64,000 bases of DNA, taken from positions 7,812,001-7,876,000 of the forward strand of contig NZ_BJOR01000001.1 in the NCBI RefSeq assembly GCF_006540305.1, written 5' to 3'. The stretch is from Streptomyces sp. 6-11-2 (GTDB lineage: Bacteria > Actinomycetota > Actinomycetes > Streptomycetales > Streptomycetaceae). Under the pieces are notes generated by a model. The model had not been told where the DNA came from, ran no database searches, and saw nothing but the letters and a program-made list of their open reading frames with translations. The stretch's first letter is position 1. Every line of letters starts with the position of its first letter. Of this stretch, positions 1 through 64,000 are shown piece by piece. A program made the position numbers and the translations under genes.

Positions 1-229
1 CCGTGCATGGAGTACGGCCCTTCGGCGGCACCGGGAGCAGGCTTCCGGTGAGGGTGTACCACTCGTCGGCGTCCGTGTACTGGACGGCAATGCTGACGCG
101 CCCGTCGGGGAGGAGACTGGTGGTGACGGTGAGCTCGCCGGTGATGACGCCGACCTCGGTCATCACGCTGCCGGGCCCGGCTTTCGCCTCGTCGATGAAT
201 CGCTCCTGCTGGGGGCCGTGGTCGCTCAT
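1..229 (-). CDS. Hypothetical protein, 3' end outside the window
   Basis: An open frame starts at the ATG at 229-227 and runs off the left edge (76 codons visible). The visible protein starts MSDHGPQQERFIDEAKAG and continues with a beta-rich stretch (GELTVTTSLLPDGRVSI, then DEWYTLTGSLLPV). Codon use is typical high-GC. The start overlaps the stop of the HNH-nuclease remnant upstream by an ATGA, so the two were probably co-translated. I do not recognise the family. Confidence 0.55.
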   Translation of the reverse strand, partial: MSDHGPQQERFIDEAKAGPGSVMTEVGVITGELTVTTSLLPDGRVSIAVQYTDADEWYTLTGSLLPVPPKGRTPCT

Positions 230-380
230 GAGGAGCAGGTACCCAGCATCTCGGTGAGCGTGTTCTTCTCGGCTTTGGTCACCGACAGCTCGTACGTCGC
301 CTTCACCCACACCCAGGCCCGGGCGTAGGTGCACCAGTAGGTCTTGGACGGCGGCTGCCACGAGTAACTGTCAAGACTTG
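226..380 (-). pseudogene. C-terminal remnant of a DUF1524 (HNH-type) nuclease
   Basis: The minus-strand frame ending at TGA 228-226 reads DSYSWQPPSKTYWCTYARAW, then VWVKATYELSVTKAEKNTLTEMLGTCSS. This matches the C-terminal tail of secreted actinobacterial DUF1524 proteins (WxPP...Y.C.Y...W..VK, then AEKxxL). The N-terminal part with the catalytic HNH residues is absent: the frame is cut where the neighbouring oxidoreductase ends. It is a truncated remnant and should have no nuclease activity. Confidence 0.6.
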
Positions 381-384
381 TGGA

Positions 385-1311
385 TCAGCCTGGGAGTATG
401 ACCAACTTGCCCCGGACGTGCCCGCCCTCGCTTTCGCGGTGTGCCTCATGGGCCTCGGCCAGCGAGTATGTTCCGGCCACCGGGACCGTCAACTCGCCGC
501 TCGCCGCCAGGGCCGCGGCTCGTGCCAGCCGCTTGGGGAGCTCATCGGTGTCAGCGGACACGAATCGCACACCGAGTTCAGCCGCGTTGAAGGCGGCAAT
601 GGTCGCCACCCGCTCGGGGCCGCCCACCACGTCGATCAACGCCGGCAGTGAGCCCTTTCCCGCCATGTCGAGTGCCGCGTCCACGCCCTTGTGCGAGAGC
701 ACGCGGATCCGCTCGGCCAGCCCGTCGCCGTAGGTCACCGGTTCGGCTTTGAGTGAGCGCAGGTACTCATGGTTGTGCTCGCTCGAGGTGCCGATCACGG
801 TGGCGCCGAGACGCCTGGCGAGTTGCACGGTCACTGTGCCGACGCCGCCTGCCGACCCGTCGACGACCAGAGTCTCCCCGGGCTTCAAGCCGATATCGGT
901 CAGCGCCTGATAGGCCGTGTTGGCGGCCACGGGCAGCGCGGCGGCGACTTCCCAGGACACTGCCTCTGGCTTGCGCGCGAGCTGTCCTGCCGGTGCCAAC
1001 GCCAGTTCGGCGTATCCACCGGAGCCGATGGAGCCGAATACCTCGTCGCCGACTGTCAGGCCGCACACGCCGTCGCCGGTCTCCTCCACAACGCCGGCCA
1101 CGTCGCCACCGGGCACTGCCGGGAACTCCACAGGCATCATCGCCACCAAGGCACCGGTGCGCAGCTTCCAGTCGATCGGATTCACACCAGCGGCCCGGAC
1201 CCTGACCAGCACCTCGCCCGGCCCAGGGTGCGGAGCCTGGAGTTCGACGACACCCAACACCTCTGGGCCGCCGTACTGCGTGTACTGAACCGCGTGATAG
1301 GTCTCGGTCAT
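385..1311 (-). CDS. NADP-dependent MDR-family oxidoreductase (quinone reductase-like)
   Basis: A 308-residue medium-chain dehydrogenase/reductase of the zinc-independent quinone-oxidoreductase type. The N-terminal GroES-like fold (about 1-120) lacks zinc-ligand cysteines. The Rossmann domain carries GSAGGVG near residue 153, the NADPH-binding loop. Such enzymes reduce quinones or enones in the cytoplasm. The ATG at 1311 is preferred over an in-frame ATG 15 nt upstream because GGAAGGA lies 5 nt before it. It follows the aldo/keto reductase by about 40 nt on the same strand, so the two are probably co-transcribed as a small redox or detoxification operon. Confidence 0.85.
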   Translation of the reverse strand: MTETYHAVQYTQYGGPEVLGVVELQAPHPGPGEVLVRVRAAGVNPIDWKLRTGALVAMMPVEFPAVPGGDVAGVVEETGDGVCGLTVGDEVFGSIGSGGYAELALAPAGQLARKPEAVSWEVAAALPVAANTAYQALTDIGLKPGETLVVDGSAGGVGTVTVQLARRLGATVIGTSSEHNHEYLRSLKAEPVTYGDGLAERIRVLSHKGVDAALDMAGKGSLPALIDVVGGPERVATIAAFNAAELGVRFVSADTDELPKRLARAAALAASGELTVPVAGTYSLAEAHEAHRESEGGHVRGKLVILPG

Positions 1312-1351
1312 GCCTGTCCTTCCCATCCTTCGGATCCTGCGTGTCCGGCTG

Positions 1352-2299
1352 TCAGACGGTCTCGTCGAGTAGGCGACGGTGTTCGGCGGGCAGCTGCAAG
1401 CGAGCCCCGGCGAGTGCTTCGTCGAGCTGCTCCGATGTGCTGACCCCGACGATCGGGGTGGCGGTCGGCTTGCCGCCGATCAGCCAGGCCAAGACGACCT
1501 GGGTGCGGCTTACACCGAGGTCCCCGGCCACCTTGCTCAGGGCCGTGAGCCGTCGGGAGTTGCCGGGGTGGTCGTAGGCATCGGGAAGCGGCCGGTCCGG
1601 GCGGCTGTAGAACCCGTTCAACAGGGCGGTGTACACCCACAAGGACAGGTCCGGCTCGCTGTCGACGTAGTCGATGACCTCGTCGGTGACCCAGCCGAAA
1701 CGGTGGGCCTGGCCGGGCACCGGCACGCCGGGGCGGGGCTGGAGATAGGAATGGCGCAGCTGGAGCGCGCTGTATCCGGTCCAGCCGTTGTCCCTGGCGA
1801 TCTGTCGGGCCCGCTCCACTCGCCACACCGGGTGGTTGGAGCAGCCCAGCCGGCTCACCGTGCCCTCGGCAACGAGTTCGCCAAAAGCCTCAGCGGACTC
1901 AGCCAGAGGGACTGTGCGGTCCTCCATGTGGGCCCAGTACAGATCGATCCGGTCGGTGCCCAGCCGACGCAGGCTGCCCTCGACAGCGGCCTTGACCGCC
2001 GACGCCGACAGGCCCTCGCGGTTGGCCGGCCAGTCGCCAGGGCCGACGGGTTGGGCACCCGCCTTGGTGCTGAGAAACACCTGGTCGCGCCAGCGGGGAC
2101 GGCGGGCCAGCCACCGCCCGATGACCTCCTCGCTCTGTCCGCCGTGGCTGTTCGGATCGGACCAGAAGGCGTAGCAGTTGGCCGTGTCGACGATCGTCCC
2201 GCCGGCGTCCGCGAACCGGTCGAGCAGATCTAACGACCTAGCGGCGTCCACTGTGGTGCCGAATCCCATCGTTCCCAGCGCGAAGTTCACATCGGGCAT
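1352..2299 (-). CDS. Aldo/keto reductase
   Basis: 315 residues, normal length for the family. The catalytic tetrad is visible: D38 and Y43 (VDTANCYAF), K79 (LSTKAG) and H124 (LYWAHMED). The (beta/alpha)8 barrel should reduce carbonyls with NADPH in the cytosol; the substrate cannot be predicted. It is the first gene of a two-gene operon with the MDR oxidoreductase. Upstream lies IS256 and IS110 debris, so the promoter must lie in the short 2300-2392 interval. Confidence 0.88.
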   Translation of the reverse strand: MPDVNFALGTMGFGTTVDAARSLDLLDRFADAGGTIVDTANCYAFWSDPNSHGGQSEEVIGRWLARRPRWRDQVFLSTKAGAQPVGPGDWPANREGLSASAVKAAVEGSLRRLGTDRIDLYWAHMEDRTVPLAESAEAFGELVAEGTVSRLGCSNHPVWRVERARQIARDNGWTGYSALQLRHSYLQPRPGVPVPGQAHRFGWVTDEVIDYVDSEPDLSLWVYTALLNGFYSRPDRPLPDAYDHPGNSRRLTALSKVAGDLGVSRTQVVLAWLIGGKPTATPIVGVSTSEQLDEALAGARLQLPAEHRRLLDETV

Positions 2300-2392
2300 A
2301 CCTCGGGTCCTTTCCTGGCGAATGGCACAGACGCGCAGCGCGCGCCGGTCATCCTCGCAATTGAAGTGCGCTCGAAGGCAAGCCGGGGTTGT

Positions 2393-2635
2393 TCATGCCG
2401 CGGCGGCCTCAGGGCGTTCGACGAGGTGACCGTTCTCGAAGCGGGCGCCGGCGCGGACGAGGGCGACGAGGTGGGGTGCGGTGATCGCACGCCAGCGGGC
2501 CTGAGCGGACTCGGCCAGTTTGAACACCATCGCCAGTGCGGCTGCCGGGCTGCCCGCGCCGCGGGTGACCTTGGTCCGGAGCTTGACCGTGGAGAAGGTT
2601 GACTCGATGGGATTCATGGTGCGCAGACACCTCAC
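2393..2635 (-). pseudogene. IS256-family transposase, C-terminal fragment
   Basis: The frame contains NPIESTFSTVKLRTKVTRGA, then ALAMVFKLAESAQARWRAI and APHLVALVRAGA, the signature C-terminus of IS256-type transposases. The start and most of the DDE domain are missing, and the fragment abuts an IS110 fragment at about 2640. Confidence 0.85.
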
Positions 2636-2647
2636 GATGCCAACGCG

Positions 2648-3058
2648 TCAAGCTACGGCAGCGAGTTCGGTGGGGAACGCCGTGTTCTCGTCGAACAGCT
2701 TGCGGTGCTGGAGGCAGTGATAGAGCCGGCCGATCATGCGGTTGAAGAGGTTCCTCTGGGCGGCCGCGTGCCACTCTCCGTGCTCGCGGCGTCGTCGGTA
2801 GTGGGCGTTGGCCCCAGCGGAGGCTCGCAGCGAGGCGAAGGCCCAGAGGTAGCCGGCGTGGTTAAGGCGGTCGTTCTTCACCCACCGCCGCGTGATGGAT
2901 GACTTCTTGCCGGATGCCCTGATGATGGGCGAGGAGCCCGCGTACGCCTTCGGATCCCGGGCGTCAGCGAAGCGGGTGTGATCATCCCCGATCTCAGCCA
3001 GGATCCGGGCGGCGAGCTGGATGCCGAGCCCGGGGAAGCTCAGCACGATCTCCCGCAC
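2648..3058 (-). pseudogene. IS110-family transposase, C-terminal (Transposase_20) fragment
   Basis: 136 residues contain the helix-hairpin-helix segment SFPGLGIQLAARILAEIGD and YAGSSPIIRASGK, followed by the HYRRRREHG region. These are typical of the C-terminal catalytic-serine half of IS110 transposases. The N-terminal DEDD RuvC-like half is missing, so the element is dead. Confidence 0.85.
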
Positions 3059-3059
3059 T

Positions 3060-3207
3060 GGGTGCTGGGGCTGTGGTTCGGCGTCGACCGCTCAACCATC
3101 CGCGCGATCGGAGAGATCCGGGGCCTGCTGGCCGGTCGGGGATGCACGGTCCCCGACCGGTCCGGTCTGCGCCTCCCTGTCGGACGTGTTCGCCTACGCC
3201 AAGGAAC
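3060..3207 (+). pseudogene. Helix-turn-helix fragment of an IS5-like transposase
   Basis: The frame starting near 3060 encodes WFGVDRSTIRAIGEIRGLL, then RGCTVPDRSGLRL. A neighbouring frame continues SLSDVFAYA. This is the HTH_Tnp segment found before the DDE domain of IS5/DDE_Tnp_4 transposases. Only about 45 residues survive, with a frameshift, and the piece runs into the phosphoesterase remnant. Confidence 0.55.
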
Positions 3208-3212
3208 CGCAG

Positions 3213-3841
3213 TCGTCATCGCCAGGACGACTCCGCCGGCTGGCACGACCATGCCTACCTCGCCCCGCGCCACGACTCCAAGAACACCTCTCTCGGCTCC
3301 AACGGCAAGGCCACCGACGGCCCCGCCTGCCAGAAGGGCCCAAGGCGTTTGGCGGCTACGCCGACCGCTGCCCTCCCGGCACCCGGCAGCCGCTGCTCGT
3401 GCTCTCGCCGTACAGCAAGGTCAACAAGGTCGACCACACCCTGACCGATCAGGCGTTCATCACCTGGTTCCCCGAGGACAACTGGTATACCGGCCGCCTC
3501 GGCGACCATTCCTTCGATGCCACGGCCGGCTCGCTGAAGGGCATGTTCGACTTCCGGCACCCGAACAATAAGCAGGTGCTGCTGAACGCGGAGGGCTCGA
3601 TCAAGCACGTCGGTCCGATCAAGTACGTTGCGCCGGTGACCATCAGCATCACGCCGATGGAGAACACCGCCACCACCACCGATGCCTCCGCGTCTTCGGC
3701 GTGACATCACCGGCGCTGGCCGGCGCGGCACTGGCGGTGCTGGGGCTGGGCGTCGCGGGGGTCGCGTACGCGGTGGACCGCTGGCGAGCCGTTCCGCGGA
3801 CGGGGCGGGAGCGCCTGGTGGCCTCCCCTGTGCTGCAGTAG
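3213..3841 (+). pseudogene. Phosphoesterase (acid phosphatase / phospholipase C-like) C-terminal remnant
   Basis: Pieces in successive frames match the C-terminal half of PF04185 phosphoesterases: DDSAGWHDHAYLAP; GGYADRCPPGTRQPLLVLSP; VDHTLTDQAFITWFPEDNWY; GDHSFDATAGSL and MFDFRHPNNKQVLL. At least two frameshifts (near 3215-3225 and 3340) break the frame. After the stop at 3702-3704, another frame encodes a transmembrane helix (ALAGAALAVLGLGVAGVAYA) and a basic tail ending at TAG 3839-3841, so the ancestor was probably a secreted, membrane-anchored phosphatase. The N-terminus is lost to an IS fragment. Confidence 0.7.
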
Positions 3842-3911
3842 CCGGAGGCGCTGCACTGCTGACGGGCGCGGCGTGAACACCGGTGTGCATGCGCCCAGTT
3901 GCCTTGTACCC

Positions 3912-4143
3912 CCAGCCGTATCCGGTGAGCGGAGACGCCCTTGAGACTGTTGACCAGCTTCGAGACGGCGACCTTGGGCGGGTAGTTGATCAGGAGGTGG
4001 ACGTGATCGCGTTCGCCGTTGAACTCCTTCAGTTCCGCTTCGAAGTCCTCGCACACCTTGCGCATGACCTCTTCGCAGCGTGTCAGCATCTCGTCGTTGA
4101 ACACCCCGCGCCGACACTTCGTCACAAATACCCCAAGTGTACA
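3912..4143 (-). pseudogene. IS200/IS605 TnpA (Y1 HUH transposase) fragment
   Basis: The frame reads GVFVTKCRRGVFNDEMLTRC and then GERDHVHLLINYPPKVAVSK. The HVH is the HUH metal-binding motif. The catalytic-tyrosine helix normally follows KGVS..., but here the similarity stops just after HRIRL at about 3912. TnpA is therefore truncated at its C-terminus. It diverges from tnpB, the arrangement seen in some IS605-group elements. Confidence 0.8.
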
Positions 4144-4224
4144 TGCATCGCCGAAACGGCGTGCCTGCCACGCCTGTAGTCGTTCGGCCAATCCGTGAGG
4201 CCAATCGTTGTAGCGTCTTGGGTT

Positions 4225-5145
4225 GTGCAGCTCCGCTACAACTACCGGACCTACCCGGACGCCTCCCAGCGGCGTGCGCTGGCGCATGCGTTCGGGTGCG
4301 CCCGCGTGGTGTGGAACGACTGCCTGCGTGACCGGAAGGAAGCACACGCGGCAGGACTGCCGTATGTGAAATCAGCGGACCTGTCCCGGCTTCGCATCAC
4401 GCAGGCCAAGCGCACCGAGGACCGGGCCTGGTTCGCCGATGTGTCGGCGGTCGTCCTGCAGCAGTCTCTGCGGGACCTGGACACCGCCTACAAGCACTTC
4501 TTCGACTCGATCAAAGGAAAGCGGCGGGGCCGGGCAGTGGGGCCGCCCCGGTACAAGTCGAAGAAGGACACCCGGCAGTCGATCCGTGTCAATACCAATG
4601 CCTTCTGTCTCCAGGAGAACGGCACGGTGTACGTGGCCAAGGTCGGGCGCCTCAAGGTCAAGTGGTCCCGTCGGCTTCCGGCCGCGCCCACGTCCCTGAC
4701 CGTCACCAAGGACAGCTCCGGCCGGTACTTCCTCAGCTTCGTCGTGGACACCGAGCCGGACATCCTGCCCAGCCTGGAAACCGACGCCGGCATCGACCTG
4801 GGCCTGTCCGCCTTCGCCGTCCTGTCCGACGGCAGCAAGATCGACAGCCCCCGTTTCCTGCGCCGGGCGGAGAAGAAGCTCAGGCGCCTTCAGCGGGACC
4901 TGTCCCGCAAGGCCAAGGGATCGAAGAACCGGGCCGAGGCCCGTATCAAGGTCGCTCGCCAGCACGCCAAGGTGGCGGACCGGCGCCGGGACTGGCACCA
5001 CAAGACATCCACACAGATCATTCGCGACGACCAAGCGGTGTACGTGGAAGACCTCGCGGTGTCCGGCCTCGGGCATACCCAGCCTCACCGACGCGGTCCG
5101 CACAGCGTCGGTGAGGCTGGGGGCGAGGGTGGACAGCCTCGGTGA
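4225..5145 (+). pseudogene. IS605-type TnpB, C-terminally truncated RNA-guided nuclease relic
   Basis: The GTG at 4225 gives VQLRYNYRTYPDASQRRALA, the usual TnpB start. The N-terminal region and two RuvC residues are present: D in GIDLGLSAFAVLSDG and E in VYVEDLAVSGLG. Family similarity stops at about 5075. The treble-clef zinc finger and the last RuvC aspartate are missing, and the final codons are antisense to an IS5-like transposase. The right end of the element, where the guide RNA would end, is gone. It is therefore probably inactive. Confidence 0.8.
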
Positions 5146-5362
5146 CATAGCGGTAGGCCGTCGTGGTTCCGACGCCGAACCCGGCCGCGAGCTGGGCATA
5201 CGTGTGTCCCACCCGCAGATGGGCGAGTGTCAGCAGGGCCTGGCGGCCGGCGCTCAGGCGTCGCCAGCGTGAGCCGATGTCGCGGCGGTGTCGCCGCAAC
5301 TGCTGAGTGAGGAAGCGGAGGGCAGAGCTGGACACGTCGACGCCCGACGGGTAAACAAGCAT
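5080..5362 (-). pseudogene. IS5-like (DDE_Tnp_4) transposase, N-terminal fragment
   Basis: The frame starts MLVYPSGVDVSSSALRFLTQ and includes the HTH segment LSAGRQALLTLAHLR...YAQLAAGFGVGTTTAYRYVTEAV. A frameshift follows (APSLTDAVRTAS lies in another frame), and the sequence stops at the tnpB junction. The first nine codons plus the upstream terminus occur again at about 29,930-30,060. Confidence 0.75.
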
Positions 5363-5472
5363 GTGAAGCCTCTGGTGGAGACGGTTCTCTTGGTCGAGAA
5401 CCCATCTACCAGGGGTTTCACCACGTTGTCAGCCCAACCGCCGTACTCCAGAAGCAGGTTGGAAAGGGCTCA
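5336..5472. repeat. Terminal region of an IS5-like element, copy 1
   Basis: This segment covers the first transposase codons and the IS terminus. It resembles 29929-30060 closely and in the same orientation. The shared blocks are AGCCTCTGGTGGAGACGG, ACCCATCTACCAGGG, GTCAGCCCAAC and GCAGGTTGGAAAGGGCTCA. Similarity ends at CTCA (5472 here, 30060 there), which marks the probable IS edge. Confidence 0.7.
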
Positions 5473-5689
5473 ATCAGTCCTGGATTTCACCGGGTGAGCG
5501 TTCCTCGCCCGTTGAGGACGTCGGCGAGCCCGTGCTTCAAGATGCGGTTGCCGACACTTGCTGGATACCCTCGGTGTGTGGGGTGGTGACGAGTCCCGTG
5601 TCCGGGCGTACCACTGCTCCGGCGGAAGCGACGACTTCCGCCATACAGACTCATGCAGCGTTCACGCCTCCACGGGAGGAAGGTTTGCT

Positions 5690-6268
5690 ATGAGTTTCAC
5701 TACTACACGTGCAGCAAAAGCTGCCGCGGCAACTGCGATCGCAATTCCCCTCACGCTTGGCGGCCTGACATCGCAAAGTCATGCGCAGGGTCCGTCCCCC
5801 AGCCCGTCGGGAACATTCGGTCCCGGCTGTTCGGCGCTCTCCGAGAAGGTTGACACGTCCAAGGACAAGGTCACGGAGGGGGCGGCCGCACATCCACAAC
5901 TCAGCCAGCTGGTCTCAGCCGTGGTCAGGGCGAGGCTGAGCGGCTCCCTCGACGGGAAGCCCAACATCACCGTCTTCGCGCCCAACAACCAGGCTTTCCA
6001 GAAGCTGACCGTGTCGCAGCTCAGTTCCCTACTGGGCAATCAGGGCCAACTGAAGAAGGTACTGACCTACCACGTCGTGGACAAGCAAATCACCCCAAGT
6101 GAACTCTCCAAGGGTTCCTTCACGACGATGGAAGGCGGGAAGCTGACCACGTCGGGATCGGGCACCGACTTCAAGGTCAACGGCAAGGCGAACATCGTCT
6201 GCGGCAACATCAAGGTTGCGAACGCCACTGTGTATGTCATCGACTCCGTGCTCAGGCCACCGTCCTGA
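5690..6268 (+). CDS. Secreted fasciclin (FAS1) domain protein
   Basis: 192 residues. The ATG at 5690 is chosen because GGGAGGAAGG lies just upstream and a signal peptide follows directly (basic SFTTTRAAKA, hydrophobic core AIAIPLTLGGL, cleavage after SHA). A Ser/Pro-rich linker leads to one FAS1 domain (about 60-190) with both conserved boxes: NITVFAPNNQAF and the YHVVDKQ...ANATVYVIDSVL end. FAS1 domains mediate adhesion and ligand binding; mycobacterial MPT70/83 have the same layout. The gene stands alone, between an IS5-like terminus and ISAs1. Confidence 0.88.
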   Translation: MSFTTTRAAKAAAATAIAIPLTLGGLTSQSHAQGPSPSPSGTFGPGCSALSEKVDTSKDKVTEGAAAHPQLSQLVSAVVRARLSGSLDGKPNITVFAPNNQAFQKLTVSQLSSLLGNQGQLKKVLTYHVVDKQITPSELSKGSFTTMEGGKLTTSGSGTDFKVNGKANIVCGNIKVANATVYVIDSVLRPPS

Positions 6269-6319
6269 CACATTGAAGCGCTCCCGCTCGATGGCCTTTT
6301 CCAGGCCGCGGCGGCACCC

Positions 6320-6455
6320 TCACCACACCGGACCGAACGCGGTCGACTCGGTTTCCGGGAGCATGCCCACGTCCGCGAGGGAGTCGCCGCCCAGCGCGAC
6401 CTCGATTTCGTCTGGTCCCGAAACCAGGGTCCGTTGCGTGATCGTCTTCTGTCCG
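6320..6455 (-). pseudogene. C-terminal remnant of an unidentified gene
   Basis: A minus-strand frame ending at TGA 6322-6320 reads TITQRTLVSGPDEIEVALGG and then DSLADVGMLPETESTAFGPVW. It is acidic, has good codon bias and lacks a start. The ISAs1 transposase gene begins right beside it, so it is probably the tail of a gene truncated by that insertion or by a later deletion. The family is unknown. Confidence 0.4.
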
Positions 6456-6458
6456 GGT

Positions 6459-7646
6459 TCATCCGATGAGACCGAGGGCGGTCAGAGGTCGGTGCCAGTC
6501 GCGGGCTGCATGGCGTAGGGCGGTGGCGATGTTGGTGCGGCCGTCTTGGCGGTGGACGCCGATGGCGAGGTTGCGCAGGCCGGCCATGACGCGTGGAAGG
6601 CTGCCGGTACGGATCTTGGAGTCGTCCTCGCGGAAGGTCCGGTCCCGGACGTGGTGCAGCAGGTTTTCGATCTTCCAGTGCCCTCTGATCCAGGCTGCGA
6701 GCCGGGCGCCGCTCGCGGTGCCGGGCGGCAGGCTGGTGATCAGGTAGACGCGCTCGATGGTGAGCTTGCCGCTGGTGAAGTCCTTCCTCCAGCGCACGAC
6801 TTGAAGGGCCTGGCGGGCATCGGGGTAATCAAGGTGGGCGAAGGCGGCGGACTTCAGCTGTCTGATCTCCAGGCGGTGATGCGCCGTGGTGCGCTCGTAG
6901 TGGTCCAGGGCGATGTCCTGCCAGGGCAGGCGGCGGACGCGGTCGAACAGGGTGGGGTGGTTGGCCTTGACCTGGGCGATGTGGTGAGCGCCGCGGGTGC
7001 GGAGGTAGGTGCCGTGGGCGTGCTGGGTGTGCAGGGCGTCGGCGGTGATCACCGTGTCGGTCAGGTTGATGGTGTCCAGCAGGGGCCGGAAGGCGGGGAT
7101 TTCATTGCTCTTGTCTGCGATCTGGCGCTGGGCCAGGACGCTGCCGGTGTGTTCCATCGCGGCGCGCACGGTGACGTGCGCGGTGGTGGCGGTGCGTGAG
7201 CCGCGCAGGGCCTTGCCGTCGACCGCGATCGCCCGTAGCCCGGGCCTGGCCGGGGTGGCGCGGGCGGTGAGGAAGGCGCCGATCGCCCGGTCCAGGGCGT
7301 CGCCGTCGAGCTGGACAAGAAGACGTCGCAGGGTGTGGGGGTGCGGGACGGACACGACGCCGGTCAGCGGGTCGACGGGGAAGCCGAGGGCTCGGCAGGC
7401 CCAGGCGGGGGCGTCGGATATCCACTCCGCGATCGCGGTGAGTGACCGGGCACCGGCCAGCACGCTCGCCGCGGTCGCGGCGATGAGCGCGGGCAGCGGA
7501 TAGCGGCGTCCGCGAACGCCTCGCGGGTCGGGCACCAGGTCCAGGAAGCCGGACAGGCCGACCGCGTCCGACAGCGGAGCCGGCTCGGAGGCCCGGGTCA
7601 GTTGATCCAGCGCGGCAGGGATGAGGGAAGATGCAGGAGCAGGCAC
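6459..7646 (-). CDS. ISAs1-family transposase
   Basis: A 395-residue intact DDE transposase. It carries the N-terminal DUF4372-like segment ([20 protein letters not shown]), the first catalytic D in [13 protein letters not shown], the second in [12 protein letters not shown], and the C-terminal [20 protein letters not shown] block with the E. Length and motifs are complete, making this the only clearly intact transposase in the window. I could not identify its inverted repeats with confidence. Confidence 0.9.
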
Positions 7647-7786
7647 GGACTCGCCAGGTGTTCATGGGACTTCGACACTCACATGATCACCGGCACCGTG
7701 CCTGCACTGCGTTCGCTCTCCCCTGCCCGAACCGGGACGTCCAGCGCGACTCCAGACCAGTCCGGCGCACCGGACGGATCCCAATC

Positions 7787-8083
7787 ATGCAACGGACCCT
7801 GCTGGAGTAGGGCGCGTACGACCTGAACGACACCGAAGGACTCCCGCTTCTGGCCAAGGAAGGCGGGCCGCACACAACTGAATTCGCGAAGCTCAAGAAC
7901 TACGCAGCAAAGCCCGTCAAGGTTCCAGCCGGGAAAGAAAGTACCATCTTCTACCTGGCCAAAATGAAAATCACCGGACCACCGAAAGAGACAGCACGTA
8001 AGTGCCGCTTCGAATATGAGCAGGGTGGTCGGGCGTACATCCAGACGCTGGACTGCGAGCTCGAACTCAAAGTTGCCGAGTAG
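7787..8083 (+). pseudogene. Broken hypothetical gene with an in-frame nonsense codon
   Basis: The frame from ATG 7787 reads MQRTLLE, stops at TAG 7808-7810, then stays open to TAG 8081-8083: AYDLNDTEGLPLLAKEGGPH...KVPAGKESTIFYLAKMKITG...RKCRFEYEQGG...LDCELELKVAE. The AT content is noticeably higher than in neighbouring genes, suggesting a foreign origin. One substitution (CAG to TAG) would explain the break. The family is not recognised; the compact beta-rich tail with two cysteines might be a small extracellular domain. Confidence 0.45.
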
Positions 8084-8246
8084 GGGCTTTCGCAGGACCC
8101 TCTGCAGCTCTGCTGCAGGCCAGTCGTCAAGCCAAACGAGCTGACAGACGATCTACTCCGCGGACGGTCGCCCACGACCAGCACGAGCACCCCGAGCCTC
8201 GACAGCCTTCCACTTATCCTGACACCTCGTGACGAATCGAGATGCG

Positions 8247-9392
8247 CTACGGCTCGCGCGGTGCGGCAGCGCCAGCCGGGGGCGGCCTGTGCTGCATCGG
8301 CAGCTCCACATGGAGCTTGTACCCACCGTCGACTGTGCACTCGGCGGCGATCGTGCCGCCGAGGAGTTCAGCGCGTTGGCGCAGGCCGGCGAGGCCGTGG
8401 TGGGCGCTGGGCAGGGGTAGTGCCGGCCGGGTGGGGGCGGTGTTGATGACGGTGGTGTGGAGGGCGCCGTCCCTGTGGTGGATGTACACCCTCGCCGTGG
8501 CGCCGGGGGCGTGTTTGCGGACGTTGGTCAAGGCTTCCTGGACGGAACGGTAGACAGCGCGTTGAATGCTGGGCGGAAGGTCTTCGGGCAGGTCCGTCTC
8601 CAGTTCCGCTTCGATTCCACTGCCGCCGACCAGTTGCTGCAGGTCGGCGATGGAAGGCTGGGGAGTGAGCTCTGTCGGGCGGCTGCCGGATGCGCGCAGC
8701 ACGCTGACCATGTGCCGCAGTTCGTCCAGGGTCTGCACGCTGAGCCGTCGGATCGTGGCCGCGGCCTTTCTGGTCTCGGGATCCCGGCTGCCCACCTGGA
8801 GTGCTCCGGCCTGTACCGCGATGAGGCTGACCTGGTGGGAGACCACGTCGTGCATCTCCCGGGCGAGTTGTGCGCGTTCCTTCGCCAGGACGCTCTGGGC
8901 GGTCAGCAGCCGCTCGTGCTCGCGGGCCTCGGAGATTTCAGACAGTCGAAGGGACAGTTCGCGTCGGGCCTGCACGAGCTGTCCCAGGAAGACGGGGGCG
9001 ACTGAGACGGCCAGGGTGTAGGTGAGGTGGACCAGACTGGAGGTCTCAGCAAGGTCGGCCGCCTCCAGGGACGACCACGGCCAGGGCAGGAAGTCCGTGA
9101 TCGCGTAGGCCAGGGCGCAGCCGGCCAGCAGGATGCGGTGGCGGCTGAGAGAGGAGAGCGTGTACAGCGCGGCCAAGGTTGCGAATACCGCGTCGGAGAC
9201 CATGGCGGTGGGGAGTGTGAACACGAAGGTCGTCAGTGGCAGGCGGCGACGCAGCGCGAGGGCAAGCGCGGCGAGCAGCGCGCAGGCCATGGCCGCGTGC
9301 TCCTCAATCTCGATGTGGGCCCAGGCATCAGCCAGCGACGCCCCGATGAGGGCGGCGTCCAGCAACCGAGCCGGCAGGCGTCGGACGTTCAA
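8247..9392 (-). CDS. Two-component sensor histidine kinase (NarL/DesK type)
   Basis: 381 residues. The N-terminal 145 residues hold about four to five membrane helices. A HisKA_3 dimerisation domain follows with the phospho-acceptor H181 (REMHDVVSHQ), and then a HATPase_c domain (EALTNVRKHA, HHGLAGLRQRAELLGG). It autophosphorylates and passes the phosphate to the response regulator encoded immediately upstream. The start is TTG 9392-9390, overlapping the regulator's TGA, so the pair is translationally coupled. The signal is unknown. Confidence 0.9.
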   Translation of the reverse strand: MNVRRLPARLLDAALIGASLADAWAHIEIEEHAAMACALLAALALALRRRLPLTTFVFTLPTAMVSDAVFATLAALYTLSSLSRHRILLAGCALAYAITDFLPWPWSSLEAADLAETSSLVHLTYTLAVSVAPVFLGQLVQARRELSLRLSEISEAREHERLLTAQSVLAKERAQLAREMHDVVSHQVSLIAVQAGALQVGSRDPETRKAAATIRRLSVQTLDELRHMVSVLRASGSRPTELTPQPSIADLQQLVGGSGIEAELETDLPEDLPPSIQRAVYRSVQEALTNVRKHAPGATARVYIHHRDGALHTTVINTAPTRPALPLPSAHHGLAGLRQRAELLGGTIAAECTVDGGYKLHVELPMQHRPPPAGAAAPREP

Positions 9393-10057
9393 AGGGTGTC
9401 CCCATCCCGTGGTGGCGGCAGGAGGCCCGCGCGTTCGGCGATCAAGGCCGCCTCGACGCGGCTGCTGACCCGCAGTTTGCTGAGAACGGCGCTGACATGG
9501 CCTTTGACGGTGCCGGTGCTCAGGTGCATCCGTTCGCCGATGTCGGTGTTGGCGAGCCCCGCTGCTATCAGTATGAGGACGGCACGCTCGCGTTCAGAGA
9601 GCCGGGCAGCGAGTCGGACAGCGGAGGGTTCGCGCGCACCCTTGTCGAGGTAGCCGTCCACCACTGTGCGGGTGACCTTGGACGACAGTACGGTCCCACC
9701 CTCGGCCAGGGTTCGTACCAGGTAGGGGAGATGCTCGGGGTCGGTGTCCTTGAGTAGAAATCCGGCGGCGCCCGAGCGCAGGGCGGTCGCCACGTACTCG
9801 TCGGTGTCGAACGTGGTGAGCATGGCCACCACTGGAGGATGGGGGATACGACGAATGTTGGCCAGAATGGTGAGCCCGTCCACGTCCGGCATCCGGATGT
9901 CCAGCAGGACCACGTCAGGGTGCAGCTCGCCCACCGTCCGGACGGCCTGGCTGCCAGGTACCGCGGCGATGACCTCAATGTCCTCAACAGCGTTGAGAAT
10001 ATGCGTGAAGCCCAAGCGGATCAGGGCTTCGTCGTCGACCACCAGTACCCGGATCAC
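9389..10057 (-). CDS. NarL/LuxR-type response regulator
   Basis: 222 residues. The receiver domain carries the acidic pocket DDE (8-10), phospho-acceptor D53 (LLDIRMPD) and K in LLKDTD. A LuxR-type HTH follows at about 155-215 (LSERERAVLILIAAGLANTD; GTVKGHVSAVLSKL). It partners with the downstream sensor kinase. The divergent gene is a DUF418 membrane protein, and the gap between them carries spaced direct repeats that are a plausible binding site. Confidence 0.9.
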   Translation of the reverse strand: MIRVLVVDDEALIRLGFTHILNAVEDIEVIAAVPGSQAVRTVGELHPDVVLLDIRMPDVDGLTILANIRRIPHPPVVAMLTTFDTDEYVATALRSGAAGFLLKDTDPEHLPYLVRTLAEGGTVLSSKVTRTVVDGYLDKGAREPSAVRLAARLSERERAVLILIAAGLANTDIGERMHLSTGTVKGHVSAVLSKLRVSSRVEAALIAERAGLLPPPRDGDTL

Positions 10058-10156
10058 GTGCGCTCCGCTCGTCGCATGCCCGCCTTTCGATCCTTACCAC
10101 GCCGGAAGCCGTCTGTCGGCGACCGACGTGCGTTTCCCGCCAGACGGCGGCGCGGG

Positions 10157-10236
10157 TCCGGCCAGTCGGCCAGGTAACTCCGGCCAGTCGACGGGGCGCC
10201 TCTGGAAAGTTGCCGGGGTGGCTGGGACGACTGGTC
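10157..10236. promoter_or_regulatory. Direct repeats, probable response-regulator binding sites
   Basis: TCCGGCCAGTCG occurs at 10157-10168 and again at 10179-10190, exactly 22 bp apart start to start (two helical turns). A shorter inverted copy, GACCAGTCG read on the minus strand, lies at 10228-10236. All three are in the 195-bp gap between the response regulator and the DUF418 gene, so they may be operators for one or both promoters. Confidence 0.5.
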
Positions 10237-10252
10237 GGTCGACCTTGAAGGC

Positions 10253-11515
10253 ATGACGCAGAACGCATCGTTGACCCTGTCGGCACAGGTATCACGTGAG
10301 CTTGGGACGGATCGCTCGTCCACCCCGGTCAGCGCACCGTCGACGGGCCGGCTCATTGGTATCGACCTGGCCCGCGGGTTTGCCGTCTTCGGCATGTACT
10401 CCGCCCATGTCGGACCCGACGTGACGGTGGGCGGACCGATGGGGATCCTCCTGGAGTTGGCGCGGGGCCGCTCCTCCGCCCTCTTCGCCCTGCTCGCCGG
10501 CTTCTCGCTGGTCATCATCACCGGCCGCCCGCATCCGAGGACAGGGCGCCTCGGCCGGCAGGCGGTCGTCAGGATCGTGATCCGCGCCGTCATCCTCCTG
10601 GTGCTCGGCTACGCCTTGACCGCACTGGACACTCAGGTCGATGTGATCCTCAGCTTCTACGGGCTGCTCTTCCTGACCGCGCTCCCGCTGTACAGGTTGC
10701 GGGCAAGGACGCTCGCACTCGTCGCCGGCGCGGGCGCACTGATCTTGCCCCAAGTCCTGTACGCGGTAAGGAAAACGATCGAGGAGGGGAGTTGGGCGGA
10801 TGCCATCACAGCCGGCGACCCGCTGGCCAGGATCAACAACACGGACGGCATCATCGAACTTTTGTTCACCGGAGAGTATCCGGTTCTCACCTGGATTCCG
10901 TTCCTGATCGCGGGCATGGCGGTGGCCCGGATCGATCTCTCTTGCTCCCGTATCCGCTCCCGGCTTGCCCTCACCGGCGGGGCACTCGCTCTCCTCGGCT
11001 ACGGAGGCTCCTGGCTGGCCCTGCGCCTGGTCCCCCACGCTCTCTCCGCCGTCGCGGCCGCCACGGACGGCGGTTCGGCGTCGTCCGCGTGGTGGTCCGA
11101 CAGCGTCGGCGAGCCACAGAACCGCACCCCGCTCGCGTGGTTGCTGGTGGCCGCACCGCACAGCCAGACGACCTTCTCCATCCTCGGCAACACGGGCATC
11201 GCCCTCGTGGTGGTGGCCACGTGTCTGACGGTCGCCGCCCGCATGCCGCGCCTCACGCGTCTGGCCACACCCATTGCGGCGGTCGGTATGACAGCGCTGA
11301 CGGTCTACGTTCTCCACATCGTCGCTCTTTGGTTCTTCACCGACGTTTGGCACGTGGCCAGGGTCGAGGACGAGACCATGGCTGCCTTGCCCGTGCTGCT
11401 CGGCTTCATCGCGGGTGCCACGCTCCTGGCGACGGTCTGGACCCGGCTGTTCCGGCGCGGCCCCCTGGAGTACCTGCTCCACATCGCGACCCGGCCCGCC
11501 CTGCTCATCAAGTGA
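10253..11515 (+). CDS. DUF418-type multi-pass membrane protein
   Basis: 420 residues with about ten hydrophobic segments. The N-terminus (RLIGIDLARGFAVFGMYSAH) matches the DUF1624/heparan-glucosaminide acetyltransferase-like start of DUF418 proteins. The C-terminal block has GMTALTVYVLHIVALWFF and FRRGPLEYLLHIAT. The exact role is not established; relatives are annotated as putative acyltransferases or transporters. It faces a two-component system across repeats and may be its target. Confidence 0.85.
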   Translation: MTQNASLTLSAQVSRELGTDRSSTPVSAPSTGRLIGIDLARGFAVFGMYSAHVGPDVTVGGPMGILLELARGRSSALFALLAGFSLVIITGRPHPRTGRLGRQAVVRIVIRAVILLVLGYALTALDTQVDVILSFYGLLFLTALPLYRLRARTLALVAGAGALILPQVLYAVRKTIEEGSWADAITAGDPLARINNTDGIIELLFTGEYPVLTWIPFLIAGMAVARIDLSCSRIRSRLALTGGALALLGYGGSWLALRLVPHALSAVAAATDGGSASSAWWSDSVGEPQNRTPLAWLLVAAPHSQTTFSILGNTGIALVVVATCLTVAARMPRLTRLATPIAAVGMTALTVYVLHIVALWFFTDVWHVARVEDETMAALPVLLGFIAGATLLATVWTRLFRRGPLEYLLHIATRPALLIK

Positions 11516-11712
11516 GAGACGGAGGCTCCCGCCCAGGCGGCGGCCCTGTGCGCCGTCATCGTCTGCCGGGGCTGCCGCCGTGGCACGGTCAAGGCTCCGC
11601 GGCGTCGACCATGATGCCCAACTCGCCGCGCTGAAGCGCGAGCTGGGATCCATCGCCCAGGTCCGGCCGGTGAGACTGTCTCGACGCGTGTGAGCAGGCC
11701 ACCGTCATCGTC

Positions 11713-12067
11713 GTGCAACCATCCCCGGCCGAACGGGCGGCCGTCTGGCTCGGCGTCGCCTCCACATCCGTCAGCGGCGGGATCCACTTCGCCTCTGGCA
11801 CGGCGAAGCTCAACGACACGTACTTCAACACGGCGACGTACAACCCCCCGTCGCGGAGAGGCTTGGTGGCCTGCCAGGAGATCGGGCGCACCTTCGGCCT
11901 CGACCACCAGGACCAGGACACGAACTTCGGCAACGCCAACCTGGGCACCTGCGGGGACTACACCAACAACCCCGACGGGGCGCCCACCTCAACCGGCACG
12001 ACAACGACGAGCTGGCAACCATTTACGGGCACCTCGACTCGACGAGCACCGTCGACCAGTCCGCGGC
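11713..12067 (+). pseudogene. Secreted zinc metalloprotease-like remnant
   Basis: The frame from about 11713 reads ERAAVWLGVASTSVSGGIHF, CQEIGRTFGLDHQDQDTNFG and NANLGTCGDYTNNPDGAP. After a frameshift near 11990, HLNRHDNDELATIYGHLDST lies in another frame. This resembles the C-terminal half of actinobacterial proteins with a HEIGHTFGLDH-type zinc site. Two of the three ligands are changed (Q for the first H, R for the second). With the missing N-terminus and the frameshift, it is a pseudogene. Confidence 0.6.
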
Positions 12068-12071
12068 CGTG

Positions 12072-12165
12072 CCGCTGCTGCGGGGGCGAGGAGGCCCATC
12101 GCTTCCCAGTGCCGCAGGACGTGCGTGGGGAGACCGAAGCGTTCCGCGACGGCCCCGATGCTCAT
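12072..12165 (-). pseudogene. MerR-family regulator, N-terminal scrap
   Basis: The minus-strand frame from ATG 12165 encodes MSIGAVAERFGLPTHVLRHW and EAMGLLAPA, a MerR winged-helix start. It then runs into the antisense of the metalloprotease remnant. Only about 30 residues are left. Confidence 0.5.
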
Positions 12166-12289
12166 CGCCGCGACTTCACCGCCGCTCGAACCCGCCGGCA
12201 CCCTCACTGCCCGAGGGGACCGGGACGCGGTGGCCCTCGCCGTTGGCGCGCACGCACCTGCCGGCCCTGTGCTGCTACCTGGGGGACTT

Positions 12290-12550
12290 GCCTGTGCGGG
12301 AGTCACCGATCAGGCAGAGCGACTGCCCTTTCTTGATCCACTCGGAGCTGGCAAGCGTATGGATCGTGGCTGGGGCGATGTTGGGGTTGGCGTCGAAAAG
12401 TCGGAGGTCAGCAGGGGCCTTCTCCCGGGGAAGGTTCGCCGCCTTGGCCCGCAGCTTCGACCTGCGGCGGGCCAGGGCGTCGTACTCGGCCATCAGCGGT
12501 TCGGCGACGAAGCCGCGGTAGGTCATAAGACCGAGGTCAAGGCGACGCAT
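12290..12550 (-). pseudogene. IS21-family helper IstB, fragment
   Basis: The frame contains FVAEPLMAEYDALARRRSKL, FDANPNIAPATIHTLASSEW and IKKGQSLCLIGDSRTGKS. The last is the Walker A of IstB/DnaA-like ATPases, with R where GTGKS is usual. The fragment begins inside the protein and ends right after Walker A, where the MerR scrap starts. Confidence 0.75.
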
Positions 12551-12599
12551 CCGGTGCGGCAGCCGGACGCTGCTCTTCGCCCCCCATACGATCGCAGCT

Positions 12600-13655
12600 A
12601 TGGGCGAACATCGGTCCGCAGCGGAGCCTCGTCGGCGGCCCCGTCAGGGTAGATGGTCGCGGCTGACGTCCTCGCGCTTCGTGCCGGCGGTGGTGATCTC
12701 GCTCATCGTCGCCGCACTGGCCGGTCTCTTCGTCGGTGCCTACGGCTGGGCGATGGCCAATCCCGTACCGCATCGTATCCCCGTCGCGGTGACGGGGAAG
12801 TCGGCCAGCGGCGATCGGTTCGTCGGTGCGCTGGAGTCCGCGCTCCGCACCTCACTGGTCCTGCACCCGTACTCCGACTACGGCAGTGCGCTCGCCGCGG
12901 TCGACGCGCAGAGGGAATTCGCGATCCTGCAGCGCCGTCCGGCCGGCGTGGAGGTCGACGTGGCGAGCGCGGCGGGTGCGTCGGTCGCCCGGGTCCTCGG
13001 CCAAAGCGCCCCGGACGTGGGTCGGGCGCTCGGTATCTCCGTCCAGGTCAGGGATATCAAGCCGCTTCCGGCCACTGACCCCCAGGGGCTCGCGCTCTTC
13101 TACATCGCCCTGGGCTCGACCATCCTGGGTTTCGTCGGTGCCATCCAGCTCGGGGTGCATGCCCAAACACTGCGCCCCGCCGAACGGATCGCCACTACCG
13201 TTTGCTATTCCGTGCTGGGTGGCCTGTGCATTTGTGCCATGTCCGACTGGGTGCTCGGCGTGGTGCGGCTGCCCTTCGCCCAGTCGTGGGGCATCTGCAC
13301 GCTCACCATGTTCACCGCCGGCATGATCTTTACTGCGTTCCATACCTTCCTGGGCCGCTGGGCACTTCTGCCGACGTGGCTGCTGCTCGTCATCCTCGGC
13401 AACCCCTCCTCCGGAGGCGCAGTTGCCTGGCCGCTGCTCCCTCCGGTCCTGGGCTTTCTGGGACGGTTCCTGCCACCGGGCGCATCGGTGAGTGCTCAGC
13501 GCAACGCAATCTACTTCCCTCACAACCAGCACATCGAGCCTTATGTCGTGCTCGCTGTGTGGTGCCTGGTCGGCATGTCGGTCTTCCTCGTAGGGCGTGC
13601 ACGCCACCCAAGCGCTCGGGCGAGCGCACCGGCCACCGAGGCCGGTGCGGGATGA
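12600..13655 (+). CDS. Membrane protein of the YhgE/Pip or DUF3533 type
   Basis: 351 residues. One N-terminal helix (FVPAVVISLIVAALAGLFVG) is followed by an extracytoplasmic domain of about 130 residues starting PHRIPVAVTGKS. Five hydrophobic segments follow (from LALFYIALGSTILGFVGAIQ to YVVLAVWCLVGMSVFLVG). This resembles the ABC-2-like permease layout of YhgE/Pip and DUF3533 proteins. The role is uncertain and no ATPase is adjacent. No strong Shine-Dalgarno site is visible before ATG 12600. Confidence 0.7.
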   Translation: MGEHRSAAEPRRRPRQGRWSRLTSSRFVPAVVISLIVAALAGLFVGAYGWAMANPVPHRIPVAVTGKSASGDRFVGALESALRTSLVLHPYSDYGSALAAVDAQREFAILQRRPAGVEVDVASAAGASVARVLGQSAPDVGRALGISVQVRDIKPLPATDPQGLALFYIALGSTILGFVGAIQLGVHAQTLRPAERIATTVCYSVLGGLCICAMSDWVLGVVRLPFAQSWGICTLTMFTAGMIFTAFHTFLGRWALLPTWLLLVILGNPSSGGAVAWPLLPPVLGFLGRFLPPGASVSAQRNAIYFPHNQHIEPYVVLAVWCLVGMSVFLVGRARHPSARASAPATEAGAG

Positions 13656-14092
13656 GCGTGAGCGTCGTCCGTCGCACGGGAACGGGGTGGCCGACCCAGG
13701 CGCGGGCGCTGCGACCCATGGTTGAACCAACGTCGTCAGCCGCCCCGCCAATGGTCCTTTTGAAGCGTCGCTGTCCATCGGCCTCGAGCCGCGGCGGGGC
13801 CACTCGGCGACCCAATTGAAGCGCTCGCGGGCGCACCACTGCTCCGCCCCTGCCGCGAGGCGGAGCCGGACGGATTGCCCGGTCCGGCGGCCGAGGTGCG
13901 GACCTGGCGATGCGCCGACGTGGCCCGGCGGCCCGGGGCCGGCACTCGGCCCACCGGCCTGGACCAAGACCCATGTGGCGACGGAAAGTCGAGTGCGGCC
14001 TTGGCGTCGGGGTGATCACCAGCCAGTCCAGGTCGTACGAGCGTCTACACACCCGCTGCTCGTCAAGCCGAGCGGACGGAGCGGGCAGCGCC
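13656..14092. other. 437-bp gap without a supportable gene
   Basis: Very GC-rich sequence between the end of the membrane protein and the stop of the terpene synthase. Several open frames exist on both strands, but none has a Shine-Dalgarno site, a recognised motif or convincing codon bias. No clear terminator hairpin was seen. Confidence 0.4.
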
Positions 14093-15058
14093 TCATTTGG
14101 GGCCTTGGTATCGGGCATGGCTGGTGTGCCAGATGAAGGAGCGGGCGATGCCCTCCAGGGCGCGGGCGTGGGCTGTGAGCGTGCTCGGGGGATCGCAGGC
14201 GAGGCTCGTGATCCATCGCCGGGCGACGGCTGCTTCGTTTTCGCACATACCACTGGCGCGTGCAAACGCCTCCTCGAGGTTTCCGCCGTGCCGCGCCCGC
14301 AGCAGCGTGGGCAGGCTCAATGGCTGCACCGGCCCTCGCGCCACCTCACGTTCGTAGGAGGCCAAGTCGTTGACCCAGCCCGCGAGATTGGCCACAGCGG
14401 TCTCCAGGTGCCGCACCGGCGCCAGCGCCCGCTGCGCGTCCGCCAGTTCGTAGTCCAGGACAATCTCCGCCGCGGCAATGATCGTCCTGACGAACACGGT
14501 GTGCGGACGCATCTCCAGATAGGTCGCGAGCGCAACCCTCTCCGGCTCCGCCACATGGTGTGCCTCCCAGACCAGAGCCATGATGGTGTCGCGCAGGCTT
14601 GCGGCAAGTCGGAGGTACGCGGCTGGGCCGGTCCGGGCCCGGAAACGGGCAAGCAGGTCGTACAGGGCGGCGGGGAACGGGCCCATGAGGGGAGGCGGGC
14701 TGCCGCTGGCCAGGACGAGCATCAGCTCAGCGGAGCGGTCGACAAGACCAACCGGGTCGCCGGCGGCGTTGCCCTCGCCGTGCACGTCGTCGAACGCGGT
14801 GAGCCACAGCAGGAGTTCCGCGAACAGAACCAGATCGTCCGCGTCGGCGGTCGGGAAGGTACGCGATGCTCCGTGACTCGTGATGTTCACCAGAACACTC
14901 CTGGCCCTGGCGGAGGGAAGCAGCGGGTACTCCTCCAGCCAGCCGAGGAGTTGGCGTTCCGTGTGATTCCCGTGCGGACTCGCGGGGAACGGACCGGGGA
15001 ACGTGGCGGTGAAGTCCGGTTGAGGCAGCATCGTCGCCGCATCGCCGGTGCCTGTCAT
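14093..15058 (-). CDS. Class I terpene synthase
   Basis: 321 residues with a terpene-cyclase alpha fold. The acidic motif is DDVHGE (D90, D91, E95) and the NSE triad is N230, S234, E238 in NDLASYERE; together they bind Mg2+ and the diphosphate. It would ionise the product of the class II cyclase encoded upstream and finish the diterpene skeleton. The ATG at 15058 overlaps the P450 stop (ATGA), which fixes the start; the longer frame upstream is antisense noise. It is the last gene of the operon. Confidence 0.88.
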   Translation of the reverse strand: MTGTGDAATMLPQPDFTATFPGPFPASPHGNHTERQLLGWLEEYPLLPSARARSVLVNITSHGASRTFPTADADDLVLFAELLLWLTAFDDVHGEGNAAGDPVGLVDRSAELMLVLASGSPPPLMGPFPAALYDLLARFRARTGPAAYLRLAASLRDTIMALVWEAHHVAEPERVALATYLEMRPHTVFVRTIIAAAEIVLDYELADAQRALAPVRHLETAVANLAGWVNDLASYEREVARGPVQPLSLPTLLRARHGGNLEEAFARASGMCENEAAVARRWITSLACDPPSTLTAHARALEGIARSFIWHTSHARYQGPK

Positions 15059-16419
15059 ACGGCCTCCCGGTGGCGGCGCACGGGCGTCCGCGCCTCGGCG
15101 GTCATGCGCAACGTGGACGGATGCAAGGTGATCGCTCCGACCGGCCGAACGGCAGGTCCTGGGACGGGCCGCAGCCGCCAGCGGGACGCGATCAGGGCCG
15201 TGATCAGGGTCGCTTCGGCCAGCGCGAACTCGTTGCCCATGCATTGCCGCTTTCCGGCCCCGAACGGAATGAACGCCCCCTTCGGGGGCTGCGGACGCTC
15301 TGGCAGCCAACGGTCGGGATCAAAGCGGAGCGGGTCAGGGTACAGGCCGGGGTCACGGTGCAGCGTGTAGGGGCTCCACACGATGTCCTCCCCGGCCGGC
15401 AGATCCACGGCTCCGAGCCGCACGGGCTCAATGGTCTGACGGGTCACCAGCCATGCCGGGCTGTACAGGCGCAGACTCTCGTTGACCAGTCTGCGGGTGA
15501 ACGTGAGCCGCGTCAGAGTCTTCGTGGTCAGGGGCTCGTCCGTGAGGACCGTGTCGGCCTCGTTGTGCAACTGCCGCTCCAGGTCCGGGTTACGGCCCAG
15601 CTCGTGGAACAGCCAGGTCAAGGTGACCGCAGTGGTTTCCGAACCCGCCGCGAGCAGGCCCGTGACCTCGGACAGGATGTCCTCGTCGGCCAGCGGCGTA
15701 CCGTCCGGCTCCTGGGCGGACAGAAGGAGCGACACGATGTCGTCGTGGGCTTCCGGCCGCGCCAGGTGGTCGGCGATGACCTCACCCACAGCAGCACGCA
15801 TCACATGGCCGGCACGCCGCGCCCGCCGGTTCCCCCGGGTCGGCAGCCGTTCGAGGAGGGGAAGTGGCAGCAGGGCACGGCGGAGAGCCGCGGCGAAGAG
15901 GGTGTCGACGCTCTTGAGGATCGCGTGCCCGGTGTCGCGGTCGGGAATGGTGGAGAACAAGGCCCCCATGACGACGTTCTGCGTCATCAACTGCATCTCG
16001 GTCTTCAGATCCAGTGGCCCCATGCTCTGCCATGCCGCGATCATCGGATCGACTGTGGTGTGCATGGTCCGGACGTACTGGTCGACCTGTTGGTGGTGGA
16101 ACGCGGGTTGCATCAGGCGGCGGCGCCTCAGGTGCCGGCTGCCCTCCGCGACCGGCAGGGCATCCTTGCCGAAGAGTTTCAGCTTCTCGAACAGGAGCCC
16201 TTTGCTGAAGTGTCCCGATTTGCTGGTGAGCATCTCCTGCAAGAGCTCGGGAGAGTTGATGACGGTCACCGTCTTCGGGCCGATCGAGATACGCACGATC
16301 GGCCCGTGCTCGCGCAGGCGCTGCAGAAAGGCCAGACGGTCCCTCGCCAGAGGCACCGCGTGTCCGATGAGCGGCACACGCCCTGGAGCGTATGGCGGAA
16401 CGTGCAGGTCGGCGTTCAC
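15055..16419 (-). CDS. Cytochrome P450 of the diterpenoid cluster
   Basis: 454 residues. I-helix AGSETT at 258-263, K-helix ESLR (E314, R317), and heme loop FGAGKRQCMG with Cys393 are all intact. The GTG at 16419 is preceded by GGAGG (9-nt spacer) and opens NADLHVPPYAPGRVP; the longer upstream frame lacks P450 features. It lies between the two diterpene synthases, so it probably hydroxylates or epoxidises the hydrocarbon product. No ferredoxin gene is in the operon, so electrons must come from elsewhere. Confidence 0.9.
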   Translation of the reverse strand: MNADLHVPPYAPGRVPLIGHAVPLARDRLAFLQRLREHGPIVRISIGPKTVTVINSPELLQEMLTSKSGHFSKGLLFEKLKLFGKDALPVAEGSRHLRRRRLMQPAFHHQQVDQYVRTMHTTVDPMIAAWQSMGPLDLKTEMQLMTQNVVMGALFSTIPDRDTGHAILKSVDTLFAAALRRALLPLPLLERLPTRGNRRARRAGHVMRAAVGEVIADHLARPEAHDDIVSLLLSAQEPDGTPLADEDILSEVTGLLAAGSETTAVTLTWLFHELGRNPDLERQLHNEADTVLTDEPLTTKTLTRLTFTRRLVNESLRLYSPAWLVTRQTIEPVRLGAVDLPAGEDIVWSPYTLHRDPGLYPDPLRFDPDRWLPERPQPPKGAFIPFGAGKRQCMGNEFALAEATLITALIASRWRLRPVPGPAVRPVGAITLHPSTLRMTAEARTPVRRHREAV

Positions 16420-16466
16420 GGTTGGTGCCTCCGTCTGTGATCCGGGCTGAAGGGGGGCGGGACGGT

Positions 16467-18065
16467 TCAGGGCCGGCGTGTCTGCAGCAGCTCGAGCGCG
16501 GCGGTCACCTCGGCCTGTGCCATGGCCTGCGGGGCGTAAAGGGTCTTGTCGTGCCAGAGGGCAGGGTGGTGGTGGCCGGAGGAGTGGACGGCTTCGCGCA
16601 GGATGTCCTCGGCGAGTTTCAGGGCCTGGGCGGCCTCTGGCCTGCCCGCGTGATCCGGGGAGTTGAGGAGGATGTTCACGGCATAGGCGGTCTCCTCGGC
16701 GGTGCCACCCCACACCCCCCAGGATCCGTCGTCGCCCTGAGCGGCCAGTACCCAGTCGGCGGCTGAGCGGACGGCGTCGCGGGTGGTCGGGCCCGTGTGC
16801 CCGGAGAGAGCAGTGACGCACCGTTCGGTGGCGTAGTAGGGGGACGCGTGCCACTTGTCGCACCAGGCGCCGTCGGACTGTTGCTGGGCGAGGAGCCAGT
16901 CGCGGGTCAGGTCCATACGGGCCTGGAGAGCGTCACCTGTCGTGGGCCGGTGGCTCAGCCAGGCGGTGAGCGCCTGGAGGGCGTGGGCGTTGGCTGTGCT
17001 GGAGCCGGTGTCCTCGCCGACATAGCAGTCGTAGTGGTCGCCGGCCTCGAAAGCGGACAGCGGGGAGGGGTCGCGGGGTGAGCCGGCGAGGGCGGACACC
17101 AGCACCGCCATCGCGGTGTCGTCGGTGTCGGGCAGCAGGCCCGGGGCGCCGCGTACGCCGGCGGCGTCGTAGATCTCCGCAGCCCAGGCGCGGACGGGTG
17201 GCACACAGGTGGCGGGCAGGCCGGGACGGGCCAGGGCGGCGGCGACCCAGAGCCGCTCGAAGACGGAGATCGGCGTGGCCTCCGGGAAAAGACCGTCATA
17301 ACGCTCCGCCACGGCGGTCAGCGCGGTGACCGCCTGTTCCCGGCCCGTGCCGGGACCGGTGGCCAGCCAGGCGGCGGTGGCGGCGGGGGAACTGCCCAGC
17401 AGCCCGCCTGGGACGCCAGGCACCATCTGCGGCAGGCGGCGCGCGACCCCTTCGAAGGTGTGGTGCAGCTTGAGTGGCACACCGCCGGCCACCTGGCACC
17501 GCTCGGCCACGCGGTCGGGCAGCGCCGCCTGAAATCCGCGCGGCTGAGCCAGGCGCTGCCCGCGGGCCCACGGGCCGAGCCGGGACAGGGCCGCGACCTC
17601 CGGCTGGTCCAGGTGGTCGTTGATCAGGATGACCAGGTCGGGGGCGAGGATCTCGATGGCCGCCGTGTCCGGCCACCCACCGGTCCTGGACAGGTCCCGC
17701 AGCGCTGCGAGCCCGTTGTCCACAGCCGCGGCGAGCTGCTCGCGCGAGACGCCTGCGGCCGTGTCCTGGCGCAGCGTGGACAGGAGGGCTTCCGTGGCGC
17801 TGAGCGTCGGCAGCAGCCGGTAAGGCGCGGGTCCCTCTCCCCAACTGCCGGCGGCGGACTGCCTCTCCAGCAGCCACGTCAGACGCCGTTCGTGTCCCTC
17901 CAGCCATGGTGCCCAGGAGGTCACCCGGGCCGTCTCATACACGGAGGGACGCACGTTGCCCCAGGGATCGTTGTCGACCGACGTCACCAAAATCTGGGCC
18001 CGCTCCACGTAGCTGTTCGTGTGCCGTGCCCGTATCGGGGTCGCCTGGTGGGACATGGATCTCAT
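16467..18065 (-). CDS. Class II diterpene cyclase (DxDD type)
   Basis: 532 residues with a beta-gamma alpha-barrel organisation and QW-like repeats (e.g. QQSDGAWCDKW, AAQGDDGSWGVWGG). The proton-donating motif DTDD is at 313-316. Such enzymes protonate GGPP and close the decalin ring to a labda- or clerodane-type diphosphate without losing the pyrophosphate. The ATG at 18065 is set by the ATGA overlap with the GGPP synthase stop and by GGAAAGG just upstream. Stereochemistry and hydration state cannot be told from sequence alone. Confidence 0.9.
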   Translation of the reverse strand: MRSMSHQATPIRARHTNSYVERAQILVTSVDNDPWGNVRPSVYETARVTSWAPWLEGHERRLTWLLERQSAAGSWGEGPAPYRLLPTLSATEALLSTLRQDTAAGVSREQLAAAVDNGLAALRDLSRTGGWPDTAAIEILAPDLVILINDHLDQPEVAALSRLGPWARGQRLAQPRGFQAALPDRVAERCQVAGGVPLKLHHTFEGVARRLPQMVPGVPGGLLGSSPAATAAWLATGPGTGREQAVTALTAVAERYDGLFPEATPISVFERLWVAAALARPGLPATCVPPVRAWAAEIYDAAGVRGAPGLLPDTDDTAMAVLVSALAGSPRDPSPLSAFEAGDHYDCYVGEDTGSSTANAHALQALTAWLSHRPTTGDALQARMDLTRDWLLAQQQSDGAWCDKWHASPYYATERCVTALSGHTGPTTRDAVRSAADWVLAAQGDDGSWGVWGGTAEETAYAVNILLNSPDHAGRPEAAQALKLAEDILREAVHSSGHHHPALWHDKTLYAPQAMAQAEVTAALELLQTRRP

Positions 18066-19147
18066 GACTGCCTTTCCGTGGCTATCCATACGATCTGTTT
18101 CAGCGTCTCGGCGACGTCCTGGGGCAGGTCTGCTTCTTCCAGCGTGGCGAGAGCGGTGTCGCGCCTGGCGGTGATCATCTTTTCGACCCGCTGCCGGGCG
18201 CCGGTGGTCTCCATGAGGGTGCGGACCCGGTCGATGTCCTCGCTCCCCAGTTCCGGGCTGCCGACCAGGGTGCTGAGCAGCTTCAGGTCGGCCCCGGAGG
18301 CGTCCTGGACCGTGAGAGCCAGGAGCGCGGTGGCTTTGCCCTCACGGATGTCGTCTCCGACAGGCTTGCCGGTCTGTACCGGATCACCGAAGACGTTGAG
18401 CAGGTCGTCGCGCAGCTGAAACGCTTCTCCCAGCGGGATGGCGAAATCGGTGCAGGTCTGCAGCAGCTGCGGATCGCCGCCGGCCAGGGAAACGCCGAGG
18501 TGCAGGGGCCGTTCCACGGTGTATTTCCCCGTCTTGTACCGGGCGACCCGCAGCGCGGCCTCGACGTCTCCGGACATCCGGTCGGTCGACAGCAGATCCA
18601 GGTACTGCCCGTAGACCAGCTCGGCGCGCATGCTGTCCACCAGCGGCAGGACCCGGGCCCGTGTCCCGGCTCCGAGCCCTGCGCCCGCCAGCATTTCGTC
18701 CGACCACACGAGCAAGAGGTCACCGAGGAGGACGGCGGCACCCCGGCCGTGCGCCTCCGCCTTGCTGAGCCGCCCACCGCCGCTCATGTACTCGGCGGCC
18801 AGCGCGCGGTGGGCCGAGGGCCGTCCGCGGCGAGTATCGCTGTCGTCCATGACGTCGTCGTGGATCAGGGCGAACGTCTGGAACAGCTCCAGGGCGGCGG
18901 CGACGCGAAGGACCGCGTGGAAGTCTTCCGATGCGCCTGCGGCCTGCCATCCCGCCACGCACAGCAAGGGGCGCAGTCGCTTGCCGTTGGAGAAGAGAAG
19001 TCGGCGGACGGTGGTGAACAGCGGTGCCATTTCCGGGCCGAGTGCTGCCCGCTCCTGCACGACGACGAAGTCCTCGAGTACCGCGTCTACATCGTCACGA
19101 ACGGATATAAGGGTCGGAATATCGGTGTCCCACGCGGTACCAGCCAT
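18062..19147 (-). CDS. Geranylgeranyl diphosphate synthase (polyprenyl synthetase)
   Basis: 361 residues from ATG 19147. The first aspartate-rich motif is DDVMDDSD (97-104) and the second is RDDLLNVFGD (246-255). Lys/Arg residues of GKRLRP near 55-60 bind the diphosphate. It condenses IPP with an allylic diphosphate to GGPP, the precursor for the class II cyclase encoded next. AAGGAAGG lies 11 nt before ATG 19147; a TTG 39 nt upstream is possible but weaker. Chain length (C20) is inferred mainly from context. Confidence 0.88.
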   Translation of the reverse strand: MAGTAWDTDIPTLISVRDDVDAVLEDFVVVQERAALGPEMAPLFTTVRRLLFSNGKRLRPLLCVAGWQAAGASEDFHAVLRVAAALELFQTFALIHDDVMDDSDTRRGRPSAHRALAAEYMSGGGRLSKAEAHGRGAAVLLGDLLLVWSDEMLAGAGLGAGTRARVLPLVDSMRAELVYGQYLDLLSTDRMSGDVEAALRVARYKTGKYTVERPLHLGVSLAGGDPQLLQTCTDFAIPLGEAFQLRDDLLNVFGDPVQTGKPVGDDIREGKATALLALTVQDASGADLKLLSTLVGSPELGSEDIDRVRTLMETTGARQRVEKMITARRDTALATLEEADLPQDVAETLKQIVWIATERQS

Positions 19148-19220
19148 CGATGCACGTACCTTCCTTGAAGCGAGAATCCCAGGCAAAATCGCCCTTTTCC
19201 CGTGGCCGGGCAGAACACGG

Positions 19221-19243
19221 CCCCCGGGTTTGCACCCCGGGGG
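19221..19243 (-). terminator. Hairpin between conservon and diterpenoid operon
   Basis: CCCCCGGG (19221-19228) and CCCGGGGG (19236-19243) form a perfect 8-bp stem with a 7-nt loop. It lies just downstream of the conservon P450 and upstream of the GGPP synthase on the same strand. There is no U-tract, which is common for Streptomyces terminators. It suggests two separate transcription units. Confidence 0.5.
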
Positions 19244-19276
19244 CGGTCGGTCAGCTGTCGGTGTTGGTGATGTGGA

Positions 19277-20515
19277 TCAAGCGGACACGGGGACGCTACC
19301 CCGCGTTGATCTCCGTGAATCCGGTGTCTGCGGAGTGAAACGGCAGGGCAGTGAGGTGAGAACGCGATAGATGGGGCCTGGCTGGTACGTCAGAGTGGCA
19401 GCCGGAACGGTGAGTTCGATGTCCGGCAGCCTGCCCATCAGCCGCTCGATGGCCGCGACCGACACCACGAACACGATGTCCTCGGCGGGGCAGGAGTGCG
19501 GACCGGCCGCGAAGGCGAGGTGTGCCTTGTAGTCGGAGCGCTGCTCGTCGCTCACCTGACCGGCGTGGGGGCAGGTGTTGACCGCCGCGTAGGAGACCAT
19601 GATGGGCTCTCCGGCCTCGATGGCGCGCCCGTGGAACGTGACGGAGCGCCGCGCGCGGTGGAGGCTGTACATGGCCAGCGGCGGATCCGCCCAGAGCACC
19701 TCGTCGATGGCGTGCCTGATGGGCAGACTCCCGGTGGTGAGAGTGCCCCGGTACCGTTGGTCGGAGAGCATCTGCGCGAGGGTGTTGGCGATCAGGCCCG
19801 CCAGCGTGCCGTAGGCCGCGCCCTGAGTGATCAGTACCTGGTTGATCACCTCCTCCGGGCTGAGCCCGTGCGGGTGGTCGATGAACCAGGAGGTGAGGTC
19901 GCGGCCGCGCCGCGCGCTCTTCATGGCGTAAAGGCTGCCCAGATACGCGGTGAGAGCCTGCTCGCCCGCCTCCTTGGCCTGCGGGACCGTACTCATCATC
20001 GCCTCGATCGCCGACATGAGCTGGTCCGCGCCCTCGTCCGGCATGCCGAACAAGGTGTTCAGGACCATGAGCGGCAGCCTACGGGCGTACTGGGCGACCA
20101 GGTCGGCCCGTCCCGTATGGGCGAACTCGTCCAGAAGCGTGTCCGCGTGACGCCGCGTCACATCCCGTAGGTACTGGGGGTCGAGGAGCGCGAAACTGTC
20201 GGTGATGACCTTCCGCAGATGCGCGTGTTCCTCGCCGTCGGCGAAGAACAGGCTGGGCCGCCACTGCAAGGGCTCCTTGACCGGACTGTCTGCCGGCACC
20301 GTCGTGTCCCAGCCCCGGGTGTCCTTGGTCCAGGTACCGGGGTCCTGCAACAGGTCGAGAGCGGCCCGGTAGTCGGTGACCACCCATACGACGACGCCGG
20401 GATCGATCTCGGCGCGGCCCACCGGGCCCTGTGCTCGCAGCAGTTGGTAGCTGCGCTGAGGGTCGACGGCATGCTCCGGTCCGTACAGCGGTACAGCGTT
20501 GGGGGCATTGGTCAC
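19277..20515 (-). CDS. cvnE: Conservon cytochrome P450 (CvnE-like, CYP157 type)
   Basis: 412 residues. The heme loop is FAAGPHSCPA with Cys342. The K-helix reads DEVLW (E272 to W275), so the normally invariant arginine of ExxR is replaced by Trp; the I-helix (GAAYGTLAG) is also unusual. CYP157 enzymes of conservons are known to lack ExxR, which supports the assignment. GTG 20515 overlaps the TGA of the GTPase gene. It is the last gene of the conservon; its substrate is unknown. Confidence 0.88.
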   Translation of the reverse strand: MTNAPNAVPLYGPEHAVDPQRSYQLLRAQGPVGRAEIDPGVVVWVVTDYRAALDLLQDPGTWTKDTRGWDTTVPADSPVKEPLQWRPSLFFADGEEHAHLRKVITDSFALLDPQYLRDVTRRHADTLLDEFAHTGRADLVAQYARRLPLMVLNTLFGMPDEGADQLMSAIEAMMSTVPQAKEAGEQALTAYLGSLYAMKSARRGRDLTSWFIDHPHGLSPEEVINQVLITQGAAYGTLAGLIANTLAQMLSDQRYRGTLTTGSLPIRHAIDEVLWADPPLAMYSLHRARRSVTFHGRAIEAGEPIMVSYAAVNTCPHAGQVSDEQRSDYKAHLAFAAGPHSCPAEDIVFVVSVAAIERLMGRLPDIELTVPAATLTYQPGPIYRVLTSLPCRFTPQTPDSRRSTRGSVPVSA

Positions 20516-21108
20516 AGATCGCCTCCGGCACGGGTGACGAGGTGGGCGGCCAGCGCTCGCAGCGCGTTGAGGCTGGAGTCCCAGTCGCGCGCGTCGCAGA
20601 TGACCATGGGGGTGTGATCCTCGACGTCGAGCTTGACGCGGAGGGTTTCCTCGTCATAGGTGGGGGATTCGGGGAATTGGTTCACGGCTACGGCATAGTC
20701 CAGGCCGCTCTCCTCTATGAGGTCCATGACCTCGAAGGAGTCGGCCAGTCTCCGGGTGTCCACGATGACGAGTGCGCCCAGGGCCCCACGGGCGTAGTCG
20801 CTCCACAGGGGCTTGAACCGCCGCTGCCCGGGCGTGCCGAACAGGTACAGGACGATTCGCCCCTGGGCGATGGTGAGACGGCCGAAGTCGATGGCCACCG
20901 TGGTGGTCTTCTTGTCCGCGACCGCAAGCTCGTCGACATGGGCCGCCGCGTCGGTCATGACCTCCTCGGTGTGGAGGCTCGGAATCTCCGACAGGGTGCG
21001 GATCAGCGTGGTCTTACCGATACCGAACGGCCCGGCCACCAGGATCTTCACCCGTTCGTGGTTCGAGTCCGGCAGGTAGACCGGCGCACTAGAGGGCGAG
21101 GAGCCCAT
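20512..21108 (-). CDS. cvnD: Conservon ATP/GTP-binding protein (CvnD-like)
   Basis: 198 residues. P-loop GPFGIGKTT, switch-like YLFGTPGQRRF and base-recognition motif NQFPES mark a Ras/MglA-like small GTPase of the conservon type. It acts with the roadblock and DUF742 proteins in a membrane-associated signalling complex. ATG 21108 is chosen because GGAGGAGG lies just upstream; it overlaps the end of the DUF742 gene by 20 nt, which indicates coupling. Confidence 0.9.
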   Translation of the reverse strand: MGSSPSSAPVYLPDSNHERVKILVAGPFGIGKTTLIRTLSEIPSLHTEEVMTDAAAHVDELAVADKKTTTVAIDFGRLTIAQGRIVLYLFGTPGQRRFKPLWSDYARGALGALVIVDTRRLADSFEVMDLIEESGLDYAVAVNQFPESPTYDEETLRVKLDVEDHTPMVICDARDWDSSLNALRALAAHLVTRAGGDL

Positions 21109-21460
21109 GCATAACCTCCTCCAGGAGGGCCTTGCTGGGCCGTCCGGCGTGAGCGGTGGGAGCAAGGGCGTCCGGAAGCGGCGCAGCGGCACGCAGGTGA
21201 CCGTCGGACACCAGTTGCGCGGCGAGCATCTTCACCACGCCGATCGGAAGACGCAGATAGCCCGCGATCTCCATCACGGTCAGCCCGCCGTCATTGACCA
21301 GGTCGAGAAGTCGCTGATGGGCGGGCGTGTGATGGGGCAGCGCAGGTCGGCCGGTGGCGGTCAAGGCCGTCAGGTCTTCGAGCGTGCTGTGCTCGGGAGC
21401 GCTGAGGCCTCCCGTGGCCAGGTAACTGGGGACCAGTCGTCGCGCCGGGCCCGGGCTCAT
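21089..21460 (-). CDS. cvnC: Conservon DUF742 protein (CvnC-like)
   Basis: 123 residues of the DUF742 family: VPSYLATGG near the start, then LLDLVNDGGLTVMEIAGYLR and LPIGVVKMLAAQLVSDG, a winged-helix-like core. The start ATGA overlaps the roadblock stop and the end overlaps cvnD. In characterised conservons this protein joins the sensor-kinase-like protein and the GTPase. Confidence 0.9.
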   Translation of the reverse strand: MSPGPARRLVPSYLATGGLSAPEHSTLEDLTALTATGRPALPHHTPAHQRLLDLVNDGGLTVMEIAGYLRLPIGVVKMLAAQLVSDGHLRAAAPLPDALAPTAHAGRPSKALLEEVMHGLLAL

Positions 21461-21891
21461 GATGACGGGCCATGGGAGCGCGTGGGTACGGACATCAGCG
21501 CCTCGCCGAGGTTCTTCGCCTGCCGCGCGAGAGTGTGCGCGACGATGTTCATCGGCACATCGGTGCCGAAGGAAGCGGCGATGAACGCGTTGGCTCCGCC
21601 GGCCGGCATGACCATAAGCGTTCCAGAGGCGTCGAGTTGGACCGTAATGGTGGAGATCGGAGTCTCCTCGGGTGCCTGGAGCGAGACGACGGCCGCCGCG
21701 CGCGCGGCGCCGTGCAGGGCGGACACCATGGCCGCCATGCCCTCGGAGTCATCGCGGCCGAGGCTGCCCGAGGCTCCGACGACGATGCCGTCGGCGGACA
21801 GGATCAGAGCATGACGGACGCCGATCTCGATGATCGGGCCCAGGACCCAGGAGGGGTCGGGTATCTGCTCACTGAGAGTTGACTGGGTCAA
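21457..21891 (-). CDS. cvnB: Conservon roadblock/LC7 protein (CvnB-like)
   Basis: 144 residues with the roadblock/LC7 fold: VRHALILSADGIVVGASGSL, then a beta-rich section TLMVMPAGGANAFIAASFG. These proteins bind and regulate small GTPases. TTG 21891 overlaps the TGA of the kinase gene, and its own stop overlaps the DUF742 start, so the whole conservon is translationally linked. Confidence 0.9.
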   Translation of the reverse strand: MTQSTLSEQIPDPSWVLGPIIEIGVRHALILSADGIVVGASGSLGRDDSEGMAAMVSALHGAARAAAVVSLQAPEETPISTITVQLDASGTLMVMPAGGANAFIAASFGTDVPMNIVAHTLARQAKNLGEALMSVPTRSHGPSS

Positions 21892-23240
21892 GACTTGTCC
21901 TTGTTCTCAGAGTCGGTTGCGTCACGTCCGGCGGCAACGGCCTGCTCGAAGTCACCCCATGCGGCGCCAGCCGCATCCGGGTCCACCGGTCGAGCCGTAC
22001 GAGTCAGAGAGCGGCCACGGGAGGATCCGCTCCGGCGGCGGCGCTGGGGCAGCCCGCTGGCGTCACGCGGAGACGGCGCGCTGACGTCACGCAACCCCTC
22101 CCCGCGCTCCGCGGCGTCAGGAGGTACGGGCGTGCGCGGCGCCGGTGCCGGCAGGGCCGCCATCGCCGACGGCGGCTCCGCCTGCTCATCGATGGTGGTC
22201 AGCAGATGCTTCGGAACCGCCAGCACGGCACGAACCCCGCCATAGGGGGAGACCTGATCGACGGACACGTGGAAGCCGTGGTCGGCGACCAGCTGCCCGA
22301 TAGCCGCGAAACCCAGAGCCGGAGGGTCGCCCAGCTCGGTGAGCAGCAGCTTGCCGGCATTCTCGCCGGTCACCAGCCGGGTGCCGCGCGCGACGGACTC
22401 GCGGGTCATCCCCTTGCCCGCGTCATCGATCTGGATGCACACGTTGCCGTTGTCCGTCTGCAGAAGGGTGACCTCCACCGCCAAGTCGCCCCGTGAGGAC
22501 TCCAGCGCGTTCGCCATCAGCTCGGCGCAGGCCACCGCCACCGGTTCTGCGGCCCGGCCGACAATGCCCACCCCGCCGACCAGCAGTTTGGTGTGGACCT
22601 GGATCCGCTCGAATCCGTTCAGACGCGACGTGGCTCCGGCGACGACGTCGGGGAGGTGGGTGTCCGGCCGGACCAGGCCGGGCCACGAACCACTCACGAT
22701 GGCCGCTTTCTGCACCAGCCGGAGGACCTGCTCGTTGAGCTGGTCGATACGAAAATACTCCCTGACGACCTCGGGGTCGCGGCAGTCGCGCTGCAGCTCG
22801 TCGATGAGCGTCTGCAGCCGGAAGCTCTGGGCCTGGATGGCCGTGCAGGCGCCGCGCAGTGCCGCCCGGGCGGCGGAGTCGATACGGCCGCGCTCACCGA
22901 TCAGTGTCTCCACGAACAGGTCGTGCGCCGCCTGGGCCTGCACCGCGAAGTCGCTGTTGTCGTTCAACAGGCCGTCGGGCACGGGATGATGGTCGCTTAT
23001 CAAGTGCAGAGCGGCGGCGGGCAGCCGGTTGTTCACCAAGTGGCGCAACTCTTCGAACTGTGCCCTCTCGCGGGCCCGGAGGGTTGCCAACGCCTCATTC
23101 TGCTCGGCGATTTGCCGGGTCAGCGCCGCACAGCGACGCGACAGGCCCGCGCGAGATCTGGCGAGAGCCGCTGCGGCGACAGCGCCCGCTGCGGTTGTCG
23201 CACCCAGCACCGCAAGGGCAGCTTCGGGATTTGATGTCAC
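21888..23240 (-). CDS. cvnA: Conservon sensor histidine kinase-like protein (CvnA-like)
   Basis: 450 residues. One N-terminal hydrophobic helix (AVLGATTAAGAVAAAALA) is followed by a coiled coil and a HATPase_c domain (N-box AELMANALESS, DDAGKGMTRES, then ALGFAAIGQLVADHGF). The nitrate-sensor periplasmic domain of larger CvnA proteins is absent. The C-terminal 80 residues are Pro/Arg-rich and probably disordered. It heads the five-gene conservon whose end faces the diterpenoid operon. Confidence 0.88.
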   Translation of the reverse strand: MTSNPEAALAVLGATTAAGAVAAAALARSRAGLSRRCAALTRQIAEQNEALATLRARERAQFEELRHLVNNRLPAAALHLISDHHPVPDGLLNDNSDFAVQAQAAHDLFVETLIGERGRIDSAARAALRGACTAIQAQSFRLQTLIDELQRDCRDPEVVREYFRIDQLNEQVLRLVQKAAIVSGSWPGLVRPDTHLPDVVAGATSRLNGFERIQVHTKLLVGGVGIVGRAAEPVAVACAELMANALESSRGDLAVEVTLLQTDNGNVCIQIDDAGKGMTRESVARGTRLVTGENAGKLLLTELGDPPALGFAAIGQLVADHGFHVSVDQVSPYGGVRAVLAVPKHLLTTIDEQAEPPSAMAALPAPAPRTPVPPDAAERGEGLRDVSAPSPRDASGLPQRRRRSGSSRGRSLTRTARPVDPDAAGAAWGDFEQAVAAGRDATDSENKDKS

Positions 23241-23539
23241 GGATAGGGGGTCCTCGGAGGGTCAGAGCCAGGCCCCGGCCGGCATCGGGCGACGCAGCGA
23301 AAGCTCACGCCCGACAGGCAGACCTGGCGATGTGGGTAAGGGAGAGGCGCGCACGTCTGCCGGCCACCGCGTGGGACGGCCTGCTTCCCGGAACTCCGCG
23401 CTCCCAGGAGCCCGTCCCGCGGCAGGTTCGCACCGAGAAACGGAACACGGACACGCCAGGCACACTGGGAACCAAGGGAAGCAGGGCATTTCGCTCCGGT
23501 CGACAACGAGCAGACGATCCGGCATGTTACTCATAAGAT

Positions 23540-23730
23540 GATCAGCGTGTGGCATCTTCACGTCGCGTCCACAATGCGGCAACCAGGCCGTCAAGGGCGG
23601 GTCGGTGCGGCCGGGCTCGGCCGGGAAGGACCGGGCTGGGTGAACGGCCCTGGCGAGAGTGCTGCCGTTGACTCCGAAGAGCCGGGCGAGCAGGTCCCGG
23701 GTGCCGACTTTGCACATGAGCACAGTGAGC
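23540..23730 (-). pseudogene. Helix-turn-helix scrap of a transposase
   Basis: A minus-strand frame reads RDLLARLFGVNGSTLARAVH and then PPLTAWL, like the HTH segment of an ISAzo13- or IS5-type transposase. Only about 40 residues are recognisable. The rest of 23241-23540, upstream of the conservon, holds no supportable gene and should contain its promoter. Confidence 0.35.
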
Positions 23731-23780
23731 CTTTCCCGGAAATGATCCTGTCCGGCGACAGGCCCCGCAGGCCGTCACGG

Positions 23781-24585
23781 TGACGAGCGGTGAAACCGGG
23801 ACGGCGGTCCGCCGAAGCCGCGGGTGAAGGCGGCGGTCAACGCCGCAGGCGAGGCGCAGCAAAGCCGACCCGAGACTTCGGTGACGGAGGTCGAACGCAG
23901 CATGGGGAGTGCCGCCAACAGCCGGGCGCGGCCCGCCAATTGGCCTGGCTCTCCCCTGCCCCCTGCAAAATCGCCGGGTGAAGGCACGTTCACTCACGGC
24001 CGTCCGCGCGGCCCACGCGGCATTGGTGACGGTCACGTCCGGGGCCGCCAGGTAGGCGCGACAGAGCGTCGCGAGGTCGGGAGAAGCGGGCAGACCGATG
24101 TGGAACGGAAGCGGGGCGAGCGCGGCGACCTCGTGCAGCAGGAGCGCCGCGACGTGTCCGCCGCGTCCGGACAGATCGTAGTTGGGCACGAACTCGACTG
24201 CCGCCATCAGCAGTTCGCGTAGCAGCGGCGGCACGTCCACGACCGTGCAGGTGGCGGCCAACACGGCACGGCCGTCGGCTCGATGTACAGGCTCCGGGTG
24301 CTCACCTGGAGCATCCGGACGCGGTGCCGGGTCACAGCGGGGATCAAGAGCGCCCGCCCGGGAGGAACGGTCCAGGAGCCATCGGCGGTGTCGGCGACCA
24401 TGACCCCGGTGGCGCCGTGGAGGAACTGCGCGGCACCGGGATGGAGGGGACGCCGTTCCCGACCGCGGGTCCATCGTGGCGTGCGCGGGGAGCTCCCATC
24501 CCGCCCACCATCGCCCCAGCCGGCCAAAGGTCCCCTCACAGTCTTGTCCTGACTCCCGCGCGGCCCGTGCGATCTGATCTTGCAC
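23781..24585 (-). pseudogene. AraC-family regulator broken by frameshifts
   Basis: Three frames together give a complete AraC-type protein. An AraC-binding cupin (HGATGVMVADTADGSW; PPGRALLIPAVTRHRV) leads to a middle part (PPLLRELLMAAVEFVPNYDL; HEVAALAPLPFH). The HTH_18 domain (NAAWAARTAVSERAFTRRF; ALPMLRSTSVTEVSGRLC) ends GFGGPPSRFHRSS. Frame changes fall near 24260 and 23980. GTG 24585 has a GGAGAGAG site. Either it is a recent pseudogene or two sequencing errors are present. Confidence 0.65.
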
Positions 24586-24741
24586 GGTGCTCTCTCCTTT
24601 GTCGGTCCTGAAGTCCTACGGCCTCGGACTGGTGGGCTCGCATGTTGATGTGTCGTGTATTCACTGGGATTTCACGGCATCGGTCACGATGAGAAGCTGG
24701 TCAGGGTGGTGTTCCGCGGGCCAGGTTGGGACGATGCGGGG

Positions 24742-25128
24742 ATGGAGAGTGATCTGGCGGAGCCCTCAGCCACGGAGTTGGCAGAGGCCATGCGCGCTGC
24801 GCTCATGCATGCCCGGTGGGATCCGGGCGGTGATCCGGCGGTCGCCGTTGATGTGTTGAGCGGCATGGTCGAAGGCGTGTGCGGTCCGGTCGATTCGGTG
24901 GCGGTCGGACAGACTGTCTTCGACTCCGAAGCGCTGGGGACGGTGTACCTGTTCTGCGCTTCAGTGAACAAGGCCCTTGATCGGAATCACCCGGCGCGGC
25001 CCCCCGCTCACCGGGGTTTGTCCATGGCGGAGCATCTCGCCTTCGTACAGCCCTTGCTGCCCGGACTCCACCGGCGGCAGCAGGAGGTACTACAACTTCT
25101 GGACCGGGAGTTTCCGGCAGACAACTGA
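24742..25128 (+). CDS. Hypothetical cytoplasmic protein
   Basis: 128 residues from ATG 24742. It is acidic and helical with no signal peptide: TELAEAMRAALMHARWDP, VAVGQTVFDSEALGTVYLFC, HRRQQEVLQLLDREFPADN. Codon bias is that of a real Streptomyces gene. An in-frame GTG at 24655 would add about 29 residues; the choice is uncertain because neither start has a strong ribosome site. I do not recognise a family. Confidence 0.55.
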   Translation: MESDLAEPSATELAEAMRAALMHARWDPGGDPAVAVDVLSGMVEGVCGPVDSVAVGQTVFDSEALGTVYLFCASVNKALDRNHPARPPAHRGLSMAEHLAFVQPLLPGLHRRQQEVLQLLDREFPADN

Positions 25129-25159
25129 TTCAGTGAGCATGCGGAGTGGCGAACCCGGA

Positions 25160-25383
25160 GCCCAGACGCACTCACCGTGTGTCGTCGCCGGGAACGTATC
25201 GGCTCCAGGTCCCTCCGGCTTCGCGGTGACCAGCCGGGTGGCTGTCCTGTCGCGGTAACCGAGCGCCTTGGCAATGACGGGGGCCGGGGCCTGCAGGACG
25301 AGGTGGCGGATCGGGGAGGTCCTGCCGCGCTGCGGAGGAACGCCGATCTTCCGCAGGTGCACCTGGAGGCTGACCGGGTTCAT
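25160..25383 (-). pseudogene. Tyrosine-recombinase-like C-terminal scrap
   Basis: The frame reads PVSLQVHLRKIGVPPQRGRT, SPIRHLVLQAPAPVIAKALG and YRDRTATRLV. This resembles the tail of Streptomyces integrase-like proteins with the RTSAIRHLVLQAP block. The stretch 25384-25600 beside it carries two more short protein-like scraps on opposite strands (minus: CVKRYTERLKTAYEHAWEIR; plus: ERYGQVLDEDDEGERARTLA) whose families I cannot name. Confidence 0.4.
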
Positions 25384-25626
25384 CGGCGGTGGTAGCCGTA
25401 GGCGTCCCGGATCTCCCACGCGTGCTCGTACGCCGTCTTCAGCCGCTCGGTGTAGCGTTTCACGCACGACGGGTCCTGAATGCCGAGCGGTACGGCCAGG
25501 TGCTCGACGAGGACGACGAGGGGGAGCGGGCGCGGACTCTGGCCGGATACGTGCGCTGGCGAAGACGTACCACTCCGGTGTGCGGACGCGCTTGAATCGT
25601 TTTGCGCCCGACGATACTTTCAGCGC

Positions 25627-25657
25627 TTGACCTTGACGCAACGGCAGGGTTTCTACT
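25627..25657 (+). promoter_or_regulatory. MerR-type promoter and operator
   Basis: -35 TTGACC (25627-25632) and -10 TCTACT (25652-25657) are separated by 19 bp, the long spacer typical of MerR-activated promoters. The spacer region holds the imperfect dyad ACCTTGACG-CAA-CGGCAGGGT (25630-25650). The ATG lies 7 nt past the -10, so the transcript is probably leaderless. Confidence 0.6.
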
Positions 25658-25663
25658 GGCGGC

Positions 25664-26398
25664 ATGCGAATCGGAGAGATCGCCGCGCTCGTCGGGCTCA
25701 CCACCCGGGCGATCCGGCACTACCACCATGTCGGGCTGCTTCCGGAACCGGAGCGGCGCCCCAATGGCTACCGGACCTACAGCGTCCGCGACGCCGTCCT
25801 GCTTGCCAGGGTGCGCAGGCTCACCGAACTCGGCCTCAGCCTCGATGAAGTGCGCGACGCCCTCGCCGACGATGCCGGGCGCGAACTGGCCGAGGTGTTG
25901 GAGGAACTCGACGCCGACCTGGCCCGCCAGGAAGCCGACATCCGGGAGCGCCGCTGCCGGCTCAGCGCCCTGCTCGCCGAGCCGCCCGGCGTGACCGGGC
26001 CCGTCTCACCCGCCCTCGCCGCACTACTGGCACAGGCCCCCAGGACAGACTCGCCGAGCGCGGCCAAGGACCGCGAGTACCTCACGCTGATGGACGCCAC
26101 CAGCACCGGTGGCCAAGAGATTTTCGCGCTACTCGGAACTCTGATCGCCGATCCCGCGGTCGTCGAACTGTATGAGCGCCTCGACGCGCTCGCCGAAGCC
26201 CCCGCCGACGATCCGCGGATCGCACCCCTGGCAGCTGACTTGATGGCAGCCGTCCCCGAGGAGCTGTTCGCCGCAATCCCCGAGGACGGGGTGGTCGTGA
26301 CCGGGTTCAAGGAGGCGCTGCTCGCCGAGTACGCCCCCGCGCAGGCGGAAGTCGTGGGCCGGCTCATGGACGCGTTCATGGAGAGGGGCCGGGGATGA
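25664..26398 (+). CDS. MerR-family transcriptional regulator
   Basis: 244 residues. The MerR winged helix covers 1-70 (MRIGEIAALVGLTTRAIRHY; ERRPNGYRTYSVRDAVLLAR), then a coiled-coil dimerisation helix of about 40 residues, and an effector domain to the end. No metal-binding Cys pattern is visible, so a drug-type ligand is more likely than a metal. There is no Shine-Dalgarno site. The downstream membrane-protein gene overlaps by ATGA, so the two form an operon that the MerR protein probably controls. Confidence 0.85.
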   Translation: MRIGEIAALVGLTTRAIRHYHHVGLLPEPERRPNGYRTYSVRDAVLLARVRRLTELGLSLDEVRDALADDAGRELAEVLEELDADLARQEADIRERRCRLSALLAEPPGVTGPVSPALAALLAQAPRTDSPSAAKDREYLTLMDATSTGGQEIFALLGTLIADPAVVELYERLDALAEAPADDPRIAPLAADLMAAVPEELFAAIPEDGVVVTGFKEALLAEYAPAQAEVVGRLMDAFMERGRG

Positions 26399-27234
26399 GC
26401 GGCCGACCAAGGGGCGTACGGGCGGCGCGGGTCGCGGTAGCCGCCGTACTGCCGGGGGAACTGGCCATGGTGGCCTGCCGGGTGGCCGGGGTCCGGCCAC
26501 CCGGGTGGGCGCTGGCGGGTGCCGAGGCACTGGTGCTCGCGGTGCTGCTGCTGGAGGCCTGGGTGCTGCGCTCGCTGTACGTCGCCGCGCACGCCCGCGG
26601 CGCGGACCGCCGGGCGGCGCGGCGGGCCGCCGTACAGGAGGCGGTGCCGGTGACGGTCCGACGCCTGGTCCTCCACGAGCTGCGCGCCCTCGCCTCCCTG
26701 GGGCGGTGGGTCCGGCGCGGCACGCACGGGGTACGCCCCGGGGACCTCGCTGCCGCGTACACCGGGCCCCAGACCGCGATGATGTACGGGCTGCTCTTCG
26801 TGATGGTCATCGAGACGGTGGGCCTGGCCTTCCTCATCCCTTGGCCGGCGGTCCACCGGGTGATCCTGGTACTCGACCTGTACGGCGTCGTCCTCGTGCT
26901 GACCCTGCACGCCGCCTGCGTCACCCGACCGCACATCGTGCGCCCCGACGGCTCTCTGCGGATCCGCTACGGAGCCCTCTTCGACCTCGCCGTACCGCCT
27001 GACGCGGTCGCCTCGGTCCGGGTCGACCGGCGCTACCCCGAGGGCCGTCTGATCACCCTCTCCGAGGACGGGGTCCTCGACCTGATCGTGGGCAGCCAGA
27101 CCTCGGTGACCCTGGAGCTGAACCGGCCACTCTCCTTCACTCGCCCGCTCGGCGCAACGGAAGAGGCCCACACCATCCGCTTCCACGCAGACGACCCGCG
27201 CGTACTGGTCAGCGCACTCCGTCAACCCGCCTGA
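26395..27234 (+). CDS. Integral membrane protein in MerR operon
   Basis: 279 residues with about four hydrophobic segments: ARVAVAAVLPGELAMVAC, GAEALVLAVLLLEAWVL, MYGLLFVMVIETVGLAFLIP and VILVLDLYGVVLVLTLHA. A soluble C-terminal domain of about 90 residues follows, with PH-like beta character (DAVASVRVDRRYPEGRLITL; VTLELNRPLSF). The start overlaps the MerR stop (ATGA). The function is unknown; context suggests a role in the response sensed by the regulator. Confidence 0.75.
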   Translation: MSGRPRGVRAARVAVAAVLPGELAMVACRVAGVRPPGWALAGAEALVLAVLLLEAWVLRSLYVAAHARGADRRAARRAAVQEAVPVTVRRLVLHELRALASLGRWVRRGTHGVRPGDLAAAYTGPQTAMMYGLLFVMVIETVGLAFLIPWPAVHRVILVLDLYGVVLVLTLHAACVTRPHIVRPDGSLRIRYGALFDLAVPPDAVASVRVDRRYPEGRLITLSEDGVLDLIVGSQTSVTLELNRPLSFTRPLGATEEAHTIRFHADDPRVLVSALRQPA

Positions 27235-27535
27235 GCACACAGATCGGTTCCGACCGCACAGGCGGAGCGAAAGACAACTTCGCAGGAGGAGTACTACGGC
27301 GACGTGCAGGAGGTCGGACGCCCGTGGCCTTCGCCGCGACTTGGCGCCCGGCAAGGCACTCCGATCGGGCGCCCGCCCGGTTGCAGTTCGGCTACTCGGC
27401 AATCTCATAAATGAGCATCTGTGAGAGATCTGCGAGAGCCCCCGGAGTGATCACGCACGTTGCCGGGTATGCCGTCGGCCCCGACTCGGCGTCGGCAAAG
27501 GCAGCATGCGGGAGGGCATGGCACGGTCGGTCGGG
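27235..27535. other. 301-bp gap, no supportable gene
   Basis: The region separates two convergent genes. No motif-bearing frame and no strong hairpin was recognised. Confidence 0.4.
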
Positions 27536-28339
27536 TCAGACGTGGCAGCGTACGTTGACTAGCAGTGTGTCTGCGGGCAGTGCGAGGAGATAGGACTGGA
27601 CACCCTGGTGCCCCTCGTTGACGTCCGGCTCGTGGACGCAATCGGCGCGGCTGTGGCATGCGCCATGCTGGGGCGCTTCGTCCAGTTCGTACCACCATCC
27701 GCCTAGAGTCAGCACGTTGCGCGAAGGCAAGAGGCTGAACTCGTAGGTCGCGACGTATTCCTCGCGGCTGCGTTGGCCGATACCGACCGCGTCCCAGCCG
27801 AAGGAGAAGTGGTCCGCTATATCGGGCCGGGCCAATGTCGGCGCGACCTCGGCCCAGGCGTGGACGGCCGGCTGGGCACGGTAGGCGGCGGCCTCATGTG
27901 ACGTTTCGTACGAGGCCCTGGTCCCTGCGGCGGCGAGGTGCCGGTAAAAGAACACCGACTCGTCGTCCGCAGCCGGGTGGCGGGAAGCTACCTCCTGCCA
28001 TCGATCCCAGACCCGGCCCGCGTGCTCGGCGCCCCTCGCTCGGAGGGCATCGCGGAAATCGATCAGCCCCCTCGGCCCACCCGCGCATATTCCGGGCAGA
28101 CCGGGCTCCAACGTGCCGTCCCAGCGGGGACGATCCTCGATCAGCCGCGGGTCGTCCTCGTGGTCGGCCAGCACCGGCAGGCCCATGGACCCGCCACAGA
28201 TCCGAAAGCTGTCCCACACATCCCGTTCCACGGCGCCCACACCGTCTCGCGCGAAGGGCATCATCGCCTCCGCGACCGCCTCGTCGACCCTTCCCACGGC
28301 CGAACCGGGCAGGCACACGATGATCGACATTCCAGCCAT
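27536..28339 (-). CDS. Hypothetical protein
   Basis: 267 residues from ATG 28339 (an ATG at 28330 is equally possible). Recognisable blocks are MSIIVCLPGSAVGRVDEAVA, VWDSFRICGGSMGLPVLADH, SFGWDAVGIGQRSREEYVAT and TLGGWWYELDEAPQHGACHS. It has good codon bias and no membrane helix or signal peptide. I recognise no domain, although similar stand-alone proteins occur in Streptomyces. The 28340-28656 gap upstream holds only its likely promoter and no clear gene. Confidence 0.65.
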   Translation of the reverse strand: MAGMSIIVCLPGSAVGRVDEAVAEAMMPFARDGVGAVERDVWDSFRICGGSMGLPVLADHEDDPRLIEDRPRWDGTLEPGLPGICAGGPRGLIDFRDALRARGAEHAGRVWDRWQEVASRHPAADDESVFFYRHLAAAGTRASYETSHEAAAYRAQPAVHAWAEVAPTLARPDIADHFSFGWDAVGIGQRSREEYVATYEFSLLPSRNVLTLGGWWYELDEAPQHGACHSRADCVHEPDVNEGHQGVQSYLLALPADTLLVNVRCHV

Positions 28340-28656
28340 CCTGGGATCGTAGGCAGGACGATCACTGCACGCCATCCCATCCGCGGCGAACTGGAGAGTC
28401 TCAGTCAGCCCAAATAGGCACTCGGCTACACGGAAAGCATGCGCAGTGTCATCGGTTCGTCACGAGGTACGCGCGTGGACTCCCCATGATCAAGAATTCA
28501 GCCAGGGGCGACCTCACCTGACCAGCCAGATGGAGAGACTGTCATTTCGCGTGATGCCAGATCAACTTCTTACGCGCGATGGCGCCAAGGTCGGTCCGTA
28601 TGGCGGAGCCAACCAAAGTGCTTGCAGACGCACGGTGACTCGCGCCACGACGGGTT

Positions 28657-28917
28657 TCAAGATTGCGTGTGGCACACGGCTCTGCGACGCAACCCCCACG
28701 CCCTGAATCGGCCGCTCACGAAGATGCCTACGCCGATGGACAGCGCCATCAACAGAATCGACGGCCCGCCGTCGAGGGTCACGTGGCGGCCTCCGGCTGC
28801 CAACGACATCAGGAAAGCAATCGCCGTGAAGGTCGCGCCGGCGACGGTAAGGAAGACCGCTATCTCGGCCCACCACATGGCCCGCGTCGGTCGAGTCGTC
28901 ATGGCGATGTTGTACAT
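28657..28917 (-). CDS. Small two-helix membrane protein
   Basis: 86 residues from ATG 28917 (or 81 from ATG 28902). There are two hydrophobic segments: WWAEIAVFLTVAGATFTAIA and ILLMALSIGVGIFVSGRF, with basic ends. Plausible as a small inner-membrane protein; function unknown. The frame extends further upstream without added evidence. Confidence 0.5.
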   Translation of the reverse strand: MYNIAMTTRPTRAMWWAEIAVFLTVAGATFTAIAFLMSLAAGGRHVTLDGGPSILLMALSIGVGIFVSGRFRAWGLRRRAVCHTQS

Positions 28918-29136
28918 GGCGCATCTGGTTGCTGTACAGCAGGGAAGTGCAGCAACCCCGCGCCCAGGACCAACCGCTGCCAGCCCCAAGCAATCAGCTG
29001 ACGTGCCTGACCGGCCTCAGCGACCACCATGCCCATGGTTCGCATCGAGGGGATCAGCCGCGACGAGCGGACCCGCCGCTCGATCACTCGCCGCCATATC
29101 ACCGGGTACCGAGTGGTTGGCAGCCCAGGTGGGCGA

Positions 29137-29538
29137 TCAGGCAGCCTTTGCCCGGCTGACGATCAAAGCGAACAGGGCTGCGCCAACGGGTACCCCGATG
29201 ATCCCGCCTACCTGGAATCCCACATGGTGCGTGGGGGAGAGCCACGCCTGCACTGCAAGGCCGAGCACTGCCATCACGAGCACGGCCACGAGAGCGACTG
29301 CACATCCAACGCGCCGGCGCGGTGGCTCGGCGATGTAGAGCCCGAGCATTGGGGCAGCGGCGAACACCTGGACCGCGAAGGTGAGCGTTCTGTCGACCCC
29401 GTCTTCGAAGTGCCAAAGCGCCAGAGTCACGACTCCCCAGACAGCAAGGCCGAGCAGAGCACGCAATGCGACGGACACGACCACAACCCACGCTCGGCGG
29501 CGAATCGGGTCAGTCTCGGGGCCTTGCTCTCTCGTCAC
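29137..29538 (-). CDS. Four-helix membrane protein
   Basis: 133 residues. The basic N-terminus (TREQGPETDPIRRRAW) is followed by four hydrophobic segments: VVVVSVALRALLGLAVWGVV, TFAVQVFAAAPMLGLYIA, VGCAVALVAVLVMAVLGLAV and VGGIIGVPVGAALFALIV. Function unknown. It lies 220 nt upstream of the two-helix protein on the same strand, so they might form an operon. Confidence 0.65.
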   Translation of the reverse strand: MTREQGPETDPIRRRAWVVVVSVALRALLGLAVWGVVTLALWHFEDGVDRTLTFAVQVFAAAPMLGLYIAEPPRRRVGCAVALVAVLVMAVLGLAVQAWLSPTHHVGFQVGGIIGVPVGAALFALIVSRAKAA

Positions 29539-29547
29539 GGTGAGAGG

Positions 29548-29900
29548 TTAGCGGGCGTACGGGACGGTGCATGACCCTGGGGCTTTTGAGCACTCGCGCA
29601 GTTTGTCGTTGAAGACCTCGGCGTCGTCGATGACGACGCCGTCGAGCAGTCGGTAGAACTCTTCGGCGCCGATGCGGTGGGAGCGTTCGGTCTTGCCGTT
29701 CAGCCGCGGGGTGCGGGGCTTGATGTACGTGTGGGCGATGCCCTTGTCGAGCACGTGCCATTGAAAGGCGGACTGGAACTCGGCGCCGTTGTCGATCTGG
29801 ATGACCTCGACCTGGAACGGCAGGCGCTGCAGCACGCAGTCGAGGAACGGGGATGGACTTCGGCATGGGGATCTCCGTAGTGATCGGAGACCCAGGTGTC
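29548..29900 (-). pseudogene. IS481-type integrase-core fragment
   Basis: The frame 29548-29835 encodes LQRLPFQVEVIQIDNGAEFQ, KPRTPRLNGKTERSHRIGAE and EFYRLLDGVVIDDAEVFNDK. These carry the second D and the E of the rve DDE core. The C-terminal end is missing, and a frameshift near 29840 breaks it from upstream sequence. It is fused to an IS5-like terminus. Confidence 0.75.
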
Positions 29901-29928
29901 AACGATGATCGTCAGTTTTGGACGTCGA

Positions 29929-30060
29929 CGTCGGACGGGTAGACAAGCAAACGAAGCCTCTGGTGGAGACGGATTTCTTGGTCGAAAACCCATCTACCAG
30001 GGAATTCACCTGTCTGTCAGCCCAACTGCCAACCCAAACCGGCAGGTTGGAAAGGGCTCA
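29929..30060. repeat. Terminal region of an IS5-like element, copy 2
   Basis: A diverged same-orientation copy of 5336-5472. It contains the minus-strand codons LVYPSDVDV of the transposase start and the same terminus GCAGGTTGGAAAGGGCTCA ending at 30060. The transposase gene is cut after nine codons. Confidence 0.7.
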
Positions 30061-30171
30061 CTGCCGCAGTAAATGTGTACACCTCGCCCAGGCGGCCGGA
30101 ATCGGCCGCCGCAGGTCCCGGCGATCACGCTAGGGGCTCCGCCGCAGTAAATCCGGCATTTACTGCGGCAG
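30061..30171. repeat. Triple CTGCCGCAGTAAATG repeat with strong hairpin
   Basis: CTGCCGCAGTAAATG lies at 30061-30075, directly against the IS edge. GCCGCAGTAAAT (30141-30152) and ATTTACTGCGGC (30158-30169) form a perfect 12-bp hairpin with a 5-nt loop. The inverted copy (30157-30171) is an exact complement of the first. The hairpin sits 9 nt past the ABC permease stop and may act as its terminator. Confidence 0.6.
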
Positions 30172-30179
30172 GCGCGTAG

Positions 30180-31019
30180 TCACGTCTGCACTCGCCGGGC
30201 GAAGCGGCGCAGGGCGAGGTAGCCCAGAGCGGCGGTGCCGAGGGTGAGAGCGGTGAGGTAGGCCCAGGTCGGCATGTGACCCGTGGAGGGCGTGAGGTTG
30301 GCGCGGAGGCCCTCGCTCATGTAAACGAGCGGGTTGGCCAGGGTCAGGACCTGGACCCAGCGGATCGGGTGCAGAGCGGTCCACGGGTAGTAGACGCAGC
30401 CCAGCATGGTGGCGGCGGCCAGGAGCAGGCCGAGCAGCGGCCCGAAGGCGGAGGCGTCGACCGCGGTTCCGAGCAGCAGCCCGAGTGTGGAGGCGAGCAG
30501 CGCGCTGAGTACCAGTGTCGTCAGCAGCAGGGGCCAGTTGTCGATATGGGCTCGGGGCGCGTTGCCGGGGGCGTGGACGAGCCAGACGATCGGAACGACA
30601 ACGAGGGTCGAGACGAGGCCGAAGATCGCGGAGGAGGTGATCTTCTGCAGGCCCAGGGCCCAGACGGGCAGGGGCGCCAGGGCGCGGTCGGTGATCTCGC
30701 GGCCCGGGCCGAGTTCGGCGGCCAGCGGCCCGGTGACAGACATGATGCTCTGCAGGGTGAGGGTGCTGGCGATCAGACCGGGCAGCAGGATCGTGGAGAA
30801 CGAGGTCGTGCCGCCCAGTCCGCTGCCGATGCTGGGCATGACGTAGGCGAAGGCGAAGGTGAACAGCAGCGGCTGGAGGCCGACCTGGATGAGCAGAGCG
30901 GGAAGGTTGCGGCCCAGGACGTGGAGGTCGCGGCTGGTCAGCGCGCGGTAGGCGTGCCAGGCGGCCCGGCGGGACGACAGCGGGCGGGAGGTGATGGCGA
31001 GAAGGTTCGCGGTGGTCAT
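30180..31019 (-). CDS. ABC-2 type export permease (DrrB-like)
   Basis: 279 residues with six hydrophobic segments, matching the ABC-2 family: LTSRDLHVLGRNLPALLIQV at the N-terminus and the VYYPWTALHPIRWVQVLTLANPLVYMSEGLR block at the end. It should form the membrane channel of a drug or lipid exporter with the ATPase encoded just upstream (ATGA overlap at 31016-31019). A hairpin follows the stop. Confidence 0.9.
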   Translation of the reverse strand: MTTANLLAITSRPLSSRRAAWHAYRALTSRDLHVLGRNLPALLIQVGLQPLLFTFAFAYVMPSIGSGLGGTTSFSTILLPGLIASTLTLQSIMSVTGPLAAELGPGREITDRALAPLPVWALGLQKITSSAIFGLVSTLVVVPIVWLVHAPGNAPRAHIDNWPLLLTTLVLSALLASTLGLLLGTAVDASAFGPLLGLLLAAATMLGCVYYPWTALHPIRWVQVLTLANPLVYMSEGLRANLTPSTGHMPTWAYLTALTLGTAALGYLALRRFARRVQT

Positions 31020-32026
31020 GGCGTGTAGTCACGTCCGGTCAGGGTGAGGAAGGCGGTCTGCAGGCTGGGGGGTGTGGTGGTGGCGTCGCGGACGATGAGG
31101 CCGGCCGCACTGCCGGCTCGCAGCAGGTGGCCCAGGAGGCCGTCGGGATGCGTGGTGCGGACCCGTACGGTCGGGCCGTCGACGGCCACGTCGTGGGGGC
31201 CGCCGGGGATGCTGCGCAGGGCGTCTGTGGCCGGGGTGGCATTGCCGTCGTAGCGGACGATGATGACCGTCTGCGCTCCGCTGGACGCCTTGATCGCCCC
31301 GGGGGTGTCGCAGGCGAGCAGGTGCCCGTGGTCGATGACGGCCAAGCGCTGGCACAGGGCCTCGGCCTCGTCGAGGTAATGGGTGGTCAGCACCACGGTC
31401 TGGCCGACCTCATGCAGGCTTGCGATGGTCCGCCAGAGGTCCTCGCGTGCCTGAGGGTCGACGCCTGCGGTGGGTTCGTCGAGGAAGAGCACCTCCGGCA
31501 GGTGCATCAGGGCCCGGCCGATCATGACCCGGCGGGCCTGGCCGCCGGAGAGCTGGTGGGCTTTGGCGCCGGCCTTGTCGGCGAGACCGAACTGCTCCAG
31601 CAGTTCGAGCGCGCGGCGGCGGGCTGCTGGGGCGGACATGCCGAAGTAACGGCCGCGGAAGGCAAGGTTGTCCGCGACGGTGAGTGCGCGGTCCAGTGTG
31701 TTGGCCTGGGAGACCACGCCGATACGGGACTTCACGCCGACCGGGTCGGCGCTCACCTCGTACCCGGCGACCCACGCCTGTCCGGCGCTGGGCGCGACCA
31801 GGGTGGTGAGCATGCCGATGCTGGTGGATTTACCAGCGCCGTTGGTGCCGAGCAGGCCGAAGAACTCGCCCTGGTGGACCGTCAGGTCCAGACCGTCGAC
31901 GGCGACAAGACCGCCCTGCGCGCGCGGATAGACCTTGCGCAGGCCCTCCGTGCGGATGGCTGCCGGGGCGTGGGCCGTGGTGGCGGCGGGGGCGAGGGGC
32001 GGTGCGGGGGCTGGGGTTGGATTCAT
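31016..32026 (-). CDS. ABC exporter ATP-binding protein (DrrA-like)
   Basis: 336 residues. Walker A GTNGAGKST, Q-loop, signature LSGGQARR, Walker B LFLDEPTAGVD and H-loop TTHYLDEAE are all present, plus a C-terminal extension of about 100 residues as in DrrA. The Pro/Ala-rich N-terminus is low complexity. It powers the DrrB-like permease. The MarR regulator gene lies 51 nt upstream on the same strand, so the three genes probably form one operon. Confidence 0.92.
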   Translation of the reverse strand: MNPTPAPAPPLAPAATTAHAPAAIRTEGLRKVYPRAQGGLVAVDGLDLTVHQGEFFGLLGTNGAGKSTSIGMLTTLVAPSAGQAWVAGYEVSADPVGVKSRIGVVSQANTLDRALTVADNLAFRGRYFGMSAPAARRRALELLEQFGLADKAGAKAHQLSGGQARRVMIGRALMHLPEVLFLDEPTAGVDPQAREDLWRTIASLHEVGQTVVLTTHYLDEAEALCQRLAVIDHGHLLACDTPGAIKASSGAQTVIIVRYDGNATPATDALRSIPGGPHDVAVDGPTVRVRTTHPDGLLGHLLRAGSAAGLIVRDATTTPPSLQTAFLTLTGRDYTP

Positions 32027-32077
32027 GTGGGTGCTCCAAGGTGCGGATGAGGCATCCGTCGGGAGGCGTGCCGGGGG

Positions 32078-32533
32078 TTATGGGGTGAGGGTGTGGCCGG
32101 GCAGGCCGGTACCGCCCAGGCGCGTCAGCAGCGCGGACATCTGGCCGATGTCCTCCTTGCTCCACGGGGGCGCGGCGAAGATCTCGGCGGCGATCTGCTC
32201 GGCCGTGGCGAGCATGTCCGTCAGGCGTGCGCGGCCGGTGTCGGTCAGTGCCGCGTAGGCCACCCGGCCGTCACGGGCGTCCGTCTCGCGCGTCACCAGC
32301 CCGATCCGCTCCAGCGGCGCCAGCCCCCGGGTCACCCCGGAGGCAGTCAGACCCAGCGCCTCAGCCAGGTCCACCCGGCGCATCCGGCCGCCGGGCGCCT
32401 GCCCCAGACGCAGCAGCGTCGTGAAGTCGGCCAGGCTCACCCCATGCAACCCTCCCAGGCTCGCGTCGAACCGCTTCACCAGGGCCGTCTGGGCCCTCAC
32501 GAGACGCAGCGACGCGTCAAGCGCATCACTCAT
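32078..32533 (-). CDS. MarR-family regulator of the ABC exporter
   Basis: 151 residues. The winged helix (DFTTLLRLGQAPGGRMRRVD; LAEALGLTASGVTRGLAPLE; GLVTRETDARDGRVAYAALT) is complete. ATG 32533 has AAGGAGG 5 nt upstream, so the GTG two codons earlier is less likely. A long inverted repeat lies 10 nt before the start, the usual place for autorepression. It most likely represses its own operon, including the DrrAB-like exporter, until a ligand binds. Confidence 0.9.
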   Translation of the reverse strand: MSDALDASLRLVRAQTALVKRFDASLGGLHGVSLADFTTLLRLGQAPGGRMRRVDLAEALGLTASGVTRGLAPLERIGLVTRETDARDGRVAYAALTDTGRARLTDMLATAEQIAAEIFAAPPWSKEDIGQMSALLTRLGGTGLPGHTLTP

Positions 32534-32542
32534 TGCCACCTC

Positions 32543-32581
32543 CTTGACTGCTCAAGCATATCAGTAGCTTGAGTAGTCAAG
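32543..32581. promoter_or_regulatory. MarR operator, 15-bp inverted repeat
   Basis: CTTGACTGCTCAAGC (32543-32557) and GCTTGAGTAGTCAAG (32567-32581) are inverted repeats with one mismatch and a 9-bp centre (ATATCAGTA). They sit directly upstream of the MarR start codon and overlap its Shine-Dalgarno side. Each arm also holds an inner TTGA/TCAA symmetry. Confidence 0.75.
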
Positions 32582-32759
32582 GATTTGTTCAGTTGATGGC
32601 CGGACGGAATCCTTGGACAGGAGCTTGGGGTGGCGAGGAGGACCTGAGGAGGCGCTGGGCCCGAGGGGCCGAGGACAAGTGGGAGCACGACCGCCCCGCC
32701 TTCGTACCAGCCGACCCGGACAGTGGTCTCGACTTCATCCTGGAACAGCCGATGACGGC

Positions 32760-33160
32760 GTGGACACCCTGCGCTCCTGCGCTGTTCCATCTCGCACTGG
32801 TTCGCGGCGCAGTGCACCGCCGTGGCGGGGACCCGGCAGGACGGCTCGACGTAGACGCGGCCGAGCGCCGAGCGGAGCAGCGGCGCCGGGAGGCCGGGCG
32901 CGTCAACGAGGAACTCGTCGCCGCCGCTACCCGGCCCGGCCGCGCGGCCCAAAGTGTCCCCGCCGCCCTCACCGCCAGCGAAGTCCGGGTGGCACGCCTG
33001 GCCGCCGACGGCCATACGAACCGCGAGAACGCCCAAGAGCTGCGTGGTCGCGGCGGCGAGAAGGGGCAGGCCATCACCGTGTGCCGATCCGTCCGGACGC
33101 GCCCTGGGAACGAGAACTCGGCGGCCTCTTCCTCTTGCATACCGGTCGAACGGACGGTGA
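32760..33160 (+). pseudogene. LuxR-family (LAL-type) regulator, C-terminal remnant
   Basis: The frame reads APALFHLALVRGAVHRRGGD, then ALTASEVRVARLAADGHTNR and ENAQEL. The second block is the LuxR HTH beginning, normally followed by the KTVETHL recognition helix; here it degenerates into RGRGGEKGQ. No start or sensor domain remains. Confidence 0.5.
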
Positions 33161-33369
33161 TGCCCGACACGGGCAAGGAGATCGAGGCCGTAGATGTCCC
33201 GGGGCTCGGCGCGACGCTCACCCATCACGTCCGCACCAACGACCCCCCGGCACTGGATTCCGTTTTCGTGGAGAGCATGACGAAGTGGTGCGAGTCGGTC
33301 TGGGACATGCTCACCGACGAGGGACAGTGGCCCACAGCGGATCCGCGATCACGGGACGCTCCGGCTTGA
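33161..33369 (+). CDS. Possible small acidic protein
   Basis: 69 residues from ATG 33161: MPDTGKEIEAVDVPGLGATL and VESMTKWCESVWDMLTDEGQ. Codon bias is good, but there is no clear Shine-Dalgarno site. The gene overlaps the convergent membrane-protein gene by 59 nt, and the frame is continuous with the LuxR remnant, so it may be only debris. Confidence 0.3.
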
Positions 33370-34285
33370 TGTCGGCGAGCTTCTCCCAGAGGTTGCGGTG
33401 GCACTCCATGTGGTGTTCCGCGATCTGTCTGGTCGAGCGCGCCCGCGAGTGCAGATCCCAGCCGATGTAGCGGGCCTCGCCGTAGAGCGGGCCGAAGCCT
33501 TCGGTGTCGAGGATCCGGTAGGTGTTCTCGTGCCAGGTGACGTCTCTGTGCTCGATGCCGTACGGCGTGGAGAAAACTGTTTCCTGGTTGAGGATGTACA
33601 GCTTCCGCTCGGGTATCTGCGGCGACTCCCGGATCTCGCAGGATATGACGATTCCCGGATTTCGCTGGTGCACCCGTTCCAGCAGGTTCTTCAGTGTGAT
33701 CCAGTTGTGCTTGGTGAAGTCGTCCCGCATCCGTTGCCGGTTCTCCGGGGAGTCCCGGAAGTAGAACCTCTCCGCTTCGGACTGACCATTACGGGGCGCG
33801 GGGACAAGGCCTCCGGGCAGCCCCATCGGAAGGTTCAGATGGGCGATGATGATACACAGCTTCAGTTCGACCGTGCGTACTTCGTGATCGGCCATCTTCT
33901 CCAGCGGTACCCGCAGCGCGTCCAGCAGCGTTTGCATCGTGAATCCGGAGAAGTCGACCCGCACGAGCCGCGCCTGGAACGCCCCCCGGAACGCGGCGTG
34001 CAGTTCATCCCGGTCGGCGAAGACATGGACGCCCGACACCTCCTTCGGCTCGGACCCGCTGATGGCATCGAAGAGGATCAGGGCGATCAGCGCCGCGAAC
34101 GAACCTCCGAGCAATTGCTGTCCCTTGAGGGCGTTCCCCAGCGGGTCGATGACCTCGGCGGCGACTCCGAGCAGGGCGACCAGGGCGAGCAGCCAGCGCA
34201 CCACGCGAGGCTTCCACCGGCCCAGCGTGTCCTGGAGGCGTTCGAGTCGGCTCGGGCCGTTGTCGCCCTCACTGCGAGATGACAC
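33311..34285 (-). CDS. Hypothetical membrane-anchored protein
   Basis: 324 residues from GTG 34285 (GGGGG upstream). Two hydrophobic segments lie near the N-terminus (VVRWLLALVALLGVAAEVI; GGSFAALIALILFDAISG), followed by a cytoplasmic domain of about 240 residues with FADRDELHAAFRGAFQARLV and a PLYGEARYIGWDLHSRARST end. I recognise no named family; proteins of this layout sit near nucleotide- or phospholipase-like signalling genes, but that link is weak here. It follows the HAD hydrolase gene on the same strand. Confidence 0.65.
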   Translation of the reverse strand: MSSRSEGDNGPSRLERLQDTLGRWKPRVVRWLLALVALLGVAAEVIDPLGNALKGQQLLGGSFAALIALILFDAISGSEPKEVSGVHVFADRDELHAAFRGAFQARLVRVDFSGFTMQTLLDALRVPLEKMADHEVRTVELKLCIIIAHLNLPMGLPGGLVPAPRNGQSEAERFYFRDSPENRQRMRDDFTKHNWITLKNLLERVHQRNPGIVISCEIRESPQIPERKLYILNQETVFSTPYGIEHRDVTWHENTYRILDTEGFGPLYGEARYIGWDLHSRARSTRQIAEHHMECHRNLWEKLADIKPERPVIADPLWATVPRR

Positions 34286-34372
34286 ACGTACCCCCGTGCG
34301 TGCCGTGGTGTGCGGGAGGGTGATGATGCCCCGTGGATCCCCTTTGCACACCAACTCGGCAGAATCGGTGGG

Positions 34373-35119
34373 TCAGTTGGCCTTTATGGCCGCCAAGGAC
34401 CTCGCGGCGTCGACGACCGGCGCGTGCCCTTGCACGACCCAGCCCGCGCCGTGGTTCCTCATCTCCCGGGCGCGCTCGGCCGATGGCGTGTGGCCGAGGA
34501 AGGGGGTGCCCGCCACCCGGGCGGCCTGGAGGTCGGTGAGCTGGTCGCCGATGAGCAGGGTCTGGGTGCCCGGCAGGTCCAGGAGCCTCAGAGCGCGGCG
34601 GACGGGGTACGGATCGGGCTTCATGTGCCGCAGCTCGTGCGGGTCCCGCCCCACCACGGTGTCGAACTTTGATTGCAAGCCGTTGTTCTTGAGGAACTCC
34701 CAGACCGGGCCGTCGGAGTTGTTGCTGACGATCACCAGGCGCAGACCGAGGTCGCACAGTGCGTCGACGAGGCGCAGGACGTCCGGTGCCGGAACGGCCG
34801 CCCTGACGGCGTCGTACTCGTACCGGGTGACGATGGCCTCGGCCTCGGTCAGCGCGCGGGGATCGCGGGGCGTGACGGTCGGCCGGTCGAACATGTCCCG
34901 CAGATGCCGGAGGATGCCGTGGGAGTCGTCGCACTTCTCGACGTCGGGGTCCAGCCGGCCCCAGATATCGCGTACGACGTCCTTGATCTCGTGGGCTACG
35001 GGCGCGGTCGACTCGTCGCGGAAGAGGTCGGTGACCGGTCCGTCGAAGTCGAGCAGCACGGCACGTGCGCCGCGGAGCAGCCGCTGCAGAGCCCCACGTT
35101 CGTCGAGTGTGCCAGCCAT
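34373..35119 (-). CDS. HAD-family hydrolase (phosphatase)
   Basis: 248 residues. HAD motif I is LLDFDGPVTD (nucleophile and acid-base aspartates), with a D-x-D variant DFDG. Motif II is VIVSNNSD, motif III K is in MKPDP, and motif IV is LIGDQLTDLQAA. The alpha-helical cap lies between motifs I and II. The ATG at 35119 has GGGAGGAG upstream. A phosphoglycolate-phosphatase-like role on a small phosphate ester is likely; the substrate is unknown. Confidence 0.88.
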   Translation of the reverse strand: MAGTLDERGALQRLLRGARAVLLDFDGPVTDLFRDESTAPVAHEIKDVVRDIWGRLDPDVEKCDDSHGILRHLRDMFDRPTVTPRDPRALTEAEAIVTRYEYDAVRAAVPAPDVLRLVDALCDLGLRLVIVSNNSDGPVWEFLKNNGLQSKFDTVVGRDPHELRHMKPDPYPVRRALRLLDLPGTQTLLIGDQLTDLQAARVAGTPFLGHTPSAERAREMRNHGAGWVVQGHAPVVDAARSLAAIKAN

Positions 35120-35277
35120 CGGTCTCCTCCCGTCACCCCGGCCAGTGTGGACCATGGCGGGCCGTGCGGCCAGCACTGCAGGCCATGGCGCAATCCGGAC
35201 GCAGCCAGATATGTGGAGGACAGGTGTGATTCCGGGATTCGTAGTTGGCTTGAGCTGGGGTGTTGCAGGTTTCTGTC

Positions 35278-36133
35278 AGAGGTCCTAACAGAAGCCGTTG
35301 ATGTGTGACTGTCGGCTTGGATGCTCGTTGGTCTGTTCGTGGGGAAGAGGAAGTCTCGGCCGTGGATCGTGTCCGATGAACTGTGGCTGCTGATCGAGCC
35401 GTTGCTTCCGATCCCGGGACCGAAGCTGGTGGCGGGCCGGCCGCGGGTTCCTGACCGACAGGCTCTGTGCGGGATCCTGTTCGTGCTCCACACCGGCATC
35501 CAGTGGGAGTACCTGCCCCAGGAGCTCGGCTTTGGTTCCGGCATGACGTGTTGGCGGCGTCTTGCCGCGTGGAACGAGGCCGGAGTGTGGGACCGGCTCC
35601 ATGCCGTCCTGCTGACGAGGCTGCGGTCGGCGAAGCAGCTGGACTGGTCCCGGGCGGTGATCGACTCCAGCCACGTCCGGGCCGCTCGACGGGGCCCAAA
35701 AGCGGTCCCAGCCCGGTCGACCGAGCACGTCCGGGCAGCAAGCACCACGTCCTCGTCGATGGGCAGTGCATCCCGCTCGCGGTGTCGCTGACCGGTGGAA
35801 ACCGCAACGACGTCACGCAGCTGATGCCTCTGCTCGGGCGACCAAGGTGACGGCCTGACATGCTGCTTGCCGACCGGGGTTACGACCACGACAAGTACCG
35901 CCGTCTCGTCTGGGATCAGGGCATCAAACCCGTGATCGCCCGCCGCGGTGTCCCGCACGGCTCCGGTCTCGGAGTCCACCGCTGGGTCGTCGAGCGGACC
36001 ATCGCCTGGCTCCATGGTTTCCGGCGCCTACGCGTCCGATGGGAGCGACGAGACGACATCCACGAGGCATTCCTCGGCCTCGCCACCTGCCTCATCACCT
36101 ACCGACACGTCCAACGCCTTTGTTAGGACCTCT
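35278..36133 (+). mobile_element. IS5-family (IS427-like) element, degenerate transposase
   Basis: The terminal inverted repeats are AGAGGTCCTAACAGAAGCC (35278-35296) and the complement of AGAGGTCCTAACAAAGGC (36116-36133). ORF A starts at 35321 (VSDELWLLIEPLLP; QWEYLPQELGFGSGMTCWRR). A CCCAAAAG slip site near 35694-35701 shifts into ORF B (KHHVLVDGQCIPLAVSLTGG), as in IS427 elements. ORF B then meets TGA 35848-35850 just before LLADRGYDHDKYRR, and HRWVVERTIAWLHGFRRLRV lies beyond. The internal stop makes it inactive. Confidence 0.85.
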
Positions 36134-36466
36134 CACTCCTTGACCACGGAGCCGAGTTGGTCGGCCAGGCGGCTGGTGCGACGCTGGTAGCGCTCCACGA
36201 CGCCCGGAACCTGCTCCCGGAACGTCTGCCGCGGGCAGCCGAGCACCGGGCAGGCCAGGCGCCGGACGCGCACCGACGCCACGACCCGCCGTCCATCCAC
36301 CGGCACGTCCGCGACCACCCGCCCGTGGCGGCCATGCACCCGGCCCGTCGGCTGCGCGCACACCGGGCACGGCACCGGATCGTCCCGGGTCCGTGCCGAC
36401 ACCCGGATGACCTCGCCCTCGTCCGTCACGCCCTCGACGACGAGGGCAGAGACAGTCCCGAAAACA
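36133..36466 (-). pseudogene. ISL3-family transposase, N-terminal fragment
   Basis: The frame reads SALVVEGVTDEGEVIRVSAR, then the zinc-ribbon part CPVCAQPTGRVHG...CPVLGCPRQTFREQ and ERYQRRTSRLADQLGSVVKE. It ends exactly at the inverted repeat of the IS5-like element, so it was cut by that insertion. The catalytic domain is not found on the other side, so a deletion followed. Confidence 0.8.
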
Positions 36467-36516
36467 CCACACCCACAAGCTCATTGACCTCTCTCACACC
36501 ATGCTGACGACGGCCG

Positions 36517-37419
36517 TCACCCTTCGTTACCACCGATTACGGGACAGAGCCGTTCGTTTGACAGCCCCTGGGTGGCGGCCCAGGTCGCGAGGAGGCGCAG
36601 TCCTTCCTCGGAGGGCGATCCGGGTTCGGCGGTGTAGATGGTGAGGGTGAGGCCGGGTTCGGCGGCCATCTCCAGTCCTTCGTAGGCGAGGGTGAGGTCG
36701 CCGACGGCGTGGTGGTGGAAGCGTTTGGTGCCTGTGCCATGGTGGCGGACGTTGTGGGCTCCCCAGCGCGTGCGGAAGTCGTCGCTTCGGGTGGAGAGCT
36801 CGCCGACGAGGTCGTGGAGGTCCTTGTCGTGGGGGCTGCGGCCGGCTTCGGTGCGCAGGATGGCGACGGCGATGTCAGCGGCCTGGTCCCATTCGGGGTA
36901 GAAGCCGAGGGAGGCGGGGTCGAGGAAGTTGAAGCGAGCCAGGTTCGCTTGATTGTGGGGCGCGGCGTAGACGTCGGCGTAGAAGGCTCGGGCGAGCTGG
37001 TTGGCGGCGAGGATGTCCATGCGGCCGTTGCGGACGAAGGCCGGGCCTGCGGTGACAGCGTCCAGGGTCCACTGCAGGCTGCGGTGGGCCGTCCAGTGAC
37101 GGGTGGCTCTGCGGCGGGGGCGGGTGAGGGCGTCGGAGCCGTCCGCTGTCTGTGCCAGGTTCAGCAGGTGGGCGCGTTCGGCGTCGTCGAGCTGCAGGGC
37201 GCGAGCGACGGCTTCGAGGACAGCCGGGGAGACGCCGGCGAGGTTGCCGCGCTCCAGCTTGGAGTAGTACTCCACGCTCATGTCGGCCAGCGCGGCGACC
37301 TCGCTCCTGCGCAGGCCGGGCACGCGCCGACGGCTGCCGGTGGGCAGGCCCGCCCGCTCGGGGGTGATCTTCGCTCGCCGCGAGGTGAGGAACTCGCGGA
37401 CCTCTGCTTGGTTGTCCAC
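36517..37419 (-). CDS. XRE-family regulator with MmyB-like domain
   Basis: 300 residues. The XRE helix-turn-helix is at 35-90 (RRVPGLRRSEVAALADMSVE; YYSKLERGNLAGVSPAVLEA) and the MmyB-like sensor domain at 105-280 (WTLDAVTAGPAFVRNGRMDI; ARFNFLDPASLGFYPEWDQA). Members of this group often repress an adjacent dehydrogenase gene. It diverges from an alcohol dehydrogenase, with a perfect palindrome in between. Confidence 0.9.
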   Translation of the reverse strand: MDNQAEVREFLTSRRAKITPERAGLPTGSRRRVPGLRRSEVAALADMSVEYYSKLERGNLAGVSPAVLEAVARALQLDDAERAHLLNLAQTADGSDALTRPRRRATRHWTAHRSLQWTLDAVTAGPAFVRNGRMDILAANQLARAFYADVYAAPHNQANLARFNFLDPASLGFYPEWDQAADIAVAILRTEAGRSPHDKDLHDLVGELSTRSDDFRTRWGAHNVRHHGTGTKRFHHHAVGDLTLAYEGLEMAAEPGLTLTIYTAEPGSPSEEGLRLLATWAATQGLSNERLCPVIGGNEG

Positions 37420-37455
37420 GCCTTCGACGGTACGTCCCGCCCGCGGTCATAGGGA

Positions 37456-37470
37456 TGTACTGGCAGTACA
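37456..37470. promoter_or_regulatory. Palindromic operator between XRE regulator and dehydrogenase
   Basis: TGTACTG-G-CAGTACA is a perfect 7+1+7 palindrome, flanked by AGGG and CCCT. It lies 37 nt upstream of the regulator start and next to TTGACG (37474-37479), a plausible -35 for the rightward genes. It is a likely site for the XRE protein. Confidence 0.6.
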
Positions 37471-37634
37471 CCCTTTGACGGTGTCTCGCTACCCACGCCG
37501 GGAGCGAGTTACCTGGATGACGTGGTGCTCTCCGCCGCGGCTGCGAGCCGGTCGGGACGGGCAGCCACATTTCTCTGCATTCGGCGACGGCCGGTTTCTA
37601 CCGGCGCGCCTCGGCACATAAAGGAACCCCTCTC

Positions 37635-38651
37635 ATGCGCGGCGCAGTCATCCATGCCCCCGGCGACATCCGCTTCGAGACCCTCGACGACCCGAAGCTC
37701 CTCCACCCCACCGACGCGATCATCCGCACGGCCGTGACCTGCGTGTGCGGCTCCGACCTGTGGCCCTACCGCGGCCTGGAGCCCACGAACGAGCCGCACC
37801 CGATGGGCCACGAGTACGTCGGCTTCGTCGAGGAGGTCGGCTCCGCAGTCACCTCGGTCAGGCCGGGCCAGTTCGTGATCGGCTCGTTCGCCACCTCCGA
37901 CAACACGTGTGCCAACTGCCGGAACGGTTTCCAGTCGAACTGCCTGCACCGCGAATTCATGTCCACCTGCCAGGCCGACTACGTTCGCATCCCCAACGCT
38001 CAGGGCACCCTGGTCGCCACCGACGCGGTGCCCGACGAGGAGCTGTGGCCGGGGCTGCTGGCAGTCTCCGACGTGATGGGTACCGGCTGGTGGGCCGCGG
38101 ATGCCGCAGAGGTCAAGCCTGGTTCGACCGCCGTGGTGGTCGGTGACGGAGCAGTCGGCCTCTGCGCGGTGATCTCTGCGAAGGAGATGGGGGCGGAGCG
38201 GATCATCGCCATGTCCCGGCACGCCTCCCGCCAGAAGCTCGCCCGCGAGTTCGGCGCCACCGACATCGTCACCGAGCGCGGCAAGGAGGGCGTGGCGCGG
38301 ATCAGGGAGCTGACCGGCGGGATCGGCGCGGACAGCGTGCTGGAGTGCGTCGGCACCGCCCAGGCCATGCAGCAGGCCCTGCACTCCGCCCGCCCGGGTG
38401 GCAGCGTCGGCTTCGTCGGCGTCCCGCACGAGGTCGCTGTCGATGGGCAGGAGCTGTTCTTCTCCCACGTCGGGCTGCGTGGCGGTCCTGCCCCGGTACG
38501 CCGCTACCTGCCCGACCTCATCGACCGCGTCCTGACCGGCGCCATCGCCCCGGGCAAGGTCTTCGACCTCACGCTGCCTCTGGACCAGGTCGCCGAGGGC
38601 TACCGGGCCATGGACGAGCGTCGCGCCATCAAGACCCTGCTCAAGCCCTGA
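37635..38651 (+). CDS. Zinc-dependent alcohol dehydrogenase
   Basis: 338 residues. The catalytic zinc site includes C38 (CVCGSD) and H59/E60 (MGHEYVGFV). The structural zinc loop shows CANCRNGFQSNC, and the Rossmann motif is VVGDGAVGLCAV. An NAD(P)H-linked alcohol or aldehyde oxidoreductase of the MDR family is expected in the cytoplasm. It heads a rightward gene set with a truncated transporter, SDR, CMD-like and cupin genes and faces an XRE regulator. Confidence 0.9.
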   Translation: MRGAVIHAPGDIRFETLDDPKLLHPTDAIIRTAVTCVCGSDLWPYRGLEPTNEPHPMGHEYVGFVEEVGSAVTSVRPGQFVIGSFATSDNTCANCRNGFQSNCLHREFMSTCQADYVRIPNAQGTLVATDAVPDEELWPGLLAVSDVMGTGWWAADAAEVKPGSTAVVVGDGAVGLCAVISAKEMGAERIIAMSRHASRQKLAREFGATDIVTERGKEGVARIRELTGGIGADSVLECVGTAQAMQQALHSARPGGSVGFVGVPHEVAVDGQELFFSHVGLRGGPAPVRRYLPDLIDRVLTGAIAPGKVFDLTLPLDQVAEGYRAMDERRAIKTLLKP

Positions 38652-38672
38652 CCGACCCGCAAGGAAGCGCCG

Positions 38673-39548
38673 ATGAGCGCCATACCTCGCCGCGCCCCAC
38701 TTCGGCTCCTCGTCGCTCCGGCAGCCGTGCTGATGGCCATGACCGCCTGTTCCCAGGACGCAGCGAACCTTCTCTCACCCGCAGAGGCGTCGTCGACCGG
38801 GTGGCAGGAGACACGGGCGCCCCGCACCCCGTCCAGTCCCGGCAGGAAGAGCTCCATGGACATCGTCCAGGTTTCCGTGCGCAGTCAGATCAAGGCGCTG
38901 CGCCAGGGCCGACTGTGGCTGGCGCTGGCTGCGGCCGTTCTGATCGTGGGCGGAGTTCTTGCCACCTACACCTTCATCACCCCGCTGCTGACCGACCGTG
39001 CCGGCATCCCGGCCGGTGCCGTGCCGCTGGTCCTGATCGTCTTCGGGGCCGGCGCACTGGGCGGCACCGTCATCGGTGGCCGGTTCGGCGACCGCCGCCC
39101 GATGACCACGACCATCCCGGCCGCGGCGGCGACCGCGCTGGTGCTGCTCGCGCTGATCCCTCTGGCCACCACCCCGGCCGTCGCCGTCGCGTTGATCTTC
39201 CTCATGGCACTGGCCGGGTTCACGATCAACCCGGTCATCACCGCCCTCGCCGTCCGCTTCGCCGGTGACGCGCCGACTCTCACCTCCGCGCTGACCACGT
39301 CCGCGTACGACACCGGCATCGCAGCCGGCTCCGCGCTCGCCGGACAGGCCCTCGCCTCTTCCCTCGGCGTTACCGGACCGGCACTGGTCTGCGCCGTGTT
39401 CGCCGGGCTGACCCTGCTGCCGCTGATCGCCCCGGCCTTCTTCGCCAGGCGTGGGACGACCCACATCGTCGCCCAGGGCACTGCTGCCGAGGCTCGGGCC
39501 CCGGCGGCACCGCGGGAGGCCGCTGACGCGATGTCGACGCGGTCCTGA
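38673..39548 (+). pseudogene. Deletion fusion: lipoprotein leader joined to half an MFS transporter
   Basis: The first 60 residues start with a lipoprotein signal (LRLLVAPAAVLMAMTACSQD) as in cyclophilin-like-fold lipoproteins that commonly follow this dehydrogenase, ending near RKSSMDI. From about residue 65 the sequence is the C-terminal six helices of an MFS carrier (RLWLALAAAVLIVGGVLATY; the GGRFGDRRPMTTT loop). The lipoprotein body and the first six helices are missing. The frame is open, so a chimeric 291-residue protein could be made, but transport is unlikely. Confidence 0.7.
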
Positions 39549-39591
39549 ATCTGTCCGCCTACCTCGCACCCCATTCACCAGGAGGAACCCT

Positions 39592-40359
39592 GTGAACCCG
39601 ACCTACGACTTCACCGGCCAGGTCGCCTTCGTCACCGGCGCCGGCTCCGGCATGGGCCTGGCCGTCGCCCAAGCCTTCGCCGCCTCCGGCGCCGCCGTCG
39701 CCCTCGCCGACATCGACGAAAGGGCCGTGCGCGAGGCGGTGAAGGAACTCACCGATGCCGGCCACCAGGCTCTTGCCCTGACCTGCGACGTCACCGACGA
39801 GGCCCAGGTCGCCGCCGCCGTCGACCGCACCGTGGAGGTCTTCGGCCGCCTCGACATGGCCTACAACAACGCCGGTATCCAGCTCCCGCCCACCGACGCC
39901 GCCGACGAATCCCTCGACCAGTTCGAGAAGGTCCACGCCGTCAACCTACGCGGCATCTGGGCTGCCATGAAGCACGAACTACGCCACCTGCGCACCCAGG
40001 GCAGCGGCGCCATCGTCAACTGCTCCTCCCTCGGCGGCCTCGTCGGCATCCCCGGCCGCGCCTCCTACCACTCCACCAAGCACGGCGTGATCGGCCTGAC
40101 CACCAGCGCCGCCCTCGAATACGCCCCGCGCGGCATCCGCATCAATGCCATCTGCCCTGGCACCATCGACACCCCCATGGTCAGCGACATGATCATCAAG
40201 AGAGAACTCGACCGCGCCGAAGCAGAAGCCAACCAGCCCATCGGACGGCTCGGCACCGCCGACGAGATCGCGCAGGCCGTCCTGTGGCTGTGCAGCCCCG
40301 GCGCCAGCTTCGTCATCGGTGTCGCCCTCCCCATCGACGGCGGCTACACCGCCCAATGA
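39592..40359 (+). CDS. Short-chain dehydrogenase/reductase
   Basis: 255 residues. Cofactor motif TGAGSGMG (15-22), NNAG (92-95), catalytic serine region NCSSLGG and YHSTK (Y159, K163) are intact; the C-terminus SFVIGVALPIDGGYTAQ is classical. GTG 39592 follows AGGAGG by 6 nt, so the long upstream frame is discarded. It should be a cytosolic NAD(P)H oxidoreductase working with the neighbouring dehydrogenase set. Confidence 0.92.
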   Translation: MNPTYDFTGQVAFVTGAGSGMGLAVAQAFAASGAAVALADIDERAVREAVKELTDAGHQALALTCDVTDEAQVAAAVDRTVEVFGRLDMAYNNAGIQLPPTDAADESLDQFEKVHAVNLRGIWAAMKHELRHLRTQGSGAIVNCSSLGGLVGIPGRASYHSTKHGVIGLTTSAALEYAPRGIRINAICPGTIDTPMVSDMIIKRELDRAEAEANQPIGRLGTADEIAQAVLWLCSPGASFVIGVALPIDGGYTAQ

Positions 40360-40408
40360 CCCCGGAGTTCCCACCGCACAGCACCGTCGCAGACCAAGGA
40401 GAACCACC

Positions 40409-40732
40409 ATGCCCGATCAGTCCGCCCCCGAAGAGCTCAAGGCGATCGCCCCCAAGCTCGTCGAGGTCACCAACAACGTCCTCTTCGGCGACGTCTGGAA
40501 ACGCCCCGGCCTGTCCCCTCGCGACCGGAGCCTGGTCACCGTGAGCACGCTGGCTGCTCTCTACCGCAGCGAGCAGCTCGACCACCACCTGGGCGTTGCC
40601 CTGAACAATGGGCTGAGCGTGGAAGAGCTGTCCGAAGCCATCACCCATCTCGCCTTCTACGCCGGCTGGCCCAACGCCATGACCGCCATCACCAGGCTCA
40701 AGAAGATCGCCGACGAGCGCGCCCCCTCCTGA
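40409..40732 (+). CDS. Carboxymuconolactone decarboxylase-like protein
   Basis: 107 residues, a one-domain CMD/AhpD-like protein: FGDVWKRPGLSPRDRSLVTV, LYRSEQLDHHLGVALNNGLS and HLAFYAGWPNAMTAI. It lacks the AhpD CxxC pair, so a peroxidase role is unlikely. AAGGAG lies upstream of ATG 40409. It is the fourth gene of the rightward set. Confidence 0.9.
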   Translation: MPDQSAPEELKAIAPKLVEVTNNVLFGDVWKRPGLSPRDRSLVTVSTLAALYRSEQLDHHLGVALNNGLSVEELSEAITHLAFYAGWPNAMTAITRLKKIADERAPS

Positions 40733-40782
40733 GCCCGCCCTCGCTCACCGCCCAACGCCCCCATGCGACAAGGAAGACCATC

Positions 40783-41193
40783 ATGGAGCACATCACCTCG
40801 ACCCCCACGGCCAAGGCACCCTCCGAGCGGTTCACCGGCGACGTATACCTCAACATGATCGAGGCGCCGACCGAGCCGGCCCGCCTGGCCGCCGCCCTGG
40901 TCCGCTTCACTCCCGGCGCCCGCACCAACTGGCACAGCCACGCCAACGGCCAGACCCTCTACATCACCGACGGCATCGGCCTGGTCGGCACCCGCGACGG
41001 CAACGTCGTACGCGTCAGCGCCGGACAGATCGTCAAGTGCCCGGCCGGCGAGGAGCACTGGCACGGAGCCACCGACACCACCCTCATGGCCCACATCGCC
41101 ATGGTCGTCGGAGACGCCGGCGGAGACGGCACCACATGGCTGGAGCCCGTCACCGACGAGCAGTACGCCACCGCTGTGAGCACCAGCAACTGA
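40783..41193 (+). CDS. Single-domain cupin protein
   Basis: 136 residues. Cupin motif 1 is TPGARTNWHSHANGQTLYIT (metal-ligand His pair) and motif 2 is PAGEEHWHGATDTTLMAHI. It matches the cupins found beside CMD and SDR genes and related to hydroxynitrile-lyase-like proteins. The reaction is unknown. It is the last gene of the set; the next gene is convergent. Confidence 0.9.
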   Translation: MEHITSTPTAKAPSERFTGDVYLNMIEAPTEPARLAAALVRFTPGARTNWHSHANGQTLYITDGIGLVGTRDGNVVRVSAGQIVKCPAGEEHWHGATDTTLMAHIAMVVGDAGGDGTTWLEPVTDEQYATAVSTSN

Positions 41194-41309
41194 CCCGCGC
41201 CGCACCAACCACCCCGCCCCTGGAAACGGGCCCCGTCCGGCCGAGGCAGCGGCCCCCATTGCCCCGGGCCACGCAAGTAGCCTGACCAGCGATCTGTCCG
41301 GTCAGATCA

Positions 41310-41837
41310 CTAGCGGGGCTGCTTCCCGCTGGCGGAGAAGCGGGCATAGTACGTAAGGACCGGTTGCAGCCCCCGACGCTCATAGAGGCGCCGAGCACCG
41401 GTGTTGGCTGCAAAAGTTCCGATGAGTAGATCGCCGATGTCGAGCCTGTTCAGCTCAGCGTCCACCTCGTCGAGCAGCAGTGTGCCGATGCCGTTCCCAC
41501 GCTCGGTCGATGCGACAGAGAGCGATTGGAGCTCGGCGATGCGGGTGCCGGTCACCCAGGTGTCGTCGGGCCCGGCGTGGATCTCCACAAAGGCGTAGCC
41601 GACCGCTTGGCCGTGACGTTCGGCGAGCAGGATGAAGGACCCCTCTTCCAAGATCCAACGCCGATAGCAGGAGCGGCGCAGTTCCCAGGAGCGCTCGTCC
41701 GGGAAATACGCGAACCCCGGTTCGACGGACTGGTGGTGAGCGTGCAGCGCGAGCCACAGAGGCTCCAGCCGGTCGATGAGCTCAGCACCTCCCTTGTGGA
41801 GGGTGACGTCACCGTGGATGTGGTGTGCCCGACTCAT
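41310..41837 (-). CDS. GNAT-family N-acetyltransferase
   Basis: 175 residues. The acetyl-CoA site is in LQSLSVASTERGNGIGTLLL, where the R/QxxGxG/A loop reads RGNGIG. The C-terminal TGARRLYERRGLQPV is typical for GNAT strand 6-7. The substrate is not predictable. ATG 41837 follows GGGAG; an in-frame GTG at 41867 is possible. Confidence 0.88.
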   Translation of the reverse strand: MSRAHHIHGDVTLHKGGAELIDRLEPLWLALHAHHQSVEPGFAYFPDERSWELRRSCYRRWILEEGSFILLAERHGQAVGYAFVEIHAGPDDTWVTGTRIAELQSLSVASTERGNGIGTLLLDEVDAELNRLDIGDLLIGTFAANTGARRLYERRGLQPVLTYYARFSASGKQPR

Positions 41838-42243
41838 CTCAACGTCTCCCTCTTCTTTCCTTGACACACAAGGCGGCTCCTTCCGAGCTGTCGGCTATGA
41901 GGCTCGGCCTTGATCGGTACGGTCAACGGCGTTGGCTCAGGCGTTGTGTGCCTGGGAGTCGCCGCCCAGGCTCCGGATTTCGTCCGGTCGTCGGCGTGCC
42001 AGGGCGTCGGCGTCAGAGTCCCGTCCGTGGACGTGCTTGCCGGCGGTTGGGGGTTGCCTCGATGCCGTCCTGGAGAACATCCGGACTCGGACGGACGTCG
42101 CACACACCGTTGGACGAGCCGCCTTCCGAGGTGGGTGCCGTACCCGCCGCCGCGGGTGCGAGTCTGCCGGAGACGACGACTACGCCGACGGACCGGCACC
42201 CCTCTCGGAGGCAGCGTCAGATCCGGTTTCCGGGCGTACGACG
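41838..42243. other. 406-bp gap, no supportable gene
   Basis: The region lies between the GNAT start and the stop of the large fusion gene, both on the minus strand. Frames on both strands lack motifs and ribosome sites; it should contain the GNAT promoter and the end of the upstream operon. Confidence 0.4.
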
Positions 42244-45201
42244 TCAGCGGGAGTGGCCGAGTTGGGCGAGGGCGTGGTCCAGCATGTCGACGAAGAAGTC
42301 CACCGCGGGGGCGTCGATGCACAACGGCGGTTTGATCTTCAGGATGTTGAGGTGGTCGCCGGTGGGCTGGACGATTACGCCGAGGTCGAGCATGCGGTCG
42401 CAGAGTTCGGCGGTCTCTTCCGTGGCGGGTTCCAAGGTGACGCGGTCCCGGACGAGTTCGAGGCCGAGGTAGAGGCCCGAGCCGTGGACAGCGCCGATGA
42501 TGCCGTAGCGGTCGGCCAGTGTCTCAAGCCGGCTCTTCAGACGGCCGCCGACGCGCACCGCATTGCCCTGGAGATCCTCATCGCGCAGGGTGTCCAGGAC
42601 GGTGAGGCCCACGATGCTGGAGACCGGGCTGCCACCGGTGGAGGAGAAGAAGTAACCCTGGTCGCGGTACCGGTCCGCAACCGACTTGGACGTGATGACG
42701 GCGCCGAGGGGGTGCCCGTTGCCCATGGCCTTGGCGACACAGACGACGTCGGGGACGACCTGCTGCTGCTCGAAGCCCCAGAACCAGTGCCCCAGGCGGC
42801 CGTAGCCGACCTGGACCTCATCGGCGACGGCCAGACCGCCGTGGCGGCGGACCGCCGCGTACACCTCGGCGAGGTAGCCGTCGGGCAGGGCCACTCCACC
42901 GGCGTTGCCGTAGTAGGTCTCACTGAGGAAGGCTCCTGCCGGGCGACCGGAGGCGGCCAGCTCGTCGATCACCGCGGCGGCCTCGGGCCCGTAGCACACC
43001 GCATCTGCCCCGCGGTGCAGGCCGCGATAGGAATTGGGCGAGTCCACAGTGCGGACCCAACTCGGCCGCGTTGCCAGGGCGTTCGGGTTGTCCTGGAGTG
43101 AGGTGGAGACCGCGTCGGAGGCGTAGGTCCAGCCGTGGTATGCCTCTCGCAGTGCGACGACGTCGTGCTGTCCGGAGGCACCGATGGCCAGCCGCAGGCC
43201 CAGATCCACTGCCTCGGAACCGGAGTTGACCAGGAACACCGTGTCCAGGGGCTCGGGCAGCAGGGCGGCGAGGCGTTCGGTGAACTCCACCACCGAGGCG
43301 TAGTGGAATCGCGAGTTGGTGTTGAGTCGTCGCAACTGCCGGGAGACCGCCTGCTCGACGCGGGGATGCGCGTGGCCCAGCGGGGTGACGTTGTTGACGA
43401 TGTCGAGGTAGGAGCGGCCGTCGGGGGAGAGCAGATGGTGGCGCCAGCCACGCTCGATGCGGGGAGGTTCGGCGTAGTAGTGCTCCTGCACGGTCGCGAA
43501 CACGGCGTCACGTCGGTCGAGCAGGTCCCTGTCCTGCACACGGCCGGCGTCCCGGAGACCGATGAGCGGGGCGGGGTCTGCGGTGAGCGCGAGCCAGCCG
43601 GCGGCGTACTCGGGGCGGACCAGGCGAGGTACGGCGGGGCCGTCAGCGTTGTGCAGTGCGATGTGGACCGAGTTTCCGGAGGGGAGGTGGGCGATGTCCT
43701 CGCCCGCCTGCACTGTTGCACCAGTGATCACTACAGGATGGACTGCGTGGGGGAAGGACAGCGTCAGCACCTGAGGGCCGAAGGCGATCTCCACACGGCC
43801 CGGTGCCGCGGCGAGGACCTTCCCGACGGCGGGGGCCTGCGCCACGGCGGGCCGGCCGAGCCACAGGTCGATGCCGGTGGGCACCGTGGGAGCGGAAACG
43901 GCTGACAATGCCGGAGCCTGGGTGAGCCGTGGATGCGCGTACCGGGTGGCCACCGCGGCTGCTCCGTCCGCGAGTGCGGAGGCCGAGAGCCGGTCCTCGG
44001 TGCCGGCTTCGAGCCAGGCTCCGTGGTCCATGGAGTCGGCGCCGGTGGACAGGTCGAGGAGAGTGATGTCGTCGTCGGCGAGGCCGCGCAGCAGGAAGTG
44101 CGCCGGTGAATCGGGGCGGGCAGGCACGTCGGCCAGGCCGATCGCGTCCTTGATGAGGTGGACCATCACTGGAAGGGGCAGGCGGGTGGCCTGCTCGAAT
44201 ATGTGCCACTCTCGGTCGAGCGCGGCCTTGGCGTAGGCGTTGTCCTCGTCGACGGCGGCCTGGTGCCGCCCGCTGGCGACCAGGCCGGCCGCGCGCAGGA
44301 TCACGAGCGGCCACAACGCCTCCGCCTCCTCCTGGGAGAGCGACCGAATGGTGTGGAATGCCCGGACGGCGGGTAGCACGTGATGGGGCTCGACCCCGTC
44401 GTGGTGGAGCATCGAGGAGAGCGACACGGCGAGTTCGCCGACCGCCCAACTCGTGGTCACGTCACCGAAGTCGATGACCCCGTCGGGCATGGGCAGGCGG
44501 CCGTCGGGAGAACAGATGAGATTGTCGTCGGTGAGATCCAGGTGCACCGCCTGAGACGGAAGCGCGGCGGCAAGCTTCTGGACCCGCGCCCAGGCGTCGG
44601 CGGTCGCGGCCTGAACGGCGGCGCGCCGGTCGGGCTCGTCGATGTGCTCTGCGAGCTTGGCGACGACGCGGTCGGCGTGCCGCAGGTCCCACTGGAGAAC
44701 GCGCTTGAGGCCCGGGTGGTGGAAGTCACGCAGGGCGGTGCTGACCTTTCCGCCGATCGTGCCCATGGCCGCCACCGTGCTCGGGGACAGGTGCCGTGGT
44801 CCCGAGAGCGGACCGCCGGGCAGGTATCGCATCAGCCGCGCGATGGCCGGCCCGCTCTCGGTGTCCACCGTCGCGCACTGCGGTGAGCCGTCGGGGCGGC
44901 GCAGGACGGTGGCGATGCGCAGTTCTGGGTGAGCCGCAGAGATCAGGTCGGCGGCGGTGTCCTGGGCTTCGATCTCCGTAGGGCCGAAGGCGGGGTTGGC
45001 GATCTTCAGAATGGCCAAGGCCGTGCCATCGTCGCCGTGCAGCAGGAAGTTGGCGTCCTGCTGGCTTCCCAGCGCCTCCGCACGAGCGTTCATGCCGAAG
45101 CGTTGGGCGGCAATGCACTCCGCCTGAGTGGGTGTCACCTGAGGTACGGGAAGCGCTTCCTGGGCGAAGAAGTCGATGGTGCGGTACTCGTCGTGCGGCA
45201 T
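42244..45201 (-). CDS. Kinase / M23-like / class III aminotransferase fusion protein
   Basis: 985 residues in three parts. The APH-like phosphotransferase (about 20-370) has the catalytic HLDLTDDN (H220, D222, N227) and IDFGD (D244). The M23-peptidase-like lipoyl fold (about 440-560) lacks an obvious zinc site. The PLP-dependent class III aminotransferase (about 570-985) shows VNSGSEAVDLGLRLA, DEVQVGYGR and the Schiff-base lysine K824 (CVAKAMGNG). The end domains resemble hydroxylysine kinase and the phospholyase acting on phosphohydroxylysine or phosphoethanolamine, so it may phosphorylate an amino alcohol and then eliminate phosphate. An Lrp regulator lies upstream. Confidence 0.88.
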   Translation of the reverse strand: MPHDEYRTIDFFAQEALPVPQVTPTQAECIAAQRFGMNARAEALGSQQDANFLLHGDDGTALAILKIANPAFGPTEIEAQDTAADLISAAHPELRIATVLRRPDGSPQCATVDTESGPAIARLMRYLPGGPLSGPRHLSPSTVAAMGTIGGKVSTALRDFHHPGLKRVLQWDLRHADRVVAKLAEHIDEPDRRAAVQAATADAWARVQKLAAALPSQAVHLDLTDDNLICSPDGRLPMPDGVIDFGDVTTSWAVGELAVSLSSMLHHDGVEPHHVLPAVRAFHTIRSLSQEEAEALWPLVILRAAGLVASGRHQAAVDEDNAYAKAALDREWHIFEQATRLPLPVMVHLIKDAIGLADVPARPDSPAHFLLRGLADDDITLLDLSTGADSMDHGAWLEAGTEDRLSASALADGAAAVATRYAHPRLTQAPALSAVSAPTVPTGIDLWLGRPAVAQAPAVGKVLAAAPGRVEIAFGPQVLTLSFPHAVHPVVITGATVQAGEDIAHLPSGNSVHIALHNADGPAVPRLVRPEYAAGWLALTADPAPLIGLRDAGRVQDRDLLDRRDAVFATVQEHYYAEPPRIERGWRHHLLSPDGRSYLDIVNNVTPLGHAHPRVEQAVSRQLRRLNTNSRFHYASVVEFTERLAALLPEPLDTVFLVNSGSEAVDLGLRLAIGASGQHDVVALREAYHGWTYASDAVSTSLQDNPNALATRPSWVRTVDSPNSYRGLHRGADAVCYGPEAAAVIDELAASGRPAGAFLSETYYGNAGGVALPDGYLAEVYAAVRRHGGLAVADEVQVGYGRLGHWFWGFEQQQVVPDVVCVAKAMGNGHPLGAVITSKSVADRYRDQGYFFSSTGGSPVSSIVGLTVLDTLRDEDLQGNAVRVGGRLKSRLETLADRYGIIGAVHGSGLYLGLELVRDRVTLEPATEETAELCDRMLDLGVIVQPTGDHLNILKIKPPLCIDAPAVDFFVDMLDHALAQLGHSR

Positions 45202-45264
45202 GCAAGGTCCCTCGGCTGGTCTGGAGCTTGGTGTGGGCAGGCTGGGCGCGGACGCTCGGATGCC

Positions 45265-45705
45265 TCAGTCGACTTCCCACAGGAAGCGGTGCGTGTGAAT
45301 CGCGAAGTAGGGGAAGCTCTCCACGGACGCGACGCCCTCGACGGCCCGTACGGCGTCGTTGATGAAGTCCAGAAGATCACTAGGGCGACTGCACACGACC
45401 TCAGCGAACAGGTCATAGCGGCCAGAAGTCAGGACTGTGTACACGACTTCCTCATGCCGGGACAGTTCATCGGCCACCGCCCGCGAATCGCCCCCGATGC
45501 GTAGGCCCAGGAGAGCCATCGTCTGCTGGCCCATGGTCATCGGGTCGGTCACCCCGACGACCTGGACCGCCTTGGTGTCCATCAGGCGCTGCAGCCGGTG
45601 TCTTGCGGCCGAGGGCGACAGTCCCACCTTCGGCCCCAGCTCGGCGTAGGGGATGCGACCGTCGACCTGCAGCTCCCGCAGGATGGCGCGGTCGATGTCG
45701 TCCAT
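45265..45705 (-). CDS. Lrp/AsnC-family regulator
   Basis: 146 residues. The N-terminal HTH (DDIDRAILRELQVDGRIPYA; ELGPKVGLSPSAARHRLQRL) is followed by the RAM ligand-binding domain (VVYTVLTSGRYDLFAEVVCS). It is 63 nt upstream of the kinase-aminotransferase fusion on the same strand and probably controls that gene in response to an amino acid or amine. A TTCAAG...CTTGAA-type half-site pair could not be firmly identified upstream. Confidence 0.9.
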   Translation of the reverse strand: MDDIDRAILRELQVDGRIPYAELGPKVGLSPSAARHRLQRLMDTKAVQVVGVTDPMTMGQQTMALLGLRIGGDSRAVADELSRHEEVVYTVLTSGRYDLFAEVVCSRPSDLLDFINDAVRAVEGVASVESFPYFAIHTHRFLWEVD

Positions 45706-46079
45706 GAAGGACCTTCCTCACCTGCGTGAATAGCAAGTCGTGTAGTCGTTTCAAGCACAATGACGGATGTCGTCGCTCGAATCAAGTGTTCTGACGACGG
45801 AATCGAGCGGATCCTGGCTCGCAGGCTCTGTGTGCGCGCCGAAGCCCTGTCAGGTTCCCGGCCATGCCGACTGGCCAAGCCGACGCCGGCGGGTCATCGG
45901 GTTTCGTCTCTGCCGCAGCAAGGTGAGCCCCCATCCGAGCACACGGTGGGTTGCCTGTCCCCGCAGAACAGCGCCATAGGCAGCCCAATCCCACGCTTCC
46001 GTGACACCCGCGGAATGCCGTTCGGGGTGGGCCGCCACGAAGATCAACCTCATCCCCGGGTCCGTCGTGTCGGGGGTTC
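45706..46079. other. 374-bp gap, weak protein-like scrap only
   Basis: A minus-strand frame at 45850-46053 (RLIFVAAHPERHSAGVTEAW; DWAAYGAVLRGQATHRVLGW) looks protein-like but has no start, ribosome site or known family. Otherwise the region holds the upstream side of the Lrp gene. Confidence 0.3.
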
Positions 46080-46340
46080 AGCACCGGCGGGCAGCGGCGG
46101 GAGATACCGCAGGAGTTCGGTGCCTGGTCGACCGTCCACAACCGCGTGCGGCAGTGGTGTGACGCCGCCGTCTTCGAGGTCCTGCTGGAGGGCCTGACCG
46201 CAGAAGCCGCGCAGCGGGGTGAGGTGGACCTGTCTCTGGTCAGCGTCGACTCCACCAGCGCGCGCTCATCACGATGCTGCCGGGATGCACCTGGGCGAGG
46301 GCGTCCTCGGGGGTACTGGAGAGGGCTGCAGCCGCCTCGT
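46080..46340 (+). pseudogene. IS5-like transposase, N-terminal/central fragment
   Basis: Frames give REIPQEFGAWSTVHNRVRQW, FEVLLEGLTAEAAQRGEVDL and SLVSVDSTSAR, continued by RAHHDAAGMHLGEGV after a frameshift near 46260. This is the first catalytic D region of an IS5-type DDE transposase. It abuts an antisense GNAT fragment. Confidence 0.7.
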
Positions 46341-46584
46341 CCCCCGTGGAGACCTCCGGGGCGCACGAGGCATGGCCGGTGATCTCCTCCTCATTCAACT
46401 CGGCGACGAAGCATCGCAATCGCGGGGTCTCCGTAGCGAAGCGCAGGGTCTCCAGCCGCCGAGCCAAGTCCGTGGGCTGAGGCGCCGCTCTCTCGTGGGC
46501 GGCATGCTCGGCTGCCAGTTGGGCCACAAGAGGAAGATCGGCAACGCGTGCGCGTCGCACCCGGGCCATTCCGGCGCCGGTCAC
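46340..46584 (-). pseudogene. GNAT acetyltransferase, N-terminal fragment
   Basis: From GTG 46584 (overlapping the upstream TGA) or ATG 46569 the frame reads ARVRRARVADLPLVAQLAAE, HAAHERAAPQPTDLARRLET and PRLRCFVAELNEEEITGHAS. This is the first half of a GNAT domain. The acetyl-CoA loop is lost because IS5-type sequence takes over at about 46340. Confidence 0.65.
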
Positions 46585-47110
46585 CGGACCTCGCCCTCCA
46601 GCACATCGCCGCGCCAGGCCACGAGCCGCTCGTCGACCGAACCCTGGCTGTCGAGCACGTGACGGGTGACGGCATCTCGTTCGTACGCAAGGACCGCCGC
46701 CTCCCACACGCACGGGGCGGGGCCCGCCCGGCCGGGCCGGAGTCGAGTGGCATCGCCGACCGGACCGGTGAAGATGGCGAGGTCGGACATGTAGCCCTCG
46801 ATCCAGGTATGCACCAGGATGTAGTCGCCGTCGCCACCGGCATGGATGAGCAGCACGGAGAGCCCAAGAGAGCCCCGCAGATGCGCCGACGAGAGGTAAT
46901 CGGCAGCGACCCGCCGGTCTGCACCTCCTCGTCCGTCACACTCCGTCCGGGCGCCTCGATCGCATAGGGCTACACCAGGTGCCCGGCGACCGCGCGGCTG
47001 CCCAGTGGGTGCACCATGCGGGCGTGATAGTCATTGGCCAGCGTCAGCAACGCACCCGAATCGACGGCAGTCAAAGACTGGCTGAGCTGAGATTCCGAAA
47101 GATCGGTCAT
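46581..47110 (-). pseudogene. Hypothetical gene broken by a stop and a frameshift
   Basis: From ATG 47110 the frame reads MTDLSESQLSQSLTAVDSGA and HARMVHPLGSRAVAGHLV, then TAG 46972-46970. The same frame continues PYAIEAPGRSVTDEEVQTGG. Near 46890 a frameshift leads to SSAHLRGSLGLSVLLIHAGG, YILVHTWIEGYMSDLAIFTG and DERLVAWRGDVLEGEVR, ending at TGA 46581. The ancestor had about 176 residues and no known function; two lesions show decay. It was coupled to the following GNAT gene. Confidence 0.65.
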
Positions 47111-47310
47111 ACGACCATGGTGCCCGCCTGCGCTGTACGTCCCACAAGATCCGTCGGCCAGGGAGCTACAGACCTCACCCGGACCACCGCTGGTCACAGG
47201 TTGGACTCCCGGTACGGGACACGGCGGTCTCCGGCGCGTCTTCGAGGGGACGCGCCGGAGACCGGTCGGTTTGCCGTCGCTCCTGTCGGTGGGTGGCGGC
47301 GGTTGTGGGG

Positions 47311-47709
47311 TTAGCGGCGGCAGTCCCGGTGGGCAGGGCGCCAGATGCGGGTCCAGTAGCCGGCGTGTGCGTGGTGGTTTTGGTCCCGGTATCCCGGGTG
47401 CCACAGCCGTGACCAGTAGCCCGCCGCTTGCACGCAGTGACGCGACGCCGGCGGCTGGTGGTGCTGCGGTGCCGGCGGCTGGTGGTGCGACGCTACTGGC
47501 GGCAGGTGGTGCGACGTTACCGGCGGCTGGTGGTGCTGCGGTGCCGGCTGGTGGTGCGACGCTACCGGCGGCTGGTGATGTTGTGCTACCGGCGGCTGTG
47601 GGTGCTGTGGTGCGGCCGATGCGGTGCCGACCGTGCCGACGACAGCGCCCGCGGCCAGAGCCGCCGTCGCTGCGCCCAGGGCCGCAGCCCTTTTCAACCC
47701 GTTGATCAT
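47311..47709 (-). CDS. Secreted histidine/proline-rich repeat protein
   Basis: 132 residues from ATG 47709. The signal peptide is NGLKRAAALGAATAALAAGA...TASAA, with cleavage near residue 33. About 60 residues of degenerate HHQPPVASHHQP repeats follow, then a Trp/Tyr/His-rich tail (YWSRLWHPGYRDQNHHAHAG; YWTRIWRPAHRDCRR). Around 30 histidines suggest binding of a divalent metal outside the cell. The repeat is mirrored in the DNA as tandem GGCGGCTGGTGGTG-like units. No strong Shine-Dalgarno site is visible. Confidence 0.6.
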   Translation of the reverse strand: MINGLKRAAALGAATAALAAGAVVGTVGTASAAPQHPQPPVAQHHQPPVASHHQPAPQHHQPPVTSHHLPPVASHHQPPAPQHHQPPASRHCVQAAGYWSRLWHPGYRDQNHHAHAGYWTRIWRPAHRDCRR

Positions 47710-47886
47710 GATCAGGCCTGTCTGTGCGAGTGGGGCTGACGCCCCGCCACTTTCCGGACCGGTTCGTCCGGAGATGCGCTGATCCTCCACCTTGCGACAC
47801 CTGCGCACACTGAAAAACACCGTCTGTTACGAAATGCGGATGGATTTCTCATTCAGCTCAAATATTCATATATGTGAGGCCGGCGA

Positions 47887-48149
47887 AACTGCATGCCGAC
47901 AAAGGCAACGACTACGACCACCTGCGGCGATGGCTCCGCAATCGAGGCATCCGCCACCGCATCGCCCGCAAAGGCGTCGAGTCCTCACAGCGGCTGGGCC
48001 GACATCGCTGGGTAGTCGAGTGAACCGAGTCCTGGCTGGCAGGATGCCGACGTCTCCACCGCCGCTACGAACGCACGGCTGAGCACTTCCTCGCCTTTGT
48101 CGGGAGCGCCGCAGCCCTCATTGGATACCGGCGCCACACCAGCCGATAG
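47887..48149 (+). pseudogene. IS5-like transposase, C-terminal fragment
   Basis: The frame reads LHADKGNDYDHLRRWLRNRG, IRHRIARKGVESSQRLGRHR and WVVE, then an in-frame TGA (48020-48022) and TESWLAGCRRLHRRYERTAE, HFLAFVGSAAALIGYRR. It holds the D and E of the DDE core but is truncated and interrupted. Confidence 0.75.
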
Positions 48150-48164
48150 CCACCAACGAGCCGA

Positions 48165-48734
48165 TCAGCACGGGGGGACTTCCAGGTCGATCGGCGGCAA
48201 TCCCCAGGGTTCCAGGATCCCGTTGCAGTACTCCGCGAGGAACTGGACTGCGCCGCCACCGTAGTGCCACCATGCCCCGCCGCGAGAAGCAACCGTGACG
48301 ATCCAGTCCTGCGGAGATCGTCCCGTCGTGTTCCACATGAACTTGTCGCTGTCGCACGAGTCACCCCAGGGCAGCAGCCCACCAGGAGCTGGGTGGGCCA
48401 GCAAGCCGAGACCGGGTTCCAACCATGCATCGGCAACGACCGCAAGGGTGCGACGGATGGCCTGAAGACTGCGGTCCTCTTCACCCGGCTCAGGAAGATG
48501 AACCAGAAGGAAGTCTCCCATGGCGAAGGTCGGGTACCACTCCGCGAGGTACTTGTAATCGGCGGGAAGCCCGGTGCCCAGGCTCTCCTCGAACCCAGCC
48601 CAGTCGATTACGGCCCGCGCCGGCCGGCGGAGGTCGGTCAATCCGGGGACGGCACGCTCCAGCAGCGCAAGAGCCTCTTCCGCATCGGTTATGCGGCGCT
48701 GCGGCGTCTGTGTGCCGACCAGATCGTCATCCAT
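48165..48734 (-). CDS. SMI1/KNR4 (SUKH)-type protein
   Basis: 189 residues from ATG 48734. SUKH-like features are the central IDWAGFEESLGTGLPADYKY with LAEWYPTFAMGDFLLVHLPE, and LLPWGDSCDSDKFMWNTTGR followed by AVQFLAEYCNG. SUKH proteins are often immunity proteins for polymorphic toxins, but no toxin gene was found next to it. It lies isolated among IS fragments. Confidence 0.75.
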   Translation of the reverse strand: MDDDLVGTQTPQRRITDAEEALALLERAVPGLTDLRRPARAVIDWAGFEESLGTGLPADYKYLAEWYPTFAMGDFLLVHLPEPGEEDRSLQAIRRTLAVVADAWLEPGLGLLAHPAPGGLLPWGDSCDSDKFMWNTTGRSPQDWIVTVASRGGAWWHYGGGAVQFLAEYCNGILEPWGLPPIDLEVPPC

Positions 48735-48908
48735 GAGGCGCAGCCTGCCACACGCATCCGACGTCCCCGACGGGGCGGGCTCACCAAAGCTCCTCTGATG
48801 CCGCCCGCGGCACCGGCAGCGGCCATGAAGCCTGCCCCACGCGACTAGAGCCATCAGAAGCGTCCTCTAATCAGGGCTTGCCCTTCGGTCGCGGGACGGA
48901 GTGGTGGA

Positions 48909-49260
48909 GTGTCGATGGGAGCGGGCTCGGGTCAACAAGTCCCCGAGGCGACCCAGGTGGTCGCGCGGGCGGCGTTTCCGAAGGGTTGCCTGGCGATGCG
49001 GGTGCGGGACGCGCTCGGCCCGCTGTTCGACGACGAGGTCTTCAGGTCTGCGTTCGGCGTCCGTGGCCGTCCCGGTTGCTCCCGGGCAGCTGGCTTTGGT
49101 GTCCGTGTTGCAGTTCGCCGAGAACCTGACCGACCGCCAGGCCGCGCATGCGGTGCGGGCCAGGATCGACTGGAAGTACCTGCTGGGCCTCGTCCTGGCA
49201 GACTCAGGGTACGACTTCACGGTGCTGACGGGGCTTCGCGATCGCCTGCTGGCCCACTGC
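48909..49260 (+). pseudogene. IS1182-family transposase, N-terminal fragment
   Basis: The frame from GTG 48909 gives ARAAFPKGCLAMRVRDALGP and LFDDEVFRSAFGVRGRPG. After a frameshift near 49075 the next frame reads GQLALVSVLQFAENLTDRQA, AHAVRARIDWKYLLGLVLAD and SGYDFTVLTGLRDRLLAH. That is the conserved IS1182 N-terminal domain; the catalytic DDE part is absent. Confidence 0.8.
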
Positions 49261-49371
49261 AGCAGGGGCAGCGCGAACCAGCACGGATGCGTGATGGCGA
49301 CGTGGGTATGGCGGGCGGCGCCAGCCAGCGTGGCGTACGTCGTCAGAAGCGGCGACCCCGCCTGGTTCTGG

Positions 49372-50112
49372 CTAGGCAAACGTGGCGCTCCAGGTGACTG
49401 GCCCGACGATGCCGTCCACGCTCACGCCCCTGCTCGACTGGAAGCTGCGGCAGGCGGAGTCGGAGCCCGGCCCGTACTGGCCGTCCACGGTGAGGGAGTA
49501 GCCGTGCGCGCTGTTCATCCGGTACTGCCAGGTCGCCACGCTGGCGTGCACGAAGGTCGGCGGCTGGCGGAAGCTTACTCCGGGATAAGGCAAGGGCCCG
49601 CCAACGGGGTTGACCTCGCCGCTGAGTACGCGGGAGTAAAGGTTGCCCGGGCAGTCAGTCGCGTGGTGGTCGCGGTGGGCGGTGATGGCCTGCGCGGCGC
49701 CGCCCTGCGCCCGCAGGCGGTCGATTCCGTAGCGGATGGCGTCGATCAGCCCGGCCGTGATGGTGTCGTAGTTGCTGCTGGTACCGCCGGTCAGCGCACA
49801 GACCGCGTACCAGTCGTCGTTGCCCTGCGTGGTGCCCTGGGCGGCAGTACGGACGTTCTCGCCGCGACCCTGGAAAAGGTAGCCGTGGACACAGGCGAGG
49901 TGGCTGTAGGCGATGTCCGACCAGCCGTTGGAGTCCATGTGGAAGTTCTGGATGCCCCGCACCTGGCTGGCGCAGTCGGCGTGGTTGGCCTTGGCCACCT
50001 TCACGGCGTCGACATGATGGACGGCCACGCCGCCCTGGGCTGGGGTGATGTTGCTGCTGACGCTCTTGGGTGACCGGGCGCCCCACTGGGAGCGGGTGAC
50101 GAACGTGGCCAT
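49372..50112 (-). CDS. N-acetylmuramoyl-L-alanine amidase with peptidoglycan-binding domain
   Basis: 246 residues from ATG 50112 (GGCGGAG upstream). An amidase_2/PGRP domain covers 1-165: RSQWGARSPKSV, VAVHHVD, IQNFHMDSNGWSDIAYSHLA, and the zinc ligands H and C in AHRDHHATDCPGNLY. A PG_binding_1 domain sits at 185-245 (VDGQYGPGSDSACRSFQSSR; VDGIVGPVTW). It would cleave the peptide stem from glycan strands. It has no signal peptide; the ORF overlapping its start encodes one. Confidence 0.9.
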   Translation of the reverse strand: MATFVTRSQWGARSPKSVSSNITPAQGGVAVHHVDAVKVAKANHADCASQVRGIQNFHMDSNGWSDIAYSHLACVHGYLFQGRGENVRTAAQGTTQGNDDWYAVCALTGGTSSNYDTITAGLIDAIRYGIDRLRAQGGAAQAITAHRDHHATDCPGNLYSRVLSGEVNPVGGPLPYPGVSFRQPPTFVHASVATWQYRMNSAHGYSLTVDGQYGPGSDSACRSFQSSRGVSVDGIVGPVTWSATFA

Positions 50113-50360
50113 CAACTCCGCCCTCCTCGGCCCAAGGCACAACTGACGGTGGCGTTTAACGGCTCGGCGTGGGCGTTGCGCACTGCGTCGGGGCCATAAA
50201 CCGCGCTGGCGTGGCGAGGGTGCGTGACGATGGGGAGCTCGCCGCTCCCCGCGGGGAGGGGGGTGGCGGCATGCGCGGGTCCGGAACAGATGACGGGCAG
50301 CGCGAGCGCGCTGCCGGCTGCCGCCAGCAGCGCGACGCGGCGAGATGGGCCGTGGGTCAA
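50112..50360 (-). CDS. Short ORF with Tat-like signal peptide, coupled to the amidase
   Basis: 82 residues. TTG 50360 follows GGAGGACCG. The signal has SRRVALLAAAGSALALP and a cleavage site near GPAHAA, then a short tail PIVTHPRHASAVYGPDAVRN. It ends inside the amidase ribosome-site/start region (50112), in a different frame. It may be a real small secreted protein, or the signal peptide of the amidase separated by a frameshift. Confidence 0.5.
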   Translation of the reverse strand: MTHGPSRRVALLAAAGSALALPVICSGPAHAATPLPAGSGELPIVTHPRHASAVYGPDAVRNAHAEPLNATVSCALGRGGRS

Positions 50361-50594
50361 CGGTCCTCCAGTTGGGCGCAAAGTGGGGTTCGATTGTCCG
50401 GATGTTGGCAGGTTCCCGTCAAGTACGTGTCAGGGCAACTAGCCTGTAATTCCGCGTAGTTGGGGCGGACGGACGTGGCGGGTTTCATCCGGGGTGCCGC
50501 CGCGGAAATCCCGGGGGCGGCGCCAGGCCTGACGGCCCCGACACTGGGGCGGAGGCCCGTGATCACGAGGTTTGTGCTCCTTGCGCTGGCCCAG

Positions 50595-50790
50595 CTAGTG
50601 CTGTGACCGGAAAGGTTCACCGGCTCGCGACGCCCGGCACGGCACTCCCCCAGCCTTCGGCCGGGGGTACCCCCACGCCGCGTTGTCGCATCACCCGAGT
50701 ACATCCAGTACGCGGGCAATGCTCCGCCTTGCGATGTACCGGACCGGACGCCGCGAGCTTCCCGGCAAACCTTCCCGGCCACAGCACTAG
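50595..50790. mobile_element. 196-bp MITE-like element with 23-bp inverted repeats
   Basis: CTAGTGCTGTGACCGGAAAGGTT (50595-50617) is repeated inverted at 50768-50790 with two mismatches. There is no coding capacity inside. The core contains the hairpin CCCCCAGCCTTCGGCCGGGGG, a sequence common in Streptomyces intergenic repeats. The outermost CTAG could be the target duplication. The right end supplies the TAG stop of the glucanase gene. Confidence 0.65.
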
Positions 50791-52250
50791 ATGGAGAAAC
50801 GCTCCTTCGCCAGCAGCGGCCGCACCCGCGAGGCAAAGCCTCCCGAGCGGAAGGGGCGCTGCAGCAGGCCGGGGCGCAGTTGCTGCGCGAGCGCGGCGGC
50901 GATCATGCCCTGGTCCAGCGCGAGTACGAAGTCGCTGACCCGCCCGGTCCGCACGTTCACGGAGTCACGGAAGCCGTACGTGTCGTCGTACGCGCCGAAG
51001 TCCACGTCTAGCGCCTTCAGGTTGTCGATCGCCTCCACGCGCGCGTGCGGCAGAGCGAGGAAAGAGGCGTGCGGGGTGACGACGCCGAGGGAGTTGTAGC
51101 CGTCCTCCTGCATGCCGATGGCGTCGACGCCGTACTCGCGATAGCCGCCCTCGGGGATGCTCGCGGGGGAGAAGCCCCAGTAGCCGTACTTCTCCTCGTC
51201 CAGGCCGTGCTCGATCTGGCTGCGCACATACCGGTCGTGCGTGAGGCCCCACGCGCGCGGGGACCACTCCGGCTCCGGCACGAACAGCGGCACCATCAGC
51301 GCCTCGAACATCGACCCGCCCCACGTGGGGACGAGCTTGCGGCCGCGGTACGTGTAGTGGCCCTGCCAGACTCGGATGCCATCGATAGCGACGTACGAGC
51401 CCTCGGGCTCCTGCTCCTGGCCGCTGCCGGGCAGCAGCGTGCGGAACATGTGCCAGTAGTGGTCGGCGGGCAGGCTGCCGTCGGCGATGCCGAGGTAACT
51501 GGCCATCCGGGGTTCGGTGTTGAGGGCGCCGTAGTGGTGCCCAGTCGGCTCACCCTTGCCCGGCTTGTCGGGCCAGAAGCCACCGCGCAACTGGCCCGGG
51601 CCCGCGACCGGGTCGGCCGCGTCGTACGGCGTGTAGTAGTACGACCAGTCGGCGCCGGCGAGCAGCTTCGCGGCACGCGGACGCAGGGCCGGGACGGCGT
51701 CGGCGGCGATGCGCAGGCCTGTGACGAGCCAGGCGTTGTCGACGGACGAGAGGAACGGGCGGACCGGAGCGCCGCTCTCGGGCCAGGTCGTCAGGACGGA
51801 ACCGTCGTGCGCGTCGTACCAGTTGAACCAGAACCCGTGCGCCCGCTCCAGCCGCTCAACCGCGGACACAGTACGGGTCAGGCTGCGCTCCATCGCGTTG
51901 CGGGAGATTACGCCGAGCCCGCCCGCGGCGGCCGTCGTCCACAGCCCACAGCCGATGTTCGTCGGCGAGGTCTGCACGGACGGGACGGGGCGGCCGGATC
52001 CGCTGACGTCGATCTTGTCGGCGGCCAGGCCGAAATCGGTCGTCATTGCCTCGATCGAGCGGTACGTCGAGTGGAACCACTTCCGCAGCGGCGGTGTATC
52101 AGAGGTAGGAGCGAGACGACGACGCGAGGAGACGGCACTGGCGGTCGAGGCCGTGCCGGAGGCTGGAGCGGCATCGGCCGACGGTGCGGCGCCGAGCGCG
52201 AGGGTGGCGCCGCCGGTGCTTACGGCGGTGAGGAAGGTACGGCGATCCAT
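50787..52250 (-). CDS. Tat-exported glucoamylase-family (GH144-like) glucanase
   Basis: 487 residues. The Tat signal is MDRRTFLTAVSTGGATLALG. The mature part matches the glucoamylase family PF10091: WYDAHDGSVLTTWPESGAPV, TEPRMASYLGIADG, TWGGSMFEALMVPLFVPEPE, and YGYWGFSPASIPEGGYREYG. The family includes GH144 endo-beta-1,2-glucanases. The ATG at 52250 has AGAAGGA upstream. It would act outside the cell and feed the ABC importer encoded upstream. The last codons end at TAG inside a MITE-like repeat. Confidence 0.82.
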   Translation of the reverse strand: MDRRTFLTAVSTGGATLALGAAPSADAAPASGTASTASAVSSRRRLAPTSDTPPLRKWFHSTYRSIEAMTTDFGLAADKIDVSGSGRPVPSVQTSPTNIGCGLWTTAAAGGLGVISRNAMERSLTRTVSAVERLERAHGFWFNWYDAHDGSVLTTWPESGAPVRPFLSSVDNAWLVTGLRIAADAVPALRPRAAKLLAGADWSYYYTPYDAADPVAGPGQLRGGFWPDKPGKGEPTGHHYGALNTEPRMASYLGIADGSLPADHYWHMFRTLLPGSGQEQEPEGSYVAIDGIRVWQGHYTYRGRKLVPTWGGSMFEALMVPLFVPEPEWSPRAWGLTHDRYVRSQIEHGLDEEKYGYWGFSPASIPEGGYREYGVDAIGMQEDGYNSLGVVTPHASFLALPHARVEAIDNLKALDVDFGAYDDTYGFRDSVNVRTGRVSDFVLALDQGMIAAALAQQLRPGLLQRPFRSGGFASRVRPLLAKERFSI

Positions 52251-52315
52251 GAAGGTCCTTCTCCCGAGAGGGCAGGTGTGGAAGGGGATTTCGTGGTGCT
52301 CGTGGGAGTGCGGGC

Positions 52316-52348
52316 GGGGTCGGCGCATATCAGGGATGCGCCGACCCC
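52316..52348 (-). terminator. Strong hairpin between GH1 and GH144 genes
   Basis: GGGGTCGGCGCAT (52316-52328) and ATGCGCCGACCCC (52336-52348) form a perfect 13-bp stem with a 7-nt loop. It lies 65 nt before the glucanase start, so it may terminate or attenuate read-through from the ABC-GH1 operon. There is no U-tract. Confidence 0.6.
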
Positions 52349-52517
52349 ACCTGGGCGGGCCCGCGGAGTCAGGGGCCGCGGGCCCGCGGGGGCCGGGTTC
52401 GCGGGGGTCAGGTCCCGCGGACCCGTACGTCACGGGGCGGCGGCGGGGCGTGTGCCGCTCCGGACGGTCGTGGGGTGAGTGCGGCGGCTACTGTGCCGGC
52501 ACCCACCGGCAGGGGGA

Positions 52518-53714
52518 TCAGACGCGCGGCAGGACCTTCTGGCGGCCCAGGTCGCCGAGCCACCGGGCCGCCGGCTTGGGTGTGCGCTCGAAGGTGCCGG
52601 GGTCGAAAGAGATCAGGCCGAAGGTCGCCTTGTAGGTGCCCCACTCGTAGTTGTCGAGCGCGCTCCAGGCGAGGTAGCCGCGGACGTCGATGCCGTCTTC
52701 GATGCAGGCGGCGACGGCGTCGAGCGCCCCTGTGTAGTAGTCGATGCGGCGCTGCTCGTCACTGGTGGCGATGCCATTCTCGGTGACGACCAAGGGCGTG
52801 TCGGGGCCGATGAGTTTGGCGGTGTGCCGGATTGCGTGTCCGACGGCGGTGGGGTAGTACTCCCACTGCGTCAGCGTCCGCTCGGCGTCGGGCGGCGCCG
52901 GGATGGGACCTTCGGGCCCGATCTTCGTCCGGGTGTAGGACTGCACGCCGATCCAGGCGTCGCCGCGGGCCGCCTCGATGAAGACGTCCTCTCGCGGGTG
53001 GCGGTAGGCGGCGGTGACGCCCTCGGCGCCGGGGAGCGCCTGGTACACCTGGTTGGCGATCGTCCAGCCCACCTGGATCTCGGAGTTGATGGCGCGCACA
53101 GCCTTCACAGCGGCGTGGTGCGCGGCGATGACTGCGTGCGTGGTCTCCTTGTCGGGGAGCGGCAGACCGGCGGGCGGGAAGCCCTGGTCGCCTCGCTTGG
53201 CGAGACCCGCCATCACGGCGATCATGTTCGGCTCGTTGATGGTGCATACATGGCGCACGCCCTCACCGATGATCGGCGCGCACTCCTCGACGTACCGGGC
53301 GAAGAGCTGTACGGCGCCGTCGGCGGTCCACCCGCCGAAGTCCTCGAACCAGCGGGGGACGGTGAAGTGGTGCAGTGTCACCATCGGCCGCAGGCCACGC
53401 GCGATCGCGCCCTCGACCATCCGCCGGTAGTGCGCTATCTCGGCCTTGGAGAAGTGGCCTCGGGCCGGCTCGATGCGTGCCCACTCGACGCTGAAGCGGT
53501 AGTCGGTGAAGCCGAGTTCGGCCAGCAGGTCCATGTCCTGCTCCCAGCGGTGGTAGCTGTCGCAGGCGTCGAGGCTGGGCTCCTGGATCCCCGCCGTCGG
53601 GTCGTGTTCCTTGCGCCACCAGTCGCTGTTGACGTTGTTGCCCTCGATCTGGTGGGCCGCGGTCGAAGCACCCCACAGGAAGCCGTCGGGGAATGGGGTG
53701 GTGCTGCGCGTCAT
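52518..53714 (-). CDS. GH1 family glycosidase (beta-glucosidase)
   Basis: 398 residues, somewhat short for GH1. The acid/base is E161 in TINEPN and the nucleophile is E312 in VTENGIA. The N-terminus FPDGFLWGASTAAHQIEG is classical, and YLAWSALDNYEWG ends the barrel. There is no signal peptide, so it acts in the cytoplasm on imported oligosaccharides. The gene follows the two permeases on the same strand (63-nt gap). Linkage preference (beta-1,2 or other) cannot be read from the sequence. Confidence 0.92.
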   Translation of the reverse strand: MTRSTTPFPDGFLWGASTAAHQIEGNNVNSDWWRKEHDPTAGIQEPSLDACDSYHRWEQDMDLLAELGFTDYRFSVEWARIEPARGHFSKAEIAHYRRMVEGAIARGLRPMVTLHHFTVPRWFEDFGGWTADGAVQLFARYVEECAPIIGEGVRHVCTINEPNMIAVMAGLAKRGDQGFPPAGLPLPDKETTHAVIAAHHAAVKAVRAINSEIQVGWTIANQVYQALPGAEGVTAAYRHPREDVFIEAARGDAWIGVQSYTRTKIGPEGPIPAPPDAERTLTQWEYYPTAVGHAIRHTAKLIGPDTPLVVTENGIATSDEQRRIDYYTGALDAVAACIEDGIDVRGYLAWSALDNYEWGTYKATFGLISFDPGTFERTPKPAARWLGDLGRQKVLPRV

Positions 53715-53777
53715 GGTGATGTCCGTCTTTCTACGTGCGTGGGAGGAGCGTGCGAGAGCCGCGAGTTGGGGGCTGGC

Positions 53778-54665
53778 TCACTTCATGCCGGCGGTGGCGA
53801 TGCCCTGGGTGAAGTGGCGCTGTAGGAGCGCGAAGACGACCAGCACGGGCAGGACGACGAGCAGGGAGCCCGCCATCAGCATTCCGTTGCCGCCGCCGAC
53901 CGTGCGGTTGGGGTCGTTGGCGAAGGTCGCGAGCGCCACCGGCAGCGTGTACTTGCTGGGGTCGTTGGTCGCGATGAGCGGCCAGATGAAGTTGTTCCAC
54001 GACCCGAGGAACGTGAAGATCGTCAGCGTCGCTAGCGCCGGCTTGACCAGCGGAAGCACGATGCGCCAGAAGATGTACCACTCGCCGGCACCGTCCATCC
54101 GGGCCGCCTCGAGCAGCTCGTCCGGGATGGTCGTCATGAACTGCCGCATCAGGAACACCCCGAAGGCGCCTGCTGCGAACGGCAGGACGAGGCCCATGTA
54201 GCTGTCGAGCAGGTTCAGCTTGTTCATCAGGACGTACAGCGGAAGGATCATGAGGTTGCCCGGCACCATCAGGGCGGCGAGCACGACTCCGAAGACCTTG
54301 GAGCGTGCGGTGAAGTTCAGCTTCGCGAGCGCATAGCCGAGCATCGAGCAGAACAGCAGGTTGCAGGTGGTCACGAGCACCGCGACGATCAGCGAGTTCA
54401 GGAAGTACTGCGGCATGTTCAGCTGGTCGAGCAGATCCCGGAAGTTCTGCAGCGTCCAGGCGGAGGGGATCCACACCGGCGGGCTGGCCGTGAGGTCCTT
54501 CTTGGTCTTGAAGGCGCTGAGCGCCATCCACAGGAAGGGGGCGGCCATCAGCAGCAGGCCCAGCGAGGCGACGACGTAGAGCAGCGGTTGGGGGCCGAGG
54601 CCCTGGCGGCGCCGACGGTTCAAGGACGGTCCCGGGACAGGCGCGGTGGCGTGCTGGGCGCTCAT
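53778..54665 (-). CDS. Sugar ABC transporter permease (MalG-type)
   Basis: 295 residues with six helices. The EAA loop (EAARMDGAGEWYIFWRIVLP) docks the ATPase. ATG 54665 overlaps the stop of the preceding permease. No ATPase gene lies in the operon; Streptomyces CUT1 systems share the multi-operon ATPase MsiK, and that is likely here too. Confidence 0.92.
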   Translation of the reverse strand: MSAQHATAPVPGPSLNRRRRQGLGPQPLLYVVASLGLLLMAAPFLWMALSAFKTKKDLTASPPVWIPSAWTLQNFRDLLDQLNMPQYFLNSLIVAVLVTTCNLLFCSMLGYALAKLNFTARSKVFGVVLAALMVPGNLMILPLYVLMNKLNLLDSYMGLVLPFAAGAFGVFLMRQFMTTIPDELLEAARMDGAGEWYIFWRIVLPLVKPALATLTIFTFLGSWNNFIWPLIATNDPSKYTLPVALATFANDPNRTVGGGNGMLMAGSLLVVLPVLVVFALLQRHFTQGIATAGMK

Positions 54666-55636
54666 TTCGTGTTGTCCCTCATCAGTCGCAACTGCAGCAC
54701 CGTGATGCCCATGATCACCACGAAGAGGACGTACGCCATGGCACTCGCGTAGCCCATGTTGAAGAAGTTGAAGCCTTCGCGGTACATGTCGAGCGACACG
54801 GTCAGCGTGGCGTCGGACGGGCCGCCCTGGGTCATCACGAAGGGCTCCTCGAAGACGTTGAGGTAGCCGATCGTGGTGATGACCGTGGCGTACAGCAGGG
54901 TCGGGCGCAGCAGCGGCACTGTGATGCGGCGCAGTTCCTGCCAGGCGTTCGTCCCGTCGAGGCGGGAGGCCTCGCGGACCTCGGTCGGGATGGCCTGGAG
55001 ACCGGCGATCATCAGGACCATCACCGTGCCGAGGTTGCGCCAGACCGCCATCGCGATCAGGGACGGCATGGCCCAGGTCTCGGAGCCGAGGAAGTCCGGT
55101 GTGGAGAAGCCGAGTTCGGCACCGAGGCCCGCGATCAGACCGTCCGAAGGGTCGAGCACGAACCGCCACACGATCGCCACGGCCACGATCGTGGTGACCA
55201 CGGGGGCGTAGAAGCCGACGCGGAAGAAGGTGCGCGCCCGGTCGATGCCGTTGTTGAGCAGGATCGCCACGAGCAATCCGAGCCCGATCGTCAGGGGGAC
55301 CCCGACGACGACGAAGTAGGCCGTGTTGAAGAGGGCCGTGAGGAACTTGTCATCGCCGAAGAGCTGGACGTAGTTGTCGAAGCCGATGAACTTCGCCTCC
55401 AGCGGCCTGGTGACGTTGCGCCGGCCGAAGTCGGTGAAGCTCATCAGGAGCGTCGCGACGATCGGGAAGAGCATGAAGACGCCGAACAGCACGAGGAAGG
55501 GGGTGGAGAACAGCCAGCCGGCCAGGTTCTGCTTCCCCATCAAGCGCTTCTTTCCGCGCCCCTTGCCGGAACTGGCGCCGGGCCTCAGGGCGTTGGCTGC
55601 CCCGGGCCTGGCGGGGGTGGGTGTCGTGGTGGACAT
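54662..55636 (-). CDS. Sugar ABC transporter permease (MalF-type)
   Basis: 324 residues with a Gly/Lys-rich N-terminal tail (SSGKGRGKKRLMGKQNLAG) and six helices. The EAA motif is EASRLDGTNAWQELRRITVP. ATG 55636 follows GAAGGG; the long upstream frame to 56116 is antisense to the binding-protein gene. It pairs with the MalG-type permease. Confidence 0.92.
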   Translation of the reverse strand: MSTTTPTPARPGAANALRPGASSGKGRGKKRLMGKQNLAGWLFSTPFLVLFGVFMLFPIVATLLMSFTDFGRRNVTRPLEAKFIGFDNYVQLFGDDKFLTALFNTAYFVVVGVPLTIGLGLLVAILLNNGIDRARTFFRVGFYAPVVTTIVAVAIVWRFVLDPSDGLIAGLGAELGFSTPDFLGSETWAMPSLIAMAVWRNLGTVMVLMIAGLQAIPTEVREASRLDGTNAWQELRRITVPLLRPTLLYATVITTIGYLNVFEEPFVMTQGGPSDATLTVSLDMYREGFNFFNMGYASAMAYVLFVVIMGITVLQLRLMRDNTK

Positions 55637-55722
55637 GTTCTGCCCTTCGGACCATTGCTTGCGCGATTCGCTCCGCGTGCGCGGGCTTGTGGGGGGTTGC
55701 TTCAGGAGGGAACCCGCGAGGG

Positions 55723-56967
55723 TCACTTCACGAGGCTCTCGATCTCGCCCTGGGCCTTGTCGAGGGCTTCCTTCGCGGAGGACTTGTCCTGGGTAACCGA
55801 TTCGATGGCCGTGTCGACCTTCGAGGTGATCTCCGTCCACTTCGGCTGGACCGGGGAGACCTTCGCCGACTCCATCTGGGCCTTCCACACCTTCATGTTC
55901 GGATCGGTCGCCAGGTCGCCCGACCTCCAGGCGTTGACGTTGGCAGGGAGGTCCTTGGTGCGCTTGAACCAGTCGGTCTGGCCCTTGGCGTCGGTCAGGT
56001 ACTGGATGAACTCCTCGGCAGCGGCTTTGTGCTTGCTGTCCGCCGAGATCGTCAGGGCCGAGCCGCCCGCCATGGAAGTGGAGGACTTGTCGGTGGGCAC
56101 GTTCGCGACGGCCCACTTACCCTTGAGGTCCGGGTAGTTGTCGTCGAGCAGGCCCATGAACCATGGGCCGCCGAAGAACATCGGGACGGAGCCTTTGTTG
56201 AAGTCCTTCGTCACGTCGTAGCCGGGACGGACGGACTTCTCGCTGAGGCCCTTCTTGAAGTAACTGCCGTAGTTCTCAAGAGCGTTGACGGCGGCTGGGC
56301 TGTTGATGACGGGCTTGCCGTCCTGGGTGACGATCTCGCCGTCCGCCGAGTACAGGAACTGGTAGAAGCTCTGCACGGTGTCCAGGCCGCCCGGTTGAAT
56401 GGACAGGCCCCACTTGGTTCCGGCCTTCTTCTGGTAGGCCTCGGCGGCCTGCTGCAGCTCGGCCATGGTGGCTGGGGCCTTCTCGACGCCGGCCTTCTTG
56501 GCGAGGTCGGTGCGATAGAAGAGCACGCGGGTGTCGACGTACCACGGCACGCCGTAGGTCTCACCGTCGATCGTGCCCTGCTGCCAGCCGGCCGGGAAGA
56601 AGTCCTTCTCCGCGAAGGCCTTGGTGTCGACGGGCTCCAGGGCGCCCATGTCCGCGAACTCTGCCATGTAGGTGCTGCCCATCTGCATCACGTCGGGCAG
56701 CCGGCCGGCGGCAGCGGCGGCGACCAGCTTCTGGTGCGCGACGTCCCAGCCGATCGGGGTGATCTTGACCGTTATGTTCGGGTTGGCCTTCTCGTAGACC
56801 TTGGCGACGTCGGCGAGCTTCTCGCCCTCGGTGCCCATCGCCCAGACGGTCAGCGTCTGCTTCTTGTTCGCCGCGATGTCGCCGCCGCCGGAACCGCCGC
56901 AGGCGGTCAGAGTCAGCGCGGACGCCAGGGTGACGGCGGTCGCGGCGGTGGTGGCGACGCGGTTCAT
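55723..56967 (-). CDS. Sugar-binding lipoprotein (extracellular family 1)
   Basis: 414 residues. Lipoprotein signal VTLASALTLTACGGSGGG with lipobox LTAC. The family-1 solute-binding fold shows LTVWAMGTEGEKLADVAKVY, PDVMQMGSTYMAEFADMGAL, YGVPWYVDTRVLFYRTDLAK and GGSALTISADSK. AGGAGG lies 8 nt before ATG 56967. It captures the oligosaccharide for the MalF/MalG permeases and heads the operon behind a LacI-type operator. Confidence 0.93.
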   Translation of the reverse strand: MNRVATTAATAVTLASALTLTACGGSGGGDIAANKKQTLTVWAMGTEGEKLADVAKVYEKANPNITVKITPIGWDVAHQKLVAAAAAGRLPDVMQMGSTYMAEFADMGALEPVDTKAFAEKDFFPAGWQQGTIDGETYGVPWYVDTRVLFYRTDLAKKAGVEKAPATMAELQQAAEAYQKKAGTKWGLSIQPGGLDTVQSFYQFLYSADGEIVTQDGKPVINSPAAVNALENYGSYFKKGLSEKSVRPGYDVTKDFNKGSVPMFFGGPWFMGLLDDNYPDLKGKWAVANVPTDKSSTSMAGGSALTISADSKHKAAAEEFIQYLTDAKGQTDWFKRTKDLPANVNAWRSGDLATDPNMKVWKAQMESAKVSPVQPKWTEITSKVDTAIESVTQDKSSAKEALDKAQGEIESLVK

Positions 56968-57007
56968 GGGCGGTTCCTCCTCGATGTTCGGGGATGTACA
57001 CGCTGCT

Positions 57008-57021
57008 TGTAAGCGCATACA
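57008..57021. promoter_or_regulatory. LacI-type operator upstream of sugar ABC operon
   Basis: TGTAAGCGCATACA, an imperfect palindrome, lies 41 nt before the binding-protein start. It shares the TGWAAGCGCATWCA pattern with the site upstream of the LacI gene (59800-59813). Confidence 0.75.
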
Positions 57022-57068
57022 TCACTCTGTGGCAGCTCCGGCGGATGTGACAAGGGGCGCCGTGGTCA

Positions 57069-57087
57069 CACTCCCGTAACGGGAGTG
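57069..57087. promoter_or_regulatory. 19-bp palindrome in the divergent region
   Basis: CACTCCCGT-A-ACGGGAGTG is perfect, with 9-bp arms. It lies about 100 nt upstream of the sugar-binding gene and 207 nt upstream of the esterase gene, so it could be a second operator for either. Confidence 0.5.
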
Positions 57088-57111
57088 ACATCCGGGAATG
57101 CGGTGCCACAG

Positions 57112-57154
57112 CACGGATACGCCGGCAGCGCTCGCGGCCGCCCGCGTATCCGTG
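57112..57154. repeat. Inverted repeat in the divergent region
   Basis: CACGGATACGC (57112-57122) and GCGTATCCGTG (57144-57154) are perfect 11-bp inverted arms with a 21-nt GC-rich loop. It may be a wide-spaced operator pair or an RNA hairpin in a leader. Confidence 0.5.
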
Positions 57155-57293
57155 CCGACGGTCGCGACAGAAACCAACCGAGATCCGGCGTCGGAGCGTG
57201 GTCCGCTGTGCCGGAAGCGGAACGGAGTGTCCGAGTGGGCCCCGGGCGGGAATCCTGGCGGCGCCGGCCGGGTCCCCCCTTAGGGTCGCGACC

Positions 57294-58300
57294 GTGACGG
57301 CTGCCAACGCGGTTCCGCGTTCCTTCCCGCACGACTTCCCGCTCGACCCGGCCTACGGCCGGACCCTTGACGGCCTGCTGCGCGTCCCGGTCCCCAATGC
57401 CCCCACGGACTTCGACGCCTTCTGGCGGTCTCGCTACGGCGAGGCCCTACGGGTCGCGCCGGAACCGGAGGCCGGGCAGCTCGTCGAGGAGCGCGACGGA
57501 GTGCGGATCCACGAGGTCTTGTACACGTCGGTGGGCGACGTGCGGCTCGGCGGCTGGCTGGTGCTCCCGCCCCGGGGCCGGTGGAGCACGGTTTCGTCAT
57601 CGGCCACGGCTACGGCGGGCGTAACGGGGTCGGGCCCGACGTGCCCCTGCCGTTGCCGAGGTCGGCGGCGATCCTGCCGTGCGTGCGAGGGATGGGGGAG
57701 CGGGGCCTGGTGCCCGGCATCCCAACACTGCCGGACCAGCACGTGCTGCACGGCATCGCGTCGCGCGAGACGTACGTGATCGGGGAGTGCGTCGCGGATC
57801 TGTGGTGCGCGGCGACGGCGTTGCTGGAACTGGTCCCGGAACTGGGGGAGTCGGGGGCCGGACTCGGATACCTGGGAGAGAGCTTCGGAGGCGGCCTCGG
57901 AGCGCTGGCGCTGCCGTGGGACGAGCGGTTCGCGGCCGGCCAGCTGACGGTGCCGACGTTCGGGAACCACCCGCTGCGGCTGACGCTGGACTGCGTGGGA
58001 AGCGGGGCCTCGGTGCGGCGCCATCACGCCGAGCACCCGGCGATCGTGGAGGTGCTGCGATACTTCGACGCGGCGTCGGCAGCGACCCGGGTGCGGGCCC
58101 CGGTGCTCGTGGCCCCGGCGCTGTTTGACCCGTCGGTGCCGCCGCCAGGGCAGTTCGCGGTGTTCAACGGGCTGCCGGAGAGCGCGGGGCGGGAGCTGCA
58201 CGTCCTGGACGCGGGCCATTTCGAATGGCCCGGGAAGGCGGAATCGACGGATCGACCGGCGGCGGCCAAGGGAGAGTTTTTCGGTCGAGTGTTGGCATAG
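57294..58300 (+). pseudogene. Acetylxylan-esterase-like (CE7) hydrolase, frameshifted
   Basis: GTG 57294 opens TAANAVPRSFPHDFPLDPAY and APTDFDAFWRSRYGEALRVA. Near 57576 a single missing base shifts the frame; the rest (VEHGFVIGHGYGGRNGVGPD; YLGESFGGGLGALALPWDER; DAGHFEWPG) lies in frame 2 to TAG 58300. The catalytic Ser (GESFGG) and His are intact, so the loss is due only to the frameshift, which may be a sequencing error. CE7-type esterases deacetylate xylo- and other oligosaccharides. It diverges from the ABC operon. Confidence 0.75.
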
Positions 58301-58477
58301 GCCCCGTCGGCTCGTGAACCGGCGTGGCCGGACAGTTCGCGAGCCCCGCTCCGCGCACGGGTCCTGCTGCTCACCTCACGCGTTAACAGTCCGACCCTGC
58401 GCCCCCTGAGCCACCCCGCTTCCCGACGCGAGCACATCACCTTTGTGTGACCGGGCGCAATTCTGCATAACCTTCCT

Positions 58478-58579
58478 ATGTCCGCAGACGTCACCTCCCT
58501 CCCGGCCAGCGAACGCGTCGGCATCGGCTTCTCGGGCAGCCTCGACACGTCGATCGCCACCGCGTGGACGCGTGACAAG
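58478..58579 (+). pseudogene. argG: argG (argininosuccinate synthase), N-terminal scrap
   Basis: ATG 58478 gives MSADVTSLPASERVGIGFSG and SLDTSIATAWTRDK, the start and ATP-pyrophosphatase loop (SGGLDTS-type, here SGSLDTS) of argininosuccinate synthase. Similarity stops after residue 34. A true copy must lie elsewhere. The rest of 58301-58662 shows nothing else recognisable. Confidence 0.7.
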
Positions 58580-58662
58580 GACCGAAGCCGGGTCGGGTCC
58601 CGCCGACTCCGGGCTCCGGCAGGCTGGTCCCGGTCGGCGTCATCGCCCGCACTCGAACCCGG

Positions 58663-59751
58663 TCAGGGGCATCGCTCGCACCCGCAACTCGCCCGCCGTA
58701 CCACAGACACCGGCAGCATCATTGACACTGGCTCCCCACCTTGCGAGCCGTTGAGCCGACGTACGAGCAGTTCAACCGCCTCCTCGCCCATCCGTCGCAT
58801 AGGCTGTCGCACCGTCGTCAGTGCCGGCCGCACGAGGCGGCTCAGCGCGATGCCGTCGAAGCCGGTGACAGCCACGTCCTCGGGGACCCGGACACCGCGC
58901 CGTTCCAGCGTGTGCAGGGCGCCCACCGCCATCTGGTCATTGGCGAAGAGCAGTGCATCGGGGCGTTCGCCGCGCCGGTCCAGCAGTGTGTCGGCGGCCC
59001 GCGCGCCTTCCGCCTGCGTCATCATCCCGGCCCGCAGATCCGGCTCGTCGCCCACCTCCACCCCCGCGGCCCGGCACGCCTCGACGTACCCGCGAAAGCG
59101 TGCCTCGACGTCCGGCGACTCCTCGGCGGAGCCGACGTAGGCAAGCCGGCGAAGGCCGTGGTCTTCGATGAGGTGGCGGGTCAGTTCGCGCTGGCCGTGG
59201 GCGTTGGCGACCTCGATGTGGTCCAGGTGGTCGAGCAGCTCGGACTCGCGCGGCCCGGCGAGCATCACCACCGGCTGCCGGCGCGATATGACTTCCAGCT
59301 CCTCGGTCGGCACCGTGCGGGCGAGCACGGCGAAGCCGTCTACCCGGCCCGCCACCTTCGCCACCAGGCTCTCCGGCCCTCCCTTTAGGGACGCCGCGAT
59401 GAGCAGCGCGTACCCGTGGCGGCGCGCGGCGCGCTCCATGCCACGGATGATCTGGTCGGAGTAGAGCATCGCGACGTTGTCGTCCGCCTCGTCACCAGCG
59501 CTGGCCTCCGCCTCGGACTCGGCGTCCGGGTCGGAGTAGTCGGGGAAGCACAGACCGAGGACGCCGGTGGAGCGGCTGGCGAGGCCGCGCGCGTTCCCAC
59601 TGGGTACGTAGCCGAGCTCACGGGCCACCGCGAGGACCCGTTCACGGGTCTGCGCGCGGACCGAGTCGGGGTTGCGGTAAACCCGGGACACGGTGGCGAT
59701 GGAGACGCCGGAGCGCTCGGCGACGTCGTACACCGTGGGGGCTGTGCTCAC
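58663..59751 (-). CDS. LacI-family repressor of the glucan locus
   Basis: 362 residues from GTG 59751. The HTH (TVYDVAERSGVSIATVSRVY) with the hinge helix NARGLASRSTG precedes a periplasmic-binding-like sensor domain (YALLIAASL; FANDQMAVGALHTLERRGVR; VAVTGFDGIALSRLVRPALT). An acidic insert (DAESEAEASAGDEADDN) is unusual. The longer frame from 59814 would include the operator itself, so the inner start is preferred. It probably represses both itself and the ABC-GH1-GH144 genes until an oligosaccharide binds. Confidence 0.9.
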   Translation of the reverse strand: MSTAPTVYDVAERSGVSIATVSRVYRNPDSVRAQTRERVLAVARELGYVPSGNARGLASRSTGVLGLCFPDYSDPDAESEAEASAGDEADDNVAMLYSDQIIRGMERAARRHGYALLIAASLKGGPESLVAKVAGRVDGFAVLARTVPTEELEVISRRQPVVMLAGPRESELLDHLDHIEVANAHGQRELTRHLIEDHGLRRLAYVGSAEESPDVEARFRGYVEACRAAGVEVGDEPDLRAGMMTQAEGARAADTLLDRRGERPDALLFANDQMAVGALHTLERRGVRVPEDVAVTGFDGIALSRLVRPALTTVRQPMRRMGEEAVELLVRRLNGSQGGEPVSMMLPVSVVRRASCGCERCP

Positions 59752-59799
59752 TGGGTGGGACCCCGAGTCTGTTGAGGCACGGCAGTGCCCTGAAGCGAA

Positions 59800-59813
59800 T
59801 GAAAGCGCATTCA
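59800..59813. promoter_or_regulatory. LacI-type operator upstream of repressor gene
   Basis: TGAAAGCGCATTCA lies 48 nt upstream of the LacI start GTG 59751. It matches TGWAAGCGCATWCA, the same form as the ABC-operon site, with compensated changes in both half-sites, which supports a dyad recognised by one protein. Confidence 0.75.
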
Positions 59814-59860
59814 CCCTAGTTCGGGATATTGCTCGTGGGCAAGGCCGGGTCTCCGGGACG

Positions 59861-60205
59861 GTGCATTACTGCACCCCGGAGGCTCCGGTCACGCCGGACG
59901 CGACGAGGGCGACGGCCTTGTGCAGGCGCTGCCTCTCTGCCGTGGAGTCAGCGTCGGGTTGGCTGCGCGGCGCCTGTACCGCTCGAAAAGTCGTCGTCGC
60001 AGGTGACTTGCCACAGCGGCTGGGATCCTCGGGTGTGAGCGGCGGGAGCTTTGGGCAGCGGTGCCGGGTGCTGCGCAATCTTCGGCCCAGGTGGGCTGCG
60101 CTGCGCGCTGGCCTGCGGTGGTCGGGTTTGTGGTGGGGGTCCCTGGCCGTCGTGGTCGGGGTGACAGGTGCCCTGTGGTCGGGCCTGCGCAACCGCCGCG
60201 GTTGA
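59861..60205 (+). CDS. Possible small protein with C-terminal membrane helix
   Basis: 114 residues from GTG 59861: VHYCTPEAPVTPDATRATAL, CRRCLSAVESASGWLRGACT, and the hydrophobic end WSGLWWGSLAVVVGVTGALW. Codon bias is moderate and no ribosome site is clear. A strong hairpin covers its stop. Listed as plausible only. Confidence 0.35.
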   Translation: MHYCTPEAPVTPDATRATALCRRCLSAVESASGWLRGACTARKVVVAGDLPQRLGSSGVSGGSFGQRCRVLRNLRPRWAALRAGLRWSGLWWGSLAVVVGVTGALWSGLRNRRG

Positions 60206-60214
60206 CGCAGGCCC
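60181..60214 (+). terminator. Strong compound hairpin
   Basis: GGGCCTGCG (60181-60189) pairs with CGCAGGCCC (60206-60214), and the inner CAACCG (60190-60195) pairs with CGGTTG (60199-60204). The loop is CCG with one bulged A. It follows the possible small gene and precedes the STAS gene; it is usable on either strand. Confidence 0.55.
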
Positions 60215-60346
60215 GTCCCGGCTTGCGATCAGCGGACGGGTGCGTTGGATGGAATCAGGTGGCATCTGCGCAGCACCACGCACCCGGGCAGCGTTGCAAC
60301 GCGTCGCTGGGGGTTCCTTGTCCGTCCCAAGCCGCGAGGGTTGGCC

Positions 60347-60751
60347 ATGCGAACGACCATCGTCTGCACCGAGGACATCGCCGTCAGCTGCGACCAGGTG
60401 AACGGCTGGACCGTTGTTGAGGTCGACGGCGAGGTAGATGTCCGTACTCATTCCAGGATCCGTGAAGCAGTGATCACGCTGCTTGGTGACGGGCACCGGC
60501 ACTTCGTCCTGGACCTGTGCTTCGTGCCGTTCCTCGACTCGATGGGGCTCGGCACGGTGGTAGCGGTCACCAGGCTCATCCGGCAGTTCGAGGGATCGCT
60601 GCGGATCACGTGCCCCTCCGCCCGCATGCTCAAGGTCTTTCAACACGGCGGCCTGGGCGACGCGTACGAGTTCTACGACTCGCCACAGGATGCGACGTGC
60701 CAGGCACCGACGGGTGACGGCCTGGCGCACTGGCCTGGCACCCACGGCTGA
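60347..60751 (+). CDS. STAS-domain anti-sigma factor antagonist
   Basis: 134 residues. The STAS fold shows WTVVEVDGEVDVRTHSRIRE and the phospho-serine loop PFLDSMGLG (S65), as in SpoIIAA/BldG-type proteins. When dephosphorylated it binds and sequesters an anti-sigma factor or other HATPase-type kinase. No such partner gene is adjacent. ATG 60347 is the only start near a domain boundary; the upstream frame is dropped. Confidence 0.85.
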   Translation: MRTTIVCTEDIAVSCDQVNGWTVVEVDGEVDVRTHSRIREAVITLLGDGHRHFVLDLCFVPFLDSMGLGTVVAVTRLIRQFEGSLRITCPSARMLKVFQHGGLGDAYEFYDSPQDATCQAPTGDGLAHWPGTHG

Positions 60752-60942
60752 GCAGAGCAACGGGCACGGCGCAGCGATGCGGCGCATCGCGGCCCCTTGT
60801 CTCCACGGCTGCGGCACCTTTGCCAGCCTGGGCGTGGCCTTCCCCCTGGCCTCCGACGCGGTGCGGCGTGCCGAACTGCCCCGGCAGCGGCCAAGCGTGA
60901 CCATTGGCGGGAAACGCTCGGACAGATGTGCGGTGCAACCCG

Positions 60943-60971
60943 TTGACCGTCACGTGGACCCCGTGTATACA
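60943..60971 (+). promoter_or_regulatory. Canonical sigma-70-type promoter of the oligopeptide ABC operon
   Basis: -35 TTGACC (60943-60948), 17-bp spacer, -10 TATACA (60966-60971), an unusually good match for Streptomyces. It lies 65 nt upstream of the binding-protein ATG at 61037, leaving a leader of about 60 nt. Confidence 0.7.
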
Positions 60972-61036
60972 TGCGCCATACGCGGTGAATCCTCGTTCGG
61001 AACGGCCCGTTTCTGGGCCTGGCGGGTGGAGATGTC

Positions 61037-62629
61037 ATGGGAGTGATGAACAGGCGGAGCTTCCTCATGGGAGGCGCCGCCGCGTTGGGGGCCGCCACCT
61101 TGGCCGCCTGCGGCAATCCGGCGACTCTGCCCAAATCCATGGAGGCCGTCCGGCCGGGGGCCGGCGGTCCGAGCCGGGGCGGGGTGCTCCACTTCGGGCT
61201 CTCCACCGACCCGGCCAACCTGGATCCGCATGTCTCTACCGGCAGCGCCTCCGACTACCTGCGGCAGCTCGTCTACAACGGCCTGGTCCAGTTCGACGGC
61301 GCCGGGGAGATCGTCGCCGACCTCGCGTCCGAGTTCGGCTGGGCCGACCGGCTGACGTACAAGGTCAGGCTGCGGCCGAAGGTGGCCTTCCACGACGGGT
61401 CGGCGATGACCGCCGAGGACGTGGTCTTCTCCTTCCGCCGGATGATGGACAAGGAGACCGCGGCTACCTCCGGTCAGCTGCTCGATGCGGTGGAATCCGT
61501 CGAGGCGGCCGACGCCACCACGGTGGTGTTCCGCCTGAGGCAGCCCGACGTGGCTTTCCCGTTCGCCCTGGCGGCACCGACGTCCAACGTCGTCTCGAAG
61601 CGGTGGATCGAGTCCGGCGCCAACACCAAGACCCAGATGATGGGCACCGGCCCGTTCCGGTTCGTGGAGCGCATCCCGGGCGTGAGCACCACCTTTGTCC
61701 GGTTCGAGCACTACTTCGAGCCCGAACTGCCGTATCTCAACGGGATCGTCTTCCAGCCCATGGGCGACGACTACGCCCGGGTGACAGCACTGCGCACGGC
61801 CACCGTAGACATGATCGACTACGTGCCGGCCACTCACGTCGGTGTCATCACGCGCAACCCCCGGTTGCAGTTCGCCTCCGACCGGACCTTCGGCTTCGGC
61901 TTCGTCGGGTTCGTGACCAGCAAGCCGCCCTTCAACGACGTACGAGTCCGTAAGGCGATCGCCCTCTCGATCAACCGGCCGTCAGTCCTCGATACCGCGC
62001 TACTGGGGCACGGACAGGCCATGGACGGGGCGCTCATGTCCGACTCCTTCGCCCGCTATGCACGGCAACTCGACGGCACGATGCCCTACGACCCGGAGCA
62101 GGCGAGGTTCCTGCTCAAGCAGGCAGGGCACGAGGGGCTCGCGCTGCCGGTCGTCACCACCAGCTCGTACTCCGTGATCGCTCGGCCGGCGCAGGCCATG
62201 CTGCCCGGGCTGCGCGCGGCCGGCCTGAAGGTGGAACTCACCCAGCAGGAGTGGCTGACCTTCCGAGCCAGCGTGGCCGCCAAGACATTCCCGGTCCACT
62301 CGTGGGGGACGGCACCGAAGTTCGGCGATCCCGCCTCCCTCGCCGACTTCATCGGCGGCACCGGCGCCTTCGCGATGAACCTCGACTTCCAGGACGACCG
62401 GATCGACGAACTCCTCGCCCAGGGGCGGCAGACGGCCGACCCCGGCCTGCGGGACGAGATCTACCTGGAAACGGAGCGGCGGGCGCTGGAGCTGGTCCCG
62501 ATGACCTACACCGTCCGCCGTGAGCAGGGCGAGGCCCACTACCACTACGTCAAGGGCTACCAACACCCGCCGAAAGGTGCGTGGACCGCCGTGGCCCTCC
62601 GTCGGACCTGGATGGAGAAGGCAGCGTGA
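61037..62629 (+). CDS. Oligopeptide-type (family 5) ABC substrate-binding lipoprotein
   Basis: 530 residues. The N-terminus NRRSFLMGGAAALGAATLAAC combines a Tat-type RRSFL with a lipobox LAAC. SBP_bac_5 features are GVLHFGLSTDPANLDPHVST, YNGLVQFDGAGEIVADLASE and the FHDGSAMTAEDVVFSFRR block. GGTGGAG precedes ATG 61037; ATG 61046 is an alternative. It delivers a peptide, nickel chelate or glycoside to the DppB/DppC-type permease encoded directly downstream (GTGA overlap). Confidence 0.93.
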   Translation: MGVMNRRSFLMGGAAALGAATLAACGNPATLPKSMEAVRPGAGGPSRGGVLHFGLSTDPANLDPHVSTGSASDYLRQLVYNGLVQFDGAGEIVADLASEFGWADRLTYKVRLRPKVAFHDGSAMTAEDVVFSFRRMMDKETAATSGQLLDAVESVEAADATTVVFRLRQPDVAFPFALAAPTSNVVSKRWIESGANTKTQMMGTGPFRFVERIPGVSTTFVRFEHYFEPELPYLNGIVFQPMGDDYARVTALRTATVDMIDYVPATHVGVITRNPRLQFASDRTFGFGFVGFVTSKPPFNDVRVRKAIALSINRPSVLDTALLGHGQAMDGALMSDSFARYARQLDGTMPYDPEQARFLLKQAGHEGLALPVVTTSSYSVIARPAQAMLPGLRAAGLKVELTQQEWLTFRASVAAKTFPVHSWGTAPKFGDPASLADFIGGTGAFAMNLDFQDDRIDELLAQGRQTADPGLRDEIYLETERRALELVPMTYTVRREQGEAHYHYVKGYQHPPKGAWTAVALRRTWMEKAA

Positions 62630-63570
62630 GGCGTTTCCTGTTCAGACGGTTCGCCCAGGCGGCCGTGCAGTTGTTCGTTGTCGGCAGCATCGTTTTCTTC
62701 CTGGTCCGGCTCATACCCGGCGATCCCGCCAGGGCCGCCCTCGGCGATTCCGCCACGGAGGAGCAGGTTGCCCAGACACGGCAGGCGATGCACCTCGACG
62801 AGCCCTTCATGAAGCAGTTCCTCGGGTTCTGGGGGCGACTCTTCCAGGGCGACCTGGGCACCTCCCTGATCAGCGGCCGGGAGGTGATGCAGGATCTGCC
62901 GTCCCGGATCGGCAACTCCCTCGAACTGGTCCTCATCGCCCTGGCCGTCTCGCTGGTGCTCGGCATCGTCCTCGGCCGGCTGGCCGCCACCCGTGCCGAC
63001 CGGCCGGCGGACCACGCGCTGGTCGCAGGGTCGATCTTCGGGATCTCCCTCCCTGTCTTCGTTGTCGGCACGCTGCTGCTGCTTGTCTTCGCGTTCCTCC
63101 TCCCCATCCTGCCGCCGCGCCGCTTCACCTCGCCGCTGGAGGACCCCCTCACGCATCTGCAGACGCTGATCCTGCCGGTGATCACGCTGACCGCGGCGTC
63201 GTGCGCCGTGATCACCAGAATGACCAGGGCGGCCATGCTCGAGACGCTCACTGCGGACTACGTCCGCACCGCGCGCTCCAAAGGGCTGGTCGAACGGCGT
63301 GTGATCAACCGCCACGCCCTGCGCACCGCCATGCTGCCCGTGGTCTCCGCGACCACGGTCGAGCTGACCACGCTCATCGGCAGCACCGTCCTGGTGGAGA
63401 CCATCTTCGGCTGGCCCGGCATGAGTTCGCTGCTGATGGCCGCCGTGGGACAGCGCGACTACCCCGTCATACAGGCCGTGGTGCTGGCCGTCGCGACCAT
63501 CGTCATCCTGGTCAACCTGGTCGGAGACCTGGTGGTCAGGGCCCTCGACCCCCGGGCGGAGGACAACTGA
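62626..63570 (+). CDS. ABC transporter permease (DppB-type)
   Basis: 314 residues with six helices and the N-terminal RRFAQAAVQLFVVGSIVFFL and RLIPGDPARAALG pattern of DppB proteins. The EAA loop is DYVRTARSKGLVERRVINRH. GTG 62626 overlaps the TGA of the binding protein, so the longer upstream frame is rejected. Confidence 0.92.
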   Translation: MRRFLFRRFAQAAVQLFVVGSIVFFLVRLIPGDPARAALGDSATEEQVAQTRQAMHLDEPFMKQFLGFWGRLFQGDLGTSLISGREVMQDLPSRIGNSLELVLIALAVSLVLGIVLGRLAATRADRPADHALVAGSIFGISLPVFVVGTLLLLVFAFLLPILPPRRFTSPLEDPLTHLQTLILPVITLTAASCAVITRMTRAAMLETLTADYVRTARSKGLVERRVINRHALRTAMLPVVSATTVELTTLIGSTVLVETIFGWPGMSSLLMAAVGQRDYPVIQAVVLAVATIVILVNLVGDLVVRALDPRAEDN

Positions 63571-63572
63571 TC

Positions 63573-64000
63573 ATGACCACTGTTCCGCAACCCCTGGTGC
63601 AGGCCCCGCCAGATGCACCAACGAGCGGCGGTAGCGGCCAGAAATCCTTTCTCAGAAGGATGGTGGCGAACCGCAGGACCTCCGTGGCGGGCGCCTTGCT
63701 GCTGCTGGTCGCTCTCCTCGCCGTCTTCGCACCGCTGATCGCCCCGCACGACTACCGCGACATCGTCGGCAAACCACTCTCCTCGGGCGGGGTCCTGGGC
63801 ATCGACGACTTCGGCCGCGACGTCCTCTCCCGACTGCTCATCGGTCTCCGCACCTCCCTGGAAGTGGCACTGTCGGCCGTTTTGGTGGCCGCGGTGCTGG
63901 GCGTGGCGCTGGGGCTGGTGGCCGGATACGCCGGCCGCCGGATCTCGGTCGTCATCATGCGCGGCATCGACATCCTGCTCAGCTTCCCGCCGATCGTGCT
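63573..64000 (+). CDS. ABC transporter permease (DppC-type), 3' end outside the window
   Basis: The first 142 residues are visible. The N-terminal helix ANRRTSVAGALLLLVALLAV precedes APHDYRDIVGKP and LGIDDFGRDVLSRLLIGLRT (the DxxGRDVxSR motif of DppC/OppC), then SLEVALSAVLVAAVLGVALG. It starts 2 nt after the DppB stop. The ATPase genes, if present, lie beyond the window. Confidence 0.92.
   Translation, partial: MTTVPQPLVQAPPDAPTSGGSGQKSFLRRMVANRRTSVAGALLLLVALLAVFAPLIAPHDYRDIVGKPLSSGGVLGIDDFGRDVLSRLLIGLRTSLEVALSAVLVAAVLGVALGLVAGYAGRRISVVIMRGIDILLSFPPIV

Follow-up and report, generated by a model that had tools for sequence, protein, structure and literature searches.

The window (the whole stretch of 64,000 nucleotides analysed, from Streptomyces sp. 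6-11-2) contains on its minus strand, between positions 14093 and 19147, four intact genes coding for a GGPP synthase, a class II cyclase with a DTDD motif, a cytochrome P450 and a class I synthase. The five genes located directly upstream (19277-23240), which were absent from the earlier sequence-only reading, constitute a conservon composed of CvnA to CvnD and of the CYP157-like P450 CvnE. The features are listed below in the direction of transcription.

23241..23573, minus strand: conserved region preceding cvnA and probably containing its promoter, within the block aligned to three relatives
21888..23240, minus strand: cvnA, histidine-kinase-like ATPase (PF02518, 27.1 bits for a cut-off of 26.4; one N-terminal hydrophobic segment)
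21457..21891, minus strand: cvnB, roadblock/LC7 protein (PF03259, 36.7 bits)
21089..21460, minus strand: cvnC, DUF742 protein (PF05331, 72.5 bits)
20512..21192, minus strand: cvnD, small GTPase (PF03029, 78.2 bits; the true start is probably inside the frame)
19277..20515, minus strand: cvnE, CYP157-like heme protein (EVLW replaces EXXR; heme cysteine kept)
19220..19244, minus strand: GC-rich hairpin with a 9-bp stem, separating the cvnE and GGPP synthase genes, putative terminator or attenuator (no shuffled control)
18062..19147, minus strand: GGPP synthase, CldA/LrdA position (PF00348, 185.4 bits; motifs DDVMDD and RDDLLN)
16467..18065 or 16467..18089, minus strand: class II diterpene cyclase, DTDD (91.3% identical to P0001, taken as CldB; SQHop_cyclase_C, 40.7 bits)
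15055..16419, minus strand: tailoring P450 with full motifs (PF00067, 257.5 bits; GSETT, ESLR and FGAGKRQCMG including the heme cysteine)
14093..15058, minus strand: class I synthase orthologous to CldD/LrdC, predicted to form (E)-biformene (PF19086, 108.4 bits; 90.0% identical to P0242 and 78.1% to LrdC)

ATGA overlaps join the GGPP synthase and class II genes (18062-18065) on one hand and the P450 and class I genes (15055-15058) on the other hand, and 47 bases separate the class II gene from the P450 gene. For the class II gene, the start at 18065 yields the ATGA overlap and an earlier in-frame ATG at 18089 represents the alternative. The catalytic motifs are intact in all four enzymes. The gene content, the location, the strand and the two ATGA junctions given by the sequence-only reading are thus confirmed by the coordinates, the domain scores and the motifs; its description of the locus holds for the four genes and not for the extent, since the DNA block shared with relatives also takes in the five conservon genes. 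An identical four-gene content and order was found in 14 out of 15 genome_contigs loci having a class II relative at least 55% identical (locus L028 being scored as the miss), and the grouping is therefore not due to chance.

The class II cyclase shares 91.3% identity with P0001 (assumed to be CldB of S. cyslabdanicus) across 540 residues, and its DTDD motif corresponds to residues 321-324 in the longer form of the protein. The closest genome drawn, G181, contains a class II relative 90% identical to P0001. The best solved structure by sequence is PtmT2 (5bp8). The squalene/hopene cyclase model TIGR01507 gave 38.8 bits for a cut-off of 431.1, and this identity was rejected. The class I synthase displays 90.0% identity over 321 residues with P0242, named in its source as the (12E)-labda-8(17),12,14-triene synthase of S. 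cyslabdanicus, and 78.1% identity with LrdC (6oh6). It contains the motifs DDVHGE (from residue 90) and NDLASYERE (from residue 230). According to the available part of PMC9814573, LrdC converts CPP into (E)-biformene and requires Phe189 and Tyr317. Both residues are present in the class I synthase and in the 13 rows out of 13 of alignment A2; in a wider set, Phe189 is replaced by Leu in two of 18 loci (L005 and L006). The sesquiterpene synthase equivalogs all scored below their cut-offs with this protein.

The P450 is 98.2% identical to P0121, which is uncharacterised. It is the least congruent gene of the set, with r values of 0.65-0.79 against 0.89-0.94 for the other genes, and it is missing from genome G104. 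Two annotations were discarded: albaflavenone monooxygenase (CYP170A1; NF051859, 362.5 bits for a cut-off of 700) and pentalenene oxygenase, whose score was also below the cut-off.

The nearest known system is the cld cluster of S. cyslabdanicus K04-0144 (cyslabdan), which has the same GGPP synthase, class II, P450 and class I content but comes from another species; the likeness is measured on the class I (90.0%) and class II (91.3%, with P0001 taken as CldB) proteins, two of the four. The lrdABDC cluster of S. thermocarboxydus K155 ((E)-biformene), compared by LrdC, is more distant, with 22% divergence of the class I protein. The rmn (raimonol) and lab (labdanmycin) clusters are of the same labdane type by their description in the available part of the review PMC10301674. 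We consider it likely that the four genes form a cluster orthologous to the cld and lrd labdane clusters, that they direct the formation of an oxidised labdane derived from (E)-biformene and that they are inherited with the upstream cvnABCDE genes. Each catalytic step is deduced from orthology, with the least certainty for the P450 product. The GGPP synthase would supply GGPP, which the DTDD cyclase would protonate and bicyclise to normal-copalyl diphosphate. Ionisation of this intermediate by the class I enzyme, followed by removal of the C-12 proton, would give (E)-biformene. The P450 would then form a 7-hydroxylated, probably 8,17-epoxidised labdane, whose epoxide could be opened by mycothiol to give a cyslabdan-like conjugate.

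This proposal is consistent with the heterologous expressions summarised in the available part of PMC10301674, where cldA-D are named as the cluster responsible for cyslabdan. In S. avermitilis SUKA22, the products obtained with cldA-D were cyslabdan and (7S,8S,12E)-8,17-epoxy-7-hydroxylabda-12,14-diene, and lrdABDC in a cld-deleted strain gave both cyslabdan and the epoxy-hydroxylabdane (same review). The outcome of the P450 step is less certain, because (E)-biformene was the sole product of lrd in three hosts, and the cld-like rmn cluster yielded raimonol (same review). This last result makes a product that is only hydroxylated possible: the P450 would act at C-7 alone, and the end product would be raimonol-like, without the epoxide leading to cyslabdan. 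The low congruence of the P450 with the other genes also points in this direction. We nevertheless consider it rather unlikely, the other enzymes being nearest to cld whereas the class II protein of S. anulatus, P0041 (its identity with RmnB being unverified), is only 61.3% identical to the cyclase of the window. It is very improbable that the class II enzyme sets the double bond at C-7 (labda-7,13-dienyl diphosphate, leading to the labda-7,12,14-triene series): some class II relatives such as P0012 (76%) carry the automatic name labda-7,13-dienyl diphosphate synthase and mixed pairs of CldB/CldD and SCLAV_p0490/0491 gave labda-7,12(E),14-triene (available part of PMC10301674), but the nearest relative P0001 (91.3%) is taken to belong with an enzyme whose name specifies the 8(17)-triene.

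The sequence-only reading had proposed a cld-like labdane cluster, which is supported by the class I and class II matches and by the LrdC residues. Its suggestion that the product could be new is not supported: the chemistry is probably known, because the enzymes closely match a known cyslabdan-type set of Streptomyces, and the limit of about 90% identity that it had put on novelty is reached for the two proteins compared with cld. It had also taken the single P450 and the lack of transferases or ligases to suggest a simple hydroxylated product, which is not supported either. A lack of transferases does not imply a simple product, because the four-gene cld and lrd sets yield both the epoxy-hydroxylabdane and cyslabdan. 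The cluster of the window would thus represent a further source of enzymes of the cyslabdan pathway and not of a new scaffold. Cyslabdan potentiates imipenem against MRSA. It is reportedly formed via mycothiol-mediated detoxification, as the title of a 2016 study by Ikeda has it, and the cyslabdan step would therefore use genes located elsewhere. The mycothiol markers MshA (669.1 bits for a cut-off of 462.5) and Mca (494.2 bits for a cut-off of 277.15) were detected in the same genome; since most actinobacteria should possess both, their presence has little discriminating value.

The conservon linked to the cluster is of greater interest than the chemistry. Profile searches detected the domains of CvnA, CvnB, CvnC and CvnD in this order, followed by a P450, which is the arrangement of a conservon with CvnE. 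CvnA has no extracytoplasmic sensory domain by a simple hydropathy plot, which reveals a single hydrophobic segment (residues 8-26); the same was observed in the five other loci out of five. CvnE has no arginine at the EXXR position and contains the heme cysteine, and its assignment to CYP157 is based on these motifs, not on identity.

The conservon is located upstream of the labdane genes in all 13 other Streptomyces matches found among 392 evenly drawn genomes. The nine genes are together in 14 of the 15 named loci and in 24 plasmid records out of 24, many of these plasmids being near copies; the draw, the named loci and the plasmids are overlapping sets. The DNA block common to three relatives extends from about 14100 to 23573-23638 and ends just beyond both ends of the module. 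The linkage persists at protein identities down to 49%, while the flanks differ among most lineages. Among 30 cluster loci with short flanks, no relatives were found of the two-component pair (8247-10057), the DUF418 protein (10253-11515), the MerR regulator (25664-26398) or four unassigned proteins; these are considered unrelated.

These data indicate that the nine genes are inherited together, and the conservon most likely regulates the labdane genes. That it would be a mere neighbour, functionally independent of them, seems improbable to us. Adjacency alone does not prove function, the hairpin separates the two operons, and in L028 the class II gene is truncated, the 6.2 kb upstream of it harbouring no GGPP synthase gene and no conservon. 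On the other side stand the 13 drawn genomes out of 13, the linkage down to 49% identity, the differing flanks and the grouping of the linked CvnE copies in a single clade (support 100/100; the tree keeps the fragment L090 and shows a single gene under the two labels L096 and L102). A literature search joining conservon with labdane gave no match, and one paper mentioning conservons and terpenes contained, in the part available, no such link. In a wider search the word "conservon" figured in none of the matches listed, and it is absent from the review PMC10301674. The main text of one paper contains neither "conservon" nor "roadblock", and its figure may already show these neighbours.

We regard CvnE as a candidate diterpenoid sensor. 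According to the available part of a 2026 mBio article (PMC13343842), neither type of conservon accessory protein had been biochemically studied before, and CvnE and CvnF are proposed to provide input to CvnA. With a conservon lineage linked to a single diterpene pathway, a candidate ligand and an operon to target are available, which makes the question of the CvnE input directly testable. A bolder and less probable reading is a self-regulating nine-gene cassette in which CvnE, having lost EXXR, would bind as ligand the labdane of the pathway or an intermediate and alter the kinase-like CvnA, the small-GTPase switch CvnB-C-D then setting transcription of the four biosynthetic genes. If true, CvnE would be a P450 turned diterpenoid receptor, and this conservon would have a known small-molecule input.

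It is unlikely that CvnE is instead a further enzyme of the pathway. The heme cysteine is present in 27 of the 28 linked copies, and deletion of labE stopped the formation of labdanmycin at raimonol (available part of PMC10301674). EXXR, however, is found in none of the 28 copies and the usual Glu-Thr pair of the I-helix in only five (the count leaves out the fragment L090 as well as L116, L132 and L133, which repeat the records of L057, L003 and L013, respectively), and cldA-D are named as the cluster responsible for cyslabdan. Unlinked conservon P450s show a similar decay, and the loss of motifs therefore belongs to the CYP157 type and not to a labdane enzyme. The conservons with cvnE (cvn9-12 of S. 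coelicolor) and the CYP157 P450s likewise show the order cvnA-B-C-D-E and a degenerate P450 with W for the arginine of EXXR. The CvnE of the window differs from these by its separate clade and by its linkage to labdane genes in the copies examined; the most similar paralogue within the genome shares 45% identity with it.

The four diterpenoid genes recognised by the sequence-only reading (GGPP synthase, class II cyclase, P450 and class I synthase) are present and intact, but they represent half of a nine-gene block (14052-23638). The five genes located upstream form a conservon with cvnE. The features are as follows:

14093-19147, minus strand: four labdane genes (Pfam classes polyprenyl synthetase, squalene/hopene-type cyclase, P450 and family 2 terpene synthase)
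19220-19244: GC-rich hairpin between cvnE and the GGPP synthase gene
19277-23240, minus strand, as the labdane genes: five conservon genes, cvnA-E (histidine-kinase-like ATPase, roadblock protein, DUF742 protein, small GTPase and degenerate P450)

The labdane genes overlap by ATGA at 18062-18065 and 15055-15058, and 47 bases separate the class II and P450 genes. The class II gene has an alternative start 24 bases earlier, at 18089. The motifs DTDD, DDVHGE, NDLASYERE, GSETT and ESLR are intact, as is the heme cysteine loop. The class I protein displays 90.0% identity (321 residues) with P0242 from Streptomyces cyslabdanicus, named (12E)-labda-8(17),12,14-triene synthase, and the class II protein 91.3% identity over 540 residues with P0001, a sequence without a name of its own that we infer to be CldB. 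The sequence-only reading had considered that proteins closer than about 90% identity to a characterised cld or rmn cluster would make this one not new; this level is reached by these two of the four proteins. The P450 shares 98.2% identity with P0121, an uncharacterised protein of Streptomyces sp. NPDC001312. Some class II relatives are automatically named labda-7,13-dienyl diphosphate synthase. LrdC (PDB 6oh6), with which the class I protein shares 78.1% identity (319 residues), is reported to convert CPP into (E)-biformene with the assistance of Phe189 and Tyr317 (PMC9814573). Both residues are invariant across the 13 rows of the class I alignment. Among 18 cluster loci, Tyr317 is always conserved and Phe189 is replaced by Leu in two (L005 and L006), whose class I product is possibly different. 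The labdane genes of the window are closely orthologous to the cyslabdan cluster.

All the catalytic steps of the pathway are predicted: GGPP would be made and cyclised to normal-CPP, which would be converted into (E)-biformene and then oxidised by the P450. According to the title of a 2016 article by Ikeda, mycothiol-mediated detoxification reportedly gives rise to cyslabdan. MshA and Mca, expected in most actinobacteria, are both detected over curated cut-offs in the genome. The absence of transferases, which had been taken to suggest a simple product, is therefore no argument for it, given this route, these two proteins and the products reported for cld and lrd. The cld genes in S. avermitilis SUKA22 are described as giving cyslabdan and (7S,8S,12E)-8,17-epoxy-7-hydroxylabda-12,14-diene; lrd yielded both compounds in cld-deleted S. 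cyslabdanicus but (E)-biformene alone in three further hosts, and the product of rmn is raimonol (PMC10301674).

The edges of the block were delimited by DNA similarity (E <= 1e-10). The similar region covers 14052-23638 with the genome G181 (95.6%), 14097-23574 with strain NRRL WC-3626 (85.3%) and 14107-23573 with a S. anthocyanicus plasmid (81.0%). The sole further DNA match, to G181, is a 245-base stretch (6519-6762) inside a transposase gene. Eight flanking proteins of the window were sought in 30 loci, within a few kilobases on each side, and none was found; some close relatives have flanks in common (e.g. L012, L137 and L138). The edge alignments and the differing flanks indicate a unit of nine genes and about 9.5 kb, whose surroundings vary and are chromosomal or on linear plasmids. 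Many copies (records H81-H104) are carried by linear Streptomyces megaplasmids of 0.3-1.3 Mb. In the window, transposase genes lie on one side of the block at 4195-5145 (IS605 OrfB type) and 6459-7646 (DDE_Tnp_1), and transposase-like frames were recognised by eye at 29548-29835 and 35321-36126. A LuxR-type two-component pair (HisKA_3 kinase and response regulator; 8247-10057), downstream of the block, had no counterpart in the relatives checked.

A scan of genome contigs matched at least 593 stretches, 87 of which encode relatives; 80 loci were kept. Fifteen of these loci have a class II relative at 55% identity or more. In 14 of the 15, all four labdane genes are present and cvnA-E lie upstream of them, similarly oriented, with protein identities as low as 49%. 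L028 (S. odonnellii) is the one that deviates: its class II match begins at residue 179 and is followed by a P450; neither GGPP synthase nor conservon was matched in the upstream 6.2 kb of this 8.5-kb contig, and the locus may be decayed or misassembled. The arrangement is absent from the other 65 loci (class II at 46% or lower), of which four (L017, L021, L025 and L030) contain other conservon-type genes within the locus; these differ in order or orientation and include no CvnE match. For the class II relative of S. clavuligerus (about 46-49%), the 19.5 kb covered gave no conservon match. Among 392 evenly drawn Streptomyces genomes, class II was detected (E <= 1e-100) in 14, including that of the window, and cvnA-E are upstream in the same direction in all 13 others; within these, the CvnE match of G263 covers residues 155-339 only, the contig of G151 stops before the P450 and G104 has no P450. 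The two sets overlap, G029, G170 and G410 being identical with L057, L003 and L013. Concerning plasmids, a class II identity of at least 52% and a CvnE identity of at least 62% pick out the same 24 records among the matches listed (best 60 of 859 and best 45 of 135 records), the next-best listed CvnE match being at 48.8%. Both genes are on one strand with starts 2574-2922 bases apart; many of these records are near copies, and three of the 24 were examined in detail. Three lower-identity plasmid records have no annotated terpene gene adjoining the conservon.

P450 genes of the cvnE kind are described in conservons 9-12 of S. coelicolor (PMC8510531; PMC13343842). The CvnE of the window has EVLW where EXXR is expected, a pattern reported for CYP157 P450s (PMC3599690). 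In linked copies, Trp replaces the EXXR arginine in 28 of 28, the heme cysteine is conserved in 27 (the remaining copy being the incomplete one of G263) and the usual I-helix Glu-Thr pair is present in five. This Trp also occurs in unlinked L087, L088, L097, L098 and L099, and loss of EXXR is not peculiar to the labdane-linked clade. Linked copies are 60-89% identical to that of the window in named loci and 96% in G181; the nearest paralogue in its own genome is at 45%. A maximum-likelihood tree was built from 29 CvnE rows (L090 being a fragment of the L057 locus, L096 and L102 one gene, and several outside branches long). It places the 19 linked rows in a single group (100/100), outside which fall the own-genome paralogues and the unlinked plasmid copies. 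CvnA and CvnE distances track those of class II, class I and GGPP synthase (r 0.89-0.92; none of 2000 permutations as high), an agreement that vertical descent alone would also give.

As cldA-D are called the cluster responsible for cyslabdan (PMC10301674), the conservon is probably dispensable for catalysis. The analysis points to it as a conserved and probably regulatory partner of the labdane cluster. Repression of an adjacent lanthipeptide cluster by Cvn8 is a reported precedent for local control (PMC8510531), and accessory proteins accompanying CvnA without a sensory domain have been proposed as inputs (PMC13343842). The CvnA of the window has one N-terminal hydrophobic segment in a simple hydropathy plot. 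We hypothesise that CvnE is a candidate sensor of a labdane of the pathway. A conservon partner of a cyslabdan-type cluster is named in none of the literature searched; the supplementary neighbourhood figure of PMC9814783 may show it.

The hairpin is a candidate terminator, attenuator or operator. Uninterrupted stems of at least 9 bp (G-T pairs allowed) occur in the same gap in 14 of 18 loci, and GC-rich DNA readily gives such stems; in nine loci (L007-L010, L012, L014, L016, L057 and L085) the stem is of 15-19 bp with the common core GGTGGTG.

The P450 is the least congruent of the genes tested: over 18 loci, its distances correlate with those of the five others at 0.65-0.79, against 0.89-0.94 among these five. 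In G104 (L135), a cld-type cluster with conservon, some 150 bases separate the class II and class I genes and no P450 was matched; lacking this tailoring enzyme, the cluster may produce unoxidised (E)-biformene.
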